Shown here piece after piece: positions 1 to 64,000 of a DNA stretch of 64,000 nt. The notes under the pieces are model-generated. The model saw only the letters and a program-made list of their open reading frames with translations. It was not told the DNA's origin and made no database searches. This DNA is from Levilactobacillus yonginensis. GTDB lineage: Bacteria; Bacillota; Bacilli; Lactobacillales; Lactobacillaceae. Where the stretch lies: the NCBI RefSeq assembly GCF_003946265.1, contig NZ_RHNO01000005.1, positions 1 to 64,000 of the forward strand. Direction: 5' to 3'. A program made the translations under genes and the position numbers. Every line of letters starts with the position of its first letter. The first letter of the stretch is position 1.

Positions 1-24
1 AGCTCCATATACCTACTGTAATTC

Positions 25-63
25 AAAAAGCTCTGCAAAACCTAAATCGGTTTTACAGAGCTA
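25..63 (-). terminator. Rho-independent terminator of the minus-strand operon
   Basis: An inverted repeat pairs AGCTCTG and AAAACC with GGTTTT and CAGAGCT. On the minus strand it is followed by a T run. It ends the operon whose last gene is the macro-domain protein. Confidence 0.8.
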
Positions 64-94
64 ATCTTAGTATGTTTTGTACATCATTCTTCAA

Positions 95-610
95 TCATGA
101 ATTAAGTTTGGACCAAACCGTTCGGTACGTGGCAGCTGTGTTTTCATCGAAAGCCACCAACCGCACGCGTTGAATTGTCGACGTGTGTGCCAAGAAATCA
201 GCAATGGTCTCACCGGCCACTGCCGCGGCCTCCTCTACCGGATAACCATACACACCGGTACTGATGGACGGAAAGTCCACCGTCTTGCAATCGTGGGCAG
301 CCGCTAACTTCAGGCTATTGCGGTAACAGCTGGCCAGTAACGTGGCCTCCTGATGATCGCCGCCCCGCCAAACGGGGCCCGGCGTGTGAATTACCCATTT
401 GGCGGGTAACTTGAATCCCGGTGTGATTTTTGCCTCACCGGTTAGACAACCGTTGAGTGGCGCACAGGCCGCAAACAGCTCAGGACCGGCTGCACGATGA
501 ATTGCACCGTCCACGCCACCACCGCCCAACAAGGTCGTATTCGCGGCGTTCACAATCGCATCTACCTGGCTCAACGTAATGTCTCCTTGAATCACCGTAA
601 AATCTGCCAC
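95..610 (-). CDS. Macro-domain protein, probable O-acetyl-ADP-ribose deacetylase / ADP-ribose hydrolase
   Basis: About 171 residues forming a single macro domain of YmdB/MacroD type. The ADP-ribose loop reads [18 protein letters not shown] near residue 22 and the phosphate loop reads STGVYGYP near residue 117; both are family signatures. Such proteins hydrolyse O-acetyl-ADP-ribose or ADP-ribosyl esters in the cytoplasm. The reading frame is open 11 codons further upstream, but AAAGGAG lies 8 nt before the GTG at 610, inside the end of the preceding zinc-ribbon gene. GTG is therefore the likely start and the two genes are probably translationally coupled. The substrate is not deducible from the sequence. 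Confidence 0.9.
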
Positions 611-615
611 ACTGC

Positions 616-864
616 TCACTCCTTTGACCAGGGCCAATGCCACCGTTTCTTCTTAGCACTGGTCCCGTCCCGTTTCTCTAAACGTTTCATACCCTCACGG
701 TACGGATTGGCGTAGAGTGAATTCAAATTGAACTTTGTCGATGCCGATTGCGACTCACTGGATTGACGATACGGTCGCAGGTCTGTCTGACATTGCGGAC
801 AGAACTCATCGGTTGCCGTGATAGCCGCGCCACAATGCGGGCAAAACTTTAATTCTTCAGCCAT
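616..864 (-). CDS. Small zinc-ribbon protein
   Basis: An 82-residue protein. The N-terminus carries two CxxC pairs (FCPHC and FCPQC, 13 residues apart) typical of a zinc ribbon. A Ser/Gln-rich linker and a basic, Trp-containing tail (KKKRWHWPW) follow. No transmembrane segment is seen. The ATG at 864 has AGGAGG 5 nt upstream; a longer in-frame extension overlaps the preceding gene and has no ribosome site. It sits between the membrane protein (10-nt gap) and the macro-domain gene (5-nt gap) in one operon. Function unknown; the ribbon suggests protein or nucleic-acid contact. Confidence 0.75.
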
Positions 865-874
865 GCATTGCCTC

Positions 875-1216
875 CTACTTTCGCCGTTGTTGGTGCGCAC
901 GATTACGTGCTGCGTTACGTTCCCTCGTCGCAGCGGCACTCTTTTCAGCTTCACGTTGGCGCTGTTCCGCCGCCGCTTGCCGTTGCTGTTCCGCGGCCAC
1001 TTTCTGTTGCTCAGCAACCCGCCGTTTAGCCTGACTGCGAGCGCTGAAGTAGCTCCACGCACCGACCGCTAAAAAGGCTACGATAATTTGTAAGGGCACC
1101 ATCGCCCAATTAACGTGCTTGGCAAACCACAAATCATAGATGATCAGTAGCACTGACATGGCCCCAACAACGGAACACGTGTCGCGCAACCACCGGGGTA
1201 TCTGTCGCCATTTCAT
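875..1216 (-). CDS. Two-helix membrane protein with charged coiled-coil tail
   Basis: 113 residues. Two hydrophobic helices (about residues 14-31 and 38-58) are followed by a long tail rich in Ala, Gln, Glu and Arg (about residues 60-113) that should form a charged helix or coiled coil. The start ATG at 1216 has AAGGAGC 8 nt upstream. No enzymatic motif was seen and I do not recognise a family. It lies in an operon with the four-repeat protein upstream and the zinc-ribbon and macro-domain genes downstream, so a membrane-associated complex is possible but unproven. Confidence 0.7.
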   Translation of the reverse strand: MKWRQIPRWLRDTCSVVGAMSVLLIIYDLWFAKHVNWAMVPLQIIVAFLAVGAWSYFSARSQAKRRVAEQQKVAAEQQRQAAAEQRQREAEKSAAATRERNAARNRAHQQRRK

Positions 1217-1271
1217 CTTGTAAGCTCCTTATGTATGGTGTCGCCAAGATTGACGACACACGATAACGACG

Positions 1272-2435
1272 TTAAATCTCGCCTTCAACTCGCAACTGGT
1301 GCTCCACCAGATACGCATCGAGATAGCCAAAATCAATTTCTTCAATGTCGGCAATCCGTAAGACCTTGCCAACCTGGTCCAATTGATTATCCTCTAATTC
1401 ATGGAAGATGAATCGCTCGGCACCCACGTCGCTCGGATAGCCCAGCATGCTGTCACCCTTGTGGGCCTTCACCCGAATAACCGTTTGAAAAGTTGCGGCT
1501 TGCGTCAACCGCGAACTGAACTGCTCTTCCGTCGGGTCAAACAGCCGCTCGTCGTTGAGAACTGGCTGAATGTGTTGTTTACTGCTCTGATTGATTTCAA
1601 TGAACAGGCTGACCGTTTGCAGATAATCCGATTCCAACACGATGGCGTGCAGGGCATCAATTCTGGTTAACGTGTAACCGCCGAATTGGCCAGTCATGTC
1701 GACCAAGTTCATAATCACGGAATCTCCGGCAACCACGTTGATTCGCCCAACAAAGAACATATCATGATTATGTTGGGGAATCAGCGCCACGAGTTTATCC
1801 TTTTCCGCTAACTCTTGAAGCTGCGGACGGAAAACGTCCTCATCAGTCAACGCCACTTGCTCGACGTGCTGTAGCTTTTTAAGCTGGGGCAACGCCGACC
1901 CTTGCAGAGATAACTCTTGTCCTTGGAACTCGATAACTTCGATATCCGCAGGGTTTACGTGTAAAGTAGGCTGGTCACTGTAATCGAATTTATTTAACAG
2001 CTTAATCGTGACTTGGTCCGTGACAACACTAGTGACCTGACCTTCGTAGAACCGATTGTCATTGCGCAACACCAGCATGATGACCAGCTGATCAACCCAA
2101 GCCTGGCTGAGAATCTGTCCCCGAATATCCCGGCGACCGTCCAACTTGAGCGTTTGGCCACCCACTTGATTAAAATGTTCGACTTGCGCCGTCTGGATAC
2201 GGAAAGCCATGTTATCCAGGTCGTCGCTGGCAAATTCAACCTCATCAACGATTTTCAAATCTAAGAAGACAGCACCATCCGCTAATCCATAATCATCGTA
2301 GGTTGCTAAAGCAATTCCAGTTTCACCTACGGCAGTCACATAACCCGTGTAGACGACGTCTTGGGTCGTTTGATAAACGTTAACCAGTAATCGCTGAGCT
2401 AACGCACGGTTTAAGTCATTTACGATTGAATTCAC
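1272..2435 (-). CDS. Hypothetical protein made of four similar beta-rich repeats
   Basis: 387 residues, probably starting at GTG 2435 behind GAGGGGG. It has no signal peptide or membrane segment. Four stretches (about residues 14-75, 113-172, 212-272 and 318-380) share one pattern: a hydrophobic strand, a [YF]xG[YQR][VI] turn such as YTGYV, YEGQV or FVGRI, an acidic residue with an aromatic or Gly, and a closing ID/IE-x-I-x-F strand. Small Sm-like or barrel-like modules would fit, but I cannot name a family. Codon use matches the neighbours. It is the first gene of a four-gene minus-strand operon. Confidence 0.75.
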   Translation of the reverse strand: MNSIVNDLNRALAQRLLVNVYQTTQDVVYTGYVTAVGETGIALATYDDYGLADGAVFLDLKIVDEVEFASDDLDNMAFRIQTAQVEHFNQVGGQTLKLDGRRDIRGQILSQAWVDQLVIMLVLRNDNRFYEGQVTSVVTDQVTIKLLNKFDYSDQPTLHVNPADIEVIEFQGQELSLQGSALPQLKKLQHVEQVALTDEDVFRPQLQELAEKDKLVALIPQHNHDMFFVGRINVVAGDSVIMNLVDMTGQFGGYTLTRIDALHAIVLESDYLQTVSLFIEINQSSKQHIQPVLNDERLFDPTEEQFSSRLTQAATFQTVIRVKAHKGDSMLGYPSDVGAERFIFHELEDNQLDQVGKVLRIADIEEIDFGYLDAYLVEHQLRVEGEI

Positions 2436-2511
2436 ATGACGACCCCCTCTAAATATTATTCTGAAAATCTTACCATATTCTGCGCAAAATAGCCCGTTTA
2501 AAAGATTTGTT

Positions 2512-3495
2512 TTATGAAACAGCTGTGCTTAAGAACTTTTCCAGTTGTTCGCCCTTCATACCAGCACTGAGGCCAACCAAGAGTTTGATCCGCGCCTTTT
2601 GACCGTTTAAGCCTTGGCACAGCATCATGCCCATCTTACGCAGGCCGATACCGCCACCCTCGTAACCGTAGATGTCTTCAGCGACGCCATTATAGCACCG
2701 GGAAACCAAAACTAAAGGAATATGCCGGTCAAGCAAACGTTGAATTGCTGGTAAGGTTACTGGGGGTACATTCCCCGCACCTAAGCCTTCGATCACTAAG
2801 CCCGCCGTTTGATCATTGTCTAAGCAGTCGAACAAAGCGGTATCCATCCCCGCGTATGCCTTAATCAGGTAAACGTGGTCGATGACGTGGTCAATATCAC
2901 ACGTGGTCTTTTGAATTAATTGTTGGAAGTAAATTGGATGGCCATTGGCAACCAGGCCGATTGGGCCAAAGGTTGGGGTCCGGAAGGTTGCCACATTGGT
3001 GGTATGGGTCTTCGTGACGTAACGCGCGGTATGAATTTCATCGTTCATAACGACCATGACGCCGTTATCCCTTGAAGCATCATCAGCCGCCACTTCAATG
3101 GCCGTCTGAAAATTATGTAACCCATCAGAGCCGACTTGGTTGGAAGAACGCATTGCCCCAGTGACCACGACTGGAATCGTACTAGGCAACGTCAAATCCA
3201 AGAAATAGGCCGTTTCCTCAAGCGTATCGGTCCCATGGGTAACAACTACCCCGTCAATACCATCCGCTTCGGCCGCCATGATGCGCTCCTTGATCTTTAA
3301 CATTTCCACCGGAGTCATGTGCGGAGAAGGCAGGTTAAATAATTCGTCCGTGTGTAGTTGCACACGACCTTCCATAATCGTTTCCTGCTGCGCAATAGGA
3401 TTCTGCGCGTTTGGAACGACCTCGCCCTTCTCGTTTTGCGACATAGAGATGGTACCACCTGTATGGATAGCTAAGATTTTCTTCACAACAGTCAA
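2512..3495 (-). CDS. ansA: L-asparaginase
   Basis: 327 residues, the usual length for bacterial type I/II asparaginase, which hydrolyses asparagine to aspartate and ammonia. The first catalytic Thr lies in HTGGTIS near residue 11 and the second active-site motif HGTDTLEETA near residue 86. No signal peptide is present, so the enzyme is cytoplasmic. The frame opens with TTG at 3495; an in-frame GTG at 3486 is also suitably placed behind GGAAAGAAG. A 76-bp gap without a clear terminator separates it from the next minus-strand gene, so partial read-through is possible. Confidence 0.92.
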   Translation of the reverse strand: MTVVKKILAIHTGGTISMSQNEKGEVVPNAQNPIAQQETIMEGRVQLHTDELFNLPSPHMTPVEMLKIKERIMAAEADGIDGVVVTHGTDTLEETAYFLDLTLPSTIPVVVTGAMRSSNQVGSDGLHNFQTAIEVAADDASRDNGVMVVMNDEIHTARYVTKTHTTNVATFRTPTFGPIGLVANGHPIYFQQLIQKTTCDIDHVIDHVYLIKAYAGMDTALFDCLDNDQTAGLVIEGLGAGNVPPVTLPAIQRLLDRHIPLVLVSRCYNGVAEDIYGYEGGGIGLRKMGMMLCQGLNGQKARIKLLVGLSAGMKGEQLEKFLSTAVS

Positions 3496-3598
3496 CTTCT
3501 TTCCAAATTTAGTTTGTTACTATAACTAATTCGTTACCCACATTGTACCGCATCTGCGATACAATTTAGTTAGAATTTAGAAAGGATGCTGGTGAAAA

Positions 3599-3754
3599 AT
3601 GCTAAAAGATAATGATTCCGACAAATATTACAAACCAGGTCCCCACGTCCATCCCAAAAAATATAGTTCTTCCGGCGGTTTAGCCGACTGGGGACCCCTA
3701 CTGACTTGGTTTGGTGACGTTTTCAAAAAGCTCTGGCAAAAATTAAAAAAGTAA
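3599..3754 (+). CDS. Small 51-residue protein with Trp-rich cationic C-terminal helix
   Basis: The frame from ATG 3599 encodes 51 residues: a polar, His/Pro-rich first half and an amphipathic second half ending WFGDVFKKLWQKLKK. AAAGGA lies about 13 nt upstream, a little far, so the ribosome-site support is moderate. It is separated from the divergent asparaginase gene by an A/T-rich promoter region. No signal peptide or double-glycine leader is seen. The aromatic, lysine-rich helix recalls membrane-active or leaderless-bacteriocin-like peptides, but nothing else nearby supports that. Confidence 0.5.
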   Translation: MLKDNDSDKYYKPGPHVHPKKYSSSGGLADWGPLLTWFGDVFKKLWQKLKK

Positions 3755-3818
3755 TGCTGCAGGTTGTTATTTTAAATTGCGCGTGGTAAGGTAAATGACA
3801 TTCTATTAAAAAAATAAG

Positions 3819-3894
3819 TGATTGCCTATATAATGCCAAGATAAGGTTGGCGAGTTTCTACCCAGAGCCGTAAACTCTGGACTATAAGCAAATT
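3819..3894 (+). promoter_or_regulatory. Purine riboswitch aptamer, guanine class
   Basis: The conserved purine aptamer core is readable: TATATAAT after the first P1 strand, a P2 arm, AGTTTCTACC in J2/3, a P3 arm closed by CCGTAAA, and ACTAT in J3/1 before the second P1 strand. The base that decides specificity (position 74) is C, as in guanine/hypoxanthine sensors, not U as in adenine sensors. It precedes a purine permease gene, as the family does elsewhere. Confidence 0.92.
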
Positions 3895-3896
3895 GA

Positions 3897-3978
3897 GGAC
3901 GAAACTCTTTTTGCCGATGAAAGAGTTCGTCGGCAGAGTTTTCATTTAGCCTCCTTTTTGCAAGGGAGCTTTTTTTGT
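3897..3978 (+). terminator. Riboswitch expression platform and intrinsic terminator
   Basis: Downstream of the aptamer a hairpin (AGCCTCC pairing with GGGAGCT, about 3948-3970) is followed by seven T residues. An alternative stem using GCCGA/TCGGC and AAACTCT/AGAGTTT (3901-3942) can form instead. Ligand binding should favour the terminator, so guanine or hypoxanthine is expected to switch the permease off. Confidence 0.8.
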
Positions 3979-4030
3979 TTCCAAAATTACCTTGGCGGCG
4001 TATGGACATCACGAGAAGGAGGAAACATTC

Positions 4031-5404
4031 TTGCAGTCCACAAAATCCGCTTCAACCACCTCGTCACCAGCTAACGCCCAGCCACTTTCCCTGTGGCGGG
4101 CCGCCATTCTAGGTTTCCAGCACTTATTAGCGATGTACTCTGGTGACGTCATCGTTCCCTTACTGATTGGGGGCGCGCTCCACTTCAACGCCATGCAAAT
4201 GGCCTACTTAATCAGCGCGGATATCTTTATGTGTGGGGTTGCAACCCTTCTCCAACTGAAACGGACCCCCTTAACGGGAATTGGGTTACCCGTTGTCTTA
4301 GGCTGTGCCGTTCAGGCTGTCACACCCCTCAGCGCCATTGGTAATCAATATGGCGTGGGCGTCATGTACGGCGCCATTATTAGTGCCGGTATCTTCATTC
4401 TGCTGATTTCCGGTTGGTTTTCCAAAATCAAAAACTTTTTCCCACCAGTCGTCACGGGTTCTCTAATCACCATCATTGGGTTCACGTTGATTCCAGTTGG
4501 GTTCCAGGACCTCGGCGGGGGCGATGCGACCGCGAAGAACTTTGGCGACCCCAAGATGCTCCTGGTTGGATTTCTCACAATGGGAATCATTCTCGGATTG
4601 AACGCTTTTGCTAAGGGCTTCTTAAAGTCCCTTGCCATCCTTGCCGGTATCCTGATTGGAACCTTCATTGCTGGGGCAATGGGAATGGTTTCCCTGAAGG
4701 CGGTTGGCCAAGCTAGCTGGTTCCACCTACCTCAATTTTTCTACTTTGGGACGCCCAAATTTGAGTGGTCCTCGATTCTAACCATGATTCTAGTTTCTTT
4801 GACCACGATGGTAGAGTCCACCGGTGTGTTCTTTGCACTGGGCGATCTAACCGGCCATAAGATTGAATCTCAGGACCTAAAACGGGGCTATCGGGCTGAA
4901 GGCCTCGCCGTAATTCTAGGCGGTCTCTTCAACACCTTCCCCTACTCAACCTTCTCCGAAAATGTGGGGGTCGTTCAGCTATCCGGTGTAAAGACGCGGA
5001 AGCCCCTGTATTTCTCAGCAGCATTTCTCATGTTACTTGGCCTACTCCCTAAGATTGGCGCATTAGCTACGGTCATCCCCGATGCCGTGTTAGGTGGCGC
5101 TATGATTGTGATGTTTGGCATGGTCGGGGTCCAAGGCATTCGGATGCTCCAACAAGTAGATTTCAAGGACAACAACAATCTGTTAGTCTCTGCCATTTCG
5201 ATTGGCCTAGGTCTGGGCGTAACCGTCTACCCGCAGATTTTTCAAGCGATGCCACAATCCTTACAGATTGTTCTCAATAACGGCGTCGTCATCGGGAGCT
5301 TCTCGGCCGTTCTCTTAAACATCATCTTCAATATGCGACCACACCGGGCATCTGCGCCGGCTCAAGCACAAGTTAACAGCGACGCACAACCACAGAATAA
5401 ATAG
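4031..5404 (+). CDS. pbuX: Xanthine permease, NCS2 family
   Basis: About 458 residues with 12-14 hydrophobic helices. NCS2 signatures are visible: TTMVESTGVFFALGDLTG near residue 252 and the NAT-type motif ENVGVVQLSGVKTR. These proton symporters bring xanthine or related purines across the membrane. The best start is TTG 4031, with AAGGAGG 8 nt upstream; a further-upstream in-frame TTG at 3992 overlaps the terminator arm and has no ribosome site. A guanine-class riboswitch and terminator sit directly before it, so it should be repressed when guanine is plentiful. The xanthine assignment rather than uracil rests on motif resemblance and the riboswitch. Confidence 0.88.
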   Translation: MQSTKSASTTSSPANAQPLSLWRAAILGFQHLLAMYSGDVIVPLLIGGALHFNAMQMAYLISADIFMCGVATLLQLKRTPLTGIGLPVVLGCAVQAVTPLSAIGNQYGVGVMYGAIISAGIFILLISGWFSKIKNFFPPVVTGSLITIIGFTLIPVGFQDLGGGDATAKNFGDPKMLLVGFLTMGIILGLNAFAKGFLKSLAILAGILIGTFIAGAMGMVSLKAVGQASWFHLPQFFYFGTPKFEWSSILTMILVSLTTMVESTGVFFALGDLTGHKIESQDLKRGYRAEGLAVILGGLFNTFPYSTFSENVGVVQLSGVKTRKPLYFSAAFLMLLGLLPKIGALATVIPDAVLGGAMIVMFGMVGVQGIRMLQQVDFKDNNNLLVSAISIGLGLGVTVYPQIFQAMPQSLQIVLNNGVVIGSFSAVLLNIIFNMRPHRASAPAQAQVNSDAQPQNK

Positions 5405-5416
5405 GTTCTTTACAAT

Positions 5417-5449
5417 AAGCCGGTCAAGTCAAAACTTGACCAGCTTTTT
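5417..5449 (+). terminator. Terminator after the xanthine permease
   Basis: AAGCCGGTCAAGT pairs with ACTTGACCAGCTT around a CAAA loop and is followed by T5. The remaining gap to 5703 holds A/T-rich promoter-like sequence (TATAAT at 5670-5675) and an imperfect CCACTCGTG / CACGTGG stem; I see no further gene. Confidence 0.85.
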
Positions 5450-5703
5450 AATTTCAACTAGCCTCCCATAACCGAATGATTTTACGATAAATTTTATGAT
5501 TAACATTATATCTTATTCATCCCGGAAACAACTTTGTTTGCCAGTTTTTTCATGGTAAACTAGTTATATTCTTCAGCGGGCAAGCCACTCGTGTCCTAGC
5601 TGGTCGCCACGTGGCAGCAAACTTACCAAGCGCGACCATCTTCTTAATTCCACGAGTATCTACGCGTATAATGAAGATATCAATTCGGATAGGAGTATTG
5701 CCC

Positions 5704-6600
5704 ATGCTAAGCATTCAACATATCAGTAAACACTTTGAGACCGTTAAAGCGCTAAACGACGTGAGCTTTGACGTCCCCAATGGTCAAATTTTGGGTTTGA
5801 TCGGCCAAAATGGCGCCGGTAAATCAACCACGTTTCACAGCATCCTCAACTTCATTCAATACGAGGGTCAGATTCAATGGCAAGGCCACTCCCTTTCCGC
5901 CGACGATTTCAATCAAATCGGTTACCTGCCTGAAGAACGGAGCCTCATGACCAAGCTGACAATTGAACAGCAGATCATCTACTTGGCCCGGCTCAAGGGT
6001 AAATCGGCTAAAGAGATTCGTCCCCAGATTGACGACTGGCTAACCCGTTTCGCCGTTAAAGGAACTAGAAAGAGTAAAATCAAAGATCTCTCCAAGGGTA
6101 ATCAGCAAAAGGTCCAGTTGATCTGTACCCTTATTCATGAGCCCACACTGCTGATTCTGGACGAACCCTTTAGTGGTTTGGATCCCGTCAATGCAGACCT
6201 GCTGAAGCAGGCCATCTTGGCGGCTAAGGACCGTGGCGCAGCAATTATTTTTTCCAGTCATGATATGGAAAACGTCTCCGCGTTATGTGACCAACTGGTC
6301 ATGCTGCGTAAGGGCGACGTAGTCCTGCACGGAACGCTGGATGAAGTCCGTAATCAATTCGGTAAGTCTGAACTCTACGTCACCACGGACTGGTCGCAGG
6401 CTCAATTGGCAGACCTTCCCCACGTGCAAGTCGTTGAGTCCCGGCATGGTCGGCACTATCTACTGCATCTGGACGACCCCGCCGCCGGTCCAGCCATCTT
6501 TGATGCGCTGACTCAGGGCCACTATATTGAAGAATTCAGTCAACAGCCACCTTCGTTGGATGCGATCTTCCGTATGAAAGTGGGTGAAACGAATGTCTAA
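5704..6600 (+). CDS. ABC transporter ATP-binding protein, NatA-like
   Basis: 298 residues. Walker A (GQNGAGKST, near residue 36), signature (LSKGNQQKV, near 134), Walker B with D-loop (LLILDEPFSGLDP, near 154) and switch His (SSHDME, near 187) are all intact. A C-terminal DUF4162-like region follows, typical of two-component exporters of the NatA/YhaQ type. The start is ATG 5704 with AGGAG 8 nt upstream. The stop overlaps the permease gene, so the two form one exporter. Substrate (sodium, antimicrobial or other) cannot be told. Confidence 0.88.
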   Translation: MLSIQHISKHFETVKALNDVSFDVPNGQILGLIGQNGAGKSTTFHSILNFIQYEGQIQWQGHSLSADDFNQIGYLPEERSLMTKLTIEQQIIYLARLKGKSAKEIRPQIDDWLTRFAVKGTRKSKIKDLSKGNQQKVQLICTLIHEPTLLILDEPFSGLDPVNADLLKQAILAAKDRGAAIIFSSHDMENVSALCDQLVMLRKGDVVLHGTLDEVRNQFGKSELYVTTDWSQAQLADLPHVQVVESRHGRHYLLHLDDPAAGPAIFDALTQGHYIEEFSQQPPSLDAIFRMKVGETNV

Positions 6601-7813
6601 AACCTGGATTGTCACCTTTGAAACGTACCTCCGTCAGATTAAATCCTGGAGCTTTTTATTCATGATTCTTGGCCCCTTTCTGATGATTGGCCTAACCATC
6701 GGTATCAGCTACGTAAGTGCCAACAGTACCTCGAAGAGCCACGAAATTGCCGTCATTAGTGACTCACAGCCAATGCGGCAGGCCTATTTGCAGCAAAATT
6801 CCGACAACGTTAACCGTAAAATCCAAACTACCAAAGCGGCCAAAGCCGCCATGGCTGACAACCAGTTAGCTGGTTACCTGACGTTTGACACGTCGGACCA
6901 ACTCGTTCAGGGCGACTACCACGGTAATAACGCGATGGGGTCGGGGCTCAAGGCTCAGGTCCAAAATTTCTTAACTGGTTACCAACAAGTCCAGAACTAC
7001 CAACAAGCTAAGTTGACGCCTAAACAACAGAAATTACTAGCCCGCACGCCGGTACTCAAGACGCACATTGTCTCGAAGAACGGGACGGCCAACCTGGCTA
7101 AGATTATTTCCTTCTGGGTTCTGGTCACTTTGATTTACATCATCTTGATAACGTATTCCTCCATCACGGCTCAAGAAATTGCGTCGGAAAAAGGAACGAA
7201 GATTATGGAAATCATCTTCTCCAGTACCACGGCAACCAGCTACTTTGTGGGCAAGATATTAGGAATTCTGTTGGTAATTGCCACCCAGATCATTATCTAC
7301 CTGCTCGGTGGCTGGGCCGGTTACGCGATTGCCACGAGAAACGCAACAGTCAGTCCCTTGATTACACAGAATCAAGCGTTGATCGATACGGTGATTCACA
7401 ACTTGTTGAGCCTGAATCTCCTGTATTTGTTCTTAGGGGTCATTATCTACACGATTCTCGCAGCCTACTCGGGTGCCCTGGTGGCACGGGCTGAAGATGC
7501 TTCTAAGGCTGCCCAACCCGTCATCATGTTGGGAATGTTTGGCTTCTTTGCCACCTTCCCATTCCAAAACAACATGGACGCCTTTCTGGTAAAAATTCTC
7601 TCCTACGTACCATTCTTCTCGTCATACTTTATGCCGATGCGGATCATTAACGGTCACGTTGGCCTAGGCGAGCAACTCTCATCGTTAGCTGTTCTGGTTG
7701 TTGCCATTGCGCTATTCTCTATCTACATTGGCAAACAATACCAACGTTTGATGCTACAGACGGATAGTCAAAGTCTCTGGCAGCATCTGTTCCACAGCAT
7801 TCGCCATCGTTAA
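6593..7813 (+). CDS. ABC transporter permease, NatB-like
   Basis: About 406 residues from ATG 6593, which overlaps the ATPase stop; an in-frame GTG at 6584 is an alternative. Architecture is that of NatB/YhaP permeases: one N-terminal membrane helix (about residues 20-40), a large extracytoplasmic domain (about 45-165), then five or six helices including the EIASEKGTKIMEIIFSS segment that contacts the ATPase. It pairs with the preceding ATPase as an ABC-2 exporter. A terminator follows immediately. Confidence 0.87.
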   Translation: MSKTWIVTFETYLRQIKSWSFLFMILGPFLMIGLTIGISYVSANSTSKSHEIAVISDSQPMRQAYLQQNSDNVNRKIQTTKAAKAAMADNQLAGYLTFDTSDQLVQGDYHGNNAMGSGLKAQVQNFLTGYQQVQNYQQAKLTPKQQKLLARTPVLKTHIVSKNGTANLAKIISFWVLVTLIYIILITYSSITAQEIASEKGTKIMEIIFSSTTATSYFVGKILGILLVIATQIIIYLLGGWAGYAIATRNATVSPLITQNQALIDTVIHNLLSLNLLYLFLGVIIYTILAAYSGALVARAEDASKAAQPVIMLGMFGFFATFPFQNNMDAFLVKILSYVPFFSSYFMPMRIINGHVGLGEQLSSLAVLVVAIALFSIYIGKQYQRLMLQTDSQSLWQHLFHSIRHR

Positions 7814-7819
7814 ACTATG

Positions 7820-7873
7820 AACTACCCATTAACTTTTGGCACTAGAGTGCTATAATAAATGGGTAGTTTTTTT
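7820..7873 (+). terminator. Terminator after the ABC operon, with a promoter in its loop
   Basis: AACTACCCATT (7820-7830) pairs with AATGGGTAGTT (7858-7868) and is followed by T7. The 27-nt loop is unusually long because it contains promoter elements for the tRNA gene downstream. Confidence 0.75.
7829..7856 (+). promoter_or_regulatory. Probable promoter of the tRNA-Ala gene
   Basis: A -35-like TTAACT (7829-7834), a 16-bp spacer and a perfect -10 TATAAT (7851-7856) place the start near 7863, about ten bases before the tRNA. The promoter lies inside the loop of the preceding gene's terminator hairpin. Confidence 0.6.
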
Positions 7874-7946
7874 GGGCCCTTAGCTCAGCTGGGAGAGCGC
7901 CTGCTTCGCATGCAGGAGGTCGTCGGTTCAAATCCGGTAGGGTCCA
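7874..7946 (+). tRNA. tRNA-Ala(CGC)
   Basis: A 73-nt cloverleaf: acceptor GGGCCCT/AGGGTCC, D-arm GCTCAGCTGGGAGAGC, anticodon stem CCTGC/GCAGG with loop TTCGCAT giving anticodon CGC (alanine, codon GCG), and T-loop TTCAAAT. The discriminator is A and CCA is not encoded. An AT-rich stretch with odd genes begins just after it, as often happens at tRNA integration sites. Confidence 0.93.
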
Positions 7947-8023
7947 TTGATAGAGTTTCAGAAAGTAAAATACAGCTTGTAAACAGCGGTATTAAGGCAT
8001 TCTCAATTTTTACTATTTTTACT

Positions 8024-8066
8024 GGTAACCACAATATGGTAACCGATGGTAACCTTTTTGGTAACC
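8024..8066. repeat. Four GGTAACC iterons next to the tRNA
   Basis: The 7-bp word GGTAACC occurs at 8024-8030, 8038-8044, 8048-8054 and 8060-8066, all in the same 43-bp stretch. Closely spaced short repeats just past a tRNA gene resemble integrase arm-type or other protein-binding sites. No integrase gene is present in the window. Confidence 0.6.
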
Positions 8067-8099
8067 GGCACACAAGAATCATCATGCAAGGGCGGTGGG

Positions 8100-8129
8100 A
8101 ACTGTTAGCTTAATGGCTAGCAGTTTTTT
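8100..8129 (+). terminator. Terminator downstream of the tRNA
   Basis: AACTGTTAGC pairs with GCTAGCAGTT around a 6-nt loop and runs into T6. Confidence 0.8.
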
Positions 8130-8159
8130 ATTTCACTTCTTCCGAATGCATAGCCGTAC

Positions 8160-8195
8160 AAAAGCCCCCGACCATCAATTGAGGCCGAGGGCTTT
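8160..8195 (-). terminator. Bidirectional terminator
   Basis: AAAAGCCC and CG pair with CG and GGGCTTTT across a 15-nt loop. T runs on either strand allow it to end the minus-strand unknown gene at 8211 as well as plus-strand transcripts. Confidence 0.75.
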
Positions 8196-8210
8196 TAGAT
8201 ACTGATACTA

Positions 8211-8489
8211 TTAATTTATTTTCAAACATTCCTCAACATGTTTCCTTGTAGCATCGTCCTTAAACCATATCCCCATTGACTTCGTTTCCCTAGATAGCAG
8301 GACACTATAAGTATTCAGTATTAGCAAAGTAATGATTCGACGATCACCCTTGGCAGCATCTAAGAGTTCATTGATTTCATACTGCTCCCCTTGCCACTGA
8401 ACCTTATTACCTTTGCTTTTTCTATTAACCGTAAAAGTTAGCTTTAAATATAAATAGTTGACTGCTTGAATTATATCAGAGCGTGCCAT
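8211..8489 (-). CDS. Unknown AT-rich island gene
   Basis: About 92 residues from ATG 8489 (an in-frame TTG at 8501 is also possible). No good ribosome site is visible for either start. The product has a predicted helical, mildly basic sequence with no signal peptide and no motif I recognise. Base composition is clearly more AT-rich than the surrounding chromosome, as is the next gene, and both lie just past a tRNA gene. Horizontal acquisition is the likely origin. Confidence 0.5.
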   Translation of the reverse strand: MARSDIIQAVNYLYLKLTFTVNRKSKGNKVQWQGEQYEINELLDAAKGDRRIITLLILNTYSVLLSRETKSMGIWFKDDATRKHVEECLKIN

Positions 8490-8579
8490 ATGAAATGTCA
8501 ATTCATTTTACCCATTTCAATCGACGACTAATCTCGAAAATTGGTAAATTACTAACCGACAAGGGCCTCACTATTGAGC

Positions 8580-9191
8580 TTAAATTTGATTACTTAAATT
8601 GTCTAATCTATCTCGTATTTTGTTCGTAACTTGATCTGTTTTATTTTTTATAGTCTCATGTAACTCAAGATTCCGCTCCATTCCCTTCAAACTTGTAGCA
8701 AAATCCCTCATAGATTCCATAAACCATCTATATGTAAAAAGATCATGCAACTCACTCATGCTTTTAGAAATCATTTCTAATTCACTGTTGACATCTTTAG
8801 AGTAAAATGGAGCGTCTTCGCGTCTAATTTTAGAAAAATTGTTAAACGCTTGAGCAAACTCCGTATCCCTTTTCTTCATAATTTTCAACTTTTCATCTGT
8901 TTTTTCTGGCAAATTATCCATAATTGGCTGTAATAAGTTCGAAGTATCGTATGCTTCAACTAAGCTTTTGGATAGTTCTCTATAAATCTCTAATTCCAAA
9001 TCAAATCGTTTTTGACTAACGTGGGACTTATCATTCAATTTCTGTTTCAACGATTCCAATTCTTTCTAAGTATTTTTTCTTGATTGTTCTGCATCATGTT
9101 GTTTGGCTATAGTCCAAATTCCCCCACAAATAGTAGTAAACCATAGAAAAGGGCTCATTTGACTAAAAATATCTACAGCTAGCTTCCACAT
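8580..9191 (-). pseudogene. Membrane-anchored coiled-coil gene interrupted by an amber codon
   Basis: From ATG 9191 (preceded by GAGGTG) the frame encodes a short N-terminal segment with one hydrophobic helix (about residues 12-32), then meets TAG at 9066-9068 after 41 codons. The same frame continues without further stops to 8580, giving 159 codons from TTG 9059 of Glu/Lys-rich coiled coil. An uninterrupted product would be about 203 residues: a single membrane anchor plus long helices, a layout common in phage and island proteins. Either a nonsense mutation has split one gene, or the downstream part restarts at TTG 9059, which lacks a good ribosome site. The region is AT-rich. Confidence 0.65.
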
Positions 9192-9205
9192 TTTTCTTTT
9201 CACCT

Positions 9206-9655
9206 CTATTTCTTATGGGTGTAATAAACGGTATGGGCAGAAGTTTTTACGTCATTATCAACGATGGAAATCTGCCGGGCAATCGCAGCGTGCTGCTTGT
9301 GAGTGGTCCGTTTCAGATACAGATTGGCCCCACCGGAGTTTTGACCGAGATACCAAAAGCCATGCTTACTGCTAGGTGCGTAAAACGTTAAGTAACTAGT
9401 TGTTTTCGAAAGCCACTTATTACCGTTGACGGCAACGACCGTTTTGTATTTACCGTGACGGTAGGTGGATAACCGAAAGCTGTGGCGATTGATTTTCAGT
9501 CGCTGATGGTTTTTCTTATTCCAGAGGTACCAGGTTCCCCGCAGTGCACTGGGAATTGTCGGCGCTTTGCGAGCGGCACTGGCCGTCGAGGGTGCCAGAA
9601 CGGTTAGGGTCAACGTCGCTAGTAGTAGCAGTAAAGCTAGCTTGAATTTCTTCAT
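9206..9655 (-). CDS. Small secreted protein, function unknown
   Basis: 149 residues from ATG 9655, with GAGGAGG upstream. A clear Sec signal peptide (MKKFKLALLLLLATLTL, then STASA before the mature part) is followed by about 115 residues, basic and rich in Lys, His, Tyr and Trp, with a TWYLWNKK-type start and a FWYLGQNSGGA stretch. Such small beta-rich secreted proteins are common in lactobacilli and mostly unnamed. No LPxTG or lipobox is present. Confidence 0.75.
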   Translation of the reverse strand: MKKFKLALLLLLATLTLTVLAPSTASAARKAPTIPSALRGTWYLWNKKNHQRLKINRHSFRLSTYRHGKYKTVVAVNGNKWLSKTTSYLTFYAPSSKHGFWYLGQNSGGANLYLKRTTHKQHAAIARQISIVDNDVKTSAHTVYYTHKK

Positions 9656-9899
9656 AGGTAAATCCTCCTCACAATAATCAAAGTATACCACTGGTAACGA
9701 GGGGAAACGACTCGGACTAAAATAGTCAAATTGTGTATAAGCTAATAAAAAATATCAGGTAGGCTTGATGCTAGCCGATTAAATTTGTACAAAAATAGCC
9801 CAACAAGGCTACACTTCGTAATTACGGCCAATCTGTACGATTGACCACAAACCAGCCCAATTCTCTTAGCCATTATCACAAAACCAAAAGTAACAATTA

Positions 9900-9928
9900 T
9901 TGATTTTTGTCACTTCTAAGTGTAGAAT
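9900..9928 (+). promoter_or_regulatory. Probable promoter of the alpha/beta hydrolase gene
   Basis: TTGATT (9900-9905), a 17-bp spacer and TAGAAT (9923-9928) match a sigma-A promoter and leave a leader of about 100 nt. The rest of the 380-bp gap (9656-10035) holds only a weak TAGCC/GGCTA hairpin near 9787 and no gene. Confidence 0.55.
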
Positions 9929-10035
9929 GACCTTAATCAAAAAAATGACTGAAACAGACAGTGGAATTATTTATCCACAACCAATACCCCCAAGTGCAAA
10001 GCACCCACTGACTTTGCTGGAAAGGACTTATTCTA

Positions 10036-10872
10036 ATGACTTCATACATTGACGTACCAACTAAAACCCTAGTTACCCCGACGAACAAAACTTTTGCTTA
10101 CCGCGAGATTGGCGTAAATTCCGAGGTGCCAGTAATTGGGTTGATTCACCTTTCCGGTAATCTCGATAACTGGGATCCTACCGTCATCGATGGCCTTGCC
10201 CAGGAACACCACTTGATTCTCCCCGACTACCAGGGCGTTGGTGGTTCAGGTGGTAAAGCAGCGTCAACGATTCAAGGCATGGCCGAAGAAATTCGCGAAT
10301 TTATCCACGCACTTGGTTTCAAACAAATTGACTTATTTGGCTTTTCAATGGGCGGCTTCGTTGCGCAAGAAGTCATCAATCAAGAACCAACGTTGATTCG
10401 GCGAGCTCTGTTGACCGGAACCGGCCCTCGCGGTGGTCAAGGGATTCGAAACGTAACTAAGATTTCCGACAAATCCTTAGCGAAGGCCATCTTCACCTTC
10501 ACTGATGTGAAAACCTACCTGTTCTTCACCCGCACCAGTAATGGTAAACACGAAGCTGCCAAATTCTTAAAGCGAATCAAGACCCGGCAGACGAACCGGG
10601 ACCGTTCAATCGGCTGGCCCGCTTACCGAACGCAACTGAAAGCCATCAACCAATGGGGCTATGAACAACCAATTGATTTTTCCAAACTGGGAATTCCAGT
10701 GCTGGTCGCAAACGGTGATCATGATGCAATGGTCCCAACGAAACCCAATAGCTATGACCTGGCCAAAGCCTTCCCCAACAGTAAACTCGTCATCTATCCA
10801 GATGCTGGCCACGCGGGCGTTTTTCAATTTAGTGCCGACTTCGTCAAACAAACTAACCAGTTTCTGAAATAA
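10036..10872 (+). CDS. Alpha/beta hydrolase
   Basis: 278 residues with the alpha/beta-hydrolase order: oxyanion region near residue 40, nucleophile elbow GFSMGG (Ser near 107), acid in NGDHDAMVP (near 230) and catalytic His in DAGHAG (near 258). All three catalytic residues are present. No signal peptide is present, so it is cytoplasmic. The start ATG has GGAAAGGA upstream. The gene stands alone between a predicted promoter and a terminator. Substrate not predictable; related proteins are annotated as esterases or haloperoxidase-like hydrolases. Confidence 0.87.
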   Translation: MTSYIDVPTKTLVTPTNKTFAYREIGVNSEVPVIGLIHLSGNLDNWDPTVIDGLAQEHHLILPDYQGVGGSGGKAASTIQGMAEEIREFIHALGFKQIDLFGFSMGGFVAQEVINQEPTLIRRALLTGTGPRGGQGIRNVTKISDKSLAKAIFTFTDVKTYLFFTRTSNGKHEAAKFLKRIKTRQTNRDRSIGWPAYRTQLKAINQWGYEQPIDFSKLGIPVLVANGDHDAMVPTKPNSYDLAKAFPNSKLVIYPDAGHAGVFQFSADFVKQTNQFLK

Positions 10873-10960
10873 TCACCCGCACGATCTGAATGCCCTGAAC
10901 GGCACCCACGCTTAATTCATGGGAACCACCTTGAACCGGCTTACCTTACTATTTTAAAAT

Positions 10961-10997
10961 CAACGCTCGACTACCACAATAAGTCGAGCGTTTTTTG
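10961..10997 (+). terminator. Terminator after the alpha/beta hydrolase
   Basis: CAACGCTCGACT pairs with AGTCGAGCGTT followed by T6. The remaining sequence to 11237 is A/T-rich and probably holds the promoter of the facilitator gene; no gene is seen. Confidence 0.9.
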
Positions 10998-11237
10998 GTA
11001 CTTATGTATCGCCTTCATGGGGCAGGCTGACCAACTTCTTCGGCCGTCTTTTACTGGCTACCGCCAAACCATCTCTATTTTCTGATAGTTTCCATCAATT
11101 ATTATTTAAATTGAAAATAATGATGAAAACAAGCTGTCAGTAGCGTATTATAGAAATACTGCTGTCTTTTAGCCATCACCGGTGGTCGGTGGGCGCTGAC
11201 ATGAACGGTAAGAAAAATATTATGTGGAGTTGAAATC

Positions 11238-11957
11238 ATGCATTATTCTTTATTGGTTCGGTGCATTGCCGAATTCATTGGGACGGCCATCATGGTTGCC
11301 CTCGGTAACGGATCCGTTGCCAACGTCGAGTTAAAAAATACCAAAGGTTACCACGGTGGGTGGGTCCTGATTGGGTTTGGTTATGGGATTGGGGTCATGA
11401 TTCCAGCCTTAATGTTCGCCACGATTTCCGGCGCCCAGATCAATCCCGCGATGACGATTGCCAGTGCCGTTGCTGGTAGCTTTCCCTGGCAAGAGGTGCT
11501 GCCATACGTGGTCGCCCAACTACTAGGCGCCATTATCGGCCAACTAGCAGTGGTCTTGGCCTACAAGCCCTTCTACGACCGGACAACGGATACGGAAGCC
11601 ATCCTGGGAACCTTCTCCACGATCGACGCGGCCAACAGCCAACTGAACGGATTCATTAACGAATTCTTGGGAACTTTCCTGTTAGTTCTCGGAGCCGTCG
11701 CCATGACCGCCGATAAAGTCGATCCCCGCGCCGATTTTATTGGACTAGGTTTCTTGGTTATGTGTCTGGTCGTCTCCCTCGGTGGTGCAACTGGTCCAGC
11801 TCTGAACCCCGCTCGAGATATTGGTCCTCGTCTACTCCACGCCATCTGGCCATTTCCCCACAAGGGTAGTTCACAATTTGCTTACAGTTGGGTGCCTATC
11901 GTTGCGCCAATTGCTGGTGCGACCGCAGCTACACTCCTCTACAAGGGCGTTTTCTAA
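11238..11957 (+). CDS. glpF: MIP-family glycerol uptake facilitator
   Basis: 239 residues with six membrane helices and the two half-helix loops of aquaglyceroporins: INPAMT near residue 76 and LNPARDIGPR near residue 191. The Asp after the second NPAR favours a glycerol facilitator over a pure water channel. It lets glycerol and similar small solutes cross the membrane passively. No glycerol kinase gene is adjacent. It is monocistronic, with a strong terminator directly after the stop. Confidence 0.88.
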   Translation: MHYSLLVRCIAEFIGTAIMVALGNGSVANVELKNTKGYHGGWVLIGFGYGIGVMIPALMFATISGAQINPAMTIASAVAGSFPWQEVLPYVVAQLLGAIIGQLAVVLAYKPFYDRTTDTEAILGTFSTIDAANSQLNGFINEFLGTFLLVLGAVAMTADKVDPRADFIGLGFLVMCLVVSLGGATGPALNPARDIGPRLLHAIWPFPHKGSSQFAYSWVPIVAPIAGATAATLLYKGVF

Positions 11958-11978
11958 ATTAACTAATAGCTTAAATCT

Positions 11979-12022
11979 AAGCGTGCCATTCTCGTTGTTT
12001 AACGAGAGTGGCACGCTTTTTT
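11979..12022 (+). terminator. Terminator after glpF
   Basis: AAGCGTGCCA and CTCGT pair with ACGAG and TGGCACGCTT around TGTTTA, then T6. Confidence 0.9.
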
Positions 12023-12046
12023 GATTTCAGAGATTTTTCAGCGAGT

Positions 12047-12061
12047 TTGCAAGCGCTTACC
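12047..12061 (+). promoter_or_regulatory. CcpA (cre) site upstream of the pot operon
   Basis: TTGCAAGCGCTTACC matches 14 of 15 positions of the cre consensus WTGNAANCGNWNNCW. It lies 229 bp before potA. A GGCGG..GTTT/AAACCGCC hairpin (about 12075-12099) and a -10-like TATAAT (12228-12233) lie between it and the gene. Confidence 0.55.
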
Positions 12062-12289
12062 ATACCCCGATATCGGCGGCGTTTTTCATGAAACCGCCGC
12101 TCTCATCCCCTTGCCATGCCAGCTTGACTTACCCCCGCCAAACCAATCGACCACCCTGTTTATTTCCTCCCTTAATTATCAGCGGGGCGGTCCTGCTTTT
12201 TTCATATCTTTTTCGCGGCAAACTCGATATAATCAAAGAGGTTGCGGGTTTTTCCCAACCAAAATTCATTTACCAGAGGAGGTAGCCTG

Positions 12290-13402
12290 ATGACCCAACC
12301 AATTATTGAGCTGAAACATGTCACCAAGCGATACGGAACCAACACCATTCTAAAGAACGTTGACCTAACGCTTGAGCCCGGGACGTTTTACACGCTTCTC
12401 GGACCGTCAGGCTGCGGCAAAACAACGATTTTACGAATTATTGCCGGCTTCAGTGACGCCACTGAGGGGGACGTGCTCTTTGCGGGGAAACGCCTGAACA
12501 AAGTCCCTGCCAACCAACGAAACATTAATACGGTCTTCCAAGAATACGCGCTCTTCCCCCACATGACCGTGGCGGAAAACGTGGCCTTTGGATTGACCCT
12601 GAAAAAGATGCCCAAGGCAGAAATTGCCGAACGAGTTGCCCAGGCCCTAAAACTGGTCCAGCTGGCCGACTACGGTGATCGCGACATCAGTGCCCTTTCC
12701 GGTGGCCAACAGCAACGAATTGCCATTGCCCGGGCCATTGTCATGCAGCCCAAGGTTTTGCTCTTAGACGAGCCCCTATCGGCCTTAGACGCCAAGCTCC
12801 GGCGAGAGATGCAGTATGAACTGCGTGACCTGCAACAACGACTCGGTATTACCTTCCTTTTCGTGACGCACGACCAAGAAGAAGCCCTGGCTATGAGTGA
12901 CGAGATTTTCGTCATGAACCAAGGTGAGGTCTTACAGAGCGGCACCCCTGAAGACATCTACGACGAACCCATCAACCACTTCGTCGCCGACTTTATTGGC
13001 GAAAGTAACATTCTCCAGGGCAAGATGCTGGGGGACTTTCAGGTTGCCTTTGGTGGCCACGAATTTGAATGTTCAGACGCTGGGATTCCAGCTGGTGAAC
13101 CCGTCGAAATCGTAATTCGCCCAGAAGACCTGAACCTCACCACCCCCGAGGAGGCCAAGCTGACCGTCACTATCGACACTCAGCTGTTCCGGGGCAATTA
13201 CTATGAAATTGCCGCTACCGACAATCTCGGCAATGATTGGCAGATTCATTCCGTCAATCCAGCTGAGGATGGTGAAAACGTCGGCATCACCTTCCGGCCC
13301 CAGGACCTGCACGTCATGCGGTTTGGTGAAAAGGAAGCTGAATTTGACGCGCGGCTAGAAACCTACGAGGAAACGGAGGACGAGACCATTGACGAAACGT
13401 AG
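12290..13402 (+). CDS. potA: Spermidine/putrescine ABC transporter ATPase PotA
   Basis: 370 residues from ATG 12290, with AGAGGAGG 8 nt upstream. It carries Walker A (GPSGCGKTT, near residue 39), Q-loop ([10 protein letters not shown]), signature LSGGQQQR, Walker [12 protein letters not shown] and H-loop THDQEEA, followed by the C-terminal TOBE domain found in PotA. An acidic tail overlaps the next gene. It energises import of polyamines through PotBC with the PotD receptor. A potABCD order with overlapping ends is visible. Confidence 0.95.
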
Positions 13403-14204
13403 AACGTGGCTCTACTTCATCCCCTACGGTCTGTGGTTGGCCCTCTTCGTCATTGCGCCAGTTGCGTTGATTATTTATCAGTCATTCTTTGATCTTGGCC
13501 ATCATTTCACGCTGGGAAACTACAGCGCTTACTTCCAATCAGCAACCTACTTAAAAATGACCCTTAACTCGGTTTGGTACGCCTTTCTGATCACCCTGTT
13601 CACGGGTCTGATCAGCTATCCGACTGCCTACTTCTTACACGGACTGAAGCACCGTCAGCTATGGCTGTTGCTGGTCATTCTGCCCACTTGGATCAACATT
13701 CTGCTGAAGGCCTACGCATTCATTGGTATCTTCAGTCAGGCCGGACTAGCCAACCAATTTCTCAGCTTCATTGGTATTGGTCCCCAACAGATTCTGTTTA
13801 CCAACGCCAGCTTTATCTTCGTGGCGACCTATATCCAGATTCCGTTCATGATTCTGCCCATCTTTAACGCACTCGATGACTTGAACCCGGCCTTCATCAA
13901 CGCCAGTCAAGATTTGGGCGCTAGTGGCTGGCAAACGTTTACCAAGGTCGTCTTCCCGTTGACCCTCCCCGGTGTGAAAGCTGGGGTCCAGGCTGTCTTC
14001 ATCCCCTCACTCTCACTCTTCATGCTGACGCGTCTGATTGGTGGGAACAAGGTGATTACACTAGGGACGGCGATTGAAGAACACTTCCTGACGACCATGA
14101 ACTGGGGAATGGGCTCAACGATTGGCGTGGTCCTGATCATCGCCATGGTCGTTGTCATGCTGCTAACCGGTGATCAGAAGCCGAAGGGAGGGACGCCCCG
14201 ATGA
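13389..14204 (+). CDS. potB: Spermidine/putrescine ABC transporter permease PotB
   Basis: 271 residues with six membrane helices and the EAA-type cytoplasmic loop ([20 protein letters not shown], near residue 175) that docks on the ATPase. It starts at TTG 13389, 8 nt after GGAGGA, 14 bp inside the end of potA, so translation is coupled. Confidence 0.94.
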
Positions 14205-15004
14205 AACGAAAATTAGCTAACCTTTACCTAATTTTGATCTTTATTATTCTGTACGCGCCCATCATCTTCCTGATTGTCTATTCCTTCAGTGAAGGGGAAA
14301 CGATGACCAACTTCCACGGCTTCACGTGGAGTCACTATCACACGCTCTTTACCGATCCCCGGATGCTGGCTATTGTGGCCAACACCTTGTTAGTTGCGCT
14401 CCTCTCCTCACTGATTGCTACGCTGGTGGGAACTCTGGGCGCGCTGGGCATTAACCGCACTACCAAACGGGTTACCCGCGAGGCGTTGTTGACCATGAAC
14501 AACGTTCTGATGGTCTCCCCCGATGTTATCATTGGGGCCAGCTTCTTAATCTTCTTCACGATGCTGGGAATTCCGCTGGGATTTGGTTCCGTGTTGATGA
14601 GTCACATTGCCTTTGAGATTCCCATTGTTGTGCTGATGGTGCTGCCCCGCCTGCGGGAGATGTCCTCCTCCATGCTGGATGCGGCCCAAGATTTGGGAGC
14701 AACGACCCGCCAGCTGTTATCACGGGTCGTCATCCCCTTCATCTCACCGGGAATCTTTGCCGGGTTCTTCATGGCTCTCACCTACTCACTCGATGACTTT
14801 GCCGTCACCTTCTTCGTGACTGGTAACGGATTCTCAACCCTATCCGTGGAAATCTATTCACGAGCTCGGCAAGGTATCAACCTGGAAATCAATGCCTTAT
14901 CCGGTGTCATGTTCCTATTCTCACTATTACTCGTAGGTGGTTACTACTGGATTCAACAGGCCAGCCACCGTCACAAGCAACGTAAACGGGGGGTGACCTC
15001 ATGA
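14201..15004 (+). CDS. potC: Spermidine/putrescine ABC transporter permease PotC
   Basis: 267 residues with six membrane helices and an EAA loop (DAAQDLGATTRQLLSRVVIP, near residue 160). The start overlaps the potB stop as ATGA. It forms the membrane channel with PotB. Confidence 0.94.
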   Translation: MKRKLANLYLILIFIILYAPIIFLIVYSFSEGETMTNFHGFTWSHYHTLFTDPRMLAIVANTLLVALLSSLIATLVGTLGALGINRTTKRVTREALLTMNNVLMVSPDVIIGASFLIFFTMLGIPLGFGSVLMSHIAFEIPIVVLMVLPRLREMSSSMLDAAQDLGATTRQLLSRVVIPFISPGIFAGFFMALTYSLDDFAVTFFVTGNGFSTLSVEIYSRARQGINLEINALSGVMFLFSLLLVGGYYWIQQASHRHKQRKRGVTS

Positions 15005-16071
15005 AACGTTTAATTAGTATTATCGTGGCGTTGCTGGCCATCTGTGGATTGCTGGGTTATTCTAGTGACCGCCTGCAGGCTTCGAGCGGGAGCACCGGTA
15101 GTCACGTGCTCAACCTCTACAACTGGGGAGATTACATTGACCCCAACCTCCTGACGAAATTTCAAAAGGAAACGGGCTACCACGTCAACGTGGAAACCTT
15201 TGACAGTAACGAAGCCATGTACACCAAGATCAAACAGGGCGGTACCCAATACGACCTGGCCATTCCCAGTGAGTACATGGTTGCCAAAATGAAGCGTGCT
15301 CACCTGCTAAAACCACTGGATCAGCAGAAATTGACCGGTTGGCACAACTATGACCCGCGTTTTTTGAATCAATCGTTTGACCGTGGTAATCGTTACTCCA
15401 TGCCTTATTTCTGGGGCACTTTGGGGATTATTTATAACGATAAGTACGTTCAGGCAAGCGAGGTGCAACACTGGCAAGACCTCTGGTCACCGAAGTTCCG
15501 CGATAAAATCATGCTCATCGACTCTGCCCGCGACATCATGGGGATGGCGTTGATTACACAAGGCCAATCCATGAACGCAACGGACCCAGCAACGTTGTCG
15601 GCCGCTGAAAAGAAGTTGAACGAACTGGCTCCTAACGTAAAGGCCGTCGTTGCTGATGAAATCAAGATGTACATGATTCAAAACGAAGCCCCACTGGCCG
15701 TTGACTGGTCGGGAGAAGCAGCTGAAATGTTGGCCAATAATCCCCACCTCCACTACATTGTTCCCAGCGAAGGCAGTAACCTATGGTTCGATAACCTCGT
15801 CATTCCCAAGACCGCAACGCATACCAAAGCCATTTACGCCTTCCTCAACTTTATGAGCGAACCGCAAAATGCCGCGCAAAATGCGAAATACATTGGCTAT
15901 GCCACGCCGAATAAGGCAGCGAAAGCGTTACTTCCCCGCTCGGTTCGCGATGATCAACAATTCTATCCGAACCAGCAAACTTTGCAACACCTGCAGGTCT
16001 ACCAAGACCTTTCACCGGCCAAGGTCCAGCTCTACAACGACCGTTACCTAGAATTCAAAATGCACCATTAG
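15001..16071 (+). CDS. potD: Spermidine/putrescine-binding protein PotD
   Basis: 356 residues. An N-terminal hydrophobic signal is followed by a periplasmic-binding-protein type 2 fold with the PotD-like LNLYNWGDYIDP strand and the NEAPLAVDWSGEA region that lines the ligand pocket. The only Cys of the signal region (LLAICGLL) has Ile at -1, so a classic lipobox is absent and the anchor may be an uncleaved helix. The start overlaps the potC stop as ATGA. It captures polyamines outside the membrane for PotABC. Confidence 0.93.
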   Translation: MKRLISIIVALLAICGLLGYSSDRLQASSGSTGSHVLNLYNWGDYIDPNLLTKFQKETGYHVNVETFDSNEAMYTKIKQGGTQYDLAIPSEYMVAKMKRAHLLKPLDQQKLTGWHNYDPRFLNQSFDRGNRYSMPYFWGTLGIIYNDKYVQASEVQHWQDLWSPKFRDKIMLIDSARDIMGMALITQGQSMNATDPATLSAAEKKLNELAPNVKAVVADEIKMYMIQNEAPLAVDWSGEAAEMLANNPHLHYIVPSEGSNLWFDNLVIPKTATHTKAIYAFLNFMSEPQNAAQNAKYIGYATPNKAAKALLPRSVRDDQQFYPNQQTLQHLQVYQDLSPAKVQLYNDRYLEFKMHH

Positions 16072-16080
16072 CCAAATAAA

Positions 16081-16117
16081 AAACTCGTGAGCAACCACTG
16101 CTCACGAGTTTTTTTAG
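16081..16117. terminator. Bidirectional terminator between pot and pst operons
   Basis: AAACTCGTGAGCA pairs with TGCTCACGAGTTT with A and T runs on both sides, so it can end potD from the left and pstB from the right. Confidence 0.92.
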
Positions 16118-16917
16118 CCGAAACTACCGGCAATATAATCTTGTGTGACTGGAATCTGGGGATTACTGAACATCGTGGCCGTTGGCGTGTACTCCATCAC
16201 ATGACCCAGATGGAAGAACGCACACTGACTGCTGACCCGCGATGCCTGTTGCATGTTATGCGTCACGATAATGATCGAATACTTCTTCTGCAGTTCCAGC
16301 AGGGTTTCTTCAACCTTCACCGTGGAAATTGGATCCAACGCGCTACAAGGTTCATCCAAAAGCAATACGTCGGGTTCCATAGCAATTGAACGGGCAATGC
16401 ACAACCGCTGTTGCTGACCCCCGGATAAGGAGAGCGCACTCTTTTCAAGATTGTCTTTAACCTCGTCCCAGAGAGCCGCCCCCTTGAGACTCTTCTCAAC
16501 GCGAGAAGCCAGTTCATCTTTACCCTTGATACCGTTAGCTTTCAGAGCATACACGATATTTTCTCGAATTGATTTAGCAAACGGATTTGGTCGTTGGAAC
16601 ACCATCCCAATGTGCCGCCGAATCTCGTAGATGTTCACATCTGGTTCGTTGATATCAACCCCGTGATACCAAATTTTACCAGTTACCGTGGCAATTCCAT
16701 CGTTCATCCGGTTCAACGACCGCAAGTACGTGGATTTTCCAGAACCCGAGGCACCAATCAAAGCCGTGATCTGATTCTTTGGAAATTCTAGGTTGGCGTC
16801 ATGCATGGCATGATTGGCACCATAAAACACCTGTAAATTATCCGTCTTTAAGGCCAGCGAGACACTGTCATCGAAGGTCTGCACGGCCGTCTTTTCAAAT
16901 GAATATTGTTTTAACAT
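16114..16917 (-). CDS. pstB: Phosphate ABC transporter ATPase PstB
   Basis: 267 residues with Walker A (GASGSGKST, near residue 56), [13 protein letters not shown] signature, Walker B LLLDEPCSALDP and the H-loop THNMQQA. It energises phosphate import. It is last in pstS-pstC-pstA-pstB. Many lactobacilli carry two pstB genes and phoU here; this cluster has one ATPase and no phoU before the terminator. Confidence 0.95.
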   Translation of the reverse strand: MLKQYSFEKTAVQTFDDSVSLALKTDNLQVFYGANHAMHDANLEFPKNQITALIGASGSGKSTYLRSLNRMNDGIATVTGKIWYHGVDINEPDVNIYEIRRHIGMVFQRPNPFAKSIRENIVYALKANGIKGKDELASRVEKSLKGAALWDEVKDNLEKSALSLSGGQQQRLCIARSIAMEPDVLLLDEPCSALDPISTVKVEETLLELQKKYSIIIVTHNMQQASRVSSQCAFFHLGHVMEYTPTATMFSNPQIPVTQDYIAGSFG

Positions 16918-16929
16918 GGCAGCTCCTCC

Positions 16930-17817
16930 TTATTTGCTGGCCGTCACGCGACGATACAGGTAGTTTCCCAGTAACCGCGCACTCAGGTTGAACAGTAACA
17001 CGGCAATAATCAGAACCGCAGAGGCCGCAGCAGACAACGCTGCAGCATTCGTCGCGAGTCCTTCCGTGTTGATCTTCCAAATATGAACCGCCAAAGTTTC
17101 AGCCGGTCGGAGTGGATTCAACGGACTGTCCGCATTCATTGGGTTCCAGTCAGCAAAGTTCGTCACTGGAGCACTTTGGCCAGCCGTGTAAATTAAGGCA
17201 GCGGCTTCACCGAAAACCCGCCCCGCACTCAGAACGACTCCGGTCACGATTCCGGGTAAGGCAACCGGCAGGATAATGCCAATTTCAGTCTTCCATTTTG
17301 ACAAGCCCAAAGACAGTCCGGCTTCTCGTTGACTGCTAGAAACAGCACTCAATGATTCTTCAATGTTCCGCGTCAACAGAGGGAGGTTAAAGAAGGTCAG
17401 TGCAATGGCCCCTGAAATAACCGAAAACCCAATCTTAAACTTCACAACGAACAACAGGAAACCAAACAACCCAACCACCACAGAAGGCAAGGAACTCAGC
17501 ACTTCAATGGCCGAACGAATCAGACTCGTTCGCCAGTTATCTTTGGCATACTCTGCTAAGTAAATCCCAGCACCCAACGAAATCGGGATTGAAATGAGCA
17601 TCGTCAAAACTAATAGATAAAAGGAATTAAACAGTTGGACCCCAATGCCACCTGCTCCAGAAAAGGCGTCCGTTGTTCCCGTCAGGAACGTCCAACTAAC
17701 GTGCGGCAAACCGGCAACCAAAATGTACGTCAACAGGAAAACCAAGATACCAACCACAGCGGCAACAATCAAATTAATCATCACCGTTGCAACAAAGTCT
17801 TTGCGTTTAGCGTTCAT
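16930..17817 (-). CDS. pstA: Phosphate ABC transporter permease PstA
   Basis: 295 residues, six membrane helices, with the REAGLSLGLSKWKTEIGIILP docking region (near residue 188; about 20 residues). It overlaps the end of pstC by 11 bp and is followed 12 bp later by pstB. It forms the phosphate channel with PstC. Confidence 0.94.
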   Translation of the reverse strand: MNAKRKDFVATVMINLIVAAVVGILVFLLTYILVAGLPHVSWTFLTGTTDAFSGAGGIGVQLFNSFYLLVLTMLISIPISLGAGIYLAEYAKDNWRTSLIRSAIEVLSSLPSVVVGLFGFLLFVVKFKIGFSVISGAIALTFFNLPLLTRNIEESLSAVSSSQREAGLSLGLSKWKTEIGIILPVALPGIVTGVVLSAGRVFGEAAALIYTAGQSAPVTNFADWNPMNADSPLNPLRPAETLAVHIWKINTEGLATNAAALSAAASAVLIIAVLLFNLSARLLGNYLYRRVTASK

Positions 17818-18760
17818 GTTTCAATTGCCCCCTCTTAGCAATGACCCGGACTAATGCGTTAAAGAACAGTGACATGAGCAACAGGATCAACGCCAGAGAC
17901 CACAACGCATTGTTGGGCAGCGTGCCATCAATCGTGTCCCCAATACCTGAAGTCAATTGACTTGTCAGCGTTGAGGCAGCAGAAATCAAGTTCTTAGGCA
18001 TCACAGCGGCGTTCCCAATTACCATTTGAACCGCTAAAGCTTCACCGAACGCCCGCGCCATCCCAAAGATAATTGCCGTTAAAATACCGGGCGTGGCAGA
18101 ACGTAAAATCACCCGCGAAACTGTTTGCCACCGAGTGGCTCCCAGTGCCAGTGAAGCTTCTTTGTAGTGACGAGGAACGGCCCGCAAACTGTCTACCGTC
18201 ATTGACGTAATCGTTGGTAATACCATGACGAACAGGACAAACGTGGCTGAGATAATCCCAAACCCGGAGCCCCCCACCAAATGACGCATGAATGGCACAA
18301 CTACTGCCAATCCAATGAATCCATAAACAACGGAAGGAATTCCCACCAATAATTCAATGACTGGTTGGAGCAGCTTCCGCCCCTTGTTAGGCGAAATTTC
18401 CGTCATGAAGATCGCCGTTCCCACTGCAAACGGTGTTGCCACGATGGCTGCCGCAAAGGTTACCGCAAAGGACCCAACAATCATTGGTGCGGCCCCAATA
18501 TGACCAGTATCGGGTGACCAGTTAGTCCCGGTTAGAAATTGCCAAACGTTCACGTGATTCTGGGTAAACGTGGCCAATCCCTTGGACGTGATGAACCACA
18601 GCATCGAAGCCACTACTAGAATAATGACGCCAATACAGAGGTAACTGATTCCACGCCCCATCCAATCCTCACGCGTTGCCCGGGTGGCATGGTGTAATCG
18701 TGCCGACCACTCGTTGGATTGGGCGTCTTGTTTCTTAAGTTGAAAATTTGTTTGTTCCAT
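17807..18760 (-). CDS. pstC: Phosphate ABC transporter permease PstC
   Basis: 317 residues with a cytoplasmic N-terminal stretch and six membrane helices; the coupling loop reads KEASLALGATRWQTVSRVIL near residue 210. It follows pstS across an 84-bp gap that holds a terminator-like hairpin, so it is probably made at a lower level than PstS. Confidence 0.94.
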   Translation of the reverse strand: MEQTNFQLKKQDAQSNEWSARLHHATRATREDWMGRGISYLCIGVIILVVASMLWFITSKGLATFTQNHVNVWQFLTGTNWSPDTGHIGAAPMIVGSFAVTFAAAIVATPFAVGTAIFMTEISPNKGRKLLQPVIELLVGIPSVVYGFIGLAVVVPFMRHLVGGSGFGIISATFVLFVMVLPTITSMTVDSLRAVPRHYKEASLALGATRWQTVSRVILRSATPGILTAIIFGMARAFGEALAVQMVIGNAAVMPKNLISAASTLTSQLTSGIGDTIDGTLPNNALWSLALILLLMSLFFNALVRVIAKRGQLKHER

Positions 18761-18775
18761 AAGTTGACTCCCCCT

Positions 18776-18810
18776 TAAAAAAAATGAAGGTGCTACGACC
18801 GCACCTCCAC
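18776..18810 (-). terminator. Attenuating terminator between pstS and pstC
   Basis: On the minus strand GGAGGTGC pairs with GCACCTTC around GGTCGTA and is followed by a run of T. It lies in the 84-bp gap between two genes of one operon, which suggests partial termination after pstS. Confidence 0.7.
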
Positions 18811-18843
18811 CCTGTGACTTACTACTAATAATCTAAATTGTGC

Positions 18844-19749
18844 CTAGCTTTGGGTAACAGTACCCTTAGCATCCTTCGTCACTTTCATGTCGTGGATACT
18901 GATGTAGCCCATGTCTTTAACTAAGCTGTCCTGCACCGTCTTGGAATCCATGTACTTCAGGAAGGCAGCAGTGACCTTGTCAGGTGTCCCCTTCGTGTAC
19001 ATGTGTTCGTAAGACCAGATCTTCCACTTGTTGTTTTCAACGTTGTTGTCTGTTGGCGTTACGTTGTCGATTGAAACGGCTTGTAACTTGTTCGTGAAGT
19101 AAGAGAAGGCCAAGTAACTAACGGCCCCTGGAGTTGAAGAAACGATCTTTTGAACGGCACCATTGGAGTCTTGTTCTTGTGACTTGATGGCAGTTGCACC
19201 CTTCAAGACAGCATTTTCAAATGTTGCCCGGGTCCCACTTCCTTGGGCACGGTTAACGATAACGATCTTTTGATCCTTACCACCAACTTCTTTCCAGTTC
19301 GTGATCTTACCCGTGAAGATTTGCTTTAACTGAGCCATCTTCAAGTTCTTAACACCGGTATCTTTGTTCACAACGGGAGCCATACCAACAACAGCGACCT
19401 TGTGGTCAGTTAACTTGTCGGCCTTGATTCCGTCTTTTTCTTCAGCGAAGATATCTGAGTTACCGATGGATACGGCACCGGCTTGCACTTGGCTTAACCC
19501 AGTCCCAGAACCCCCACCTTGAACGGTCAAGTTAACCTTGCTGTTCTTGGATTGGAAATTAGCACCAGCTTTGGCTGCCAATGGTTGTAACGCGGTTGAA
19601 CCAACTGCGGTAACCTTCCCCGATAAAGCCTCGCTGCTACTGCTACTCTTGCTGCTAGTTGAGCTCGTTGCCTTGCCACAACCTACCAAAAGTAAACTAA
19701 TTGTTGCAATCCCCATTGCTAATTTTGATCCCTTATTCATCTCAGTCAC
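18844..19749 (-). CDS. pstS: Phosphate-binding lipoprotein PstS
   Basis: 301 residues. The signal peptide ends in the lipobox LVGC (Cys near residue 24), followed by a Ser-rich linker. The mature protein has GSTALQPLA near residue 50 and NRAQGSGTRATFE near residue 165, which are phosphate-contacting loops of the family. It is the membrane-anchored receptor of the Pst system and the first gene of the operon; a PhoP-like box lies about 125 bp upstream. Confidence 0.94.
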   Translation of the reverse strand: MTEMNKGSKLAMGIATISLLLVGCGKATSSTSSKSSSSSEALSGKVTAVGSTALQPLAAKAGANFQSKNSKVNLTVQGGGSGTGLSQVQAGAVSIGNSDIFAEEKDGIKADKLTDHKVAVVGMAPVVNKDTGVKNLKMAQLKQIFTGKITNWKEVGGKDQKIVIVNRAQGSGTRATFENAVLKGATAIKSQEQDSNGAVQKIVSSTPGAVSYLAFSYFTNKLQAVSIDNVTPTDNNVENNKWKIWSYEHMYTKGTPDKVTAAFLKYMDSKTVQDSLVKDMGYISIHDMKVTKDAKGTVTQS

Positions 19750-19847
19750 TCCATGTCTTTTTTAAGATAGTAGAACCACCACACGTAAGCTAAGCAGCAA
19801 TACTCGTGGTGCCTCCCCTTAACTTACAACCTTGATTCTAAGCGATG

Positions 19848-19888
19848 AATATAAATTCTTCGTCGCAATCGTGTAAATTTTCGGTAAA
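19848..19888 (-). promoter_or_regulatory. pstS promoter with PhoP-type direct repeats
   Basis: On the minus strand TTTACC and TTTACA start 11 bp apart (plus positions 19883-19888 and 19872-19877), and a further TTTATACA lies about two turns upstream near 19902. A -10-like TATATT follows at 19848-19853. Repeats at 11-bp period resembling TT(A/C/T)ACA are the PhoP site pattern of Firmicutes, so phosphate starvation is the expected inducer. Confidence 0.6.
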
Positions 19889-20021
19889 TGTTGCCAGTTT
19901 CTGTATAAATTCTCTAATATCACGGTATTTGACCCCCATAACCGATTAATCGCTTAATTTCAGGGAATTAATTGCGTAATATAACGGAATTGACTAGAAT
20001 GAAATTAAGAGGTGACCAAAA

Positions 20022-20372
20022 GTGGCAAAGAAAAATGAACGGGCAGCCCGTCATGCCATTATTGTTGACATGAACGACTTCTTAATGGATTACGCTGCTA
20101 GCAAGTTAGGGCCCAAAAAGGACCTGGCTCAGCAGGTATCAGCTGCAGCTAAAACAGATTTAACTGGATTAGATGACCTATTTAAAGACAACGGGGTTGG
20201 TCGGCGAACCAAGTATGTCGACCTAGCTGCTGGCTTCCTTCGTGATGAAGCCGACGCCGACGGTGAAGATACTGAACATGACTTTACCGCTGCAAGTGAG
20301 GCCTTGGCCAAGGAAGCCCTGGCTTACTTAAACAGTCACGCCAAAGATTTCGATCGTTGGGAAGAAGCGTAA
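20022..20372 (+). CDS. Conserved-looking acidic protein, function unknown
   Basis: 116 residues from GTG 20022 behind GAGGTGACC. The product is helical, Ala/Asp/Glu-rich in its second half and has no signal peptide or membrane helix. I recognise no domain. It is transcribed divergently from pstS and followed by a structured repeat region. Confidence 0.7.
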   Translation: MAKKNERAARHAIIVDMNDFLMDYAASKLGPKKDLAQQVSAAAKTDLTGLDDLFKDNGVGRRTKYVDLAAGFLRDEADADGEDTEHDFTAASEALAKEALAYLNSHAKDFDRWEEA

Positions 20373-20401
20373 CAAAAGAGAGTGAGGCAAGAGGCGCTTA
20401 G

Positions 20402-20613
20402 TCAATGAGCATTAACGTCGATAGACGAATAATCCCGGTCTTGGATTGTTTGTCTATCGGGGCTAAACGGAGTTAACTGCCTGTTGCCGCACGTTTCGAC
20501 TATATACGTTCGGAGCGCAAAGAAAGGTTTGAGACTTTGTCCCAAACCTTTTTGCTGTATTTCTAAAACATGCGCTGAAAGGCAGGCAACTTCCTTCAGG
20601 CGCACGCTCTTTC
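20402..20613. repeat. Structured intergenic repeat, family 2, copy A
   Basis: It contains a CGATAGAC/GTCTATCG hairpin (about 20419-20458), then a TTAACTGCC block, then the stem AAAGGTTTGAGAC/GTCCCAAACCTTT with a T run (20522-20552), then CGCTGAAA and a CACGCT end. The same order of blocks recurs at 27040-27240 with diverged sequence. The stem can act as a terminator on either strand for the converging genes. Confidence 0.6.
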
Positions 20614-20623
20614 GTTTACACAT

Positions 20624-20827
20624 TTATTGCCACTGCCAGAGATCCGCCTTCATCTTAGTCGCAATCATCTGAGAGAGAAGATCAACAAACTGATCCGGCA
20701 TATATTTTGCAGTGTCCAGGTCCGTGGTTTGTTTATCGACCTTGGTAATGACTGAACCTTGATGTTCCAAATAAAGTCCATATTTCGGGGCAATCTGACA
20801 TAACCGTTCAACTTGTTCTTGCGTCAA
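20624..20827 (-). CDS. Small hypothetical protein
   Basis: About 67 residues from TTG 20827, which sits 8 nt after a strong GAGGAGG; the frame remains open 19 codons further upstream but without a ribosome site. The product is helical and begins with LTQEQVERL-like sequence. No motif is recognised. It follows the HPr-like gene by about 60 bp on the same strand and is probably co-transcribed with it. Confidence 0.6.
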   Translation of the reverse strand: MTQEQVERLCQIAPKYGLYLEHQGSVITKVDKQTTDLDTAKYMPDQFVDLLSQMIATKMKADLWQWQ

Positions 20828-20889
20828 GGACAACGCCTCCTCAGTATTTACTCTGCGCTTAGCGAAATCACGCAATGCCGTCAAGATAA

Positions 20890-21153
20890 TCAGTAACAGA
20901 ACTTTTTGGCTACCAGTTGCTGGTGAATCGTCGACGCAAGACTGGCCTCATCCGGGCCGTCCGTAATGATCTGTACGAACTGCCCCTCATACTGGGCCAA
21001 CGCATGTCCTAATTCCGGGTCCATGGGATCTAATTCAACATCATTGATCTTAATGATGGCTGTGCCACGATAGTGTTGACAAGCTCTCTGTAAGCTATCG
21101 GTCTGCTCAGTCGTCGGGATACTTTGGTAAAGAGGAAATCCTATCGTCTTCAT
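20890..21153 (-). CDS. HPr-like protein lacking the catalytic histidine
   Basis: 87 residues from ATG 21153 behind GAGGTG. By eye it aligns without gaps to HPr of the sugar phosphotransferase system: the C-terminal half follows the HPr pattern GxxxxIxxxGxDExxx (here GQFVQIITDGPDEA, residues 57-70), and hydrophobic positions fit along the whole length. The position of phosphocarrier His15 is Thr14 and the HARP motif is absent; the position of regulatory Ser46 is Asp45. It therefore cannot carry PTS phosphate on His, and Asp could imitate phospho-Ser, as with Crh-type CcpA partners. That role is inference. A CcpA site overlaps its promoter. Confidence 0.6.
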   Translation of the reverse strand: MKTIGFPLYQSIPTTEQTDSLQRACQHYRGTAIIKINDVELDPMDPELGHALAQYEGQFVQIITDGPDEASLASTIHQQLVAKKFCY

Positions 21154-21172
21154 ACGTCTCACCTCTACCTAT

Positions 21173-21201
21173 ATTGTAAGCGCTTACGTTACATTTGCCA
21201 A
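21173..21201 (-). promoter_or_regulatory. Promoter with overlapping CcpA (cre) site for the HPr-like gene
   Basis: On the minus strand TTGGCA (21196-21201), a 17-bp spacer and TACAAT (21173-21178) form a good promoter. TTGTAAGCGCTTACG (21174-21188) matches 14 of 15 cre positions and contains the palindrome GTAAGCGCTTAC, covering the -10. CcpA binding should block transcription when preferred sugar is present. Confidence 0.75.
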
Positions 21202-21303
21202 TACCCTTTATAATATTTTCACAATATTTACGGTTCACGAACACGCGTTCAAACCGGGCTAAAAGTGTGGTATGATATTGCCAGAAATGGAGGAGACGCC
21301 GGT

Positions 21304-23673
21304 ATGACAAATAAATTGGGAGTTCGTGAATTAGTCGAATTCACCCTACGCACGGGCGACCTGAGTAGCACCTCAGGCAGTCAAAACACCGCCCTGTTAG
21401 GCGCCCAGATTCACCGTCGTCTTCAGAAACAACGCGACGAAAACTATCAAAAAGAGTACTACCTTGAACAAGAATTAACGCTCAATGGTAATCCGTACCT
21501 CCTACACGGCCGGGCCGATGGCGTGACGCTCACGGATGACTCCGCCGAAATTGAAGAAATCAAAACATCTGAAACGGTCTTTGACCAGCTGAGTGAGAAC
21601 ACTCTGACCCTTTACTGGGCCCAGGTCAAAATTTACGCGCATTTGCTGATGGAAAAGGAAACTGACTTAGACGCGGTAACCCTCACCCTAACTTACTTTC
21701 AGACGAATACTGAAACCACCACCCAGAAGACCCAGGTAATTAGTAAAGCGGACGCCCAAACATTCTTTGATGATGTCATCACCGAATACGTCACCTGGCT
21801 CAAGTTTCGCTCGGATCTGCAGGAACGACGCGACCCAACGATTCATCAGTTGACCTTCCCATTCGATCACTATCGACCGGGGCAACGGGAGCTAGCCGTC
21901 GCTGTGTACAAAACGATTCTGACTAATAAACGCCTCTTTGCCGAGGCACCCACTGGGACAGGAAAAACAATTTCAACCCTATTTCCTAGCATCAAGGCCA
22001 TTGGTGAAAGCCTGATTCAACGGATCTTTTATCTGACTGCGAAACAAAGTACGCGGCGAGTCGCTGAAGAAGCCATTACTATGATGGCCGCACAGGGTCT
22101 CAAGTTAAAAAGTATCACGTTGACCGCCAAGGATAAAATCAAATTTCCCGAGGAAACCGACCTACTGCCCGAAGAAAATCCATACATGTTGGGATACTAT
22201 GATCGGTTAAAACCTGCGCTACTAGATCTTATTCAGAACAATGATCAACTGACCCGTCCCGTCATCGAAAAATACGCGCGTAAACACACCCTGGACCCCT
22301 TTGAATTCCAACTGGACGCCAGTCTTTTTTGTGACGTCATTATCGGGGACTACAACTACCTCTTCGATCCCCAGGTTCACCTCCAGCGCTTCTTCGCCAC
22401 CGAAGATCCTGACAACTTCTTTCTGATCGATGAGGCCCATAACCTAGTCAACCGCTCCCGTGAAATGTACTCCGCGGCCATCAGCAGCCAGCCACTCGAC
22501 CATTTGATCAATCAGAGTCGGGACTTACCCCAATCCAGTAAAAAGTTACACCGCCGACTCCTCGACCTACGGGCCACCTTTGACGACGTGGCCGCACCTC
22601 TGCTAGCGGAAAATCAGACAGACAGTACCTTCCTCACGCCACCCGAAAACTTTGACCACGACCTCAGCCGTTTGGTAGAAGCGATTCACGATTGGCTCGT
22701 TGATCAGCCACAAACGCCGTTCACGCAGGCGATTTTAGACTACTATTTCGCGGCCATCAGCTATCAACGAATCGGCGAATATTTTGACGAGACTTACCGC
22801 ATGCGCCTGGAAATTGTTGATGGCAACATTACCTTAAAAGAACTCTGTCTGGATCCCAGTGCCTTTCTAGCGGATAGCCTGGCACTTGGCCACGGAGCAG
22901 TTCTCTTCTCGGCCACCCTTTCACCAATGGACTACTATCAGACTGTCCTCGGTGGGGACACTGACAGTCTGGCCTATCGGTTGGATTCGCCCTTTGAACC
23001 GCAACACCAAGCCATCATGGTCACCACCTACATTCAAACCACTTACAAGCAACGCAACGCCAATCTCGCCAACATTTTGTTGGCAATTAAAACCATGATC
23101 GACGGAAAAAAGGGTAACTACCTCATTTTTCTGCCCTCCCGTAGCTACCTGCTTGATGTGAGTCAGGCCTTTCAATTGGCCTATCCACACATCAAAACTG
23201 TGATCCAAGAAGCACAAATGGCGGAGGCCGATCGAACAGCCTTTCTCGCTAATTTTGTAGCCAACCCTGCGCAAACGCTGGTTGGGTTCGCCCTCCTTGG
23301 CGGTATTTTCGCCGAAGGTATCGACCTCAAGGCCGACCGTTTGATTGGTGTGGGTATCGTTAGTGTCGGGCTTCCTGGGATCAATCCTGAGACTGACTTG
23401 ATTCGAGATTACTTTGATGCGCAATCCCAACACGGATTCGCCTTTGCCTATCAGTTGCCCGGTCTTAACAACGTCTTCCAAGCCGCCGGTCGGTTAATTC
23501 GGGGATCCAAGGACGTGGGTATCATGCTATTAATGGACCAACGCTTTGCTAGTCCCCGTTACACGCACCTATATCCACGCCACTGGCAACACTTCCAGCG
23601 ACTCTATCGACCAGAACAATTAACGACAGCCATCCAGAATTTTTGGCACCAGGAGGTATCCGATGAAAACTAA
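21304..23673 (+). CDS. Nuclease-helicase of the DinG/XPD (Rad3) type
   Basis: 789 residues from ATG 21304, with GGAGG upstream. The N-terminal 200 residues carry a PD-(D/E)XK nuclease pattern (D in GRADG near residue 73, then EEIKTS near 85). A superfamily 2 helicase follows: Walker A in APTGTGKT near 213, DEAH box near 376, and motifs V/VI ending in AAGRLIRG near 734. Only isolated Cys residues are present, so the iron-sulphur cluster of XPD is absent. The enzyme should unwind DNA in the cytoplasm and possibly cut it. It overlaps the following nuclease gene by 11 bp. Confidence 0.85.
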   Translation: MTNKLGVRELVEFTLRTGDLSSTSGSQNTALLGAQIHRRLQKQRDENYQKEYYLEQELTLNGNPYLLHGRADGVTLTDDSAEIEEIKTSETVFDQLSENTLTLYWAQVKIYAHLLMEKETDLDAVTLTLTYFQTNTETTTQKTQVISKADAQTFFDDVITEYVTWLKFRSDLQERRDPTIHQLTFPFDHYRPGQRELAVAVYKTILTNKRLFAEAPTGTGKTISTLFPSIKAIGESLIQRIFYLTAKQSTRRVAEEAITMMAAQGLKLKSITLTAKDKIKFPEETDLLPEENPYMLGYYDRLKPALLDLIQNNDQLTRPVIEKYARKHTLDPFEFQLDASLFCDVIIGDYNYLFDPQVHLQRFFATEDPDNFFLIDEAHNLVNRSREMYSAAISSQPLDHLINQSRDLPQSSKKLHRRLLDLRATFDDVAAPLLAENQTDSTFLTPPENFDHDLSRLVEAIHDWLVDQPQTPFTQAILDYYFAAISYQRIGEYFDETYRMRLEIVDGNITLKELCLDPSAFLADSLALGHGAVLFSATLSPMDYYQTVLGGDTDSLAYRLDSPFEPQHQAIMVTTYIQTTYKQRNANLANILLAIKTMIDGKKGNYLIFLPSRSYLLDVSQAFQLAYPHIKTVIQEAQMAEADRTAFLANFVANPAQTLVGFALLGGIFAEGIDLKADRLIGVGIVSVGLPGINPETDLIRDYFDAQSQHGFAFAYQLPGLNNVFQAAGRLIRGSKDVGIMLLMDQRFASPRYTHLYPRHWQHFQRLYRPEQLTTAIQNFWHQEVSDEN

Positions 23674-24352
23674 ATTGACGCTCGCTATGGAACGAACCCT
23701 CTATTATTACTGTAGAGAAGCCGGTACCTTTGCCGTTGAAGAAGTGACCATGCCAGATGACCAAGGCATCGTCGACACCCTCAGTTACCAGGAATTGCCT
23801 AGTGGTGAGATTGAATGGCGCTGTTATGAACTCAAGGTCACTAAGAGCGATTTTCATTCTAAAGCTAAGTTGTCCTTCGTCGGTCACTACAACTACTTTG
23901 TCTTGCCACTCGACCTCTACCAGGAAGTGGCTGACGAGATTCCCGCGGGCATCGGCGTCCTCATTTACCGACCATTCGCCCAGGAACTTTTAGCCACCGC
24001 AACTGAGACCCCCGTTGCGCCGGGCTATCTCACCGTCACGCGACCACCACGACGCCAGGACTTGCAGGTACCCGCTAGCCAGTTGACTACCCGGTTTATT
24101 GCTTCACAGGCCCGTGAAGTTGGTAAAGCCAAGCAAATGGCCACCGGCCTCAAACAATACAGTACCGACCGTCTCTACCAGGAACTCAAAAAACGCCACC
24201 AACACTACGACATCTACGATCCTGAGGCTAACTTCTACGAACAATTTATTGAAGATACACAATCGACTGCAGTCACGGCCCTGCAGACTGAGGTCGATGC
24301 TTTAAACCTAGAGCTTCACGCCTTACAGGACCAGCTAAAGGAGCGCTCATAA
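23663..24352 (+). CDS. MmcB-like PD-(D/E)XK nuclease
   Basis: 229 residues. The first 120 residues resemble MmcB-family DNA repair nucleases: an acidic residue in the VDTLSY strand near 32, then YELKVTKSDF near 55 giving the E-x-K core, and FVGHYNYFVLP after it. The C-terminal part is a helical, probably coiled-coil tail (about 190-229). The start lies inside the helicase gene and the stop shares a base with the start of the Sce7725-like gene, so the three are one coupled operon. Confidence 0.75.
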   Translation: MKTKLTLAMERTLYYYCREAGTFAVEEVTMPDDQGIVDTLSYQELPSGEIEWRCYELKVTKSDFHSKAKLSFVGHYNYFVLPLDLYQEVADEIPAGIGVLIYRPFAQELLATATETPVAPGYLTVTRPPRRQDLQVPASQLTTRFIASQAREVGKAKQMATGLKQYSTDRLYQELKKRHQHYDIYDPEANFYEQFIEDTQSTAVTALQTEVDALNLELHALQDQLKERS

Positions 24353-25266
24353 TGCTGTACTTCCCCTATTTTCGTGGTCGGCAGTACGACCTCCTTGCCT
24401 TGAAAAAAATCGCTGAACAACGGATATTACCGCGCAACATCATTCCCATTATCGAACCCGTTCGAGATATTCGGGCCCTCCCCCAAACCGTAGCCGCCTT
24501 CGTGGACCATGATCAGCCATTGGTTATCATTGCGAACCCCACGGTCAGTGATTACGCCCTGACCCAACAAAAGCTTTATGACTGGCAGCCTTGGCGCGAT
24601 AATCCCAATCTCATCGTTGGCCACATCTTGACGCCAACCACGGTAGCTAGTCCCCCAGTCGCTGGTCACCAAACTTTACTGATTGGCCGGCAGTACGATG
24701 AACTTTTGGCAGCACAACACGCCGGTATTTTAACCGACAGTACTTACCTATTGGTTCCACCAGAAGCTCGAATTCGCCAACTCCTGCAGCGCCCAACCAT
24801 TAGTCTCTTTGACCACGCCTGGTTGCCAGAACACGACCGGAGCTACGCCGACATTGAAGACGGCTTTTTCAGCAATGACTGGGAACTAGCCGACTTGAAT
24901 CACTATCAAGGATTCAGCGACTATACCATTGGCGGCGGTTACTATAGTGAGCACGGCTACCCAGCCCGAGCGGTCACCCTCCATTTGACCTACTTTGCGG
25001 GTGAACAGCTCCGCATTCACCGTTTCGTTTCCAACGACCGCTCGGACTTCAAACATCCTAAGGAAAAGTTCTTCCAGGCTGTTGCCAAGTTGGCCGAGTG
25101 GTTACCGCAGCAACCCGCTAGTGTGCAAACACCTGCGGCCCAAGAGCTCGCAGCCTACCACACGCAGCACCATTTTCCTGGTCTAGGCGTGGTCAAGCGA
25201 CTCAGTCTGGAGCACCACCTTCAAACGATGGCAGCTTATTTTAAAAAGCACTATCCACTAAACTGA
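24352..25266 (+). CDS. Sce7725 / beta-family-like protein
   Basis: 304 residues. The N-terminus (LYFPYFRGRQYDLLALKKI, then IIPIIEPV) matches the conserved opening of Sce7725-family proteins, which also resemble phage beta-family proteins. These are usually found beside nuclease genes in variable gene sets. No membrane helix is present. It begins at ATG 24352, overlapping the preceding stop by one base. Biochemical function is unknown; the context points to DNA handling or defence. Confidence 0.7.
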   Translation: MLYFPYFRGRQYDLLALKKIAEQRILPRNIIPIIEPVRDIRALPQTVAAFVDHDQPLVIIANPTVSDYALTQQKLYDWQPWRDNPNLIVGHILTPTTVASPPVAGHQTLLIGRQYDELLAAQHAGILTDSTYLLVPPEARIRQLLQRPTISLFDHAWLPEHDRSYADIEDGFFSNDWELADLNHYQGFSDYTIGGGYYSEHGYPARAVTLHLTYFAGEQLRIHRFVSNDRSDFKHPKEKFFQAVAKLAEWLPQQPASVQTPAAQELAAYHTQHHFPGLGVVKRLSLEHHLQTMAAYFKKHYPLN

Positions 25267-25387
25267 ATTTAAGTTAGACATCAAAAGGTTGAAAGCATTG
25301 AAATAACCACTATGCCTGATACAACAAGGATTAGGTATTGGGATTTAGTCGGATATAGTGAAAAATTGCCGCCTTACCGTTCGCCAA

Positions 25388-25550
25388 ATTTGGACTGGAA
25401 CGCGGCGGGCAGGACGGGACAAGCCAAAGAGCGGTCTTGCCCCTCGCTTGAAGCCGCAAAACACGTCTTCAAGTCGCCATTTTCAAGAAAACCACTTGAA
25501 AATCCCATGGCTGAGTCCAAATTTGACTCACTCCCGGCTACCCAGTGGAG
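25388..25550 (+). repeat. Cloverleaf repeat, copy 1 (nested insertion, divergent)
   Basis: This copy has the family plan (hairpins GGGACAAG/CTTGCCCC, CTTGAAGCC/GTCTTCAAG and TTTTCAAG/CTTGAAAA inside a closing stem) but diverged sequence. It interrupts a segment intact at 42.7 kb and is flanked by CGCCAA on both sides (25382-25387 and 25551-25556), a target-site duplication. Strand here, and for the other copies, is the direction in which the GCTGTGGGG arm would be read. Confidence 0.75.
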
Positions 25551-25617
25551 CGCCAATAATGCTGAGTAAATACTGCCATTCAGGTATGTAAGTTAGCTTA
25601 GTTTCCAAGAATCCGTT

Positions 25618-25796
25618 TAACCGGAGGCAGTCAAAGGTGGAGCTCGCTGTGTCGACGGTGTTAGCCGATTTTCGGCTTACAGCGTGGGACGTTTTTGAAG
25701 ACTGGTGGTCTTTCCGGGCTTCAAACCGAGCCGAAGGACCGTTTCTCAGGCCGCAGGCGTTCCCCACAGCAGGCGGAATCTCTGACCGCCGCAGGT
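25618..25796 (-). repeat. Cloverleaf repeat, copy 2
   Basis: Closing stem CCGGAGG..TCAAAGGTGGAG with CCCCACAGC..TCTGACCGCC. Internal hairpins are AGCCGA/TCGGCT, TTTGAAG/CTTCAAA and a CCGAAGGACCG arm. It lies in the convergent gap between the Sce7725-like gene and the esterase-like gene. Confidence 0.75.
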
Positions 25797-25888
25797 GGCG
25801 GGGTGAGACTAATTTTAAACCGATAACGCCTGACTATTCTTGGCTTTATAACGGTCTTCGAACTTTCACCCTTCAGTTAGGTATCAAC

Positions 25889-25939
25889 AAAACCAGTTGA
25901 GGGTACGGACAGACTTGTCCGCCTCCTCAACTGGTTTTT
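25889..25939. terminator. Bidirectional terminator
   Basis: AAAACCAGTTGAGG pairs with CCTCAACTGGTTTT, with an inner GGACA/TGTCC stem. It serves the minus-strand esterase-like gene and any plus-strand read-through. Confidence 0.88.
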
Positions 25940-25980
25940 ACTTAAAATTTAATTAGCATGCAACTTAAATTCCACGTATT

Positions 25981-26946
25981 TCAGTCAAAAACGTGAGTCA
26001 GCAAGTGCTGTTGTTGCATGACCCACTGAGTTGAGAGATCCATAACGGCCCGGCAAGCCCGGGTCTTGTCCAACGCGTTTAGCATGACAAAGTCATGGAC
26101 CATCCCCTGGAACCGAACCTGCGTTACCGCCACCCCAACCTGGCGGAGACGACAGGCATAGGCTTCGGCCTCATCGCGAGTCACATCCGCTTCCGCCGTC
26201 AAAATCATGGCGGCCGGTAGTTCCACCAGTTCCGACTGGTCTGCCCTCAGCGGGGCCACCGTACTTTTCTCCCGGTCTGCCGGGTCAGGCGTATACTGGT
26301 CCCAGAACCACTGCATCCCAGCGCCAGCTAAGCCGTAGCCCTCACCAAATTCTTGATATGAGGCCGTCTCGAAGTCCGTATCAGTTACTGGATAATATAA
26401 TAGCTGGCCGGTGATTCTGGGACCCTGCCGTTGCTTGGCCAACAAGGTCATCACGGTGGCTAAATTACCACCAACACCGTCCCCGGCCACAATCAAGTGA
26501 CTGGCATCCCACAGACCGTGAGCGGCCGCCGTTTGGCAAAGGACAGCGTAATTCTGTTCAACCGCCGTAGGATACTGGGCCTCAGGCGCCAATGAATATT
26601 CTGGGAAAATGACCACTGAATGCGTCCTGACCGCTAATTCACGAATTAACTTATCGTGGGTGTGGCTGTCCCCGAAGACCCACCCACCGCCGTGAATGTA
26701 AAAAATCACGGGTAACCGGCCAAATGCACCGATCGGCCTAATGTAGCGGACATTAATAATTCCCCAGTCACCAGTGTCACAAGGTTCATCTTCAATCGTG
26801 ACCTCATCCTTAGCGATGGGGCGGTCCTGAAAATCACTTAACAGTTGCCGGCCGGCATCCGGAATCAGCTCATATGAACGTGGATGGGCGCTATTGTCCT
26901 CACAGACCGCCACCGCTGCTGGTTCTAAAGAAAGTCGTTCCCCCAT
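25981..26946 (-). CDS. HSL-family esterase-like protein with Gly in place of the catalytic Ser
   Basis: 321 residues of the hormone-sensitive-lipase type of alpha/beta hydrolase. The oxyanion motif HGGGWVFGD (near residue 86), the acid in AEADVTRDE (near 253) and the His in GMVHDF (near 288) are present. The nucleophile elbow, normally GDSAGG, reads GDGVGG: the codon at the Ser position is GGT. The protein is otherwise full length without stops, so it looks like a pseudoenzyme rather than a decayed gene, unless this base is an error. It is transcribed alone behind a structured repeat. Confidence 0.82.
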   Translation of the reverse strand: MGERLSLEPAAVAVCEDNSAHPRSYELIPDAGRQLLSDFQDRPIAKDEVTIEDEPCDTGDWGIINVRYIRPIGAFGRLPVIFYIHGGGWVFGDSHTHDKLIRELAVRTHSVVIFPEYSLAPEAQYPTAVEQNYAVLCQTAAAHGLWDASHLIVAGDGVGGNLATVMTLLAKQRQGPRITGQLLYYPVTDTDFETASYQEFGEGYGLAGAGMQWFWDQYTPDPADREKSTVAPLRADQSELVELPAAMILTAEADVTRDEAEAYACRLRQVGVAVTQVRFQGMVHDFVMLNALDKTRACRAVMDLSTQWVMQQQHLLTHVFD

Positions 26947-27034
26947 GTCACAGTCCTCCTCTTTGAAATTCCCAAAAACTAGCGTTACTCATTTATACCC
27001 TGAATCGCCAGCCAATCCAATCGAAGGCCTCGCA

Positions 27035-27243
27035 TAATCGTTTAATAGTTAAACCACCTAACCACGTTCTGGACAAGTAGCGTGAGGTTAGGCGGATAAC
27101 TGCCACTTCAGTAAGATAAATTTAGGGATAGGAAAAGGCCTGAGACTCTTGTCTCAGACCTTCTCCGTTCTTTATCTACAAACTCATATCGCTGAAACGT
27201 GCGCCACCAGACAGTTAACCATCCTGGGACTCACGCTTTATAT
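27035..27243. repeat. Structured intergenic repeat, family 2, copy B
   Basis: CCTAACC/GGTTAGG hairpin (27058-27096), a GGATAACTGCC block, the stem AAGGCCTGAGAC/GTCTCAGACCTT (27140-27164), then CGCTGAAA and a CACGCTT end. Block order matches copy A at 20.4 kb. It lies downstream of the lactonase gene and may terminate it. The remaining gap (26947-27034) shows nothing further. Confidence 0.6.
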
Positions 27244-27248
27244 TTAAT

Positions 27249-28289
27249 TTATGCTGGCAGGACGCTGACGCCTTCTGGCACCATGAAGTCCTTTTGAACC
27301 AACGTTAACTTACCACTCTGGGCGTCCCGTTGATACAACGTGGCGTTGTCAGAATTTTGGTTAACTACCAAGACTAAGCTCTGATCAGCCGTCCAGTTGA
27401 AGTCCCGTGGGAAGTCACCTTCCGTGGAAATCCGTTGAACCAACGTCAGGCTACCATCTTCAGCCGTCGCAAAGACTGCCAAAGAATTGTTGCCCCGGTT
27501 AGACACGTAAACGAACCGACCATCAGCACTCAAGCGAATGGCAGCGGCCCCGTTGTGGGCAGTCCAGTCTTCTGGAATCGTTGACGTAATTTCTTTAACG
27601 GCAAACTTGCCGGCAGCGGCATCGTAGCTCAACGTGGCCACGTTGCTACTCAATTCACCGACCAAGTAAGCAACGTGCTTCTTGTCGTCAAATACAATGT
27701 GCCGGGGACCATAACCAGCTGGTAAATCCAGTTGGCTAACAGCTGAGAGCTTCCCCTCATCTGACACGTCATACAAGTAAACCTTGTCAGAACCCAAGTC
27801 ACAAACGACCAACCGTTTGTCCGGCGTGAGGTCAGCAAAGTGTGGGTGCGGACCATCAGCTTGTTCTGGAGCTGGGCCGACTGGATCTTGATCGATCACC
27901 TTATCAGTTAGCGTCAGGGTACCGTCGGCAGCGATGGCGTAGACCGTTACAGCAGCCGTATGGTAATTGGCCGTAAAGACTAATTGACGAGCTTCATCGA
28001 CCGCCACGTAGGCTGGTGAGGACCCGTTATCCAAGACTTGTTGAATTGCCCGTGGCTTTTCTTCTGAAACATCATAGATGATTAGACCACCGTGTGTGGT
28101 CCCATCAGTTTCCTTTTTGTTGATGACGTATAACCGTTGTGCCTTAGCCTTTGCAATGTAAGTTGGGCTTCCGGCTGACGCCAGCCATTCGCAATCCATG
28201 AGCTTAGGTGTCGCCGTGTCAACGCTGACCCGGTAGATTCCGCGGCTAATTCGCTTGGTGTAAGTCCCAATATAAAACTCTTCCGTCAT
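27249..28289 (-). CDS. 6-phosphogluconolactonase-like seven-bladed propeller lactonase
   Basis: 346 residues from ATG 28289, with AAAGGGG upstream. The sequence follows the YbhE/lactonase family: FYIGTYT start, repeated YV..N..V.VY blades, the GPHPHFA-like motif (DGPHPHFADL near 145) and GYGPRHIVFD near 192. The family converts 6-phosphogluconolactone to 6-phosphogluconate in the oxidative pentose phosphate route, central in heterofermenters, though not all members are tested. Cytoplasmic, single gene. Confidence 0.87.
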   Translation of the reverse strand: MTEEFYIGTYTKRISRGIYRVSVDTATPKLMDCEWLASAGSPTYIAKAKAQRLYVINKKETDGTTHGGLIIYDVSEEKPRAIQQVLDNGSSPAYVAVDEARQLVFTANYHTAAVTVYAIAADGTLTLTDKVIDQDPVGPAPEQADGPHPHFADLTPDKRLVVCDLGSDKVYLYDVSDEGKLSAVSQLDLPAGYGPRHIVFDDKKHVAYLVGELSSNVATLSYDAAAGKFAVKEITSTIPEDWTAHNGAAAIRLSADGRFVYVSNRGNNSLAVFATAEDGSLTLVQRISTEGDFPRDFNWTADQSLVLVVNQNSDNATLYQRDAQSGKLTLVQKDFMVPEGVSVLPA

Positions 28290-28431
28290 ATGTGCTGCCC
28301 CTTTCAACTTAACAAGATATCACTTCTAAGTATAGCACAGCTGATTGGCCTACACCGATTAAGTCACTGGTAACTGTACGCAAAGACCGTTACAATGGGA
28401 ATAAATCGTTTTTTGAAAGGACCCACTATCC

Positions 28432-28878
28432 ATGTCTAGTTTCGAAGGGTACCATCCCCTCTTAACCCCCTTATTTCGTTTCGACTGGCTCACCCGCTTC
28501 AATCTAAAAAACATTGCCGACCTTGCCAACAAGGATCTGGCAGCTACTGCCGAATGGGTCAACACCACCATGCACGACACCATGAGCCGTTCCGCTCTAA
28601 CGTGGGGTATCGAACGGCGTCAGACCCACAAATTGGTTGGTTGGGCTGGTTTCACTGCCTTAGATCTCACCACCCATAAAGGTCAGATTCGGTTCATTGG
28701 CAAACGACTACCAGTGACGGAACAGCAAGAAATCGTTGACCGGTTAGTTAACTTTGGACGGGACGAACTCCAGCTTACGACACTGAAGCTGACCGCTCCC
28801 GAACGCCTGGATGACAGCGTATTGCTTGCTGCCGGCTTCACAAAAACCACCGATGGTCCGTGGACTTGGCACAAATAG
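28432..28878 (+). CDS. GNAT-family acetyltransferase-like protein
   Basis: 148 residues. It has the GNAT layout: a helical start, the central strand WGIERRQTHKLVGWAGF, then the strand-turn QIRFIGKRLPVTEQQEIVDRLV corresponding to the acetyl-CoA loop, and a C-terminal L..AGFTK strand. Closest in feel to RimJ/RimL-type enzymes; the acetyl-CoA loop lacks a clean Q/RxxGxG. Substrate unknown. AAAGGA precedes the ATG by 10 nt and a terminator follows. Confidence 0.72.
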   Translation: MSSFEGYHPLLTPLFRFDWLTRFNLKNIADLANKDLAATAEWVNTTMHDTMSRSALTWGIERRQTHKLVGWAGFTALDLTTHKGQIRFIGKRLPVTEQQEIVDRLVNFGRDELQLTTLKLTAPERLDDSVLLAAGFTKTTDGPWTWHK

Positions 28879-28962
28879 CGTGGCAATTGTTAACCATGAT
28901 ATTCTTCTAGTTGCGACAACAATATGTCATGAGAACAGAAATTTTCAATTAAATAAAACCAA

Positions 28963-28998
28963 AAAAGGTTCCCAGATAATTCGTCTGAGAACCTTTTC
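28963..28998 (+). terminator. Terminator after the acetyltransferase-like gene
   Basis: AAAAGGTTCCCAGA pairs with TCTGAGAACCTTTT around TAATTCG. Confidence 0.85.
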
Positions 28999-29084
28999 GT
29001 TTATTATTCATATCTCTATTTAAATATTTTAAAAATAGACAATCATCTCGTACAAGAAGTGAACATGCTCGAACATTTAACATT

Positions 29085-29222
29085 CTGAATGCTCAGCCAG
29101 CCTAAGCCATGGGCGTCTTTTAAGACTTGGGGCTTTCATGGCTTAAAAGCGAGCGAGAAGCCCGCCCTTTGACTGAAGCGTCCCCACAGTAGTCCCCAGT
29201 CCCTGGCCGCCGGAGCGCAACT
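29085..29222 (-). repeat. Cloverleaf repeat, copy 3 (truncated)
   Basis: The CCATGGGCG..TTAAGAC/GGCTTAAAA hairpin, the GAGAAGCCCG arm and the right closing arm (TCCCCACAG..CCCTGGCCGCCGGAGCG) are present; the left closing arm is missing, so the outer stem cannot form. It ends two bases from the stop of the APC permease gene. Confidence 0.7.
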
Positions 29223-29224
29223 AA

Positions 29225-30814
29225 CTATTCCTCGTTCACCCGTAAGTTAAGTTCCTCAGCAATCTCGAAGGATTCACTGTGATAAGCATCGTGAACACCC
29301 AGGTAGTAACAACCGAGGCTTCCCAATGTTACCAAGACAAAGTCCCACGGATAGGCCGCAAAGCCAACGCCACCAAACTCATGGCTCCCAATCAACGACA
29401 TAATCGTCAACCAGATCATTTCTGCCAATAGCCAGCGGCTCCCCTTCAGACTCGCACGTAAAGCGTGCCAGCCCGCTGGTTGTCGTACTTCATAGTAAAT
29501 GTAGAAGACGAGGCCGAGGGCAATGACCCCAAAGACTTCGATGGTGGTTGGCCACTTAGCCCAGTAGATAGCCAGACTGGCCAAAATGTACGCCAGTGGC
29601 GACCACCAGTGCACCGCGTGCAGGCGGAATGGCCGAATAAAGTTGGGTGCCTGACGTCGTAACGCTGTCACCGTGACCGGACCCGTCAGGTAAGCAATCA
29701 ACGTAGACGTCGAAATCACGTTAGATAGTGCGCTCCAATTACGGAACCCAGCGACCAACACCACCCCTAGTAGCATGTTGACGACCATCGCCCGCCGAGG
29801 TGTCTGATACTTGCGGTTAACTTCACCCAATTTGGTCGGCATGTGCTTACTCCCCGTCATGGCAGCTAACGCCCGACTGGTGGTCGCCACGAAGGAAACC
29901 CCAGTTCCAAACGGTGAAACGAACGCATCCAGGTATAACAGTGTCGACAGCCAGCCAAGGTTTAATAGAATGGCAATATCTGCGAATGGTGACTGGAAGT
30001 TTACACCGTGCCAACCGTGAGCCAGGTTCCCAGCTGGAACTGCCCCAATGAAGGCTACCTGTAGCATCGTGTAGATAACGGCACTAATGCTGAAGGCAAT
30101 CACGATACTCCAAAAGATATTCTTCTCTGGATGTTCAATTTCATTTCCCATGTTAATGGTCGTTTGAAAAGCATTGTAAGAAAAGATAATTCCGGCAGCC
30201 GTGGTCGCTGAGAAAATCGACGCACTACCGCTTGGCATGAACCCGGCCGCATGGGCAAAATTTTGGGAGTCAAACCCGGTCCAAATCAACACGATAATGG
30301 TCAGTGTTGGAATCAATAATTTGAACATCGAAATAAAACTCGTAAACCGGGTCAGTAACTTGACCGACCAAAAGTTTAAGAGGGTAAAAGCCAGAATAAA
30401 GAGAAAGACAATCACTAATCCCTCGTTGGTAATATTACCAGCCTTAAGAAAGCCCCGCGTCCAATTAGCCCAACTCCAGGGCCATGAACTCATATACTGT
30501 ACCGCTGCCACGGCTTCGATCGGAATAATCGTCAAGAGTGACAACCAATTCGACCAACCGGCAACGAACCCCAGTAACGGGCCATGTGAAAAAGCGGCGT
30601 ACTGACTCATCCCACCGCTCGTCGGGAACATCGTCCCAAGTTCAATATAATTTAACGCAATCAGGCCAATCACGATGGCCCCCAATATCCAGGACAGAAT
30701 GGAAGCGGGTCCCGCGATTTGAGCAGCCATCCCCGCGCCGAACAGCCAGCCGGACCCAATGATGGCGCTCAGCGTTAACATGATCAAAGAAAATAAACTC
30801 ATTTTGCGCTTCAT
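29225..30814 (-). CDS. APC-family amino acid permease
   Basis: 529 residues with about 12-14 membrane helices. The APC opening SAIIGSGWLFG (near residue 17) and the FSYNAFQTTINMGNEIEHPE segment near 215 are typical of the family. It imports or exchanges an amino acid; the substrate cannot be told. ATG 30814 follows GAGGA. No decarboxylase or other pathway gene is adjacent. No hairpin terminator lies after the stop, which abuts a truncated cloverleaf repeat. Confidence 0.85.
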   Translation of the reverse strand: MKRKMSLFSLIMLTLSAIIGSGWLFGAGMAAQIAGPASILSWILGAIVIGLIALNYIELGTMFPTSGGMSQYAAFSHGPLLGFVAGWSNWLSLLTIIPIEAVAAVQYMSSWPWSWANWTRGFLKAGNITNEGLVIVFLFILAFTLLNFWSVKLLTRFTSFISMFKLLIPTLTIIVLIWTGFDSQNFAHAAGFMPSGSASIFSATTAAGIIFSYNAFQTTINMGNEIEHPEKNIFWSIVIAFSISAVIYTMLQVAFIGAVPAGNLAHGWHGVNFQSPFADIAILLNLGWLSTLLYLDAFVSPFGTGVSFVATTSRALAAMTGSKHMPTKLGEVNRKYQTPRRAMVVNMLLGVVLVAGFRNWSALSNVISTSTLIAYLTGPVTVTALRRQAPNFIRPFRLHAVHWWSPLAYILASLAIYWAKWPTTIEVFGVIALGLVFYIYYEVRQPAGWHALRASLKGSRWLLAEMIWLTIMSLIGSHEFGGVGFAAYPWDFVLVTLGSLGCYYLGVHDAYHSESFEIAEELNLRVNEE

Positions 30815-30897
30815 GCCAGTTTCCTCACTTTCACAGAGATGTTTGCCCTATTGTACACTACGTCTCCGTCAAAATGTAAAGAATCCCGGAATTTCCA

Positions 30898-31614
30898 TTA
30901 GAATAATTGACCGACGTAATAGTGAATAAACATCGTAATAATACCGACGATGACGTTACGAATAATTGCCGTCTTAACTAAGCCACGGCCCAGCTTAGCG
31001 CTCAGGTACCCGGTTAACGTTACGGACAATAGCACAGCCACAATGGTCGCTGGCCACTGAGTTGCTGCTGGAAATACCGTCATGGCAACGAGTGGGAAAG
31101 TCCCCCCCAGGGCCGCTGCAAACAGGGAAGAAAAAGCTGCATCCCAGGGATTCATGTAATGGCCCAGTTGGATATCTTCCTTGACGTTAACGACCGTGGC
31201 CAATGCGTCCTTGTGCATTAAGTCCTTCGCAATTGCCAAAGACGTTTCGGGTGTCACGCCCCGTTCCTCGTAAAACTTTTGAACGGCGGCTTGTTGATCA
31301 GCGAAATTGCTCTCCAATAAGGCTTGTTCTTTAGCCACCGCAGCCTGTTCAGTATCTTTTTGCGTACTGACTGAGGCGTATTCACCAGATGCCATTGAAA
31401 ACGCACAAGCCAGCAAGTCGGCTAACCCGGCAATAAAAATCGTAAACTGGTTAGTAGTGGCCGCAGCAACACTAAAAAGTACCCCAACGACGGTTAGAAT
31501 ACCGTCGTTAGAACCCAACACTCCGGCCCGCAACGTGTTCAATTTTTCATCCATAGTTTGATGTTGCTTTTGTTTCTTTTGATTTTTTTCGTGAACCTCT
31601 TCGTTTACTTCCAT
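30898..31614 (-). CDS. VIT1/CCC1-family metal transporter, second copy
   Basis: 238 residues. A Lys/Gln-rich N-terminal stretch precedes the VIT1 core: RAGVLGSNDGILTVVGVLF (near residue 29), SMASGEYASVSTQKD (near 74) and two further helix pairs. The family moves Fe2+ or Mn2+ across membranes. It lies 12 bp downstream of a paralogue, with which it shares the layout but only partial identity. The neighbouring Fur-family gene suggests metal-related control. Confidence 0.87.
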   Translation of the reverse strand: MEVNEEVHEKNQKKQKQHQTMDEKLNTLRAGVLGSNDGILTVVGVLFSVAAATTNQFTIFIAGLADLLACAFSMASGEYASVSTQKDTEQAAVAKEQALLESNFADQQAAVQKFYEERGVTPETSLAIAKDLMHKDALATVVNVKEDIQLGHYMNPWDAAFSSLFAAALGGTFPLVAMTVFPAATQWPATIVAVLLSVTLTGYLSAKLGRGLVKTAIIRNVIVGIITMFIHYYVGQLF

Positions 31615-31626
31615 CTTCGGACCCCC

Positions 31627-32313
31627 CTAGGCAAATAGATGGCCGATGCCGTAAGTGACGAGCATCGTCAAAATCCCAGCGATTACGTTACGCATGGTTC
31701 CGTTGCGACGGTTGGCATTGCCCAACGTAGCGGCCACGTACCCTGTAATCGATAATGCAATCACCACCGCAATGAACGTTCCCAGAATCCGCCAGTCCTT
31801 TGGCAACAAGCTAATTGAGACCAAGGGTAAAATCGAACCAGTGGGAAACGAAATCATCGAAGCAATTGCCGCTGAGAAGGGGTTGGTGTATTCACCAACG
31901 TTAAACCCAAACCGTTCTCGAACGCTGGCTTTGACTGGATCACTGGCCATCATTTCCTTAGTCGCCTGAGCGGCTAATTCCGGCTTAATCCCACTCGCAA
32001 TGTATTTTTCTCGAATGAAATCAACCTCACCCTGATAATCATCATCCAACGCCGTGGTCTGGGTTTCAATCGCTTTACGCTGCGCATCCTTTTGGGTGTT
32101 GACGGAGACGTACTCGCCCATCGCCATGGACACCGTACCCGCAATCATGCCGGCAATCCCAGAAATAAAAATTGCAAAACTACTAGTGGCCGCCCCAGCA
32201 ACCCCCACAACGATCCCAGCAACGGAAAGGATACCATCGTTGGCGCCCATCACGCTCGCCCGTAACACGTTGATCCGTTGGGCCAGTGTTGCTGGCTTCT
32301 TATTCTTTTTCAT
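31627..32313 (-). CDS. VIT1/CCC1-family metal transporter, first copy
   Basis: 228 residues with RASVMGANDGILSVAGIVVG (near residue 17), SMAMGEYVSVNTQKD (near 58) and C-terminal helix pairs. It is the promoter-proximal member of a tandem pair, divergent from the Fur-family gene. Probable iron or manganese export or detoxification; direction and metal not predictable from sequence. Confidence 0.87.
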   Translation of the reverse strand: MKKNKKPATLAQRINVLRASVMGANDGILSVAGIVVGVAGAATSSFAIFISGIAGMIAGTVSMAMGEYVSVNTQKDAQRKAIETQTTALDDDYQGEVDFIREKYIASGIKPELAAQATKEMMASDPVKASVRERFGFNVGEYTNPFSAAIASMISFPTGSILPLVSISLLPKDWRILGTFIAVVIALSITGYVAATLGNANRRNGTMRNVIAGILTMLVTYGIGHLFA

Positions 32314-32594
32314 CGTATCTACCCCCTGAATTTACACACAAACTTCTCTTACCCATCTTAACACGAGTTGTAAATAAAAGTTTGGGACAACAAACAATTT
32401 CTGAGTAATTTAGAACCATTATTACTTAACAACAAATCTATTGTACTCTTTGGCCGCCAAAAGTAAATGGTCGAGATTGAAAAATTTCATTTTAATGACA
32501 AGCGATTCTAAAGTGAGCAGAACACTGGCACTCTCGTCAAAATGTGGTTTAATAGAGTCAAACTAGATTCATTCTAAAAAAAGGAGGGAAAACC

Positions 32595-33083
32595 TTGGCT
32601 AGTCAGCAACAACTTTTAAATCAGGCACTACAAACCCTGAAGGAACACCACGTCCGGGTGACCCCGCAACGCCAAATCATCTTAACTTACCTGGTGACCC
32701 ACCATAACCATCCCGCCGTTGAAACCATCTTCACAGCATTGGCTGAGCAACTGCCCAACCTCAGTATGGCAACGGTCTACAACACATTAAATCTGTTAGT
32801 TGATCTGGGAATCGTTATCGAACTTCCCAACGACAATGGCGGTATTCGCTATGACTTCTATGGGCGCCCCCACTACCACGTTATCTGTGAAAACTGCGGT
32901 AAAATAACGGATGTCTTCACGCCCGCCTTCGAGCAGATCGAAGAGACCCTGAACGCGGAAGCCAAAAAACAAACGGGTTACCTGATTACCAGCAATCACG
33001 TCGAAGTTTACGGACTGTGTCCAGAGTGTCAGCAAAAACTTCACATCGATCCGACCCGCCAAACCTGGGCGACCGAAAAGTAA
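32595..33083 (+). CDS. Fur-family metalloregulator (PerR/Fur type)
   Basis: 162 residues from TTG 32595, 6 nt after AAGGAGGG. The winged-helix domain reads RVTPQRQIILTYL near residue 19 and LSMATVYNTLNLL near 55. Metal ligands include HYHVICENCG near 95 and a second CxxC (CPEC near 142), which form the structural zinc site. The family senses iron, manganese, zinc or peroxide. It is divergent from the VIT1 pair, a likely target. The 280-bp spacer is A/T-rich but I cannot assign a clear box. Confidence 0.88.
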   Translation: MASQQQLLNQALQTLKEHHVRVTPQRQIILTYLVTHHNHPAVETIFTALAEQLPNLSMATVYNTLNLLVDLGIVIELPNDNGGIRYDFYGRPHYHVICENCGKITDVFTPAFEQIEETLNAEAKKQTGYLITSNHVEVYGLCPECQQKLHIDPTRQTWATEK

Positions 33084-33102
33084 CCGGCACCAATCCAGCC
33101 AT

Positions 33103-33139
33103 AGCGGCGTTCCCTCTATCTGACGGAATGCCGCTTTTT
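33103..33139 (+). terminator. Terminator after the Fur-family gene
   Basis: AGCGGCGTTCC pairs with GGAATGCCGCT followed by T5. The following leader (33140-33396) contains small GGCG/CGCC and GACCC/GGGTC hairpins and the promoter of the amidase gene. Confidence 0.85.
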
Positions 33140-33396
33140 AACTTGCCATAAAGCCCGGTCTAACAATATTACAAGGACGTTACAGGTGTCGTAAAGTTTT
33201 AATCTATTTGAAAACACGGCGAACAAACGCCGCGATACTCGTTATTACCATCGTAATATAAGCCCTGAAGCCCCGTGTGACGGTTGTCTGGGCGTCTAAT
33301 AATGTTTATAGTTGATAACGAATGATAAATAAGTCGAGTAAACGACCCATTAACGGGTCCCTTAAATTTAGAAAAGAAAGTACGAGGATGATTAGG

Positions 33397-34503
33397 GTGA
33401 AAATGCACAAAGTCGTTTTAACTGCAGTGGCCGCACTAGGGGCTATCGGTATCTTTGGTGCCACATCAATGACAACTGCCAATGCTGCATCGTCAAAGGT
33501 CAACAACTACATCAGCAGTAAGAATATCAAACCTGCTAAAGTAACTAAGAGTATTTGGAGTGGTTTTCCTAAGAACAAGTACCGTCATGGTAAGGGTAAG
33601 CCAGAAGGAGTCGTTGTTCACGAAACGGCCAACCCATCCTCAACCATTTACAACGAAATTGCCTACATGAAGCGTAACTATAACAACGCCTTCGTTCACA
33701 GTTTCGTTGACGGTTCCCGGATCATCAACATTGCCAACACGGACTACTTAGCTTGGGGTGTTGGTTACCCTGGTAACGCCCGTTTCGTTCAATTCGAACA
33801 AGTCGAGGTGCACAGTAAGTCTGCCTTTGCCCACGAAGTTGCTAACGCTTCTTGGTACACGGCTTACCTTCTGAACAAGTACAACTTAAAGCCTAACGAT
33901 GCTGCCTACGACTACAAAGGCACTGTTTGGTCCCATAAGGCCGTTGCTCACAAACTTGGTGGTTCAACACATACCGACCCAATCGGTTACTACGCTTCCG
34001 CTGGGAAGAAGTACTTTGGTCAAAAGTACACCATGGCTGCCTTCTACAAGATGGTCAAGTCATACTACAACGACATGAACGCAACGAAGCACACGAAGCT
34101 GGCCAGCGCGACCTACACGTCCGTTAACCAGGAAGCTAAGTTGAGCAGCAAGTACACCAAGTACTACCTGTACAACCACGTTAAGGGTGCCAACAAAAAC
34201 GCCAAGCGCCAAAGTTGGTCCAAGATTGCGCCTAAGGTTGGCAAGTCTTACAGCATCGACATGACCGCTAAGAAGAGCAATGGTACCACGTGGTACCGAA
34301 TCAAGCCTTCTAAGGACTCGACCAGCAAGACCCGTTACTGGGTTTATTCCGGTAACCTGACAAACGTTCAAGACGTTGCCACGGAAACGGCCAGTGCTAC
34401 CAGCACTAGCACCAGCTCTGAAAACAACGCCGCCAACAGTTCAAGTGCTACTGAATCCTCTGTTAGTTCTTCTAGCGCTAGCTCAGTAAGTAGCAGCAAC
34501 TAA
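33397..34503 (+). CDS. Secreted N-acetylmuramoyl-L-alanine amidase with SH3-like domain
   Basis: About 368 residues from GTG 33397 behind GAGG; an in-frame ATG at 33388 is possible. A Sec signal peptide ends in TTANA. An amidase_2 domain (about residues 55-215) carries the zinc-site His residues in VVVHETANP, FVHSFVDG and THTDPIGY. A cell-wall-binding SH3-like region (about 230-335) and a Ser/Thr-rich tail follow. It cuts the muramic acid-alanine bond of peptidoglycan outside the cell. Monocistronic with a strong terminator. Confidence 0.87.
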   Translation: MKMHKVVLTAVAALGAIGIFGATSMTTANAASSKVNNYISSKNIKPAKVTKSIWSGFPKNKYRHGKGKPEGVVVHETANPSSTIYNEIAYMKRNYNNAFVHSFVDGSRIINIANTDYLAWGVGYPGNARFVQFEQVEVHSKSAFAHEVANASWYTAYLLNKYNLKPNDAAYDYKGTVWSHKAVAHKLGGSTHTDPIGYYASAGKKYFGQKYTMAAFYKMVKSYYNDMNATKHTKLASATYTSVNQEAKLSSKYTKYYLYNHVKGANKNAKRQSWSKIAPKVGKSYSIDMTAKKSNGTTWYRIKPSKDSTSKTRYWVYSGNLTNVQDVATETASATSTSTSSENNAANSSSATESSVSSSSASSVSSSN

Positions 34504-34518
34504 ATTTAACATTTCTAA

Positions 34519-34552
34519 CGACCATCCATTTGTCTGGGTGGTCGTTTTTTTG
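34519..34552 (+). terminator. Terminator after the amidase
   Basis: ACGACCATCC pairs with GGGTGGTCGT, then T7. Confidence 0.88.
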
Positions 34553-34583
34553 TACTTCTAATTCGGTAGTTGATCGTTAAAGT

Positions 34584-34754
34584 AGCGGTCAGGGGTGGGG
34601 CCCGCTGTGGGGACGCTTCAGCCTGAGGACCGGGCTTCTCGCTCGATTTGAAGCCAGGACAGCCCACCTGTCTTCAAAGTCGCCCATGCCGTAAGCTAGT
34701 AGCCCACTAGCTAACGCCATTTTCACGGCCGGCCCCACCCCTGACCACCTCCGC
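34584..34754 (+). repeat. Cloverleaf repeat, copy 4
   Basis: Closing stem GGTCAGGGGTGGGGCC / GGCCCCACCCCTGACC. Hairpins: GAGAAGCCCG arm, TTTGAAGCCAGG/CCTGTCTTCAAA, and AGCTAGT/ACTAGCT. It follows the amidase terminator. The 290 bp after it (to 35047) show only a small CGTCGAC/GTCGACG hairpin (34913-34943). Confidence 0.8.
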
Positions 34755-35047
34755 TTTGATTGATCATTACCACCTCATCAGTGCAAACCAACGCTCATAG
34801 TGGCGTCAGTACTAACTGATATTGCCACTGAAGACCACTTAATCTACTTACAAACTCTCACCCCAAGATTACTGCATTGCCATAGGATTCAAATTAATTG
34901 CCTACAAAAACGTCGTCGACACCTCTCATTAGAGATTGTCGACGACTATTTTAGTCATACTTTATAGCTCCCTAAGCGACCACTAACCAGTTATCACACT
35001 AACCGCTGTAAATGACCAATCAGTTTCAACAAAATAACACTATGTTA

Positions 35048-35227
35048 GCGTAGGTGGCCTGGGACGGGGCCAGCCGTGAAAGTGGTGTTAATTGGCAGTT
35101 TTTTTGCCAATTTACAGTACGGGCGAGCTTGGAGACACGTGGGTTCCGTGGCTTCAAGTCGAGCGAGAAGCCCGCTCTTTGGCTGAAGCGTCCCCACAGC
35201 TGGCCCCGTCCCAGGCCGCCGAAGCGC
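35048..35227 (-). repeat. Cloverleaf repeat, copy 5
   Basis: Closing stem GGCCTGGGACGGGGCCAGC / GCTGGCCCCGTCCCAGGCC. Hairpins: AATTGGCA/TGCCAATT, CTTGGAGACACG/CGTGGCTTCAAG and GAGAAGCCCG arm. It ends 10 bp from the stop of the YibE/F gene, which has no other visible terminator. Confidence 0.82.
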
Positions 35228-35237
35228 GAGATTGCTG

Positions 35238-36020
35238 TTACTCACCCATTTTAGCTTTATCAGCACGTTTACGTTGACCGGCCACGGCGCGGGTCATGAC
35301 CCACGTCGTAATTGGCACGGTCAAGATAACACTGACCATAGCAAATAAAATCATCAAAATTTCTGAAACAAAGATTTTATCATTTAAGATTTCACCGAAT
35401 GAGTAATGAACACCGGTAAACCAGATAAACAGTGCTAGAAAGCCACCAAAGAACCCAAAGAACAAGGTATTAAACGTCGTCCCAATGATTTGCTTACCGA
35501 CGGCGATACCATCACCCATCAAGGCCTTTAAACCCACCTGAGGATGCTGCTCAAGGATTTCACTAAGACCAGCGGCAATTGCCATAGCAGCCTCGGCAAT
35601 CGCCCCCAGCGTGCTTAGAATGGCCGTAGCAGTGGTTACCTGTACGAAGCTGATCCCCACCAAGACGGATAAGCCTTCAAGGTCCTCACTATCTTCCGGT
35701 CCGAATCCTTGAACGAGAGCCCACTGTTCCACTGGAACAATGACGGCGACCAGGACGACTAGCACGACCGCAGACGCAATGAAGGCCACGGTGCTAGACA
35801 AGTCATCCCCACTGCTCATGAAGATGGTCAAAGCTAGCACTAGCATCCCCGTCACCAGGGTAACGATCAACGGTGAGAAGTGAAACGCCACTAAAACAAT
35901 TGCCAGAAATAACAGGCCAAAATTGAGAATCAACGCTAGAAATGACTGCGCCCCCGCTTTACCACCGACTAAAATCATCAACATTAGTAGAATTAATCCC
36001 AAAGTACTGATTGTACTCAT
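35238..36020 (-). CDS. YibE/F-family membrane protein (small partner)
   Basis: 260 residues, about seven membrane helices, with the family segments LSVLVGISFVQVTTATAILS near residue 113 and LFWGFFGG-like GTTFNTLFFGFFGGFLALF near 187. It overlaps its partner gene by 4 bp. YibE/F pairs are widespread in lactic acid bacteria; transport function is unproven. Confidence 0.8.
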   Translation of the reverse strand: MSTISTLGLILLMLMILVGGKAGAQSFLALILNFGLLFLAIVLVAFHFSPLIVTLVTGMLVLALTIFMSSGDDLSSTVAFIASAVVLVVLVAVIVPVEQWALVQGFGPEDSEDLEGLSVLVGISFVQVTTATAILSTLGAIAEAAMAIAAGLSEILEQHPQVGLKALMGDGIAVGKQIIGTTFNTLFFGFFGGFLALFIWFTGVHYSFGEILNDKIFVSEILMILFAMVSVILTVPITTWVMTRAVAGQRKRADKAKMGE

Positions 36021-37132
36021 GCGCTCACCTTCTTTTCCATGAATCGGCTAGCCAGAAAGCTTGCTAACGGAACCGCCAAGACAATACCGATTCCGCTGAT
36101 TAGGCTTTGCACGACCCCCATCGACATATTCATCGAGAAGGTGTAGCCCCAGCTATTCCCATTTTTTAAGTACAACATGGCCATCGGGAAAGTATCCGCC
36201 ACGAAGATAAAGAATAACACGTTGATCAGTGGCCCCATAATCGTACTCCCAATCTGCCGACCAGACTTAAATACTTGATTGGCAGACAGCTCCGGCCGCT
36301 CACGTTTCAGGGCAAAGAGCGACGAAATAATATCCGTGGACTCGTCCATGACCGCTCCCAGAGAACCCAAGAGTGTCTCTGCCAAGAACAGTGGGCGCGG
36401 CAGCTGAGTCACGTACTGCATGGATTCGTAGTACATCCCCCGCTCATGCGTGAAATGAAAGACCAACAACGCCACGATAATTGAAAACGCCGTTCCGCCT
36501 AACGTAGTTGCCAGTGTAATCAGCATCTGTCGGTTCGCACCTAGTACCAACCACAGTGTGAGAGCAGCAAACACAATGGCTAAACTCCCAAAGATCCACA
36601 GCACCTGTGCCCCCTGGGTTGAGCCATTCAGGAGAATTGCCATTAAAAACAGCACCCCATTAGCCGCAACACTGAGAAAGGCCATGAACCCACTGAATTG
36701 CATAATTAAGAGCAGTAACGCCACGACGACCCAAATCATAGTCAGTATTGGGGTATCCCGCTTCACGTCCTTGGCCGTCGCGGTTAACTTTTGACCGGTG
36801 TGTTGATGAACGACCACAAATAGTTGGCTACCCACGTGGTAACGCTGATCCATTGCACCTGATTGTGAATAGGTATTGGTCACTGTCAATGAGCGCCCCC
36901 GGTAAGACCCGTTCAAAATGTGACCAGTCAATGTTTGTTTCGTTTGATAATCTTGATTGTGGAAATCATCGGTCTCCTTCGTCGCCCGGCCAGTTTTAAC
37001 CTGGGTGACCTTCATAATGGGATCATGATAGAGACCAGCATTATGCTGCGTCCCCCATATCAGGAGACCCCCGATGACTAGGGCCAGAAGCCAGAACCAC
37101 CCCTGCACCCGTTTCCCTTTCATCACTTGCAT
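36017..37132 (-). CDS. YibE/F-family membrane protein (large partner)
   Basis: 371 residues. An N-terminal helix is followed by an extracytoplasmic OB-like domain (about residues 40-125, with LTGHILNGSYRGRSLTV) and seven or eight C-terminal helices including AETLLGSLGAVMDESTDI near 250 (family signature). It is first in a two-gene operon with overlapping ends. Function unknown. Confidence 0.82.
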   Translation of the reverse strand: MQVMKGKRVQGWFWLLALVIGGLLIWGTQHNAGLYHDPIMKVTQVKTGRATKETDDFHNQDYQTKQTLTGHILNGSYRGRSLTVTNTYSQSGAMDQRYHVGSQLFVVVHQHTGQKLTATAKDVKRDTPILTMIWVVVALLLLIMQFSGFMAFLSVAANGVLFLMAILLNGSTQGAQVLWIFGSLAIVFAALTLWLVLGANRQMLITLATTLGGTAFSIIVALLVFHFTHERGMYYESMQYVTQLPRPLFLAETLLGSLGAVMDESTDIISSLFALKRERPELSANQVFKSGRQIGSTIMGPLINVLFFIFVADTFPMAMLYLKNGNSWGYTFSMNMSMGVVQSLISGIGIVLAVPLASFLASRFMEKKVSA

Positions 37133-37358
37133 GTTCCCCGTCCCTTCTTACGCCATTTACCGAATTAATTCCAATATACCACTTTCCGTGGGGTCCCCTG
37201 AGCCGGATAAAAAATTTTAAGCAAATCACAGCAAACGCGGCCCGTCAACGCTAATAGGTGGTCTGAAGTTGCTTAATCCCGCGAGGGGCTTGCATTTTGT
37301 GAGAATATCCAGTAGAATAACACACGATTGTTATTTTAATTAAGCGAGGGTTTTTACA

Positions 37359-37475
37359 ATGAGAAAAGCACATCCAAATGGCGTTCAAGGCCGTCGGAAG
37401 GTTAACCGTAAAAAGGACCGGAAGCGACGCGACGAAATTTCAGACTTACAACGTTGGTTAAAGAACAAGAAGTAG
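37359..37475 (+). CDS. Very basic 38-residue protein
   Basis: ATG 37359 to TAG 37475 encodes 38 residues, 16 of them Arg or Lys, with an RRKVNRKKDRKRRDE core and LQRWLKNKK tail. GCGAGGG lies before the start and a strong terminator follows, which supports expression. The composition suggests contact with RNA, ribosome or DNA. It resembles no named ribosomal protein I know. Confidence 0.55.
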   Translation: MRKAHPNGVQGRRKVNRKKDRKRRDEISDLQRWLKNKK

Positions 37476-37493
37476 TCTGACGCCTTTACTAGA

Positions 37494-37525
37494 AAAGTCA
37501 CTGACACTGTCAGTGGCTTTTTTGT
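37494..37525 (+). terminator. Terminator after the small basic gene
   Basis: AAAGTCACTGAC pairs with GTCAGTGGCTTT, then T6. Confidence 0.85.
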
Positions 37526-37615
37526 TTACTCATGATCCATAAAGAGGTTCCTGGCCAACGACTGGTTGACCAAGAACCCCAATTTTGAAGATATAATAGC
37601 AAAAGCAATTGTTGC

Positions 37616-38041
37616 TTAGTCGACCACTAACACGCTGGTCTTAGAGTGATGAACCACGTAACTAGTGGTGGAACCCATGATTGCTCGCCCAATGCCGTGC
37701 GCCCCGGAACGACCGATCACCGTCAACGTCGTTCCTAATTCTGCTGGTAAAGTTTGGGCGATGGTTGGCTTCGGTAACCCAACTTTGAAGCTCGTTTCGA
37801 CTGCCACGCCCTGCGCTTCGACTTCCGTGACGGCACTCTCCAAAAACTTCGCAGCGTCTTCCTTAAAATGCGTAACGATTTCGCTGCCAAATTCTGCACC
37901 GTAGTGGGCGTAAGTCTGATCACTGGCGACGGACACGATGAACAGTTTGGAACCGAGTTGCTTAGCCAAGTTGGTAGCCTCCACCAACGCAGCGTGGGCG
38001 TTCTTGCTCCCATCCATTGGTACTAAAATCCGTTCATACAT
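37616..38041 (-). CDS. Universal stress protein, UspA family
   Basis: 141 residues forming one Usp domain. It begins ERILVPMDGS and ends with the ATP-binding motif GRSGAHGIGRAIMGSTTSYV (near 110) and HHSKTSVLVV. ATG 38041 has AAAGGA upstream. A cre site matching all 15 consensus positions lies 35 bp before the start. A weak AGCAA/TTGCT hairpin follows. Confidence 0.9.
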   Translation of the reverse strand: MYERILVPMDGSKNAHAALVEATNLAKQLGSKLFIVSVASDQTYAHYGAEFGSEIVTHFKEDAAKFLESAVTEVEAQGVAVETSFKVGLPKPTIAQTLPAELGTTLTVIGRSGAHGIGRAIMGSTTSYVVHHSKTSVLVVD

Positions 38042-38075
38042 AATATCCCGTCCTTTCCATAGTAAACCATCTAGG

Positions 38076-38090
38076 TGATATCGCTTTCAA
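38076..38090 (-). promoter_or_regulatory. CcpA (cre) site before the universal stress gene
   Basis: On the minus strand TTGAAAGCGATATCA matches WTGNAANCGNWNNCW at all 15 positions. A -10-like TATGAT lies just upstream at 38098-38103, so the site is at or just after the transcription start and CcpA would repress. Confidence 0.7.
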
Positions 38091-38251
38091 CACCTTTATC
38101 ATACCAATTCTTTCGACCGCATAAAAGACCTTTGCGTCATTTTTCACGATTTAATTTGTTCCTGAAAATCTCGAGAATATCATCACCCGCTTAATCAGTA
38201 CTTTGTGGTAAGATAAGTCGAGTAAATCAATCACTGAGGGATGGATATAAA

Positions 38252-39136
38252 ATGAAAAAGTTTTTATTGGGCGCCCTAGGACTCTTAGCTTTGACCCTAG
38301 CCGGCTGCTCTAGTAACAAGCTCACCACCAATAAAAGTAGCTATCACCCAACTGCATTGACCGCTGTGGTGAAAGGCAATACCAAGTCCAAAACGGTCAC
38401 CTACCAAATCGATGGTGGCCAGAAACAAAAGGCCGAGGTTAGCGGCGGCACTTACTTCTTCCAAGTTCCAGCTGCTACTAAGGACCAACAAGTCAAAATC
38501 ACTGCTGGGACGGCCCACAAAAACGTTTCAGTGAAACACGTCACAGCATTGGCTAACTACAAAAAGTTCGCTGCAAAGTACAATCAAATGGTGATTGCCA
38601 CCCACTTACCAGCAAAGGTACAAAAACAATTAGCTAGTGCGCAAAAGACCCAAGCCGCTACTAAAAAGAAGTTAGCCGCCCTGGCCCAAACGAATCCTGC
38701 CGCAGCTGCAGCCGCTGTCCAAAAGCAACAAGCCGCTGCCAAGCAACTCCAAGCACAGATGGCCACAGCCAAAAAAGCTGCTAAGGACGACCTTTTGCCA
38801 ACGAATACGGCTGCGGGCGTGAAAAACCTGATCAGTACCAAAGCCGTCACCGTCCGGGGCAATGTTCAAGATGGTAAATTGATGGGCTTAGCACTGATCA
38901 CACCCACTAAGCAAATGAAAACGAAGTCTGGCCAAAAGGATTTCGGGACCACCTTTGCGCTGTTGGGTGGCTCACTCAATGCCAAACCTAAGTACGTCAT
39001 CAAGAAGTTTGAAAAGGTTTTGAAGGACGCAAAGAAGAACAGTAGCTCCACGACGACCAAGACGATTCGGTCGAACGGCGTGCGGTTCAACACTGGTTTC
39101 TCTACCGATCATCTCTACATCTACATGACGAAATAG
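38252..39136 (+). CDS. Lipoprotein with Ala/Gln/Lys coiled-coil segment
   Basis: 294 residues. Signal peptide with lipobox LAGC (Cys 19). A beta-rich N-terminal part (about 30-95), then an Ala/Gln/Lys coiled coil (about 120-185) and a C-terminal domain (about 195-294) ending HLYIYMTK. It should be anchored outside the membrane. No named domain recognised. A cloverleaf repeat begins 30 bp after the stop. Confidence 0.78.
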   Translation: MKKFLLGALGLLALTLAGCSSNKLTTNKSSYHPTALTAVVKGNTKSKTVTYQIDGGQKQKAEVSGGTYFFQVPAATKDQQVKITAGTAHKNVSVKHVTALANYKKFAAKYNQMVIATHLPAKVQKQLASAQKTQAATKKKLAALAQTNPAAAAAAVQKQQAAAKQLQAQMATAKKAAKDDLLPTNTAAGVKNLISTKAVTVRGNVQDGKLMGLALITPTKQMKTKSGQKDFGTTFALLGGSLNAKPKYVIKKFEKVLKDAKKNSSSTTTKTIRSNGVRFNTGFSTDHLYIYMTK

Positions 39137-39166
39137 CAATGCTTGCGCGTGAACATTGATTACCGT

Positions 39167-39345
39167 CTCCGGTCGACAGGGTGGGTGTCTGCTGTGGGGA
39201 CCGGAGAAAGCCAAAGTACGGTCTTTCTCCTCGACTTCAAGCCTCGGCAAACCACCAAGGCTTGAAGATCGTCCCGTGCTGTAAGCTCGAAGGACCTGAG
39301 CTAACACCACCTTCACAGCTGCCACCCACCCTGTCGACCTCCGGC
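39167..39345 (+). repeat. Cloverleaf repeat, copy 6
   Basis: Closing stem GGTCGACAGGGTGGG / CCCACCCTGTCGACC. Hairpins: GGAGAAAG/CTTTCTCC, CTTCAAGCCTCGG/CCAAGGCTTGAAG and AGCTC/GAGCT. The rest of the gap to 39711 shows only A/T-rich promoter-like DNA for the MarR-type gene. Confidence 0.8.
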
Positions 39346-39711
39346 TCATGCAACTCATGAGTAAATCAACTTAATTCGCTCACTTGTTGACTTGTCATAC
39401 TGGTCCTCAAGGCAACCTTCACTATCGTTAACAAGTTTACTTTCGTTTCTAAAATAACTATCTTAATCCGTTCATCCCTGCTGTGTCAGTCAGATGAGCG
39501 GATTTTCTTTTGCCATCAACCAAGTTCCTTCCCCAACTGTGATTTAGAAAACAAGCTGACCTTTCTTAATCACAGTGGATAAGCGCAATTGTTTTTATCC
39601 CCACCCGTCAGGCCGCATAATAACGGTATGCTGAGTTAGTGAAGAATGCTGGTCATTTTACCAGCAAATTGCACCAAATCGGCTGAATTCGTTTTCCTAG
39701 GGGGAGTTATC

Positions 39712-40215
39712 ATGCAAAACGAAGAAAGAGTATTCGAAACTTTTCTGCGTCAATACCGGGAAATTTTTCGCGTACTGATCAACGCCGCTGAACAGGTGAC
39801 GGGTCAGTACTCGGTCAGCTTTGAACAGTACCTGCTGCTGAAGCAAATTCATGAGCAACGCAATATTACGCTGAGTGAACTGGCCGATTCGACCCGTACC
39901 ACCCGTTCTGCGGCTGCCCGAAAACTACGGGCGCTGCTGTTGGATGGTTTTGTGGAACAAGAGGCTAAGTTGGATGACCGCCGTGTGAAGTACCTGCGGC
40001 TGACGCCTAAGGGGGCGGCGATTGAAAATGATATTCGTCAGGCGTTCCTGCAGAGTGCAGCGGCCTGGGAACAGATTCCAACGAGCTTAACTGCTGGCGA
40101 CATCAATGAATTCTTCACGCAATATCAGCAAAATATTGCTGTTTGGGATCGGACCCGGCCGAAATTTCAACGACCCGTTCTCCGTACGAAACGGAAGGCA
40201 CTGGGCGATAAGTAG
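39712..40215 (+). CDS. MarR-family transcriptional regulator
   Basis: 167 residues from ATG 39712 behind TAGGGGGAG. The winged helix is clear: ITLSELADSTRTTRSAAARKL near 59 as the HTH (about 20 residues), and the wing LDDRRVKYLRLTPKG near 91. It binds DNA as a dimer; ligand and targets unknown. The next gene on the strand is pepO, beyond a terminator. Confidence 0.87.
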   Translation: MQNEERVFETFLRQYREIFRVLINAAEQVTGQYSVSFEQYLLLKQIHEQRNITLSELADSTRTTRSAAARKLRALLLDGFVEQEAKLDDRRVKYLRLTPKGAAIENDIRQAFLQSAAAWEQIPTSLTAGDINEFFTQYQQNIAVWDRTRPKFQRPVLRTKRKALGDK

Positions 40216-40244
40216 GTCGTGACCCATCACAACAGAATAGAACC

Positions 40245-40287
40245 AACGTGAGTTAGTGGGCAACCTCGCTAGCTCACGTTTTGGTTT
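40245..40287 (+). terminator. Terminator after the MarR-family gene
   Basis: AACGTGAG..TAG pairs with CTA..CTCACGTT followed by a T-rich run. Confidence 0.75.
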
Positions 40288-40395
40288 ACCCACTAATCCG
40301 GTTGGCCAACTAAAAACTAGGTGTCAAAAAAATTCCCTTTTCTCATCAAATGGTTTAACCTTTGAGGTAACACGAAAAATCAAGGAGGATTCCGT

Positions 40396-42354
40396 ATGCG
40401 ACTTAATCATTTCACGTCTGATGTTTCTGCCGGTGGCTCAACATCAGCGTTTCCCGTAGACGAAAGTAAACTGACCCAGGACTTCTATGACGCGGTCAAT
40501 GGCAAGTGGGCTGAACAAGCCACCATCCCCGCCGACCACGCTTCAACTGGTGGGTTCATGGACTTAGTCGACAATATCGAGCACACTCTGATGGCTGACT
40601 TTGCCGACCTCTTAGCGGGCAAGCTGGCCCCCGCCAATCCGGAAATGGCCGAATTCAAAAAACTATACGCCTTAGCCAGCGATTTCGACCGGCGCGAAAA
40701 CGATGGCACCGCCCCATTGAAACCTTGGTTGACTAAAATTGCCAACCTCAAGGACTTCGCAGACTTAAACGCTCATTTAGTAGAGTGGTACCAAAAAGGA
40801 CTCCCCGTACCAATCGACTTGGGTGTCGAACCCGACATGAAAGATACCAGTCGATACGCCCTGTACGTTGACGCCCCTAGCCTGTTCTTACCAGACAAGA
40901 CTTACTATGCCAAGGACAATCCCGCAGCCAAGCAATTAATGCCCATCTTCACGCAAACGGCCGTCAAACTCTTACAACTGGCGGGCTACGCCGAAGCTGA
41001 GGCCACAACCATCGTGGAACAAGCGAAGGACTTTGATGCCCAGATTGCCCCTCACGTAAAGTCCGCTGAAGAATCAGCCGACTACGTCAAGATGTACAAC
41101 CCCTTCCCATTGAAGGACGTTGACGCCAAATTAACCAACATTGACTTGACCAACGCCATCAAAGGCGTTATTAACGACGTGCCTGAACAAGTCATTCTGC
41201 CCCAACCACTCTTCTTCGACGCGGCCAATGACATTCTGACACCGGCCAACTTTGAGGCCATTAAGAGCTGGATGCTGGTCAAGACCGTCTTCGATGCCAG
41301 TGGGGCCTTAACCGAAGAATTCCGTCAGATTGGCGGGACATATGGCCGGGCACTATCTGGTCAGAAGCAGGCCCGTTCACAGAAAAAGGCCGCTTACTAC
41401 CTGGCCACTGGTACGTTTGGTCAAGTCGTGGGTGACTACTACGGGCGTAAATACTTTGGTGAAGCAGCCAAGGAAGACGTCCGGCAGATGGTCCTCAAGA
41501 TGACCCACGTTTACCAACAACGGTTAAAGACCAACGACTGGCTCAGTGCGGACACTCGTGAAAAGGCCATCGTGAAGTTGCAGAAACTGACTATCAAGGT
41601 GGGCTACCCAGACACTATCGACGCCCTCTACAGCAAGTTTAAGATTGACGAGCAAGCCTCACTGTATGACAACCTGCAAACCATTACCGAGACCATCATT
41701 GCCAACCACTTCGGCCACTGGGGCCAACCCGTTGACCGGAAGAAGTGGGAAATGAGTGCGAATACTGTGAACGCCTACTACTCCCCTTCCAACAACGAAA
41801 TCGTCTTCCCTGCTGCCATTCTACAAGCACCATTCTACAGTCTCCAGCAGTCTAGCAGTGCCAACTACGGGGGAATTGGGGCCGTCATTGCTCACGAAAT
41901 CTCTCATGCTTTTGACAACAATGGTTCCCAATTCGATGAATTTGGGAACATCCACAATTGGTGGACGGAAGCCGACCTGACCCATTTCAAGGACCTGGCT
42001 AAGTCGATGATCCATGAATTTGATGGCATTGAATTTGCCGGACAAAAGGTCAACGGTCAATTAACAGTTTCCGAAAACATTGCCGATGCCGGTGGTTTAA
42101 GCTGTGCCTTAGAAGCCGCTAAATCAAGTGATGACGTTGACCTCCGCGCATTCTTCATCAACTGGGGCAACGTTTGGCGGATGAAGGCTACCACGGAATA
42201 CATGCAACTGCTGTTGTCGATTGACGTCCACGCCCCCGCCAAGCTACGGGCCAACGTGCAGGTCAAAAACCTCGACGACTTCTACACGACCTTCAACGTC
42301 CAACCGGGTGACCAGATGTACTTGGCCCCTGTCGACCGCGTTAAGATCTGGTAG
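40396..42354 (+). CDS. pepO: Neutral endopeptidase PepO, M13 family
   Basis: 652 residues, a usual length for bacterial PepO. The zinc site HEISHAFD (near residue 497) and the ENIADAGG motif with the third ligand (near 555) are intact; the C-terminus MYLAPVDRVKIW is typical. No signal peptide, so it cuts oligopeptides in the cytoplasm after uptake. ATG 40396 has AAGGAGG upstream. Monocistronic with a strong terminator. Confidence 0.93.
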   Translation: MRLNHFTSDVSAGGSTSAFPVDESKLTQDFYDAVNGKWAEQATIPADHASTGGFMDLVDNIEHTLMADFADLLAGKLAPANPEMAEFKKLYALASDFDRRENDGTAPLKPWLTKIANLKDFADLNAHLVEWYQKGLPVPIDLGVEPDMKDTSRYALYVDAPSLFLPDKTYYAKDNPAAKQLMPIFTQTAVKLLQLAGYAEAEATTIVEQAKDFDAQIAPHVKSAEESADYVKMYNPFPLKDVDAKLTNIDLTNAIKGVINDVPEQVILPQPLFFDAANDILTPANFEAIKSWMLVKTVFDASGALTEEFRQIGGTYGRALSGQKQARSQKKAAYYLATGTFGQVVGDYYGRKYFGEAAKEDVRQMVLKMTHVYQQRLKTNDWLSADTREKAIVKLQKLTIKVGYPDTIDALYSKFKIDEQASLYDNLQTITETIIANHFGHWGQPVDRKKWEMSANTVNAYYSPSNNEIVFPAAILQAPFYSLQQSSSANYGGIGAVIAHEISHAFDNNGSQFDEFGNIHNWWTEADLTHFKDLAKSMIHEFDGIEFAGQKVNGQLTVSENIADAGGLSCALEAAKSSDDVDLRAFFINWGNVWRMKATTEYMQLLLSIDVHAPAKLRANVQVKNLDDFYTTFNVQPGDQMYLAPVDRVKIW

Positions 42355-42368
42355 AATTTCTAAAAATT

Positions 42369-42412
42369 CGCAAAAAAAAGTTCGGGACTGATTGTCTCGA
42401 ACTTTTTTTGCG
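42369..42412. terminator. Terminator after pepO
   Basis: CGCAAAAAAAAGTTCG pairs with CGAACTTTTTTTGCG; symmetrical A and T runs allow action on both strands. Confidence 0.9.
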
Positions 42413-42420
42413 CTATTAAT

Positions 42421-42820
42421 CGTTATTAACTAAAGCTATCAAGCCAAGAATAACAAGGCGTCATCGACTTTCACCTGCGGCGGTCAGAGATTCCGCCTGC
42501 TGTGGGGAACACCTGCGGCCTGAGAAGCGGTCCTCCGGCTCAGTTTGAAGCCTGGGAAAAACACCAGTCTCCAAACACATCCCACGCTGTAAGCCGAAAT
42601 CGGCTAACACCGTCGACACAGCTGGCTCCACCTCTGACCTCCTCCGGTTAAACGGGTTTTTGGAAACTAAGCTAGCTTACATGCCTGGTAGACAGATATT
42701 ATTGGCGAACGGTCAGGCGGCAATTTTTCACTATGGCTGACTAAGCCCCAAAATCCTCGTCGTATTAGACATAGTGGGTGTTTCAGTGCTTTCAACCTTT
42801 AGGTAATTAACTTAGAACCC
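42421..42820. repeat. Composite repeat region, homologous to the reverse complement of 25267-25850
   Basis: Outside the hairpin element at 42474-42652, the segment 42653-42820 aligns with the reverse complement of 25267-25617 minus the nested insert there. The uninterrupted site ATTATTGGCGAACGG is at 42699-42713. The origin of the extra 170 bp is unknown; it encodes no protein. Confidence 0.7.
42474..42652 (+). repeat. Cloverleaf repeat, copy 7
   Basis: Closing arms CGGTCAGAGATTCCGCC and GGCTCCACCTCTGACC. Hairpins include TTTGAAGCC/GTCTCCAAA and AGCCGA/TCGGCT with the CACCGTCGACACAGC end. It follows the pepO terminator. Confidence 0.78.
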
Positions 42821-42910
42821 GACCGACAGAGTACGGTTGCCACGCCCAGCCACCTGGAAGCTATACCACAATCTTCCAGTTCAAGTTGAAGTTGCCAAAT
42901 CCAACTAATG

Positions 42911-43098
42911 TAGCCGGAGGACGACAGGGAGGACCCGCGCGGTGTCGACGGTGTTGGTTGGCGTCCTATGCCAGCCTACACCGTGGGGCGGCTGGGAAAC
43001 TCGGTGACTTCCCGAGGTTGCCAGTCGAGGAGAAAGACCGCTCTTCGGCTTTCTCCGGCCCCCACAGCGGGGGTCCTCCCTGGCGGCCGGAGGCGGAC
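42911..43098 (-). repeat. Cloverleaf repeat, copy 8
   Basis: Closing stem CAGGGAGGACCCGC / GCGGGGGTCCTCCCTG. Hairpins: GGTTGGC/GCCAGCC, CTGGGAAACTCGG/CCGAGGTTGCCAG and GGAGAAAG/CTTTCTCC. It ends 3 bp from the stop codon of the ribonucleotide reductase gene, which has no other terminator. Confidence 0.82.
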
Positions 43099-43100
43099 AT

Positions 43101-45359
43101 TTACCGAATTGGGCAAGCACCACTGGCACAGTCGGATTGATCGACTAATTCAACATCCTTCTGATCATGATGCCCCGTCATTTCCGCAAACTTGACCGCC
43201 ACGTCCGCCGAAATTTCAGCTCGCTTTTGGTTATAAGTTGCTTCATCAATGGGTTCCTTAGGTGCCTGTTCAAAGTCTGCCCCACTGTAAGGTAACAGTG
43301 ATGTTGACTTAATCGTGTGCCGGTACTGCAGCAGTAGCCGACTGATTTCCGCACCTTCCTTGGGTTGGAACGTCACGGTACAACTGACCGCGTTATCGGA
43401 CCAGTAGGTCTGGAGGAATGCCTGCGTCGCAAATTGTTCTGCCATGGAGACTTCACCCGCAGATGCAAACGCTGATTGATCTGCATGCGCTGCCTTAACT
43501 GGAAATTCCACACACATGGTATTTTGACTGTAAACATCCGGCTCGACCTTGTAGCCACAGGCTTTTAAAGCAGGTAACAACGGATCACTATCCTGGAACC
43601 GAATCCGTTGAATCAGGTAACGGGAATAATGGAAATGCATTCCCTCTGAGACACCAGCCAGCTTGGCCACCGTGCCGGAAGGTTTGACCGTCGTATGCTT
43701 AATCGAGGGCTGGCAACCCAGCGTTTCAGAATACGTCTTATCAGCTTGAACGACCGCCGCGAAGAGATCGTTGAACCGTTTGACCGCCGCCTGATTATAA
43801 ATAGGCTGCATGAACGTCTGACCAGTTTCAGTATCCTTTTTAGCTTCAAATCCAGTCACGACCCGTTGACTGAACGTCTTTAAAATCCAGTCCTGAATAC
43901 CAGACATGGAGACCCCGATCCGTCGATTCTTTTGAATAACTTTCCGGGAAACCTCCCAATCGTAATGACTAAAGGTCACCCGCTTCGTGTAACGAGCACC
44001 TAACGCAAAGGCGTCTTCCAATTGCCACCCCTGTTCCTCGGCCACGCTTGGAAAGACTTCAAACAGGTTGCAGGGTTCACCATTACTCAGAGAGATCTCA
44101 CCGCAGGGATTGGTCCCTTCAACTTCGCCATCAATATCGGGTTGTCGGCCATCGATCAGCCGGCCATAGTCACGTGAAAGTCCCAGGTTCACAATACCGG
44201 GTTCCCCGTTATGTTGAATGGAATCCGCAATCGGTTGGTAATCCGCAAACTGACTATCCACCGCTACACTGTTATTAGATGCCCACCGGTGATGATACAG
44301 TTTATCCTTATCCTGTTTCATGGTAATGAAGTCGTCGTCTTCAGCACCACCTAAGGCCAGTTCCGCGGACCGGCGAACGTTGCCGGCAACGACCGTTTTA
44401 CCAATTAAATTCCCCATATCCGTACAATCGACCGCAGACAATTTCCGTCCAGCGGCGTCGTTCAAAATCTGGTTGATGTCAAAGAGCATCTCCACCAGTG
44501 GCATCGGCCCAGACGCCGTCCCACCAAAGCCGTGGATTGGCGCATCCTTAGGACGAATATCACTGATATCTAAGACGACTTGCGCCTGACCCTCCGGATT
44601 GCTGGCATTGAAATGAGCGTCGATCATGTTGGCGTTGGCCAACACCCAGCCCTCACGGGTATCTGGGAGCCGGTAGTAGCGTGTCTTCGCTAATGAATGG
44701 TGCTGCATCCAATCAGTCCGGTCAACAGCTCCTAACGCTACTGAGGCGTCATAGGACGCACTCCGAGAATCAATCACAATGGTTAGATCAATTTGCCGGT
44801 CAACCCGGGGCATTTGACGCACGTTGTTGGGTGTTACGGAAAAGCCAACCCCGCCGCCCTTCATGAGTTGATCAAACATGAAGGAAAATGGCATGGAAAC
44901 CGCTGCCTGGTCCTGTTCCAAGTAGTCTGGAACCAGGTGACTGTCACCATATGGTTGTGGCCGCACCGCGATAAACCAACAGTTATTCAGAGCATCCCCA
45001 TTACGGTGTTGGTAGTCCGTTCCCGAGATCCATAAATTCCGGCCGGATGGTGTCGCTGCCAGTCCGTAGACTAATCGGTAGAGGTTCTGAGCCTCTTGGG
45101 TCAAGTCCGCCACCACCTGGTCAGCCACTGCACCCGTCTGTAGCCGTGGATCAAGGTTGATATTGCCTTCAACCACGCGTTTGACCGTCTCTGGCCACTC
45201 CTCAGTCCGTTGCTGCTCAGGTAACCATCGCGCGTAGGTCCGTTTGTACGTGACCCAGCCTAATTCACCCCAATGTGGGGTCACCTCGTCCTGTGTTTTT
45301 TTAATGAAATCAGCCGATAGTGTGACCATCGGCGTCGTTACTGTATTCATCAAACTCAT
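43101..45359 (-). CDS. rtpR: Adenosylcobalamin-dependent ribonucleoside triphosphate reductase (class II)
   Basis: About 750 residues; the in-frame ATG at 45350 is an alternative start. It makes deoxynucleotides using B12. The conserved catalytic Cys and Glu are in NPCGEISL, a redox Cys in ALNNCWF near residue 119, and the C-terminal shuttle pair in DCASGAC at the end. Substrate loop SGTVAKLAG is present. Monomeric form as in L. leichmannii. Tandem NrdR-like boxes overlap the promoter. No cobalamin riboswitch is seen. Confidence 0.94.
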   Translation of the reverse strand: MSLMNTVTTPMVTLSADFIKKTQDEVTPHWGELGWVTYKRTYARWLPEQQRTEEWPETVKRVVEGNINLDPRLQTGAVADQVVADLTQEAQNLYRLVYGLAATPSGRNLWISGTDYQHRNGDALNNCWFIAVRPQPYGDSHLVPDYLEQDQAAVSMPFSFMFDQLMKGGGVGFSVTPNNVRQMPRVDRQIDLTIVIDSRSASYDASVALGAVDRTDWMQHHSLAKTRYYRLPDTREGWVLANANMIDAHFNASNPEGQAQVVLDISDIRPKDAPIHGFGGTASGPMPLVEMLFDINQILNDAAGRKLSAVDCTDMGNLIGKTVVAGNVRRSAELALGGAEDDDFITMKQDKDKLYHHRWASNNSVAVDSQFADYQPIADSIQHNGEPGIVNLGLSRDYGRLIDGRQPDIDGEVEGTNPCGEISLSNGEPCNLFEVFPSVAEEQGWQLEDAFALGARYTKRVTFSHYDWEVSRKVIQKNRRIGVSMSGIQDWILKTFSQRVVTGFEAKKDTETGQTFMQPIYNQAAVKRFNDLFAAVVQADKTYSETLGCQPSIKHTTVKPSGTVAKLAGVSEGMHFHYSRYLIQRIRFQDSDPLLPALKACGYKVEPDVYSQNTMCVEFPVKAAHADQSAFASAGEVSMAEQFATQAFLQTYWSDNAVSCTVTFQPKEGAEISRLLLQYRHTIKSTSLLPYSGADFEQAPKEPIDEATYNQKRAEISADVAVKFAEMTGHHDQKDVELVDQSDCASGACPIR

Positions 45360-45381
45360 TCACTCCCGTCTCAAACGTATA

Positions 45382-45423
45382 CCATATATGGTAGAATATT
45401 CAAATTGAAAATACAATATATAG
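45382..45423 (-). promoter_or_regulatory. rtpR promoter with tandem NrdR-like boxes
   Basis: CCATATATGG (45382-45391) and CAATATATAG (45414-45423) resemble NrdR boxes and start 32 bp apart, three DNA turns. On the minus strand they overlap TACCAT (-10, 45388-45393) and TTGTAT (-35, 45411-45416) with a 17-bp spacer. NrdR with ATP/dATP would repress. The rest of 45424-45800 holds no gene I can support. Confidence 0.7.
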
Positions 45424-45800
45424 AAAAATCGAACTGTCCCTAGACTTTTGAATGAATCCGACTATGTAACATAGTGCGCGGCGAACACGCAACTTTTCCT
45501 TCTCAGCAGTTAATTGTAACTGGATAAACCACGTAAAACTTTTGACCTCCCCGGCTTCGCCCCAATCGAACCACAAGTCCAAATGGGTAGTAAACGACTC
45601 GCTTCAAACACAATTAATTCAGTAACGTGGTTGGTCCTTTCAAAAAAATTTCGCCGTTTTTCCGGTCACGCAACAATCATTCACGGCCCCGACAATTCAC
45701 TTATGCAAGGTGACTCTGTAAAGTGGCACGAAACTCCGTAGCCTTAAGCTGTTTGTGTCCTCATAGCCTATGCTATACTGTTGCCAAAAGGAGGGCGCCC

Positions 45801-46253
45801 ATGCAAATCATTCAATTAGGAAAATTCATTGGCATCCTGCACCGCCGTCTTCAAATCGCCATCAGCCATGACTTAACCTTACCGGAACTTAATGCCAGTA
45901 ACGCCAATTTTCTCCTCTTCATCAGTGAACACGACCGCGTCACCGCCAAGCAAATTTCTAGTGAACTAGCTATCAACAAGGGACTCGTTAGTCGGGAAAT
46001 GTTGCGCTTAGAAACAGCTGGCTACATTGAACGGCATACTGACCAGAGCGACCGCCGCACCGTCTGGATCACCAGCACCCAGACTGGCAAGGACGCCAGT
46101 CGCAGCATTCGCCGCCTAATGAACCACCTATGGCAAGAGGTCCTGGGTGAACCGGAGCCTGCGGATTTGGAGACCGTCTACGAAAATCTACTGACCTGGA
46201 GTGAACGGATCACTGATCTTGAATCCCCTTTGCAAGGCAAATCTAAGTCGTAA
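45801..46253 (+). CDS. MarR-family transcriptional regulator
   Basis: 150 residues from ATG 45801, with AAGGAGGG upstream. The HTH reads VTAKQISSELAINKGLVSR near 54 and the wing TDQSDRRTVWITSTQTG near 86. It is divergent from the ribonucleotide reductase gene; a link between them is not shown. Ligand unknown. It is followed by a cloverleaf-repeat remnant without its own hairpin terminator. Confidence 0.87.
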   Translation: MQIIQLGKFIGILHRRLQIAISHDLTLPELNASNANFLLFISEHDRVTAKQISSELAINKGLVSREMLRLETAGYIERHTDQSDRRTVWITSTQTGKDASRSIRRLMNHLWQEVLGEPEPADLETVYENLLTWSERITDLESPLQGKSKS

Positions 46254-46268
46254 AACATACTGCCAGCA

Positions 46269-46321
46269 ATCCGCCTCCGGTTGCCAGGTGGGGGCCTGCT
46301 GTGGGGACCGCCTCCGGCTAC
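46269..46321 (+). repeat. Cloverleaf repeat, copy 9 (remnant)
   Basis: Only one closing arm (CCTCCGGTTGCCAGGTGGGG then CCTGCTGTGGGGACC) and an outer CCTCCGGC remain; the hairpins are gone. It lies 15 bp after the MarR-family gene. Confidence 0.65.
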
Positions 46322-46545
46322 ATTGACTCACAATCAACGTTAGACTAACACTTTCAGAATGAATTCATTTGTACGTTCCCCAAGGAAAACATCCAAAATT
46401 TTCTCGAAATATCGACGATCAGTCATCAATTAAAAACAAATCGTCAGTCAAAATAGACTAGCTTTAATCGATAGAATTTATCTAGCTTCAAGCCAACCTT
46501 GACTGCGGACACTATCAAATGCTGTATTTGCTTGCCCCACCACTG

Positions 46546-46735
46546 TAGCCGAAGGCGGACAGGAATGGTACCGGCTGTGTCGACGGTGTTGACTGGCGTT
46601 TTTGGCCAGTCTACAGCGTGGGACGAGCTTGGAGACGTGGTGCCCTATCCACGGCTTCAAGTCGAGGTAAAAGACCGCACCACAGGCTTTTACCGGTCCC
46701 CACAGCCGGTACCATTCCTGGCAGCCGTAGGCGGC
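46546..46735 (-). repeat. Cloverleaf repeat, copy 10
   Basis: Nearly perfect closing stem ACAGGAATGGTACCGGCTGTG / CACAGCCGGTACCATTCCTG (each about 20 nt). Hairpins: GACTGGC/GCCAGTC, CTTGGAGACGTGG/CCACGGCTTCAAG, GGTAAAAGACCG/GGCTTTTACC. It is the best example of the family in the window. Confidence 0.85.
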
Positions 46736-46756
46736 ATTTTTAGTAGAACATACAAA

Positions 46757-46793
46757 AAGAGCGTTCAGACCAGTTTGGCCTAAACGCTCTTAT
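46757..46793 (-). terminator. Terminator after galR
   Basis: AAGAGCGTT pairs with AAACGCTCTT; the minus strand runs into T5. Confidence 0.85.
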
Positions 46794-46799
46794 TTTAGT

Positions 46800-47825
<1,026 letters not shown>

Positions 47826-47843
47826 TTATTTATCCATTGTACA

Positions 47844-49307
47844 CTAAATCTGAGCAATAAACTTATCCAATGCTGCTTGACCAGCGGCATCGCGTTTGAA
47901 GACCCCAGCATCCGCCAGGACCCGAGCAAAGACGTTCCCAATTTCTTGATGCAAGACCTCAGTGACGTTCTCTGACGTCAGTTGGTGGTCCTGTTTGATC
48001 TTGTCAGCCCACGCCTTATGCATGTCCGCAATGTTGTTAGGTTGGTCGATCAAGTACTTCGTGACTTCCGCCATTTCACTCTTCAATCGTGCTGGTAAAA
48101 TAGCACGACCCATAACTTCGATCAAACCAATGTTTTCCTTCTTGATGTGTTGAACATCCTGGTGCGGATGGAAGATACCATCTGGATACTTGTCTGACGT
48201 CTGGTTGTCTCGCAGAACTAAATCCAGAACGTAGTCGTCACCGTCACGGTACGCAATTGGCGTGATCGTATGGTGCCGTGTATCACCCGTGTAGGCCCGC
48301 ACATCAACGGATTCATCGGAGTAACCGATCCAGCTGTTCAAGACCTTCGTTGCCGCATTGATCAGTGGTTCCGGTCGGGTCCCACTTAACCGAATGTCGG
48401 TCATTGGCCAGTTAACGACGCCAGCCGTTACGCCAGTCACACCCAAGTCGATTTTCCGGTCGATAGGGGCCTTCATCATTGGAAAGTCGTGCTTCCCACC
48501 TTGGTAATGGTCGTGGGTCAGCATAGAGCCCCCAACGATTGGTAAGTCGGCGTTACTCCCAACGAAGTAGGTTGGCAGTGTCCGCACGATTTCCAACAAG
48601 TTGGTAAACGTGTGTTGGTTGATCACCATTGGCCGATGTTCCTTGGCCAAGAAAATGGCATGTTCGGAGAAGTAAGCGTATGGGGAGTACTGGAAGCCCC
48701 AGGTTTCGCCACCCAGCATCATCCGGATAATCCGGTGATTGCTCCGGGCTGGATAACCCAAGCGTCCCAAATACCCTTCGTTGGTCATACACAGTTGGTC
48801 CAACGGGTAGCTGGTCTTCTTCTGCGTCAAGGCAGCCGCAATCGCCTTAGGGTCCTTTTCAGGCTTAGACAGGTTGATGGTGATTTCTAATTCACCAGCT
48901 GGTGTCTTCGCTGGAAAGACCACATTTTTGGCAATGTTACGCGTCTTGATGTAATTGTTATTTTGACTTAATTGATAGAACCAGTCAGTTGCGGCACTAG
49001 GACTCTGTTGATACCGATCCCAGAACCCCCGGTTGAGGGCTGAAGGAAGTGGTGTCATGAAGTCCATCAGTTGTGATTCAAGAATTTCCTTAGGACTCGG
49101 AGAATCTTCAATCTTGCCGTGATCAACGGCCGTTTGAATCATGGCGTTGACCAGATCGATGGGTTCGTCAGAGGATGCTTGAGCAGCAGCACCGTCGCCA
49201 ATCAAGGCAAAGATGCGGTTAGTCACGTACTGGCGGTCCAGCTCCGTGTAGGGTGCTGGCGAGGAAACAATGTGATCAATGAAAGTTTGAATTGTGTCTT
49301 TAGCCAT
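47844..49307 (-). CDS. galT: UDP-glucose-hexose-1-phosphate uridylyltransferase (class II GalT)
   Basis: 487 residues from ATG 49307. It is the long form found in Lactobacillales and bacilli, with MLTHDHYQGGKHDFPM near residue 272 in place of the HPH motif of the E. coli form. It exchanges Gal-1-P and UDP-glucose to give UDP-galactose and Glc-1-P. The start lies 2 bp after the galE stop. Confidence 0.94.
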   Translation of the reverse strand: MAKDTIQTFIDHIVSSPAPYTELDRQYVTNRIFALIGDGAAAQASSDEPIDLVNAMIQTAVDHGKIEDSPSPKEILESQLMDFMTPLPSALNRGFWDRYQQSPSAATDWFYQLSQNNNYIKTRNIAKNVVFPAKTPAGELEITINLSKPEKDPKAIAAALTQKKTSYPLDQLCMTNEGYLGRLGYPARSNHRIIRMMLGGETWGFQYSPYAYFSEHAIFLAKEHRPMVINQHTFTNLLEIVRTLPTYFVGSNADLPIVGGSMLTHDHYQGGKHDFPMMKAPIDRKIDLGVTGVTAGVVNWPMTDIRLSGTRPEPLINAATKVLNSWIGYSDESVDVRAYTGDTRHHTITPIAYRDGDDYVLDLVLRDNQTSDKYPDGIFHPHQDVQHIKKENIGLIEVMGRAILPARLKSEMAEVTKYLIDQPNNIADMHKAWADKIKQDHQLTSENVTEVLHQEIGNVFARVLADAGVFKRDAAGQAALDKFIAQI

Positions 49308-49309
49308 AA

Positions 49310-50317
49310 TTACTTCGTCTCCTCGGTCCGATCGTTGTAACCTTGTGGATGCGTTTGCTTCCAGTTCCAAGCGGTCCGAATAATGTCTTCGACGTTGTCA
49401 AACTGTGGCTTCCAGTTCAAGACTTCACGGGCCTTGTCACTGGCGGCAATCAACGTGCTAGGATCACCGGCACGACGTGGTGCCATCTTAGCAGGAATTT
49501 CCTTACCAGTAACTTTCCGAGCGGCTTCCAACATTTCTTTGTTGGAGAACCCAGTTGAAGAGCCCAGGTTGAAGGCATTGCTGTCATTACCAGCCTTCAG
49601 GTATTCCAAAGCTAAAATGTGGGCATCGGCCAAGTCAACGACGTGCACGTAGTCCCGCACGTTAGTCCCGTCCTTCGTTGGGTAATCACTACCGAAGATG
49701 GAAAGTTCTTTCCGTTCACCAGCGGCAACCTGTAAGATGATTGGAACCAAGTGGGTTTCGGGATGGTGGTCTTCACCAATGCTCCCGTCTTCCTTAGCAC
49801 CAGCCACGTTGAAGTAACGTAAGGCAACGAACTTAATGCCGTAAGCCTTGTCGGACCAGCCCATAATCTTTTCCATCATCAGCTTACTTTCACCGTAAGG
49901 ATTGGTTGGGATTTGTGGGTCGGTTTCCTTGATAGGAATCTGCTTAGGTTCACCGTAAGTTGCAGCGGTTGAAGAGAAGACGATTCGCTTAACGTTGTGC
50001 TTGTTCATGACTTCCAATAAGGAAACCATCCCAGCAGTGTTGTTATCAAAGTACTTCAGCGGCTTTTCCATGGATTCAGGAACGATGGAGAAGGCAGCGA
50101 AGTGCATAACCCCTTCAATGTCTTCCTTATCAAAGACATCGTTCAGGAACTTTTGATCGTGCAAGTCCCCTTCGTAGAACCGCGCTTTTTTATTCACAGC
50201 GGCCCGGTGTCCCGTTACCAAATTATCGACAACGGCCACATCATAACCCTTACTAATTAAACGATCGACTGCATGGGAACCGATATAACCGGCACCACCT
50301 AAGACTAAAACTGTCAT
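49310..50317 (-). CDS. galE: UDP-glucose 4-epimerase
   Basis: 335 residues. NAD-binding GGAGYIGSH near residue 7, the catalytic Ser-Thr pair in SSTAATYG near 120 and [10 protein letters not shown] with the catalytic Tyr near 146. It interconverts UDP-galactose and UDP-glucose. AGGAGG precedes the start. A 376-bp gap holding a cloverleaf repeat separates it from galK. Confidence 0.95.
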
Positions 50318-50486
50318 TGATCAATTCCTCCTCTTATGTTTTGTTTCACTAATAATTTTACGCTACTTCTGATTATTCGTTAATTGGTTAAGCAACTCAT
50401 AACTAGCAATACCAACACTCTGGCTCGCATATTCTGTCACTACCTGCGTCACTCAGCCACCTGATCACTTAATGTTAAGGCTAACC

Positions 50487-50670
50487 TAGCCGCAGGCAGA
50501 CAGAGTGCCGCGCAGTGTCGAGATTCTAAGGAAGTGTTTTTTACTTCCTTAGAATCTGGGTCGAACTTGGAAACTCGTGTTTTTCGAGGTTTCAAGTCGC
50601 TCTGAAGACTTGTGCTTTTTACAAGGCTTCAGAGGTGCCCCACAGCGCGGTACTCTGTCTGCCGTAGGCG
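50487..50670 (-). repeat. Cloverleaf repeat, copy 11 (inside the gal operon)
   Basis: Closing stem GGCAGACAGAGTGCCGCG / CGCGGTACTCTGTCTGCC. Hairpins: ATTCTAAGGAAGT/ACTTCCTTAGAAT (perfect), CTTGGAAACTCG/CGAGGTTTCAAG and CTGAAGACTTGT/ACAAGGCTTCAG. It is between galK and galE and would be transcribed in the operon mRNA. Confidence 0.83.
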
Positions 50671-50693
50671 AATGTTAACCCACAACCATTAAG

Positions 50694-51863
50694 TTACTTT
50701 TGTAATTCGGCAGGACCGTCAGCAATTTCTGCGACGTAGAATTCTGCTGGATGGCCGATAGTGTCTTCATAGACCTTACCAACCTTAGCTTCGAAGTCTT
50801 CAACGTTAGATTTCTTAACGATAGCAATGGCACAGCCACCGAAACCGGCACCAGTCATCCGGGCACCTAAGACACCAGGTTGTTTCCAAGCGGTTTCAAC
50901 CAACGTATCCAATTCCTTACCCGTAACTTCAAAGTCGTAGTGTAAGGAAATGTGAGAAGCGTTGACCAATTCACCGAAGCTCTTTAAGTCGCTCTTTTGC
51001 AGAGCGGCAAAGGCCTTCAACGTCCGTTGGTTTTCGAAGACGGCGTGACGCGCACGCTTGATCAAAGTTTCATCGTTGATCAGGTAAGCATTTTGATCAA
51101 ATTGATCTTCGTTTAAGTCACCCAACGTCTTGATGTCTAACTTCGTTTGCAAACGACGTAAGGCTTCTTCACATTGTGCCCGCCGTTCGTTGTACTTGGA
51201 GTCGGTCAATTCACGACGCTTCTTGGTGTTCATGATAACCACGACGTTGTCACCCAAGTCTAGGGGTGCGTATTCGTAATCCATGGTGTTGGTATCCAAC
51301 AGAATGGCTTGGTCCTTCTTACCCATACCGATAGCAAATTGGTCCATGATCCCGGTGTTCAAACCGAAGTAGTCATTTTCAACTTGTTGGCCGACCTTAA
51401 CCATTTCAACTTCGTCTAACTTCATGCCATATGCGGCGCGAAGAATCTCGCCCATCAACATTTCCATTGAAGCTGATGAGGACAAGCCAGAAGCATCTGG
51501 TAAGTTCCCGTGAACGAAGAGGTCAAAACCGTGATCGATGGTCAAGTCTTGCTTGGCTAGTTCGAACAACATCCCCTTCAGGTAGTTGGCCCAGTTATCA
51601 GCCTTGTTAAAGGCTAAGTTATCCAGTGAGAACGTCAATACGCCAGCGTCAGGAACGTTTGCGGAGTAAACGCGGAATTGCTTGTCGTCTCGTGCTGAGT
51701 ATGCGGCGTAAGTCCCCATACTGATAGCGGCTGGGAAAACGTGACCACCGTTGAAGTCGGTGTATTCACCAATCAGGTTGATTCGTCCTGGTGAGAAGAA
51801 GACCCGTTCTGGTGCGACGTTAAATTGTTCTTGGTATTCAGATGCTAAGCTGGCGAAATCCAT
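50694..51863 (-). CDS. galK: Galactokinase
   Basis: 389 residues. GHMP-kinase motifs: SPGRINLIGEYTDFNGG (near 24), ATP loop LPDASGLSSSASMEM (near 128) and GARMTGAGFGGC (near 339). It phosphorylates galactose at C1. It opens the galKETR unit, with a consensus promoter, an operator and a cre site upstream. Confidence 0.95.
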   Translation of the reverse strand: MDFASLASEYQEQFNVAPERVFFSPGRINLIGEYTDFNGGHVFPAAISMGTYAAYSARDDKQFRVYSANVPDAGVLTFSLDNLAFNKADNWANYLKGMLFELAKQDLTIDHGFDLFVHGNLPDASGLSSSASMEMLMGEILRAAYGMKLDEVEMVKVGQQVENDYFGLNTGIMDQFAIGMGKKDQAILLDTNTMDYEYAPLDLGDNVVVIMNTKKRRELTDSKYNERRAQCEEALRRLQTKLDIKTLGDLNEDQFDQNAYLINDETLIKRARHAVFENQRTLKAFAALQKSDLKSFGELVNASHISLHYDFEVTGKELDTLVETAWKQPGVLGARMTGAGFGGCAIAIVKKSNVEDFEAKVGKVYEDTIGHPAEFYVAEIADGPAELQK

Positions 51864-51889
51864 GGCGATTAACTCCTTAATAAATTTTT

Positions 51890-51959
51890 TAGTAAAACTT
51901 TACTACAATCATCATAGCCGCTTTTGGCGACCTTGTCAATTAATTTTGAAGCGCTTTCT
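51890..51959 (-). promoter_or_regulatory. galK promoter with GalR-type operator and cre site
   Basis: Minus strand: TTGACA (51934-51939), 17-bp spacer, TATGAT (51911-51916). The inverted repeat TAGTAAA-N2-TTTACTA (51890-51905) lies at the transcription start. A cre-like sequence with one mismatch (51945-51959, containing GAAGCGCTTTC) lies upstream of the -35. Confidence 0.75.
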
Positions 51960-51974
51960 TTGCCCTTAAATAAA

Positions 51975-52000
51975 AGCCTCAGGCACTTTCACCTGAGGCC
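51975..52000 (-). terminator. Terminator after the galactose transporter gene
   Basis: GCCTCAGG pairs with CCTGAGGC; the minus strand continues into TTTTATTT. Confidence 0.85.
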
Positions 52001-52016
52001 CTGATACATTAACGCA

Positions 52017-53444
52017 TTACTTGGATTCGGATTCTTCTTCCTCTTCCTTTTCGGTTTCCAACTTCGTTTCAAGTTCACGCACAATTTCAGCATGCTTCTT
52101 TTCAGACAGTACAATCTTGAATTGGTAGATCAAGGCAGCAACAATCAATAAGATCATTGGCATGTAGAAGATGAATGAATGGAAGACGAACATCCCGTGA
52201 GAAGTGATGTCGCTAGGCTTGGCGTTACCAGTCATTCCTGAGTGGACGGCGGCAATAACAACGATCCCAGTTGAGAAGGCACCAGCCAATTTATCAATCA
52301 GTGGACGAACAGACAAGGTAACGGATTCATTCCGTGTACCGTTCTTCCATTGCCCATATTCAACACTATCAGTGATCGTCATCAAGGCGGCCAAGAAGAT
52401 CATTGGGTATGGGAAGAAGAAGATGGCATCGGCAATGTACATCATGATCGTGTTGGTACCAGCCAGCATAAACAGAATGTAACCGACTAACATCATGCAA
52501 ATCCCACCAATGTAGACACCCTTCCGAGTAATCTTGGAAACAATGATTGGGAACAGTGGTACTGAGATAATCCCTAAGATAGCGGTAATTACCCCAATCA
52601 AACTATAAGCAGCAGCGTTACCGATAACGTACCGGAAGTAGTAAATCAACAGTGAGTTCGTGACAACGTAGCTTAAGGCAAACAGTAAGTATGAGAACCC
52701 TAACCACATCAATTGGTCATTTTCACCAATAACTTTGAAGACATCGCGGAAACGGGTCTTTTCAGTGTTTTCACGAATTAAACTCGTTTGTTCTTTAGTC
52801 CCAAAGAAGGTTGCTAAAGCACCCAGGAAGGAAACTAACCCAATAACGATGGCAAAACCTAACCAGCCGGCACGGGTCTGTGTACTGCCGTGAGTCCCTG
52901 AGAAGGTTTGTGAGAAGTAGATAACTAATGGGGTAACAACAATGATAACCCCTTGAGAACCCAAGGTTGAACCGAAACGACCAATCGTCCCGAACTTGTT
53001 ACGAACCTTAGAATCAACACTCAATGCAGGTAACATGGACCAAAAGGCAATATCTTTAAATGAATAGAAGATATCCATAATGACAAACACGATACCAAAG
53101 AGCAGGAAGTAGATTGAGGTGTTACTGTCAGCCAAACCGAACAGGCTGGAGAACATCAACATGATTCCGACAGAGCTGACGATGGCACCAATTAAAATCC
53201 AGGGCTTGAATTTCCCAAACTTCGTATTGGTGTTATCGACCATCCCACCAATCATCGGGTCAAAAGCAATTTCAATTAACCGAATAACAACCACCATCGT
53301 GGTAACGATCCCGGCTTCAGCAGCCGCGCCGTTCCCAACGAACAGGGCACTAGTAACAAAAATAGCAAAATAAGTATTAAGTGTAGCGTAGAAGGCATCA
53401 TGTCCGAACGCCCCTAAAGCATATGATAGATATTGCTTAACCAT
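52017..53444 (-). CDS. galP: GPH-family sugar:cation symporter, probable galactose permease
   Basis: 475 residues from ATG 53444 behind GAAGGA, with 12 membrane helices as in MelB/LacS. Family sequence FDPMIGGMVDNTNTKFGKFK near 53 is present. There is no C-terminal IIA domain; the tail is a Glu-rich helix. The galactose assignment rests on position between galK and the other gal genes. It is ended by its own terminator before galK. Confidence 0.85.
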   Translation of the reverse strand: MVKQYLSYALGAFGHDAFYATLNTYFAIFVTSALFVGNGAAAEAGIVTTMVVVIRLIEIAFDPMIGGMVDNTNTKFGKFKPWILIGAIVSSVGIMLMFSSLFGLADSNTSIYFLLFGIVFVIMDIFYSFKDIAFWSMLPALSVDSKVRNKFGTIGRFGSTLGSQGVIIVVTPLVIYFSQTFSGTHGSTQTRAGWLGFAIVIGLVSFLGALATFFGTKEQTSLIRENTEKTRFRDVFKVIGENDQLMWLGFSYLLFALSYVVTNSLLIYYFRYVIGNAAAYSLIGVITAILGIISVPLFPIIVSKITRKGVYIGGICMMLVGYILFMLAGTNTIMMYIADAIFFFPYPMIFLAALMTITDSVEYGQWKNGTRNESVTLSVRPLIDKLAGAFSTGIVVIAAVHSGMTGNAKPSDITSHGMFVFHSFIFYMPMILLIVAALIYQFKIVLSEKKHAEIVRELETKLETEKEEEEESESK

Positions 53445-53500
53445 TGTTTCCTTCACACCTTTCAACGGGTTCTATCCCTGATAGTTAATTCACAACAACA

Positions 53501-53749
53501 TTAGTGATAACGATGTTCAATAATCTTGGAAAGAACCGCTTCACGCTGTTGCGCCTTAGCCATATCGAATTGTGATTCCTCAAGACTATTGAAATCCTTA
53601 GCAAGTAGCGTTGCTTCCAAGTAAAGGGTCAGTTGCCGTTTGATGTACAACTTATTCTCTTCACCAGGCTTCTGTGCGTTGCCCCCCAATACGGCGGAAG
53701 CAAACTCAACGGGATCCAACGTAATCTTGTCATCCTGCTTTGCAGCCAT
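53501..53749 (-). CDS. Small paralogous protein, copy 1
   Basis: 82 residues, about three quarters identical by eye to the product at 54147-54392. Conserved blocks: LDP..FA.AVLGGN, YIKRQLTLYLE and LSKIIEHRYH. It is helical, charged and without signal peptide. It directly precedes the galactose transporter and should share its promoter, so it may be made under the same sugar control. Function unknown. Confidence 0.75.
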   Translation of the reverse strand: MAAKQDDKITLDPVEFASAVLGGNAQKPGEENKLYIKRQLTLYLEATLLAKDFNSLEESQFDMAKAQQREAVLSKIIEHRYH

Positions 53750-53818
53750 CTATAAACACCTCATATCTTCCAATATAGTTTAACTAGACCGGTAAAACTG
53801 CGCTGACGTTTTAGTTAA

Positions 53819-53868
53819 ATGTAAGCGCTTTACATTGTTATTCTAAGGACATCCGTAAAAAATTGCAA
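53819..53868 (-). promoter_or_regulatory. Promoter and CcpA site of the small gene and galP
   Basis: Minus strand: TTGCAA (53863-53868), 17-bp spacer, TAGAAT (53840-53845). A cre-like sequence (53819-53835, TGTAAGCGCTTTACA on the plus strand) covers the start region. It has one extra base against the strict consensus. Confidence 0.7.
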
Positions 53869-53927
53869 CCTCTTTCAATGCTCACTGATACACTTAAAAC
53901 AACGCGGTTACCTGTTGTGTTCACATT

Positions 53928-53939
53928 GCAACCGGTTGC
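53928..53939. promoter_or_regulatory. Palindrome with central CG, possible LacI-type operator
   Basis: GCAACCGGTTGC is a perfect 12-bp palindrome with the central CG common in LacI-family operators. It lies about 60 bp upstream of the -35. A lone TAGTAAA half-site is at 53960-53966. Which protein binds is unknown. Confidence 0.4.
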
Positions 53940-54053
53940 TTTTTCGATGATAAAAATTTTAGTAAATGTGCGAGTAAACCCTTTTCACATCCATCCCCTC
54001 TTTTCAAGCTAACTTTCGCCATAACCGTTTTGAAAAGTCATTTCCAAAGAAAC

Positions 54054-54093
54054 CAAAAAGGATACCGCACAAGATCGTGCGGTATCTTTTTGA
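54054..54093. terminator. Terminator after small paralogue copy 2
   Basis: AAAAAGGATACCGCAC pairs with GTGCGGTATCTTTTT around AAGATC. Confidence 0.88.
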
Positions 54094-54146
54094 TTTTCAC
54101 AGTTATCTACCCGTCACTTCGTTAACAAAGTGGCACCATTCACTGC

Positions 54147-54392
54147 TTAGTGATAACGGTGTTCAATAATCTTAGACAGGACTTCTTCACGCTTTTGGGA
54201 CTTAGCCATATCAAAAGCTGATTCTTCCAGGTTGTTGAAATCTTGCGCTAACAGTTCGGATTCCAAGTAAAGCGTCAATTGACGTTTGATATATACTTTG
54301 TTTTCTTCATCTGAGCGTTGTTCGTTTCCACCTAACACGGCGGCAGCAAACTTAGCGGGGTCCAACGTTAACTTCTTACTGTTCTTAGCCAT
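54147..54392 (-). CDS. Small paralogous protein, copy 2
   Basis: 81 residues, sharing LDPAKFAAAVLGGNEQ, IKRQLTLYLE, LEES.FDMAK and LSKIIEHRYH with copy 1 at 53501-53749. Unlike copy 1 it has its own terminator and is not joined to a transporter. No known domain. The upstream gap to 54718 has an AGTTGCT/AGCAACT inverted repeat near 54452 and A/T-rich DNA but no gene. Confidence 0.75.
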   Translation of the reverse strand: MAKNSKKLTLDPAKFAAAVLGGNEQRSDEENKVYIKRQLTLYLESELLAQDFNNLEESAFDMAKSQKREEVLSKIIEHRYH

Positions 54393-54718
54393 TGATCTCT
54401 ACCTCTTATCCCTTGAATGTTTTTTAACAATCTAAATAACTTTCATCAAGCTAGTTGCTCTTGTAAGCAACTCACATAAACATTCTAAAGAGTTTTCACA
54501 GAAATTACAAGTCCCTATTGGGCCCCACTTTCAGTTCAATTTATATGGATTATAGGTTCTATAATATTCACTTTAACTCAGTAACTGTTGGCTGGTCAAT
54601 TCAAAATGAATTACTTCACGAGATGAAGCCCGACGCTATCCAAATGGTATCGCTTTAATCATTTCAGCCGCTATGCCATTTAATTCGCAAAATGAACAGC
54701 TTCTAAACCAATTAAAAA

Positions 54719-54760
54719 TGAGTCAGCACGCTAAAAATTTATCGTGCTGACTCATTCTTT
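54719..54760 (-). terminator. Terminator after pgm
   Basis: GAGTCAGCACG pairs with CGTGCTGACTC; the minus strand continues ATTTTTAATT. Confidence 0.88.
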
Positions 54761-54771
54761 TATTTCAAATT

Positions 54772-56505
54772 TTATTTAACTGAATCGACGTACGTCTTCA
54801 AAGCTTGTTCATAGGTTGCCAAACGAGCTTGGGCAGCGGCATCGGTCTTGTCACTGGTCCCAATGTAGAACTTGACCTTAGGTTCCGTCCCAGAAGGCCG
54901 GATGCAGATCCAAGTCCCATCGCTGAGCCAGTACTTTAAGACGTTAGACTGTGGCAGATCAATCTTACTGGTCGTGCCATCTGCAGCCGTCTTCAAACTG
55001 GTCGAGAAGTCTTCCACTTCGTCGATGCTGCTATCGCCAAAGGACTTTGGTGCGTTTTCTCTGAATTCGCTCATCAGATGAGCCATCTGGTCGGCACCAT
55101 CGACACCAGGGAATTCTTCGAACGTCGTCTTTTCAGCAAAATAGCCGTAAGTAGCATAGAGTTCCTCGATACCATCGTACAGAGTCATCCCCCGTTGCTT
55201 GTAGTCGGCTGCCACTTCGGCCAATAGAACTGTTGACTGGATGGCATCCTTGTCACGGACGAATGGCTTGATCAAGTAACCGTAACTTTCCTCAAAACCA
55301 AATAGGAAGGTGTGATCATGATTGGTTTCGTATTGGTGGATTTGTTCCGCAATAAACTTGAACCCAGTCAGCACGTTCTTCATTTCAACACCGTAAGCGG
55401 CCGCAATCTTGGTGGCCAATTCGGTAGAAACGATGGACTTCACTACCCGACTGTCAGCAGGTAATTGTCCAGCTGCTTTGCGAGCCTTCAAAATGTAAGC
55501 CAACAAAATAGAAGCAATTTGGTTCCCCGTCAACAGTTGATAATCCCCACTGGGTTGACGAACAGCGGCACCTAACCGGTCAGCGTCGGGGTCAGTCGCA
55601 ACTAACAGGTCAGCGCCTTCCTTTTTCCCTAAGGCAATCGCCATGTCAAAGGCCTGAGAAAACTCAGGGTTCGGGAATGGAACCGTTGGAAATTCAGGAT
55701 CGGCAATCGCTTGTTCGGGAACCATGGTAAAATTTTCAAATCCAGCACCGCGCAATGCGCGTTCGCCAATGACCTTCCCGGTCCCATGCAGGGGTGTGTA
55801 GATCAATTTCATGGTCTTCCCCACACTGTGGACCAGGTCAGCGTTGATTGTGACACTCTCAACGTTCTTCAGGTAAGGTTGGTCAACATTTTCGCCGATG
55901 ATCTGTAATGTCTGGTTGGCCCGTAATTCCTGTTCGTCAGCCACTTCAATGGCAAAGACGTCCTTAGCAGACCGAACAAAATCAGTGATCATGTCAGAAG
56001 CCTTGGGTGGCATTTGACCACCGTCTGGCCCATAGATCTTAAATCCGTTGTATTGCTTAGGGTTGTGACTAGCAGTAATCATGATTCCCATTGCCGTGTG
56101 CAGATGACGAACGGCAAATGACAATTCAGGCGTAGGCCGCATGTCATCGAAAACAAAGCTAGGAATGTGGTGCGCCCCTAAGACGTGAGCTGCCTCGTGG
56201 GCAAACTCAGTGGAATGGTACCGGGAATCAAAACTGATGGCGACCCCCTGTTGCTTCGTGGCATCATCCAGCGTGTCTAAGTACCGGGCCACCCCTTCGG
56301 TTGCTTGCCGAACGGTGTAAACGTTCATTTGGCCAATCCCTGGGCCCATCACACCACGCATCCCAGCGGTCCCAAAACTCATGGGTGCTGTAAAGGCGGC
56401 CTTTAACGCATCGTCATCGTCCGCAATAGCAGTCAATTCGTTTTTAATGTAAGGAATCATGGTTGGTTGTTGTTGCCAAACCTGATAATTTTCTTGCCAA
56501 CTCAT
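54772..56505 (-). CDS. pgm: Alpha-phosphoglucomutase / phosphomannomutase
   Basis: 577 residues, the size of Firmicutes PGM. Active-site Ser loop TASHNPKQYNG (near 143), metal loop DPDADRLG (near 305), sugar loop and phosphate-binding RPSGTEPKVKFY near the end are intact. It converts Glc-1-P from the Leloir route to Glc-6-P. It follows galM by 12 bp. Confidence 0.93.
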   Translation of the reverse strand: MSWQENYQVWQQQPTMIPYIKNELTAIADDDDALKAAFTAPMSFGTAGMRGVMGPGIGQMNVYTVRQATEGVARYLDTLDDATKQQGVAISFDSRYHSTEFAHEAAHVLGAHHIPSFVFDDMRPTPELSFAVRHLHTAMGIMITASHNPKQYNGFKIYGPDGGQMPPKASDMITDFVRSAKDVFAIEVADEQELRANQTLQIIGENVDQPYLKNVESVTINADLVHSVGKTMKLIYTPLHGTGKVIGERALRGAGFENFTMVPEQAIADPEFPTVPFPNPEFSQAFDMAIALGKKEGADLLVATDPDADRLGAAVRQPSGDYQLLTGNQIASILLAYILKARKAAGQLPADSRVVKSIVSTELATKIAAAYGVEMKNVLTGFKFIAEQIHQYETNHDHTFLFGFEESYGYLIKPFVRDKDAIQSTVLLAEVAADYKQRGMTLYDGIEELYATYGYFAEKTTFEEFPGVDGADQMAHLMSEFRENAPKSFGDSSIDEVEDFSTSLKTAADGTTSKIDLPQSNVLKYWLSDGTWICIRPSGTEPKVKFYIGTSDKTDAAAQARLATYEQALKTYVDSVK

Positions 56506-56517
56506 TCTAATCTCTCC

Positions 56518-57540
56518 CTATTTCCGTAAATATTGATAACTGATCGTGTGTTGTACTGGTTGGTTAGCTGGTAAGACCACGTCACCGAAGTCTGCGTGAT
56601 GAATAGCGTCTGGCAACGTCTGGGCTTCCATGGCTAAGGCATTGTAGTCGTGCTTGGCCATGCGGTCAGCATCGGTTACGTTCGCCGTGAAGACCACCAG
56701 CGCATTACGGTCAGAGTAAACCTGCACTTCACGATGGCCTGTGGTATCCCCAATTTCAGCGATTGGTTGATCCTTGCTAGGCACAACCACAAAGGCATCA
56801 TCGTATTCAACATGGCCGTCCTGATTCAGCTGAGTCAGCCCGTCCTTAACGGTCCGAGGTTGACTGAAGTCGTAACCAGTACCAGCAGTCTTAACCATTT
56901 CACCAGTTGGAATCTTTTCTTGGTTCAGAACTAAGCGCTTGTCGCCGCTCAACTTGACCCACTGATTGTCCAGGCTGTGTTGATCGTCGGTCACGTTAAA
57001 GTAAGTGTGGACCGTTGGATTGAACAACGTAGCAGCGTCACTCTCGGCGTCAAACGTGATGTCCAACCGATTTTCTTCAGTCAAGGTGAACGTCACCGTC
57101 GTCTTGATTGTCCCAGGATACTTGTCTTCCGCTTCAGTTGCCGTATGGGTCAGCACAACACTGGCCGTGTCTTCAGTTTGCTTAGTGGTGGCGTCCCAGT
57201 TCACAAAGGTAAATCCGTGAGGGCCCCCGTGACTGGCATTTGGCTTTTCGTTGGCATCCAAGTGAACCGTTTTGCCGTCCAGGTCAAACTGGGCACCAGC
57301 GATTCGGCCAGCAACCCGGCCAAGTGTCTGGCATAAGTAAAATGAGTTATGGTCGTAATCCTTCAGGTTAGGGCGGTTCATGATTAAGTTATGTTTCTCA
57401 CCATCTTCAACCACACTAAATTCCTGCAGCGTCGCGCCCCAAGTCAGAACGGCTACTCGCGTGCCCTGTTGATTCGTCAATAAATACTTTGATACTGCTT
57501 GCTGGTTTAATGTCCCAGCTGAGCTCTTCGTAATTTCCAT
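56518..57540 (-). CDS. galM: Aldose 1-epimerase (galactose mutarotase)
   Basis: 340 residues from ATG 57540 behind GGAGGTG; the frame is open further upstream without a ribosome site. The catalytic His pair appears in NASHGGPHGF (near 86) and TVHTYFNVTD (near 168), and the general-base Glu in MEAQTLPDA near the end. It interconverts galactose anomers for GalK. First gene of galM-pgm. Confidence 0.92.
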   Translation of the reverse strand: MEITKSSAGTLNQQAVSKYLLTNQQGTRVAVLTWGATLQEFSVVEDGEKHNLIMNRPNLKDYDHNSFYLCQTLGRVAGRIAGAQFDLDGKTVHLDANEKPNASHGGPHGFTFVNWDATTKQTEDTASVVLTHTATEAEDKYPGTIKTTVTFTLTEENRLDITFDAESDAATLFNPTVHTYFNVTDDQHSLDNQWVKLSGDKRLVLNQEKIPTGEMVKTAGTGYDFSQPRTVKDGLTQLNQDGHVEYDDAFVVVPSKDQPIAEIGDTTGHREVQVYSDRNALVVFTANVTDADRMAKHDYNALAMEAQTLPDAIHHADFGDVVLPANQPVQHTISYQYLRK

Positions 57541-57609
57541 GTGAATCACACCTCCAAAAAAAGAATCCGGTTTCATTGTATAATACTCGGGCTCTAAAGG
57601 CCAATGTTT

Positions 57610-57625
57610 TAGTAAAATTTTTCTA
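57610..57625 (-). promoter_or_regulatory. GalR-type operator before galM
   Basis: TAGTAAAATTTTTCTA repeats the galK operator pattern TAGTAAA-N2-TTTACTA with one mismatch. It lies 70 bp upstream of galM, in the gap shared with the divergent acyl-CoA dehydrogenase gene. Confidence 0.55.
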
Positions 57626-57799
57626 GCAGTTTTACTCATTCTACCTACAATTGGAATTATGATTATATAAAGTTGGAATCAGAAAATATGTAAAAATAAA
57701 CCGTTTTCACTGGACTTATCATTTGATAATTAGTTATACTCATACCGAATAGTTCAATTTTACACAATTAATAACGTTTTGAATAAGGAGGAATTTTTT

Positions 57800-58921
57800 A
57801 TGCCATCTACAACTGCTGCCGCAGAGAAGCTCCTGTTACAAATGGTCGACGACTACACGGAACGGGAAATCAGTCCCCAGGATATGCCCATGGATAAGGC
57901 CGGCGACTTTCCCGCCGGTTTCATCCAAAAACTAACGGATACTGGTTTCTTAGGCATTATGCTACCGCAAGAATTTGGTGGCGCCGGCTTCGGACCTGAA
58001 GTCACCGCTAATGTGTTAAACCACATTGCCCGGGGTAACGCCAGCACGGCTGTGACCCTGGAAGGTCACTTCAAAACAATCGATCAGATTCTGAAATACG
58101 GGACACCCGCCTTGCAAAAAGCCCTGCTCCCTTCAGCCACTGACCGAATCTTTGCCTTTTCTATGACGGAAGCCAGTGGTGGTTCCAACCCAATGGGAAT
58201 CGGGTCGACCGCTACCCGCGAGGGCGATCACTGGGTCATCACCGGTGATAAGATCATGATCACGAACGGTGGTCTGGCGCAAGTCTACTGTGTCCTGGTT
58301 AAGACGGCCCCTAAAGAACTCTCCGTATTCGTCGTTGATCAGGACATGCCCGGTTTTTCTTTTGGTAAACGGGAAGACTTCCTCGGTCTCAAAGGCACGC
58401 CAGTTGGCGAAATTGTGATGGACCATATCATTGTGGATGATGACCATTTGCTGGGTAAGGTTGGTGATGGTGGTCTTATCGGTGATTCTGCCCATGATGA
58501 CGCCCGTATCCTGATGGGCGCCGTTTTGACAGGCATCATGGAACACGATTTAAAGATTGCGACCGACTACGCTAAGGAACGGAAGGCTGGCGACACGCCA
58601 CTGACCGACCTGCAGGTCACCCATCGTAAGGTTGCTGACATTGCCATGCGTAAGGAAACAACGAAGCTGCTCTACCAAAAGGCTGCGCAATTGAAGGCGG
58701 CCGGCCAACCATATAGCGAAGAAGCCGCCATGGCCAAGGCCCACGGTTCCCGAGCTGCAGTCAGTGCCGGCGACGACACCCTACAGATTCTCGCTGGTTA
58801 CGGCTATAGTCGGGAGTATCCCGTTGAACATCTGATTCGGGATGCCCGCGCAATGGAAATCGCTGAAGGAACCGTTGAAAAGATGCGGTCCGCCATCGCC
58901 AAAGCTGAATTTAACAAATAG
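57800..58921 (+). CDS. Acyl-CoA dehydrogenase
   Basis: 373 residues from ATG 57800, with AAGGAGG upstream. It has the acyl-CoA dehydrogenase layout: helical N-domain, FSMTEASGGSNPMG flavin/substrate strand near 123, beta domain, and C-terminal helices with the catalytic Glu in AEGTVEKM near 355. It oxidises or, with the EtfBA encoded next, reduces a short acyl-CoA. Substrate unknown. Lactic acid bacteria usually lack beta-oxidation, so the gene set is noteworthy. Confidence 0.87.
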   Translation: MPSTTAAAEKLLLQMVDDYTEREISPQDMPMDKAGDFPAGFIQKLTDTGFLGIMLPQEFGGAGFGPEVTANVLNHIARGNASTAVTLEGHFKTIDQILKYGTPALQKALLPSATDRIFAFSMTEASGGSNPMGIGSTATREGDHWVITGDKIMITNGGLAQVYCVLVKTAPKELSVFVVDQDMPGFSFGKREDFLGLKGTPVGEIVMDHIIVDDDHLLGKVGDGGLIGDSAHDDARILMGAVLTGIMEHDLKIATDYAKERKAGDTPLTDLQVTHRKVADIAMRKETTKLLYQKAAQLKAAGQPYSEEAAMAKAHGSRAAVSAGDDTLQILAGYGYSREYPVEHLIRDARAMEIAEGTVEKMRSAIAKAEFNK

Positions 58922-58932
58922 GAGGTTCCCCC

Positions 58933-59721
58933 ATGAAAATTGTGGTTTGCATTAAACAAGTTCCCGAAACCAACAACGTCAAGATCGACCCAGTGACGCA
59001 TAATCTGGATCGTCGTGGCCTAGCTGGCGTGATGAATCCATTTGATAAGAATGCCGTTGAATTGGCTCTGAATCTAAAGGACACTACCGGCGCTGAAGTG
59101 GCCCTGTTAACTATGGGCCCCGATGACTACGCTGAATCCGTGCGTGAAGGTATGGCCATGGGCGCCGACTCTGGTTACCTCCTATCCGACCGCGCCTTTG
59201 CTGGTGCCGATACTCTGGCCACTGGTTACGTCATTGCCCAAGCCTTAAAGAAAATTGGTGACGCCGACCTGATTCTCTTTGGTCGTCAAGCAGTCGATGC
59301 CGATACCGGTCAGGTAGGCCCCATTGTGGCTGAGTTTCTCAACCAACCACAAATCACCTACGCGGCCAGCTTACGAATGAGTGGTCCCAACGAAGTCACT
59401 GCTGAACGTCTACTCGAAGACACTAAGCAAACATTAGTGGCCCAACTACCGGCCGTAGTCAGCGTCCGGAGTGAATTGAACACGCCCCGTTACCCAACGC
59501 CCCGCAACATTCAACTGAGCTTTGAAAAACCGCTGACCGTTTGGCACCATGATGACCTCGACTTGGACGATACTCGGCTGGGACAATCAGGTTCACCGAC
59601 TGTCGTGACCAAGGTCTACGCGCCGAAACCTGTCAAACGTGAACTGACACCGCTCACTGGCACACCAAGCGAGGCTGCCAGCCAGCTGATCAAAGCCTTG
59701 AAAGAACGTCAATTAATCTAA
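58933..59721 (+). CDS. etfB: Electron transfer flavoprotein beta subunit
   Basis: 262 residues. The start CIKQVPETNNVKIDP resembles clostridial EtfB of the Bcd/Etf type, and DADTGQVGP near 118 is the family signature. AGGAGG precedes ATG 58933, 11 bp after the dehydrogenase stop. It pairs with EtfA to carry electrons to or from the dehydrogenase. Confidence 0.92.
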   Translation: MKIVVCIKQVPETNNVKIDPVTHNLDRRGLAGVMNPFDKNAVELALNLKDTTGAEVALLTMGPDDYAESVREGMAMGADSGYLLSDRAFAGADTLATGYVIAQALKKIGDADLILFGRQAVDADTGQVGPIVAEFLNQPQITYAASLRMSGPNEVTAERLLEDTKQTLVAQLPAVVSVRSELNTPRYPTPRNIQLSFEKPLTVWHHDDLDLDDTRLGQSGSPTVVTKVYAPKPVKRELTPLTGTPSEAASQLIKALKERQLI

Positions 59722-59734
59722 GGAGGAATCTGCT

Positions 59735-60700
59735 ATGTCAAAACCAGAATTATGGGTCATTGCGGAACGCCGCTTAGACCACATTGAACCCACTACCCAA
59801 CAATTGATCACTAAAGCCCGTGACTTAGCCGGCGATAGCTTCAAGACGGTGGTCATCCTGTTGGAGGCGGCAACGGACCATTTGGAAGACGAATTAAAAC
59901 CCTACGGTCCCGATGAAATACGGGTCGTTCGGGATGACCGCTTCCCAACAGCTACCGACGCTGAACACGCCGATGCCCTTCAACAACTAGTTGAAACCTA
60001 TCACCCCAATGGTGTGCTCTTCGGTGCCACCATCACGGGTCGCTCCATCGCCCCTCGTTTACAGGCAAAGCTTCAAACCGGGTTAACTGCCGATGCGTTG
60101 GGCTTACGCTATGACGGTGAAACATTGATTGCCGTGAAGCCTTCCTATGGGGATAACATTATGTGTGAAATTACCATCCCCGAGCGCCGACCACAGATGG
60201 TTACGGTACGACCAAACACCTTCGTTGCTGAAGAAGCTGCTGGACCCGCCGAAATCACGACCACGACGGTCACCTTCCACCCCGTTGCTCGGTTACAAGT
60301 GACAGCGGCAACGCCAGTCGTTAACACGGCCACAACGGTCGGCGATGCCAGTCGCGTCGTCGCACTGGGCCGTGGTGCGGCCAGTGCCGCCATGGTCAAC
60401 CACGCCACTCAATTAGCCGAAAAGCTAGGTGGACGGATTGGGGTCTCCCGGCCATTGACCGATCAAGACCGGTTCACTCATGACGATCAAATCGGCCAGA
60501 GTGGAAACACCATTCACCCCGAGCTGATCATCAACTTCGGAATCAGTGGTGCCGTCCAATTCTTGGTCGGGATGCAGGATGCTAAGACGATTGTGGCAGT
60601 CAATTCTGACCCCAACGCACCAATCTTCGATGTCGCTGATTACGGCTACGTGGGGGATGCTCAAGCATTCATGACCGCATTACTCGCCCAATTTAACTAA
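59735..60700 (+). CDS. etfA: Electron transfer flavoprotein alpha subunit
   Basis: 321 residues. The C-terminal FAD domain shows GRGAAS, GVSRPL, IGQSGNTIHPEL, GISGAVQFLVGM and the AVNSDPNAPIFDVADYG region (about 205-300). AAGGAGG precedes ATG 59735. Last gene of the operon, followed by a strong terminator. Confidence 0.92.
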   Translation: MSKPELWVIAERRLDHIEPTTQQLITKARDLAGDSFKTVVILLEAATDHLEDELKPYGPDEIRVVRDDRFPTATDAEHADALQQLVETYHPNGVLFGATITGRSIAPRLQAKLQTGLTADALGLRYDGETLIAVKPSYGDNIMCEITIPERRPQMVTVRPNTFVAEEAAGPAEITTTTVTFHPVARLQVTAATPVVNTATTVGDASRVVALGRGAASAAMVNHATQLAEKLGGRIGVSRPLTDQDRFTHDDQIGQSGNTIHPELIINFGISGAVQFLVGMQDAKTIVAVNSDPNAPIFDVADYGYVGDAQAFMTALLAQFN

Positions 60701-60713
60701 TCTTTCCAATTTT

Positions 60714-60758
60714 AAAGGGATTACGCTAGCCAGTTGATGGCTTGCGTAATCCCTTTTC
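60714..60758. terminator. Terminator after etfA
   Basis: AAAGGGATTACGC and AGCCA pair with TGGCT and GCGTAATCCCTTT, with a T run. Confidence 0.9.
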
Positions 60759-60783
60759 ATCTGTAAAAACTTTCGAATTGTTT

Positions 60784-60963
60784 GCGCTCCGGCGGCCAGG
60801 GGTGGGCCTTGCTGTGGGGACGCTTCAGCCTGAGAACCTGGCTTCTCGCTCGATTTGAAGCCAGGTCCAGCCCACCTGTCTTCAAAGTCGCCCATGCCGT
60901 AAGCTAGCAACCCACTAGCTAACGCCATTTTCACAGCCGGTCCCACCCCTGGCCGCCTCCGAC
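60784..60963 (+). repeat. Cloverleaf repeat, copy 12
   Basis: Closing stem CGGCGGCCAGGGGTGGG / CCCACCCCTGGCCGCC. Hairpins: GAGAAGCC arm, TTTGAAGCCAGG/CCTGTCTTCAAA and AGCTAG/CTAGCT. It is very close in sequence to copy 4 at 34.6 kb. Confidence 0.82.
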
Positions 60964-61203
60964 TTAGACTGATAAAAACAACAACCACCGTCATCAATTG
61001 GAACTGGTACAAGAGCAACGCTAGAATTCTTAAAATTCTTAAATCCACAACCTTGGTCAGAACATTTTCACGCCTAGCCTCATATTCATAGACCGATCAG
61101 CTTAAACAAACATCCCATAAAGCCTAGTTGGAACCGACTGATCTGCTACAAATACCACGAACAATGTAAACACCTCAACATTAAGTTCGTGCCGCCTGCC
61201 TAA

Positions 61204-61382
61204 GCCGGAGGTGGCCTGGAGTGGAGCTTGCTGTGAAAATGGCTTTGGCTAGCGTTTTACTAGCCTAGGCCATGGGCGACTTTGCAGACACGTGAATTTC
61301 GTGGCTTCAAATCGAGCGGGAAGCCCGCCCTTTGGCTGGAGCGTCCCCACAGCAAGCGTAACTCCAGGCCACCGTAGTGCGT
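61204..61382 (-). repeat. Cloverleaf repeat, copy 13
   Basis: Closing arms GGTGGCCTGGAGTGGAGC and CTCCAGGCCACC. Hairpins: GGCTAG/CTAGCC, CTTTGCAGACACG/CGTGGCTTCAAA and GGAAGCCCG arm. It ends 8 bp from the stop of the PEPCK-like gene. The 61-bp to 240-bp stretch between copies 12 and 13 shows no gene. Confidence 0.8.
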
Positions 61383-61390
61383 AAATCGCT

Positions 61391-63109
61391 CTACAGTTTA
61401 AGCAACTCTTGGAGCAATTTGTGCGCGGAGGCATTGAGATTGGCCTGCGACTTGTCACTACCCAGATGCGTGAAAATTTCACCAACGTAGACGTCATCCG
61501 CAAATAACCGGTCGAAAACGGCATCAATAATTGGTTGTGTCGCCGCTTGCTCCTGTACGGGGCCAAACGGGTTGGCGAAGAACGTGGTACTCATCCCCAC
61601 TTCATCGGTCGTTCCTAAAGCACAGCGTTTGCCGGCGACAAAGGTGGCTTTGGCCGTGGCCTGATCTTCAAAGCGGTGAATCCCAATTGCATCGTCATAA
61701 TTGTTGGCGTAGACCCACATATCAATTTCATGGTGGGCAACGACCCGGGGCCAGGTGTTTGCTGGAATGATGACCCGCGCGTTCTTTTGTTCCGGATTCA
61801 TATAGATTCCCCGGTCCATGTTGTTGAAGGCTACCTCACTGCTCAAGTCATCTAACCGGACAAAGGCCCCGGTTTCGGTGCCCTGCGCATATAAGTAGTC
61901 GTCCTCTAACGTAAAGCTGCCCATGTCATCAAAAATCGTTTCAATGTTGGCAATCTGATCATCAGCCACTGCCTGCAAGGCTTCAATGGATTCAGACTTC
62001 CCCGCACCGGAATCTCCAAAGAAGACCACCGTCTTCGTTTGGCCGTTAGCGAAAGTAATGCGAACCATCGATCCGTGAATTGGCAACTTCTTTTCAGCAA
62101 TCATATGGAGGTTGTGCAAAGTCAGACACATCTTCTTCATGTAACCGAAGTAAGTCGTCTGGTCGTTGTAAGGAATCTGCCCTACGTAAATCCCATTCGC
62201 TTGGTCGTAGAAGTAGTGACCGTTTTCTGGGTGCTCATCGCTCGCCACTCCCGGTGTCCCAAACAACAAAATGAGGTCCGGTTGCTGCCCCGAAATTTCT
62301 TCAGTATCTGCCATCTGAAAAAGATTAGCCAGGGCAATGCCCGATGCCAAATAGTCTCTATGGAAGTAAATGTAGGCCAGACTCTCCCCAATCTTAGCTG
62401 GATAACACAGCCAGTCGCGTTCCGTTCCCTTGAAGTTTTCTAGGGGATTCGTCTTCGTTGCTGTGAAGAGTCCCTTACGCTTATTACTCTTGGTGTGGAG
62501 CATCATTGGTGGCTGTAACATCATCCGACTAATGAAGTGGATGTCCTTAAGGGCCTCGTAGCCAGTTGGCAATGGCCACGCAACTTCCCGTAATAACAAC
62601 GTGCCGTTGGTTCCGGCGTTGACTTCACGGTAAACGTGGTTCGCATGGCCCTTTAATTTTTCCTCGATGGCCCGGTACAACCGTATCACTAGGTCGTTAA
62701 AATTCTGATCAATGGACATGAACTCACTGGCAACGACGTTATTCTCGTGGGCCGTCATCAGCGAGATCCGTAGGTACGTCCGATAATACGTGTATAAATC
62801 TTCAACGCTGGCCAAAATTTCAGCTGTCTTGAAGGGTTGGTACGCGGTCACCTGATCCGTCAAAATGGCCTTGACCACGTCCATATAAGTTTCCGGTGTG
62901 GCTAGGTTAAAGGTTGTGACGGGGTCGGCATCGACTGGGACCTTATCGCGCTGCTGGTTCAAGAATAAACGAACAAACGCAATCAACTCCTCACTATTTA
63001 CGAGGTCAAAAACACTCGTAATAAAGTGGGCATTGTAGTTTAAAACGGCAACGTTGCGGTCTGGGTTCGCGTAGAACGAAGGCGAATCGATCATAGTTGT
63101 GTTTGGCAT
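61391..63109 (-). CDS. PEP carboxykinase-like P-loop protein
   Basis: 572 residues. The second half resembles the kinase core shared by ATP-dependent PEP carboxykinase and HPr kinase: P-loop FFGDSGAGKSES near 370 and IFDDMGSF near 397. The P-loop GDSGAGKSE is closer to that of HPr kinase/phosphorylase than to the GLSGTGKT of classic PEPCK. The N-terminal 300 residues are not recognised. Such proteins are often labelled PEPCK in lactobacilli, but activity is uncertain. No hairpin terminator other than the adjacent cloverleaf repeat. Confidence 0.7.
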   Translation of the reverse strand: MPNTTMIDSPSFYANPDRNVAVLNYNAHFITSVFDLVNSEELIAFVRLFLNQQRDKVPVDADPVTTFNLATPETYMDVVKAILTDQVTAYQPFKTAEILASVEDLYTYYRTYLRISLMTAHENNVVASEFMSIDQNFNDLVIRLYRAIEEKLKGHANHVYREVNAGTNGTLLLREVAWPLPTGYEALKDIHFISRMMLQPPMMLHTKSNKRKGLFTATKTNPLENFKGTERDWLCYPAKIGESLAYIYFHRDYLASGIALANLFQMADTEEISGQQPDLILLFGTPGVASDEHPENGHYFYDQANGIYVGQIPYNDQTTYFGYMKKMCLTLHNLHMIAEKKLPIHGSMVRITFANGQTKTVVFFGDSGAGKSESIEALQAVADDQIANIETIFDDMGSFTLEDDYLYAQGTETGAFVRLDDLSSEVAFNNMDRGIYMNPEQKNARVIIPANTWPRVVAHHEIDMWVYANNYDDAIGIHRFEDQATAKATFVAGKRCALGTTDEVGMSTTFFANPFGPVQEQAATQPIIDAVFDRLFADDVYVGEIFTHLGSDKSQANLNASAHKLLQELLKL

Positions 63110-63179
63110 AGTGAGGCCCCTTTCTGATTAAGCTTATCCGCTATTTTAGCGTACTTACTCGTTCGATGGAAGCAACATT

Positions 63180-64000
63180 TTATTTTCTTTGCTGACTAAA
63201 TAAATTGAAGAGTTCGGCTAAATAAGCGTGCTGCGGATTGTCCGCCTGATACATGGCGTAAATCACCCGGAGGTCTTCTGGCACCGCCACGGGAATCTTC
63301 ACCAAATCAAACGCCTCAAGGTAAAGGGTATCAGCCACCAGCCCAACCGCCGTCGACGACGACGACTGGACCATCCCCGCAATTGAAATTTCATCAGGAT
63401 AAACGGCCGTCAAATTCAATTGATCACCTAACCCGCGTCGCATCAACGTTCGCTGCACCTTCTGACCGATCAATAGATCTGGCGTATACGTGAGTACCTC
63501 ATAAGGCAACAGGTCGGTCAATGTCAGTCGCCGTCGCTGGGCCAACGGATGGTTAGGCGCCACGACCACGATAAAGGGCTGTTTCAACAACGGATGATAC
63601 AAGACACCCGGTTGCCGGCCGTCAACGGCAGCAATCCCTAGATCCAATGTTTTAGCCGCAAGTCCCCGCAACACGCGCTCCGTAGTTACACTGTGGAGTT
63701 CAAAGGTAATCTGGCGGGTATGGGCTTGCTCAAATTCATGCAAGATTTTCGGTAAATACGTGCCGATAACGGTGGGAATGCAGCCAACCCGAATTTTAAT
63801 GGGCTGTTGCGAGTCCGCCGCTACCACGGCCGCCCCCCATCGTCGAGTGTGGCTAACGTAGTTTGCACCACCTGCAAAAGCGCCCGACCGGTAGCGGTCA
63901 ACGTAATGTGCCGACCCTGGTGCGTGAAAAGTGTTAGGTTAAGTTCCGTTTCCAACCGATGAACAGCGTTGGTCAGACTCGGTTGGCTAACGCGCAGCTC
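63180..64000 (-). pseudogene. LysR-family regulator, frameshifted and cut by the window edge
   Basis: The minus strand from 64000 encodes a LysR HTH (VSQPSLTNAVHRLETEL, then GRHITLTATG) in one frame, ending at a TAG shortly after a run of six G (plus 63833-63838). The effector domain (AADSQQPIKIRVGCIPT onward, 63180-63829) is in another frame. A seventh G would join them into LDDGGAAVVAADS. The gene is thus broken by a homopolymer indel, or the run is variable or misread. The N-terminus lies beyond 64000. Confidence 0.75.

Follow-up and report, generated by a model that had tools for sequence, protein, structure and literature searches.

A large structured intergenic repeat of Levilactobacillus, commonly arranged in outward-facing pairs near gene 3′ ends

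The 64,000-nucleotide stretch of Levilactobacillus yonginensis DNA analysed here (the window) holds copies of a folded repeat between its genes. At positions 34,584 to 35,227, a forward and a reverse gene converge on a spacer that contains two copies, together with a hairpin that may terminate the reverse operon (Table 1). Other copies lie beside the ribonucleotide reductase gene 43101-45359(-) and past an electron-transfer flavoprotein gene. The window also includes a purine riboswitch aptamer at 3806-3904(+) (71.8 bits), and the gene 61391-63109(-) encodes a 572-aa protein with a short, weak match to ATP-dependent PEP carboxykinase (25.7 bits, below the cut-off). A preliminary description had listed thirteen related segments in the window, and twelve of them match our covariance model, R1, although ten of these are rows of the alignment behind the model and so match by construction (those at 25375 and 29058 are outside it); the thirteenth, at 46269, is a stub without a match.

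Table 1. Copies of the repeat and associated features in the window
Feature	Position	Strand	Evidence and context
Copy of MITE-1, with both of the following elements inside	25284..25874	.	Inward-pointing TIRs AAAGGTTGAAAG / CTTTCACCCTTC; related units elsewhere have 7-9-bp duplications
Diverged element within MITE-1	25375..25535	-	R1 49.1 bits
Type B element within MITE-1	25622..25794	+	R1 129.6 bits
Partial element, model positions 27-148	29058..29188	+	R1 64.1 bits; 37 bp to 3′ end of 29225-30814(-)
Type A element, left member of outward-facing pair	34580..34753	-	R1 165.3 bits; outer end towards stop codon of 33322-34503(+)
Spacer hairpin beyond the element, putative intrinsic terminator of the 35238-36020(-) operon	34896..34965	-	Predicted from sequence
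Type A element, right pair member	35049..35224	+	R1 182.8 bits, blastn matches in the same genome; outer end 13 bp from 35238-36020(-)
Type B element, single	39167..39343	-	R1 156.6 bits; 31 bp to stop of 38252-39136(+)
Type B element, pair following 40396-42354(+)	42475..42646	-	R1 match; MITE-1 TIR at 42789-42800
Type B element, same pair as 42475..42646	42915..43092	+	R1 match; 8 bp to 3′ end of 43101-45359(-)
Element stub: closing-stem arms without internal hairpins	46269..46323	-	Sequence; no R1 match
Type B element, used as the structural reference	46550..46730	+	R1 156.7 bits
Type B element, single	50491..50667	+	R1 120.4 bits; 27 bp to 3′ end of 50694-51863(-)
Type A element past electron-transfer flavoprotein gene 59735-60700(+) and its terminator	60787..60961	-	R1 165.5 bits
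Type A element, right pair member	61206..61377	+	R1 166.3 bits; 13 bp to 61391-63109(-)

To describe the family, we worked mainly from the genome to which the window belongs (G000, 2.69 Mb; here, the home genome). A blastn search of this genome with window positions 35048-35227 gave at least 44 matches, some of them overlapping, from the best 40 of 160 candidates, and an iterative nhmmer search of the window and further stretches recovered 81 copies, 64 of them full length. Alignment A1 contains 62 of these 64 (L027:7421-7581, which is internally deleted, and the divergent copy at 25392 were excluded), and R1 was built from these 62 copies. Counts of A.G, U.U, and G.G mismatches and of G.U and A.C cells, as well as the tree-based null described below, used 63 copies. 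The repeats are one real family.

Each element forms a fold of about 175 nt with six helices: a closing stem, hairpin 1, and a short helix around hairpins 2 and 3. On the strand that reads hairpins 1-2-3, the closing stem (about 25 bp) ends in GCnGTG/CACAGC, and a GNAG tetranucleotide stands at its foot. The short enclosing helix, GGGNC/GNCCC, was absent from the plan first proposed, which had an outer stem and three hairpins. Hairpin 1 has a U.U mismatch in 61 of 63 copies and often a G.G mismatch (33/63). In the middle hairpin, the A.G mismatch reported in the preliminary description is present in 59 of 63 copies; the G.T pair reported with it does recur but is not constant, the pair adjoining the mismatch being G-U in 17 of 62 copies and A-U in 39. 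An apical module, AGAC/GGCU, is found in hairpin 2 in 48/62 copies; hairpin 3 has this module in 13/62 and a fully paired AGCC/GGCU in 35/62, and the sharing of the module suggests a duplication. Hairpin 3 is otherwise of two types. Type A (40/62) has an internal loop that is near-invariant and rich in purines and contains G.A and A.G oppositions; three neighbouring positions in it are conserved in 37 to 40 of 40 copies. In type B (22/62), the stem varies, with compensatory changes. Hairpin 3 is missing altogether from some relatives, in which the element is about 140-150 nt.

That selection acts on the structure, as originally proposed, is borne out by covariation. Of 3545 cells in A1, 93.8% are paired, and shifting the partners by 1-3 columns lowers this share to 32-46%, in a control that favours the proposed structure because this was derived from the same sequences. 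Two-sided changes occur at 44 of 58 pairs (shuffled mean 27.5), and doubly changed cells number 439 vs 111.8 in shuffles. Across species and genera, an alignment of 86 matches (A2), which was aligned to the model and is hence biased towards its structure, has double changes at 56/58 pairs and 1259 doubly changed cells vs 350. An R-scape-style test against a tree-based null (40 simulated alignments) gave nine column pairs with E<0.05, all nine in proposed stems; this is far below 58, which points to low test power or to weaker remaining pairs. The same cells identify the strand. G.U cells outnumber A.C cells 118 to 30 (binomial p 1.5e-13, from cells that are not independent), so the strand with hairpins 1-2-3 is the folded one, in agreement with the preference suggested earlier, and its RNA folding energy is the lower of the two in 53/62 copies of A1 and 70/86 of A2. 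With DNA energy parameters, 61/62 copies prefer that strand too; strand preference alone is thus no proof of RNA. One strand is selected to fold, either as RNA or as single-stranded DNA. Because the fold is kept despite sequence change, the element probably does a job for the cell.

The elements follow a consistent arrangement relative to each other and to genes. On the complete chromosome of a second genome (G028), 36 neighbours lie within 800 bp of each other, and 31 are in the outward-facing orientation ('-+'), three are '--', two are '++', and none are '+-'; inverted pairing of this kind is also a feature of REPIN/RAYT systems. In the home genome, 28 of 51 units have more than one copy, of which 26 are '-+' and two '-++'. 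A broader 869-kb sample of this genome includes 28 singles and 37 regions with more than one copy: 30 '-+', three '-++', three '--+', and a sole '+-+', whose one '+-' neighbour is about 500 bp apart. Elements not borne by a MITE avoid divergent promoters: they occupy 21/63 convergent, 30/230 tandem, and 3/70 divergent intergenic regions of at least 100 bp, where part of the tandem class is possibly convergent since the genes come from our own ORF scoring, which overlooked some small ones. Of 16 non-MITE singles in tandem regions, 12 face a gene 3′ end. Outermost copies lie at a median of 59 bp from 3′ ends (n=59; 12/59 closer than 20 bp) vs 155 bp from 5′ ends (n=23).

The position of terminators varies with this distance. 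When the element is <35 bp from the stop codon, a terminator is found before it in 0/23 cases and beyond it in 10/23, and when it is 70-120 bp away, the terminator comes first in 13/17. No T-run directly follows the fold, either in flank conservation or in a listing of the flanks, and the element by itself is therefore no intrinsic terminator. Terminators in the native direction beyond elements show no clear enrichment (12/39 vs 51/269). Promoters show no enrichment over shuffles in the 120 bp that precede the folded strand, and promoter signals between 5′-facing elements and the next gene are weak, the forward score exceeding the shuffled one in 13/24. Singles in tandem regions would yield native RNA only by antisense transcription.

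At some gene ends, a copy recurs in different genomes of the genus. A copy within 250 bp, its outer end towards the gene, follows ETF-alpha in 18 of 28 loci and YibE, which is present in 35 genomes, in 10 of 30 loci scanned. The ETF-proximal copies are no more alike among themselves (0.767) than they are to ETF-distal ones (0.763), so this genus-deep recurrence is one of position and orientation only.

Between close species, individual copies look constrained. We located 47 of 67 units in the close species G027 and aligned 51 shared elements, MITE-borne copies included. Substitutions amount to 559/8719 (6.4%) in elements, 1123/8842 (12.7%) in adjacent spacer, and 340/5912 (5.75%) in adjacent gene sequence; gaps amount to 0.19%, 2.6%, and 0.29%, respectively. 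Shared copies are constrained nearly as much as adjoining coding sequence, and the difference between element and spacer makes individual copies, not the family alone, look held by selection. An earlier subset of 14 copies gave 5.2% (element), 15.2% (spacer), and 5.7% (gene); it consisted of 15 of 20 A1 rows on contig C45 that aligned (5 partial), minus window:25622, which was excluded because its true counterpart is on another G027 contig. Within this subset, 63 of 851 unpaired positions changed. Among 54 changed pairs, eight are double compensations, 22 are single changes kept as G.U, 22 are single breaks, and two are double breaks. The structure is thus imperfectly kept, as the 22 single breaks indicate, and some of the double changes could stem from copies exchanging sequence.

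Part of the family is mobile. MITE-1 is a unit without a gene that can hold a '-+' pair between TIRs of approximately CTAAAGGTTGAAAG, and RAAGGTTGAAAG occurs 32 times in the home genome, compared with 0 for a reversed control. In the 869-kb sample, 22 of 109 intergenic elements have a MITE-1 TIR (up to 2 mismatches) no more than 110 bp away, and the other 87 have none beside them. The preliminary description had named a match to a known element, such as a MITE, as grounds for refutation; a MITE with TIRs and target duplications, though no named one, does carry a minority of the sampled copies, and the majority have no such TIR. Four MITE-1 insertions are polymorphic between the home genome and G027, with target duplications of 7-9 bp; two are in G027, at home positions 39450 (9-bp duplication, one mismatch) and 70480 (9 bp exact), and two are in the home genome, at C1 ~240.8-241.4 kb (9 bp exact) and C2 ~52.8-53.4 kb (7 bp). 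One of the polymorphic insertions directly follows a terminator. At pairs other than MITE-1, we saw no target duplications between these two genomes.

We inspected all 19 of the 47 units located in G027 that differ in length by >90 bp. The differences are MITE-1 gains and part-losses, internal deletions leaving stem stubs, spacer changes, duplications, and swaps; two sites have no clear assignment (C12 156658 and C1 138701), and none of the 19 is a clean insertion of a non-MITE pair. At two sites (home C1 269663-270168 and C2 23792-24410), the left element occurs twice in tandem in G027 vs once in the home genome, so single elements also get duplicated. Different units occupy the same site at C34 84579 and C1 222016. 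At the former, home C34 84579-84998 and G027 C12 84566-84936 belong to different subfamilies. Copies appear to have been swapped by recombination, as at C34 84579. Altogether, a MITE has captured one subfamily and moved it recently, and internal deletions remove copies. Loss can be extensive: in a 140-kb region of G028 (C1 2280001-2420000, L214-L220), most elements are lost or eroded to stubs, and element density along this chromosome is very uneven (variance/mean 4.4). Frames between well-separated copies were considered as transposase candidates and, judged by eye, resemble ordinary genes rather than a transposase. Another intergenic hairpin repeat, AACCCCGATAGACAAACAATCC...GTCTATCG, which is unrelated to this family, also occurs at several sites, including home C45 ~85160-85300 (L026) and G027 C41 near 79165-79326; once, it stands at a site where the home genome has a MITE-1 copy.

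The search of related genomes with a covariance model that the preliminary description recommended shows that the family is widespread in Levilactobacillus. The ribonucleotide reductase encoded in the window places its host in this genus, with L. tongjiangensis as the nearest species in that scan. R1 matches are present in 34 of 35 genomes of the genus, 27 of which have at least 47 matches (best 47 candidates per genome scored), and no match was found in 23 genomes from other families of the order, again among the best 47 candidates per genome. When 295 genomes were drawn evenly from the order, 12 had R1 matches among the best 9 candidates per genome; they represent 5 of 74 genera, all in the Lactobacillaceae, the family of the window. 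Four genera of this family besides Levilactobacillus thus have matches. Among 80 named ribonucleotide reductase loci, R1 matches 11 of 16 from Levilactobacillus; the other 64 include four matching Companilactobacillus loci (L074, L086, L087, L114), a weak match in one Loigolactobacillus (L082), and one more with E 0.006 (L078).

Copy numbers are high in most of these genomes. The home genome has at least 150 matches (150 of 150 scored candidates), and its 869-kb sample contains 114 copies. Extrapolation from this sample gives about 300-350 copies per 2.7-Mb genome, a total that may be too high because sample contigs were partly picked for holding copies. In G028, at least 146 matches (best 150 candidates scored) are all chromosomal, with 0 on four smaller contigs. 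Lower counts were obtained, with the best 150 candidates scored, for G012 (35), G015 (10), and G031 (3), and G021 has no R1 match among the best 150 of 519 candidates. The best scores vary strongly among genomes of the genus. A plasmid collection (two queries) and a phage collection (one query) yielded no element match, a control query having found at least one L. brevis plasmid in the former, and an exact-pattern scan of IMG/VR also yielded none. This distribution, the outward-facing pairs, the bias towards gene 3′ ends, the MITE-borne subfamily, and the locus-by-locus constraint are all new beyond the preliminary description.

We found no matching description of the element in open-licence PMC papers, and the available portions of PMC2267715, PMC11109978, and PMC8632094 contain nothing that matches it. 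The earlier statement that no described element has this plan agrees with Rfam, where only the purine riboswitch and tRNA exceed the gathering threshold in the whole window and a permissive scan of 34500-35300 gave three matches, all far below it. Among known systems, intrinsic and bidirectional terminators also lie between convergent genes and often beside elements; however, the element lacks a T-run, is much larger, and has conserved internal loops, and terminators near elements are, where found, separate hairpins before or after them. BOX elements of Streptococcus pneumoniae are likewise modular, structured, intergenic repeats in Lactobacillales, but the element has no Rfam match, and its plan and sequence presumably differ from those of BOX. 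REP, BIME, and REPIN repeats occur near gene ends, as do these elements. They also share many extragenic palindromic copies in alternating orientation (PMC2817692, in the part available). The differences are that a REP is a short hairpin while the element is a six-helix fold of ~175 nt, that the element is not tied to a Y1 transposase, and that its copies are constrained between species, in a comparison made among the elements. Like MITEs, one subfamily has TIRs, short target duplications, no gene, and recent insertions; unlike them, 87 of 109 sampled copies have no such TIR, and the G028 matches are confined to the chromosome. The mobile or repeat candidates of an intergenic-RNA survey (PMC11109978) are likewise structured motifs that occur in many copies between bacterial genes and show covariation; the motif in the available text is a single long stem, and the main text as available has no word beginning 'lactobac'. 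The element belongs broadly with dispersed structured repeats, but is larger, is constrained per locus, and has no known transposase tie.

What could such an element do? We tentatively favour the possibility that the host keeps the elements to block, in a strand-specific way, transcription that runs out of the intergenic region. The functional form would arise when RNA polymerase exits this region across the exit element, with the folded strand made as RNA, and the exit element would then halt transcription, release it, or give rise to a stable 3′ end. The block would act before antisense invasion of the neighbouring gene or collision with its promoter. In a convergent region, polymerase would transcribe the element on its own side as the unfavoured strand and the far one as the favoured strand, and an outward-facing pair would insulate both neighbours; in tandem pairs, the second element lies upstream of the next gene. 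A barrier, or a fold that forms 3′ ends, would explain why elements pair as they do, favour 3′ ends, avoid divergent promoters, and are constrained. We infer this mechanism from a structure, an arrangement, and a constraint that are themselves observed.

Such barriers would stand in a genus that seems to lack Rho, which silences antisense read-through in other bacteria (PMC9931155, in the part available). None of 35 Levilactobacillus genomes has a Rho match above the cut-off, which 8 of 14 control genomes reach. Matches below it fall almost entirely in frames of 473 or about 518 aa, which are putative ATP synthase subunits. A wider version, which we regard as doubtful, is that in the seemingly Rho-less Levilactobacillus, hundreds of outward-facing RNA-fold insulators substitute for Rho against antisense read-through, having been seeded or refreshed in part by MITEs. 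G021 has neither an R1 match nor Rho above the cut-off, so lack of Rho is not sufficient, and this genome, together with the G028 region that lost many copies, indicates that the elements are not obligatory. The barrier proposal is also weakened by the missing promoter signal and T-run, by native-direction terminators that show no clear enrichment, by the dependence of tandem singles on antisense transcription, and by the 22 singly broken pairs.

A real though somewhat unlikely alternative is that these are selfish non-autonomous mobile elements, each outward-facing pair forming the subterminal ends of a MITE-like transposon, with the structure kept because a transposase or single-stranded DNA intermediate requires the fold. 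The TIRs of MITE-1 and its ability to carry a '-+' pair, the four polymorphic sites with target duplications, the tandem doubling of the left element in G027 at two sites, and best scores that differ among genomes as if each had its own subfamilies all fit this explanation. It is less compatible with the 87 intergenic elements that have no MITE-1 TIR nearby, the lack of any clean non-MITE pair insertion among the 19 differing units, the constraint at shared sites, which is unexpected for dead copies, and the exclusively chromosomal matches of G028, with none in plasmids, phages, or IMG/VR. Selfishness explains MITE-1 well and the remaining copies less well. We consider it very improbable that the elements are REPIN- or BIME-like and are moved by a RAYT (Y1 transposase), perhaps being bound by gyrase or another DNA protein. 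Inverted pairs, 3′-end location, high copy number, and the GNAG at the closing-stem foot, which can be compared with REP elements, speak for such a relationship. The REP fold is far smaller, and Y1_Tnp has no match in 12 of 35 genomes of the genus, including the element-rich G002, G011, G016, G030, and G032 (at least 47 matches each); furthermore, 0 of 5 loci around Y1 matches in the home genome hold an element. Mobilisation by RAYT/IS200 was rejected as contradicted by this absence and by the element-free Y1 loci. The home genome does contain broken or partial copies of IS200-type Y1 transposase (G000:C15:17264-17621 and C24:18128-18364).

The remaining alternatives concern the form in which the fold acts. 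An unlikely one is that the elements work purely as DNA, with a topoisomerase, nucleoid protein, or repair protein binding a cruciform or a single-stranded fold in the spacers of chiefly convergent genes. This would suit the preference of DNA parameters for the same strand in 61/62 copies, the low share of G.U cells (118/2795), the enrichment in convergent regions, and the missing promoter signal, yet a cruciform has no preferred strand, contrary to the G.U to A.C ratio, and a protein that reads single-stranded DNA needs a source of single strand while pairs carry both orientations. Still less probable is that the elements are RNA 3′-UTR structures or small RNAs, with the native strand either acting as a regulatory RNA or giving long read-through transcripts a stable 3′ end. 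Covariation, strand bias, the conserved internal-loop bases of type A hairpin 3, and the AGAC/GGCU module common to hairpins 2 and 3 are as expected for such RNAs; however, the element is antisense to the adjoining gene 3′ end, so the mRNA carries the unfavoured strand, the gene terminator lies beyond the element in 10 of 23 elements close to a stop, and the folded strand has no promoter signal upstream.

Whether as transcription barriers, the use we favour, or otherwise, one 2.7-Mb genome gives at least 150 sites to a single large fold outside Rfam. The arrangement rule is simple, with outer ends towards genes, and the copies compared are constrained individually. L. brevis is common in food and beer and is also a sourdough species, which makes RNA-seq and genetic tests feasible. 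If the elements are mobile instead, they would represent an unusual mobile fold conserved by its host; as barriers, they open a testable question, namely how Rho-less bacteria prevent neighbouring genes from transcribing into each other.
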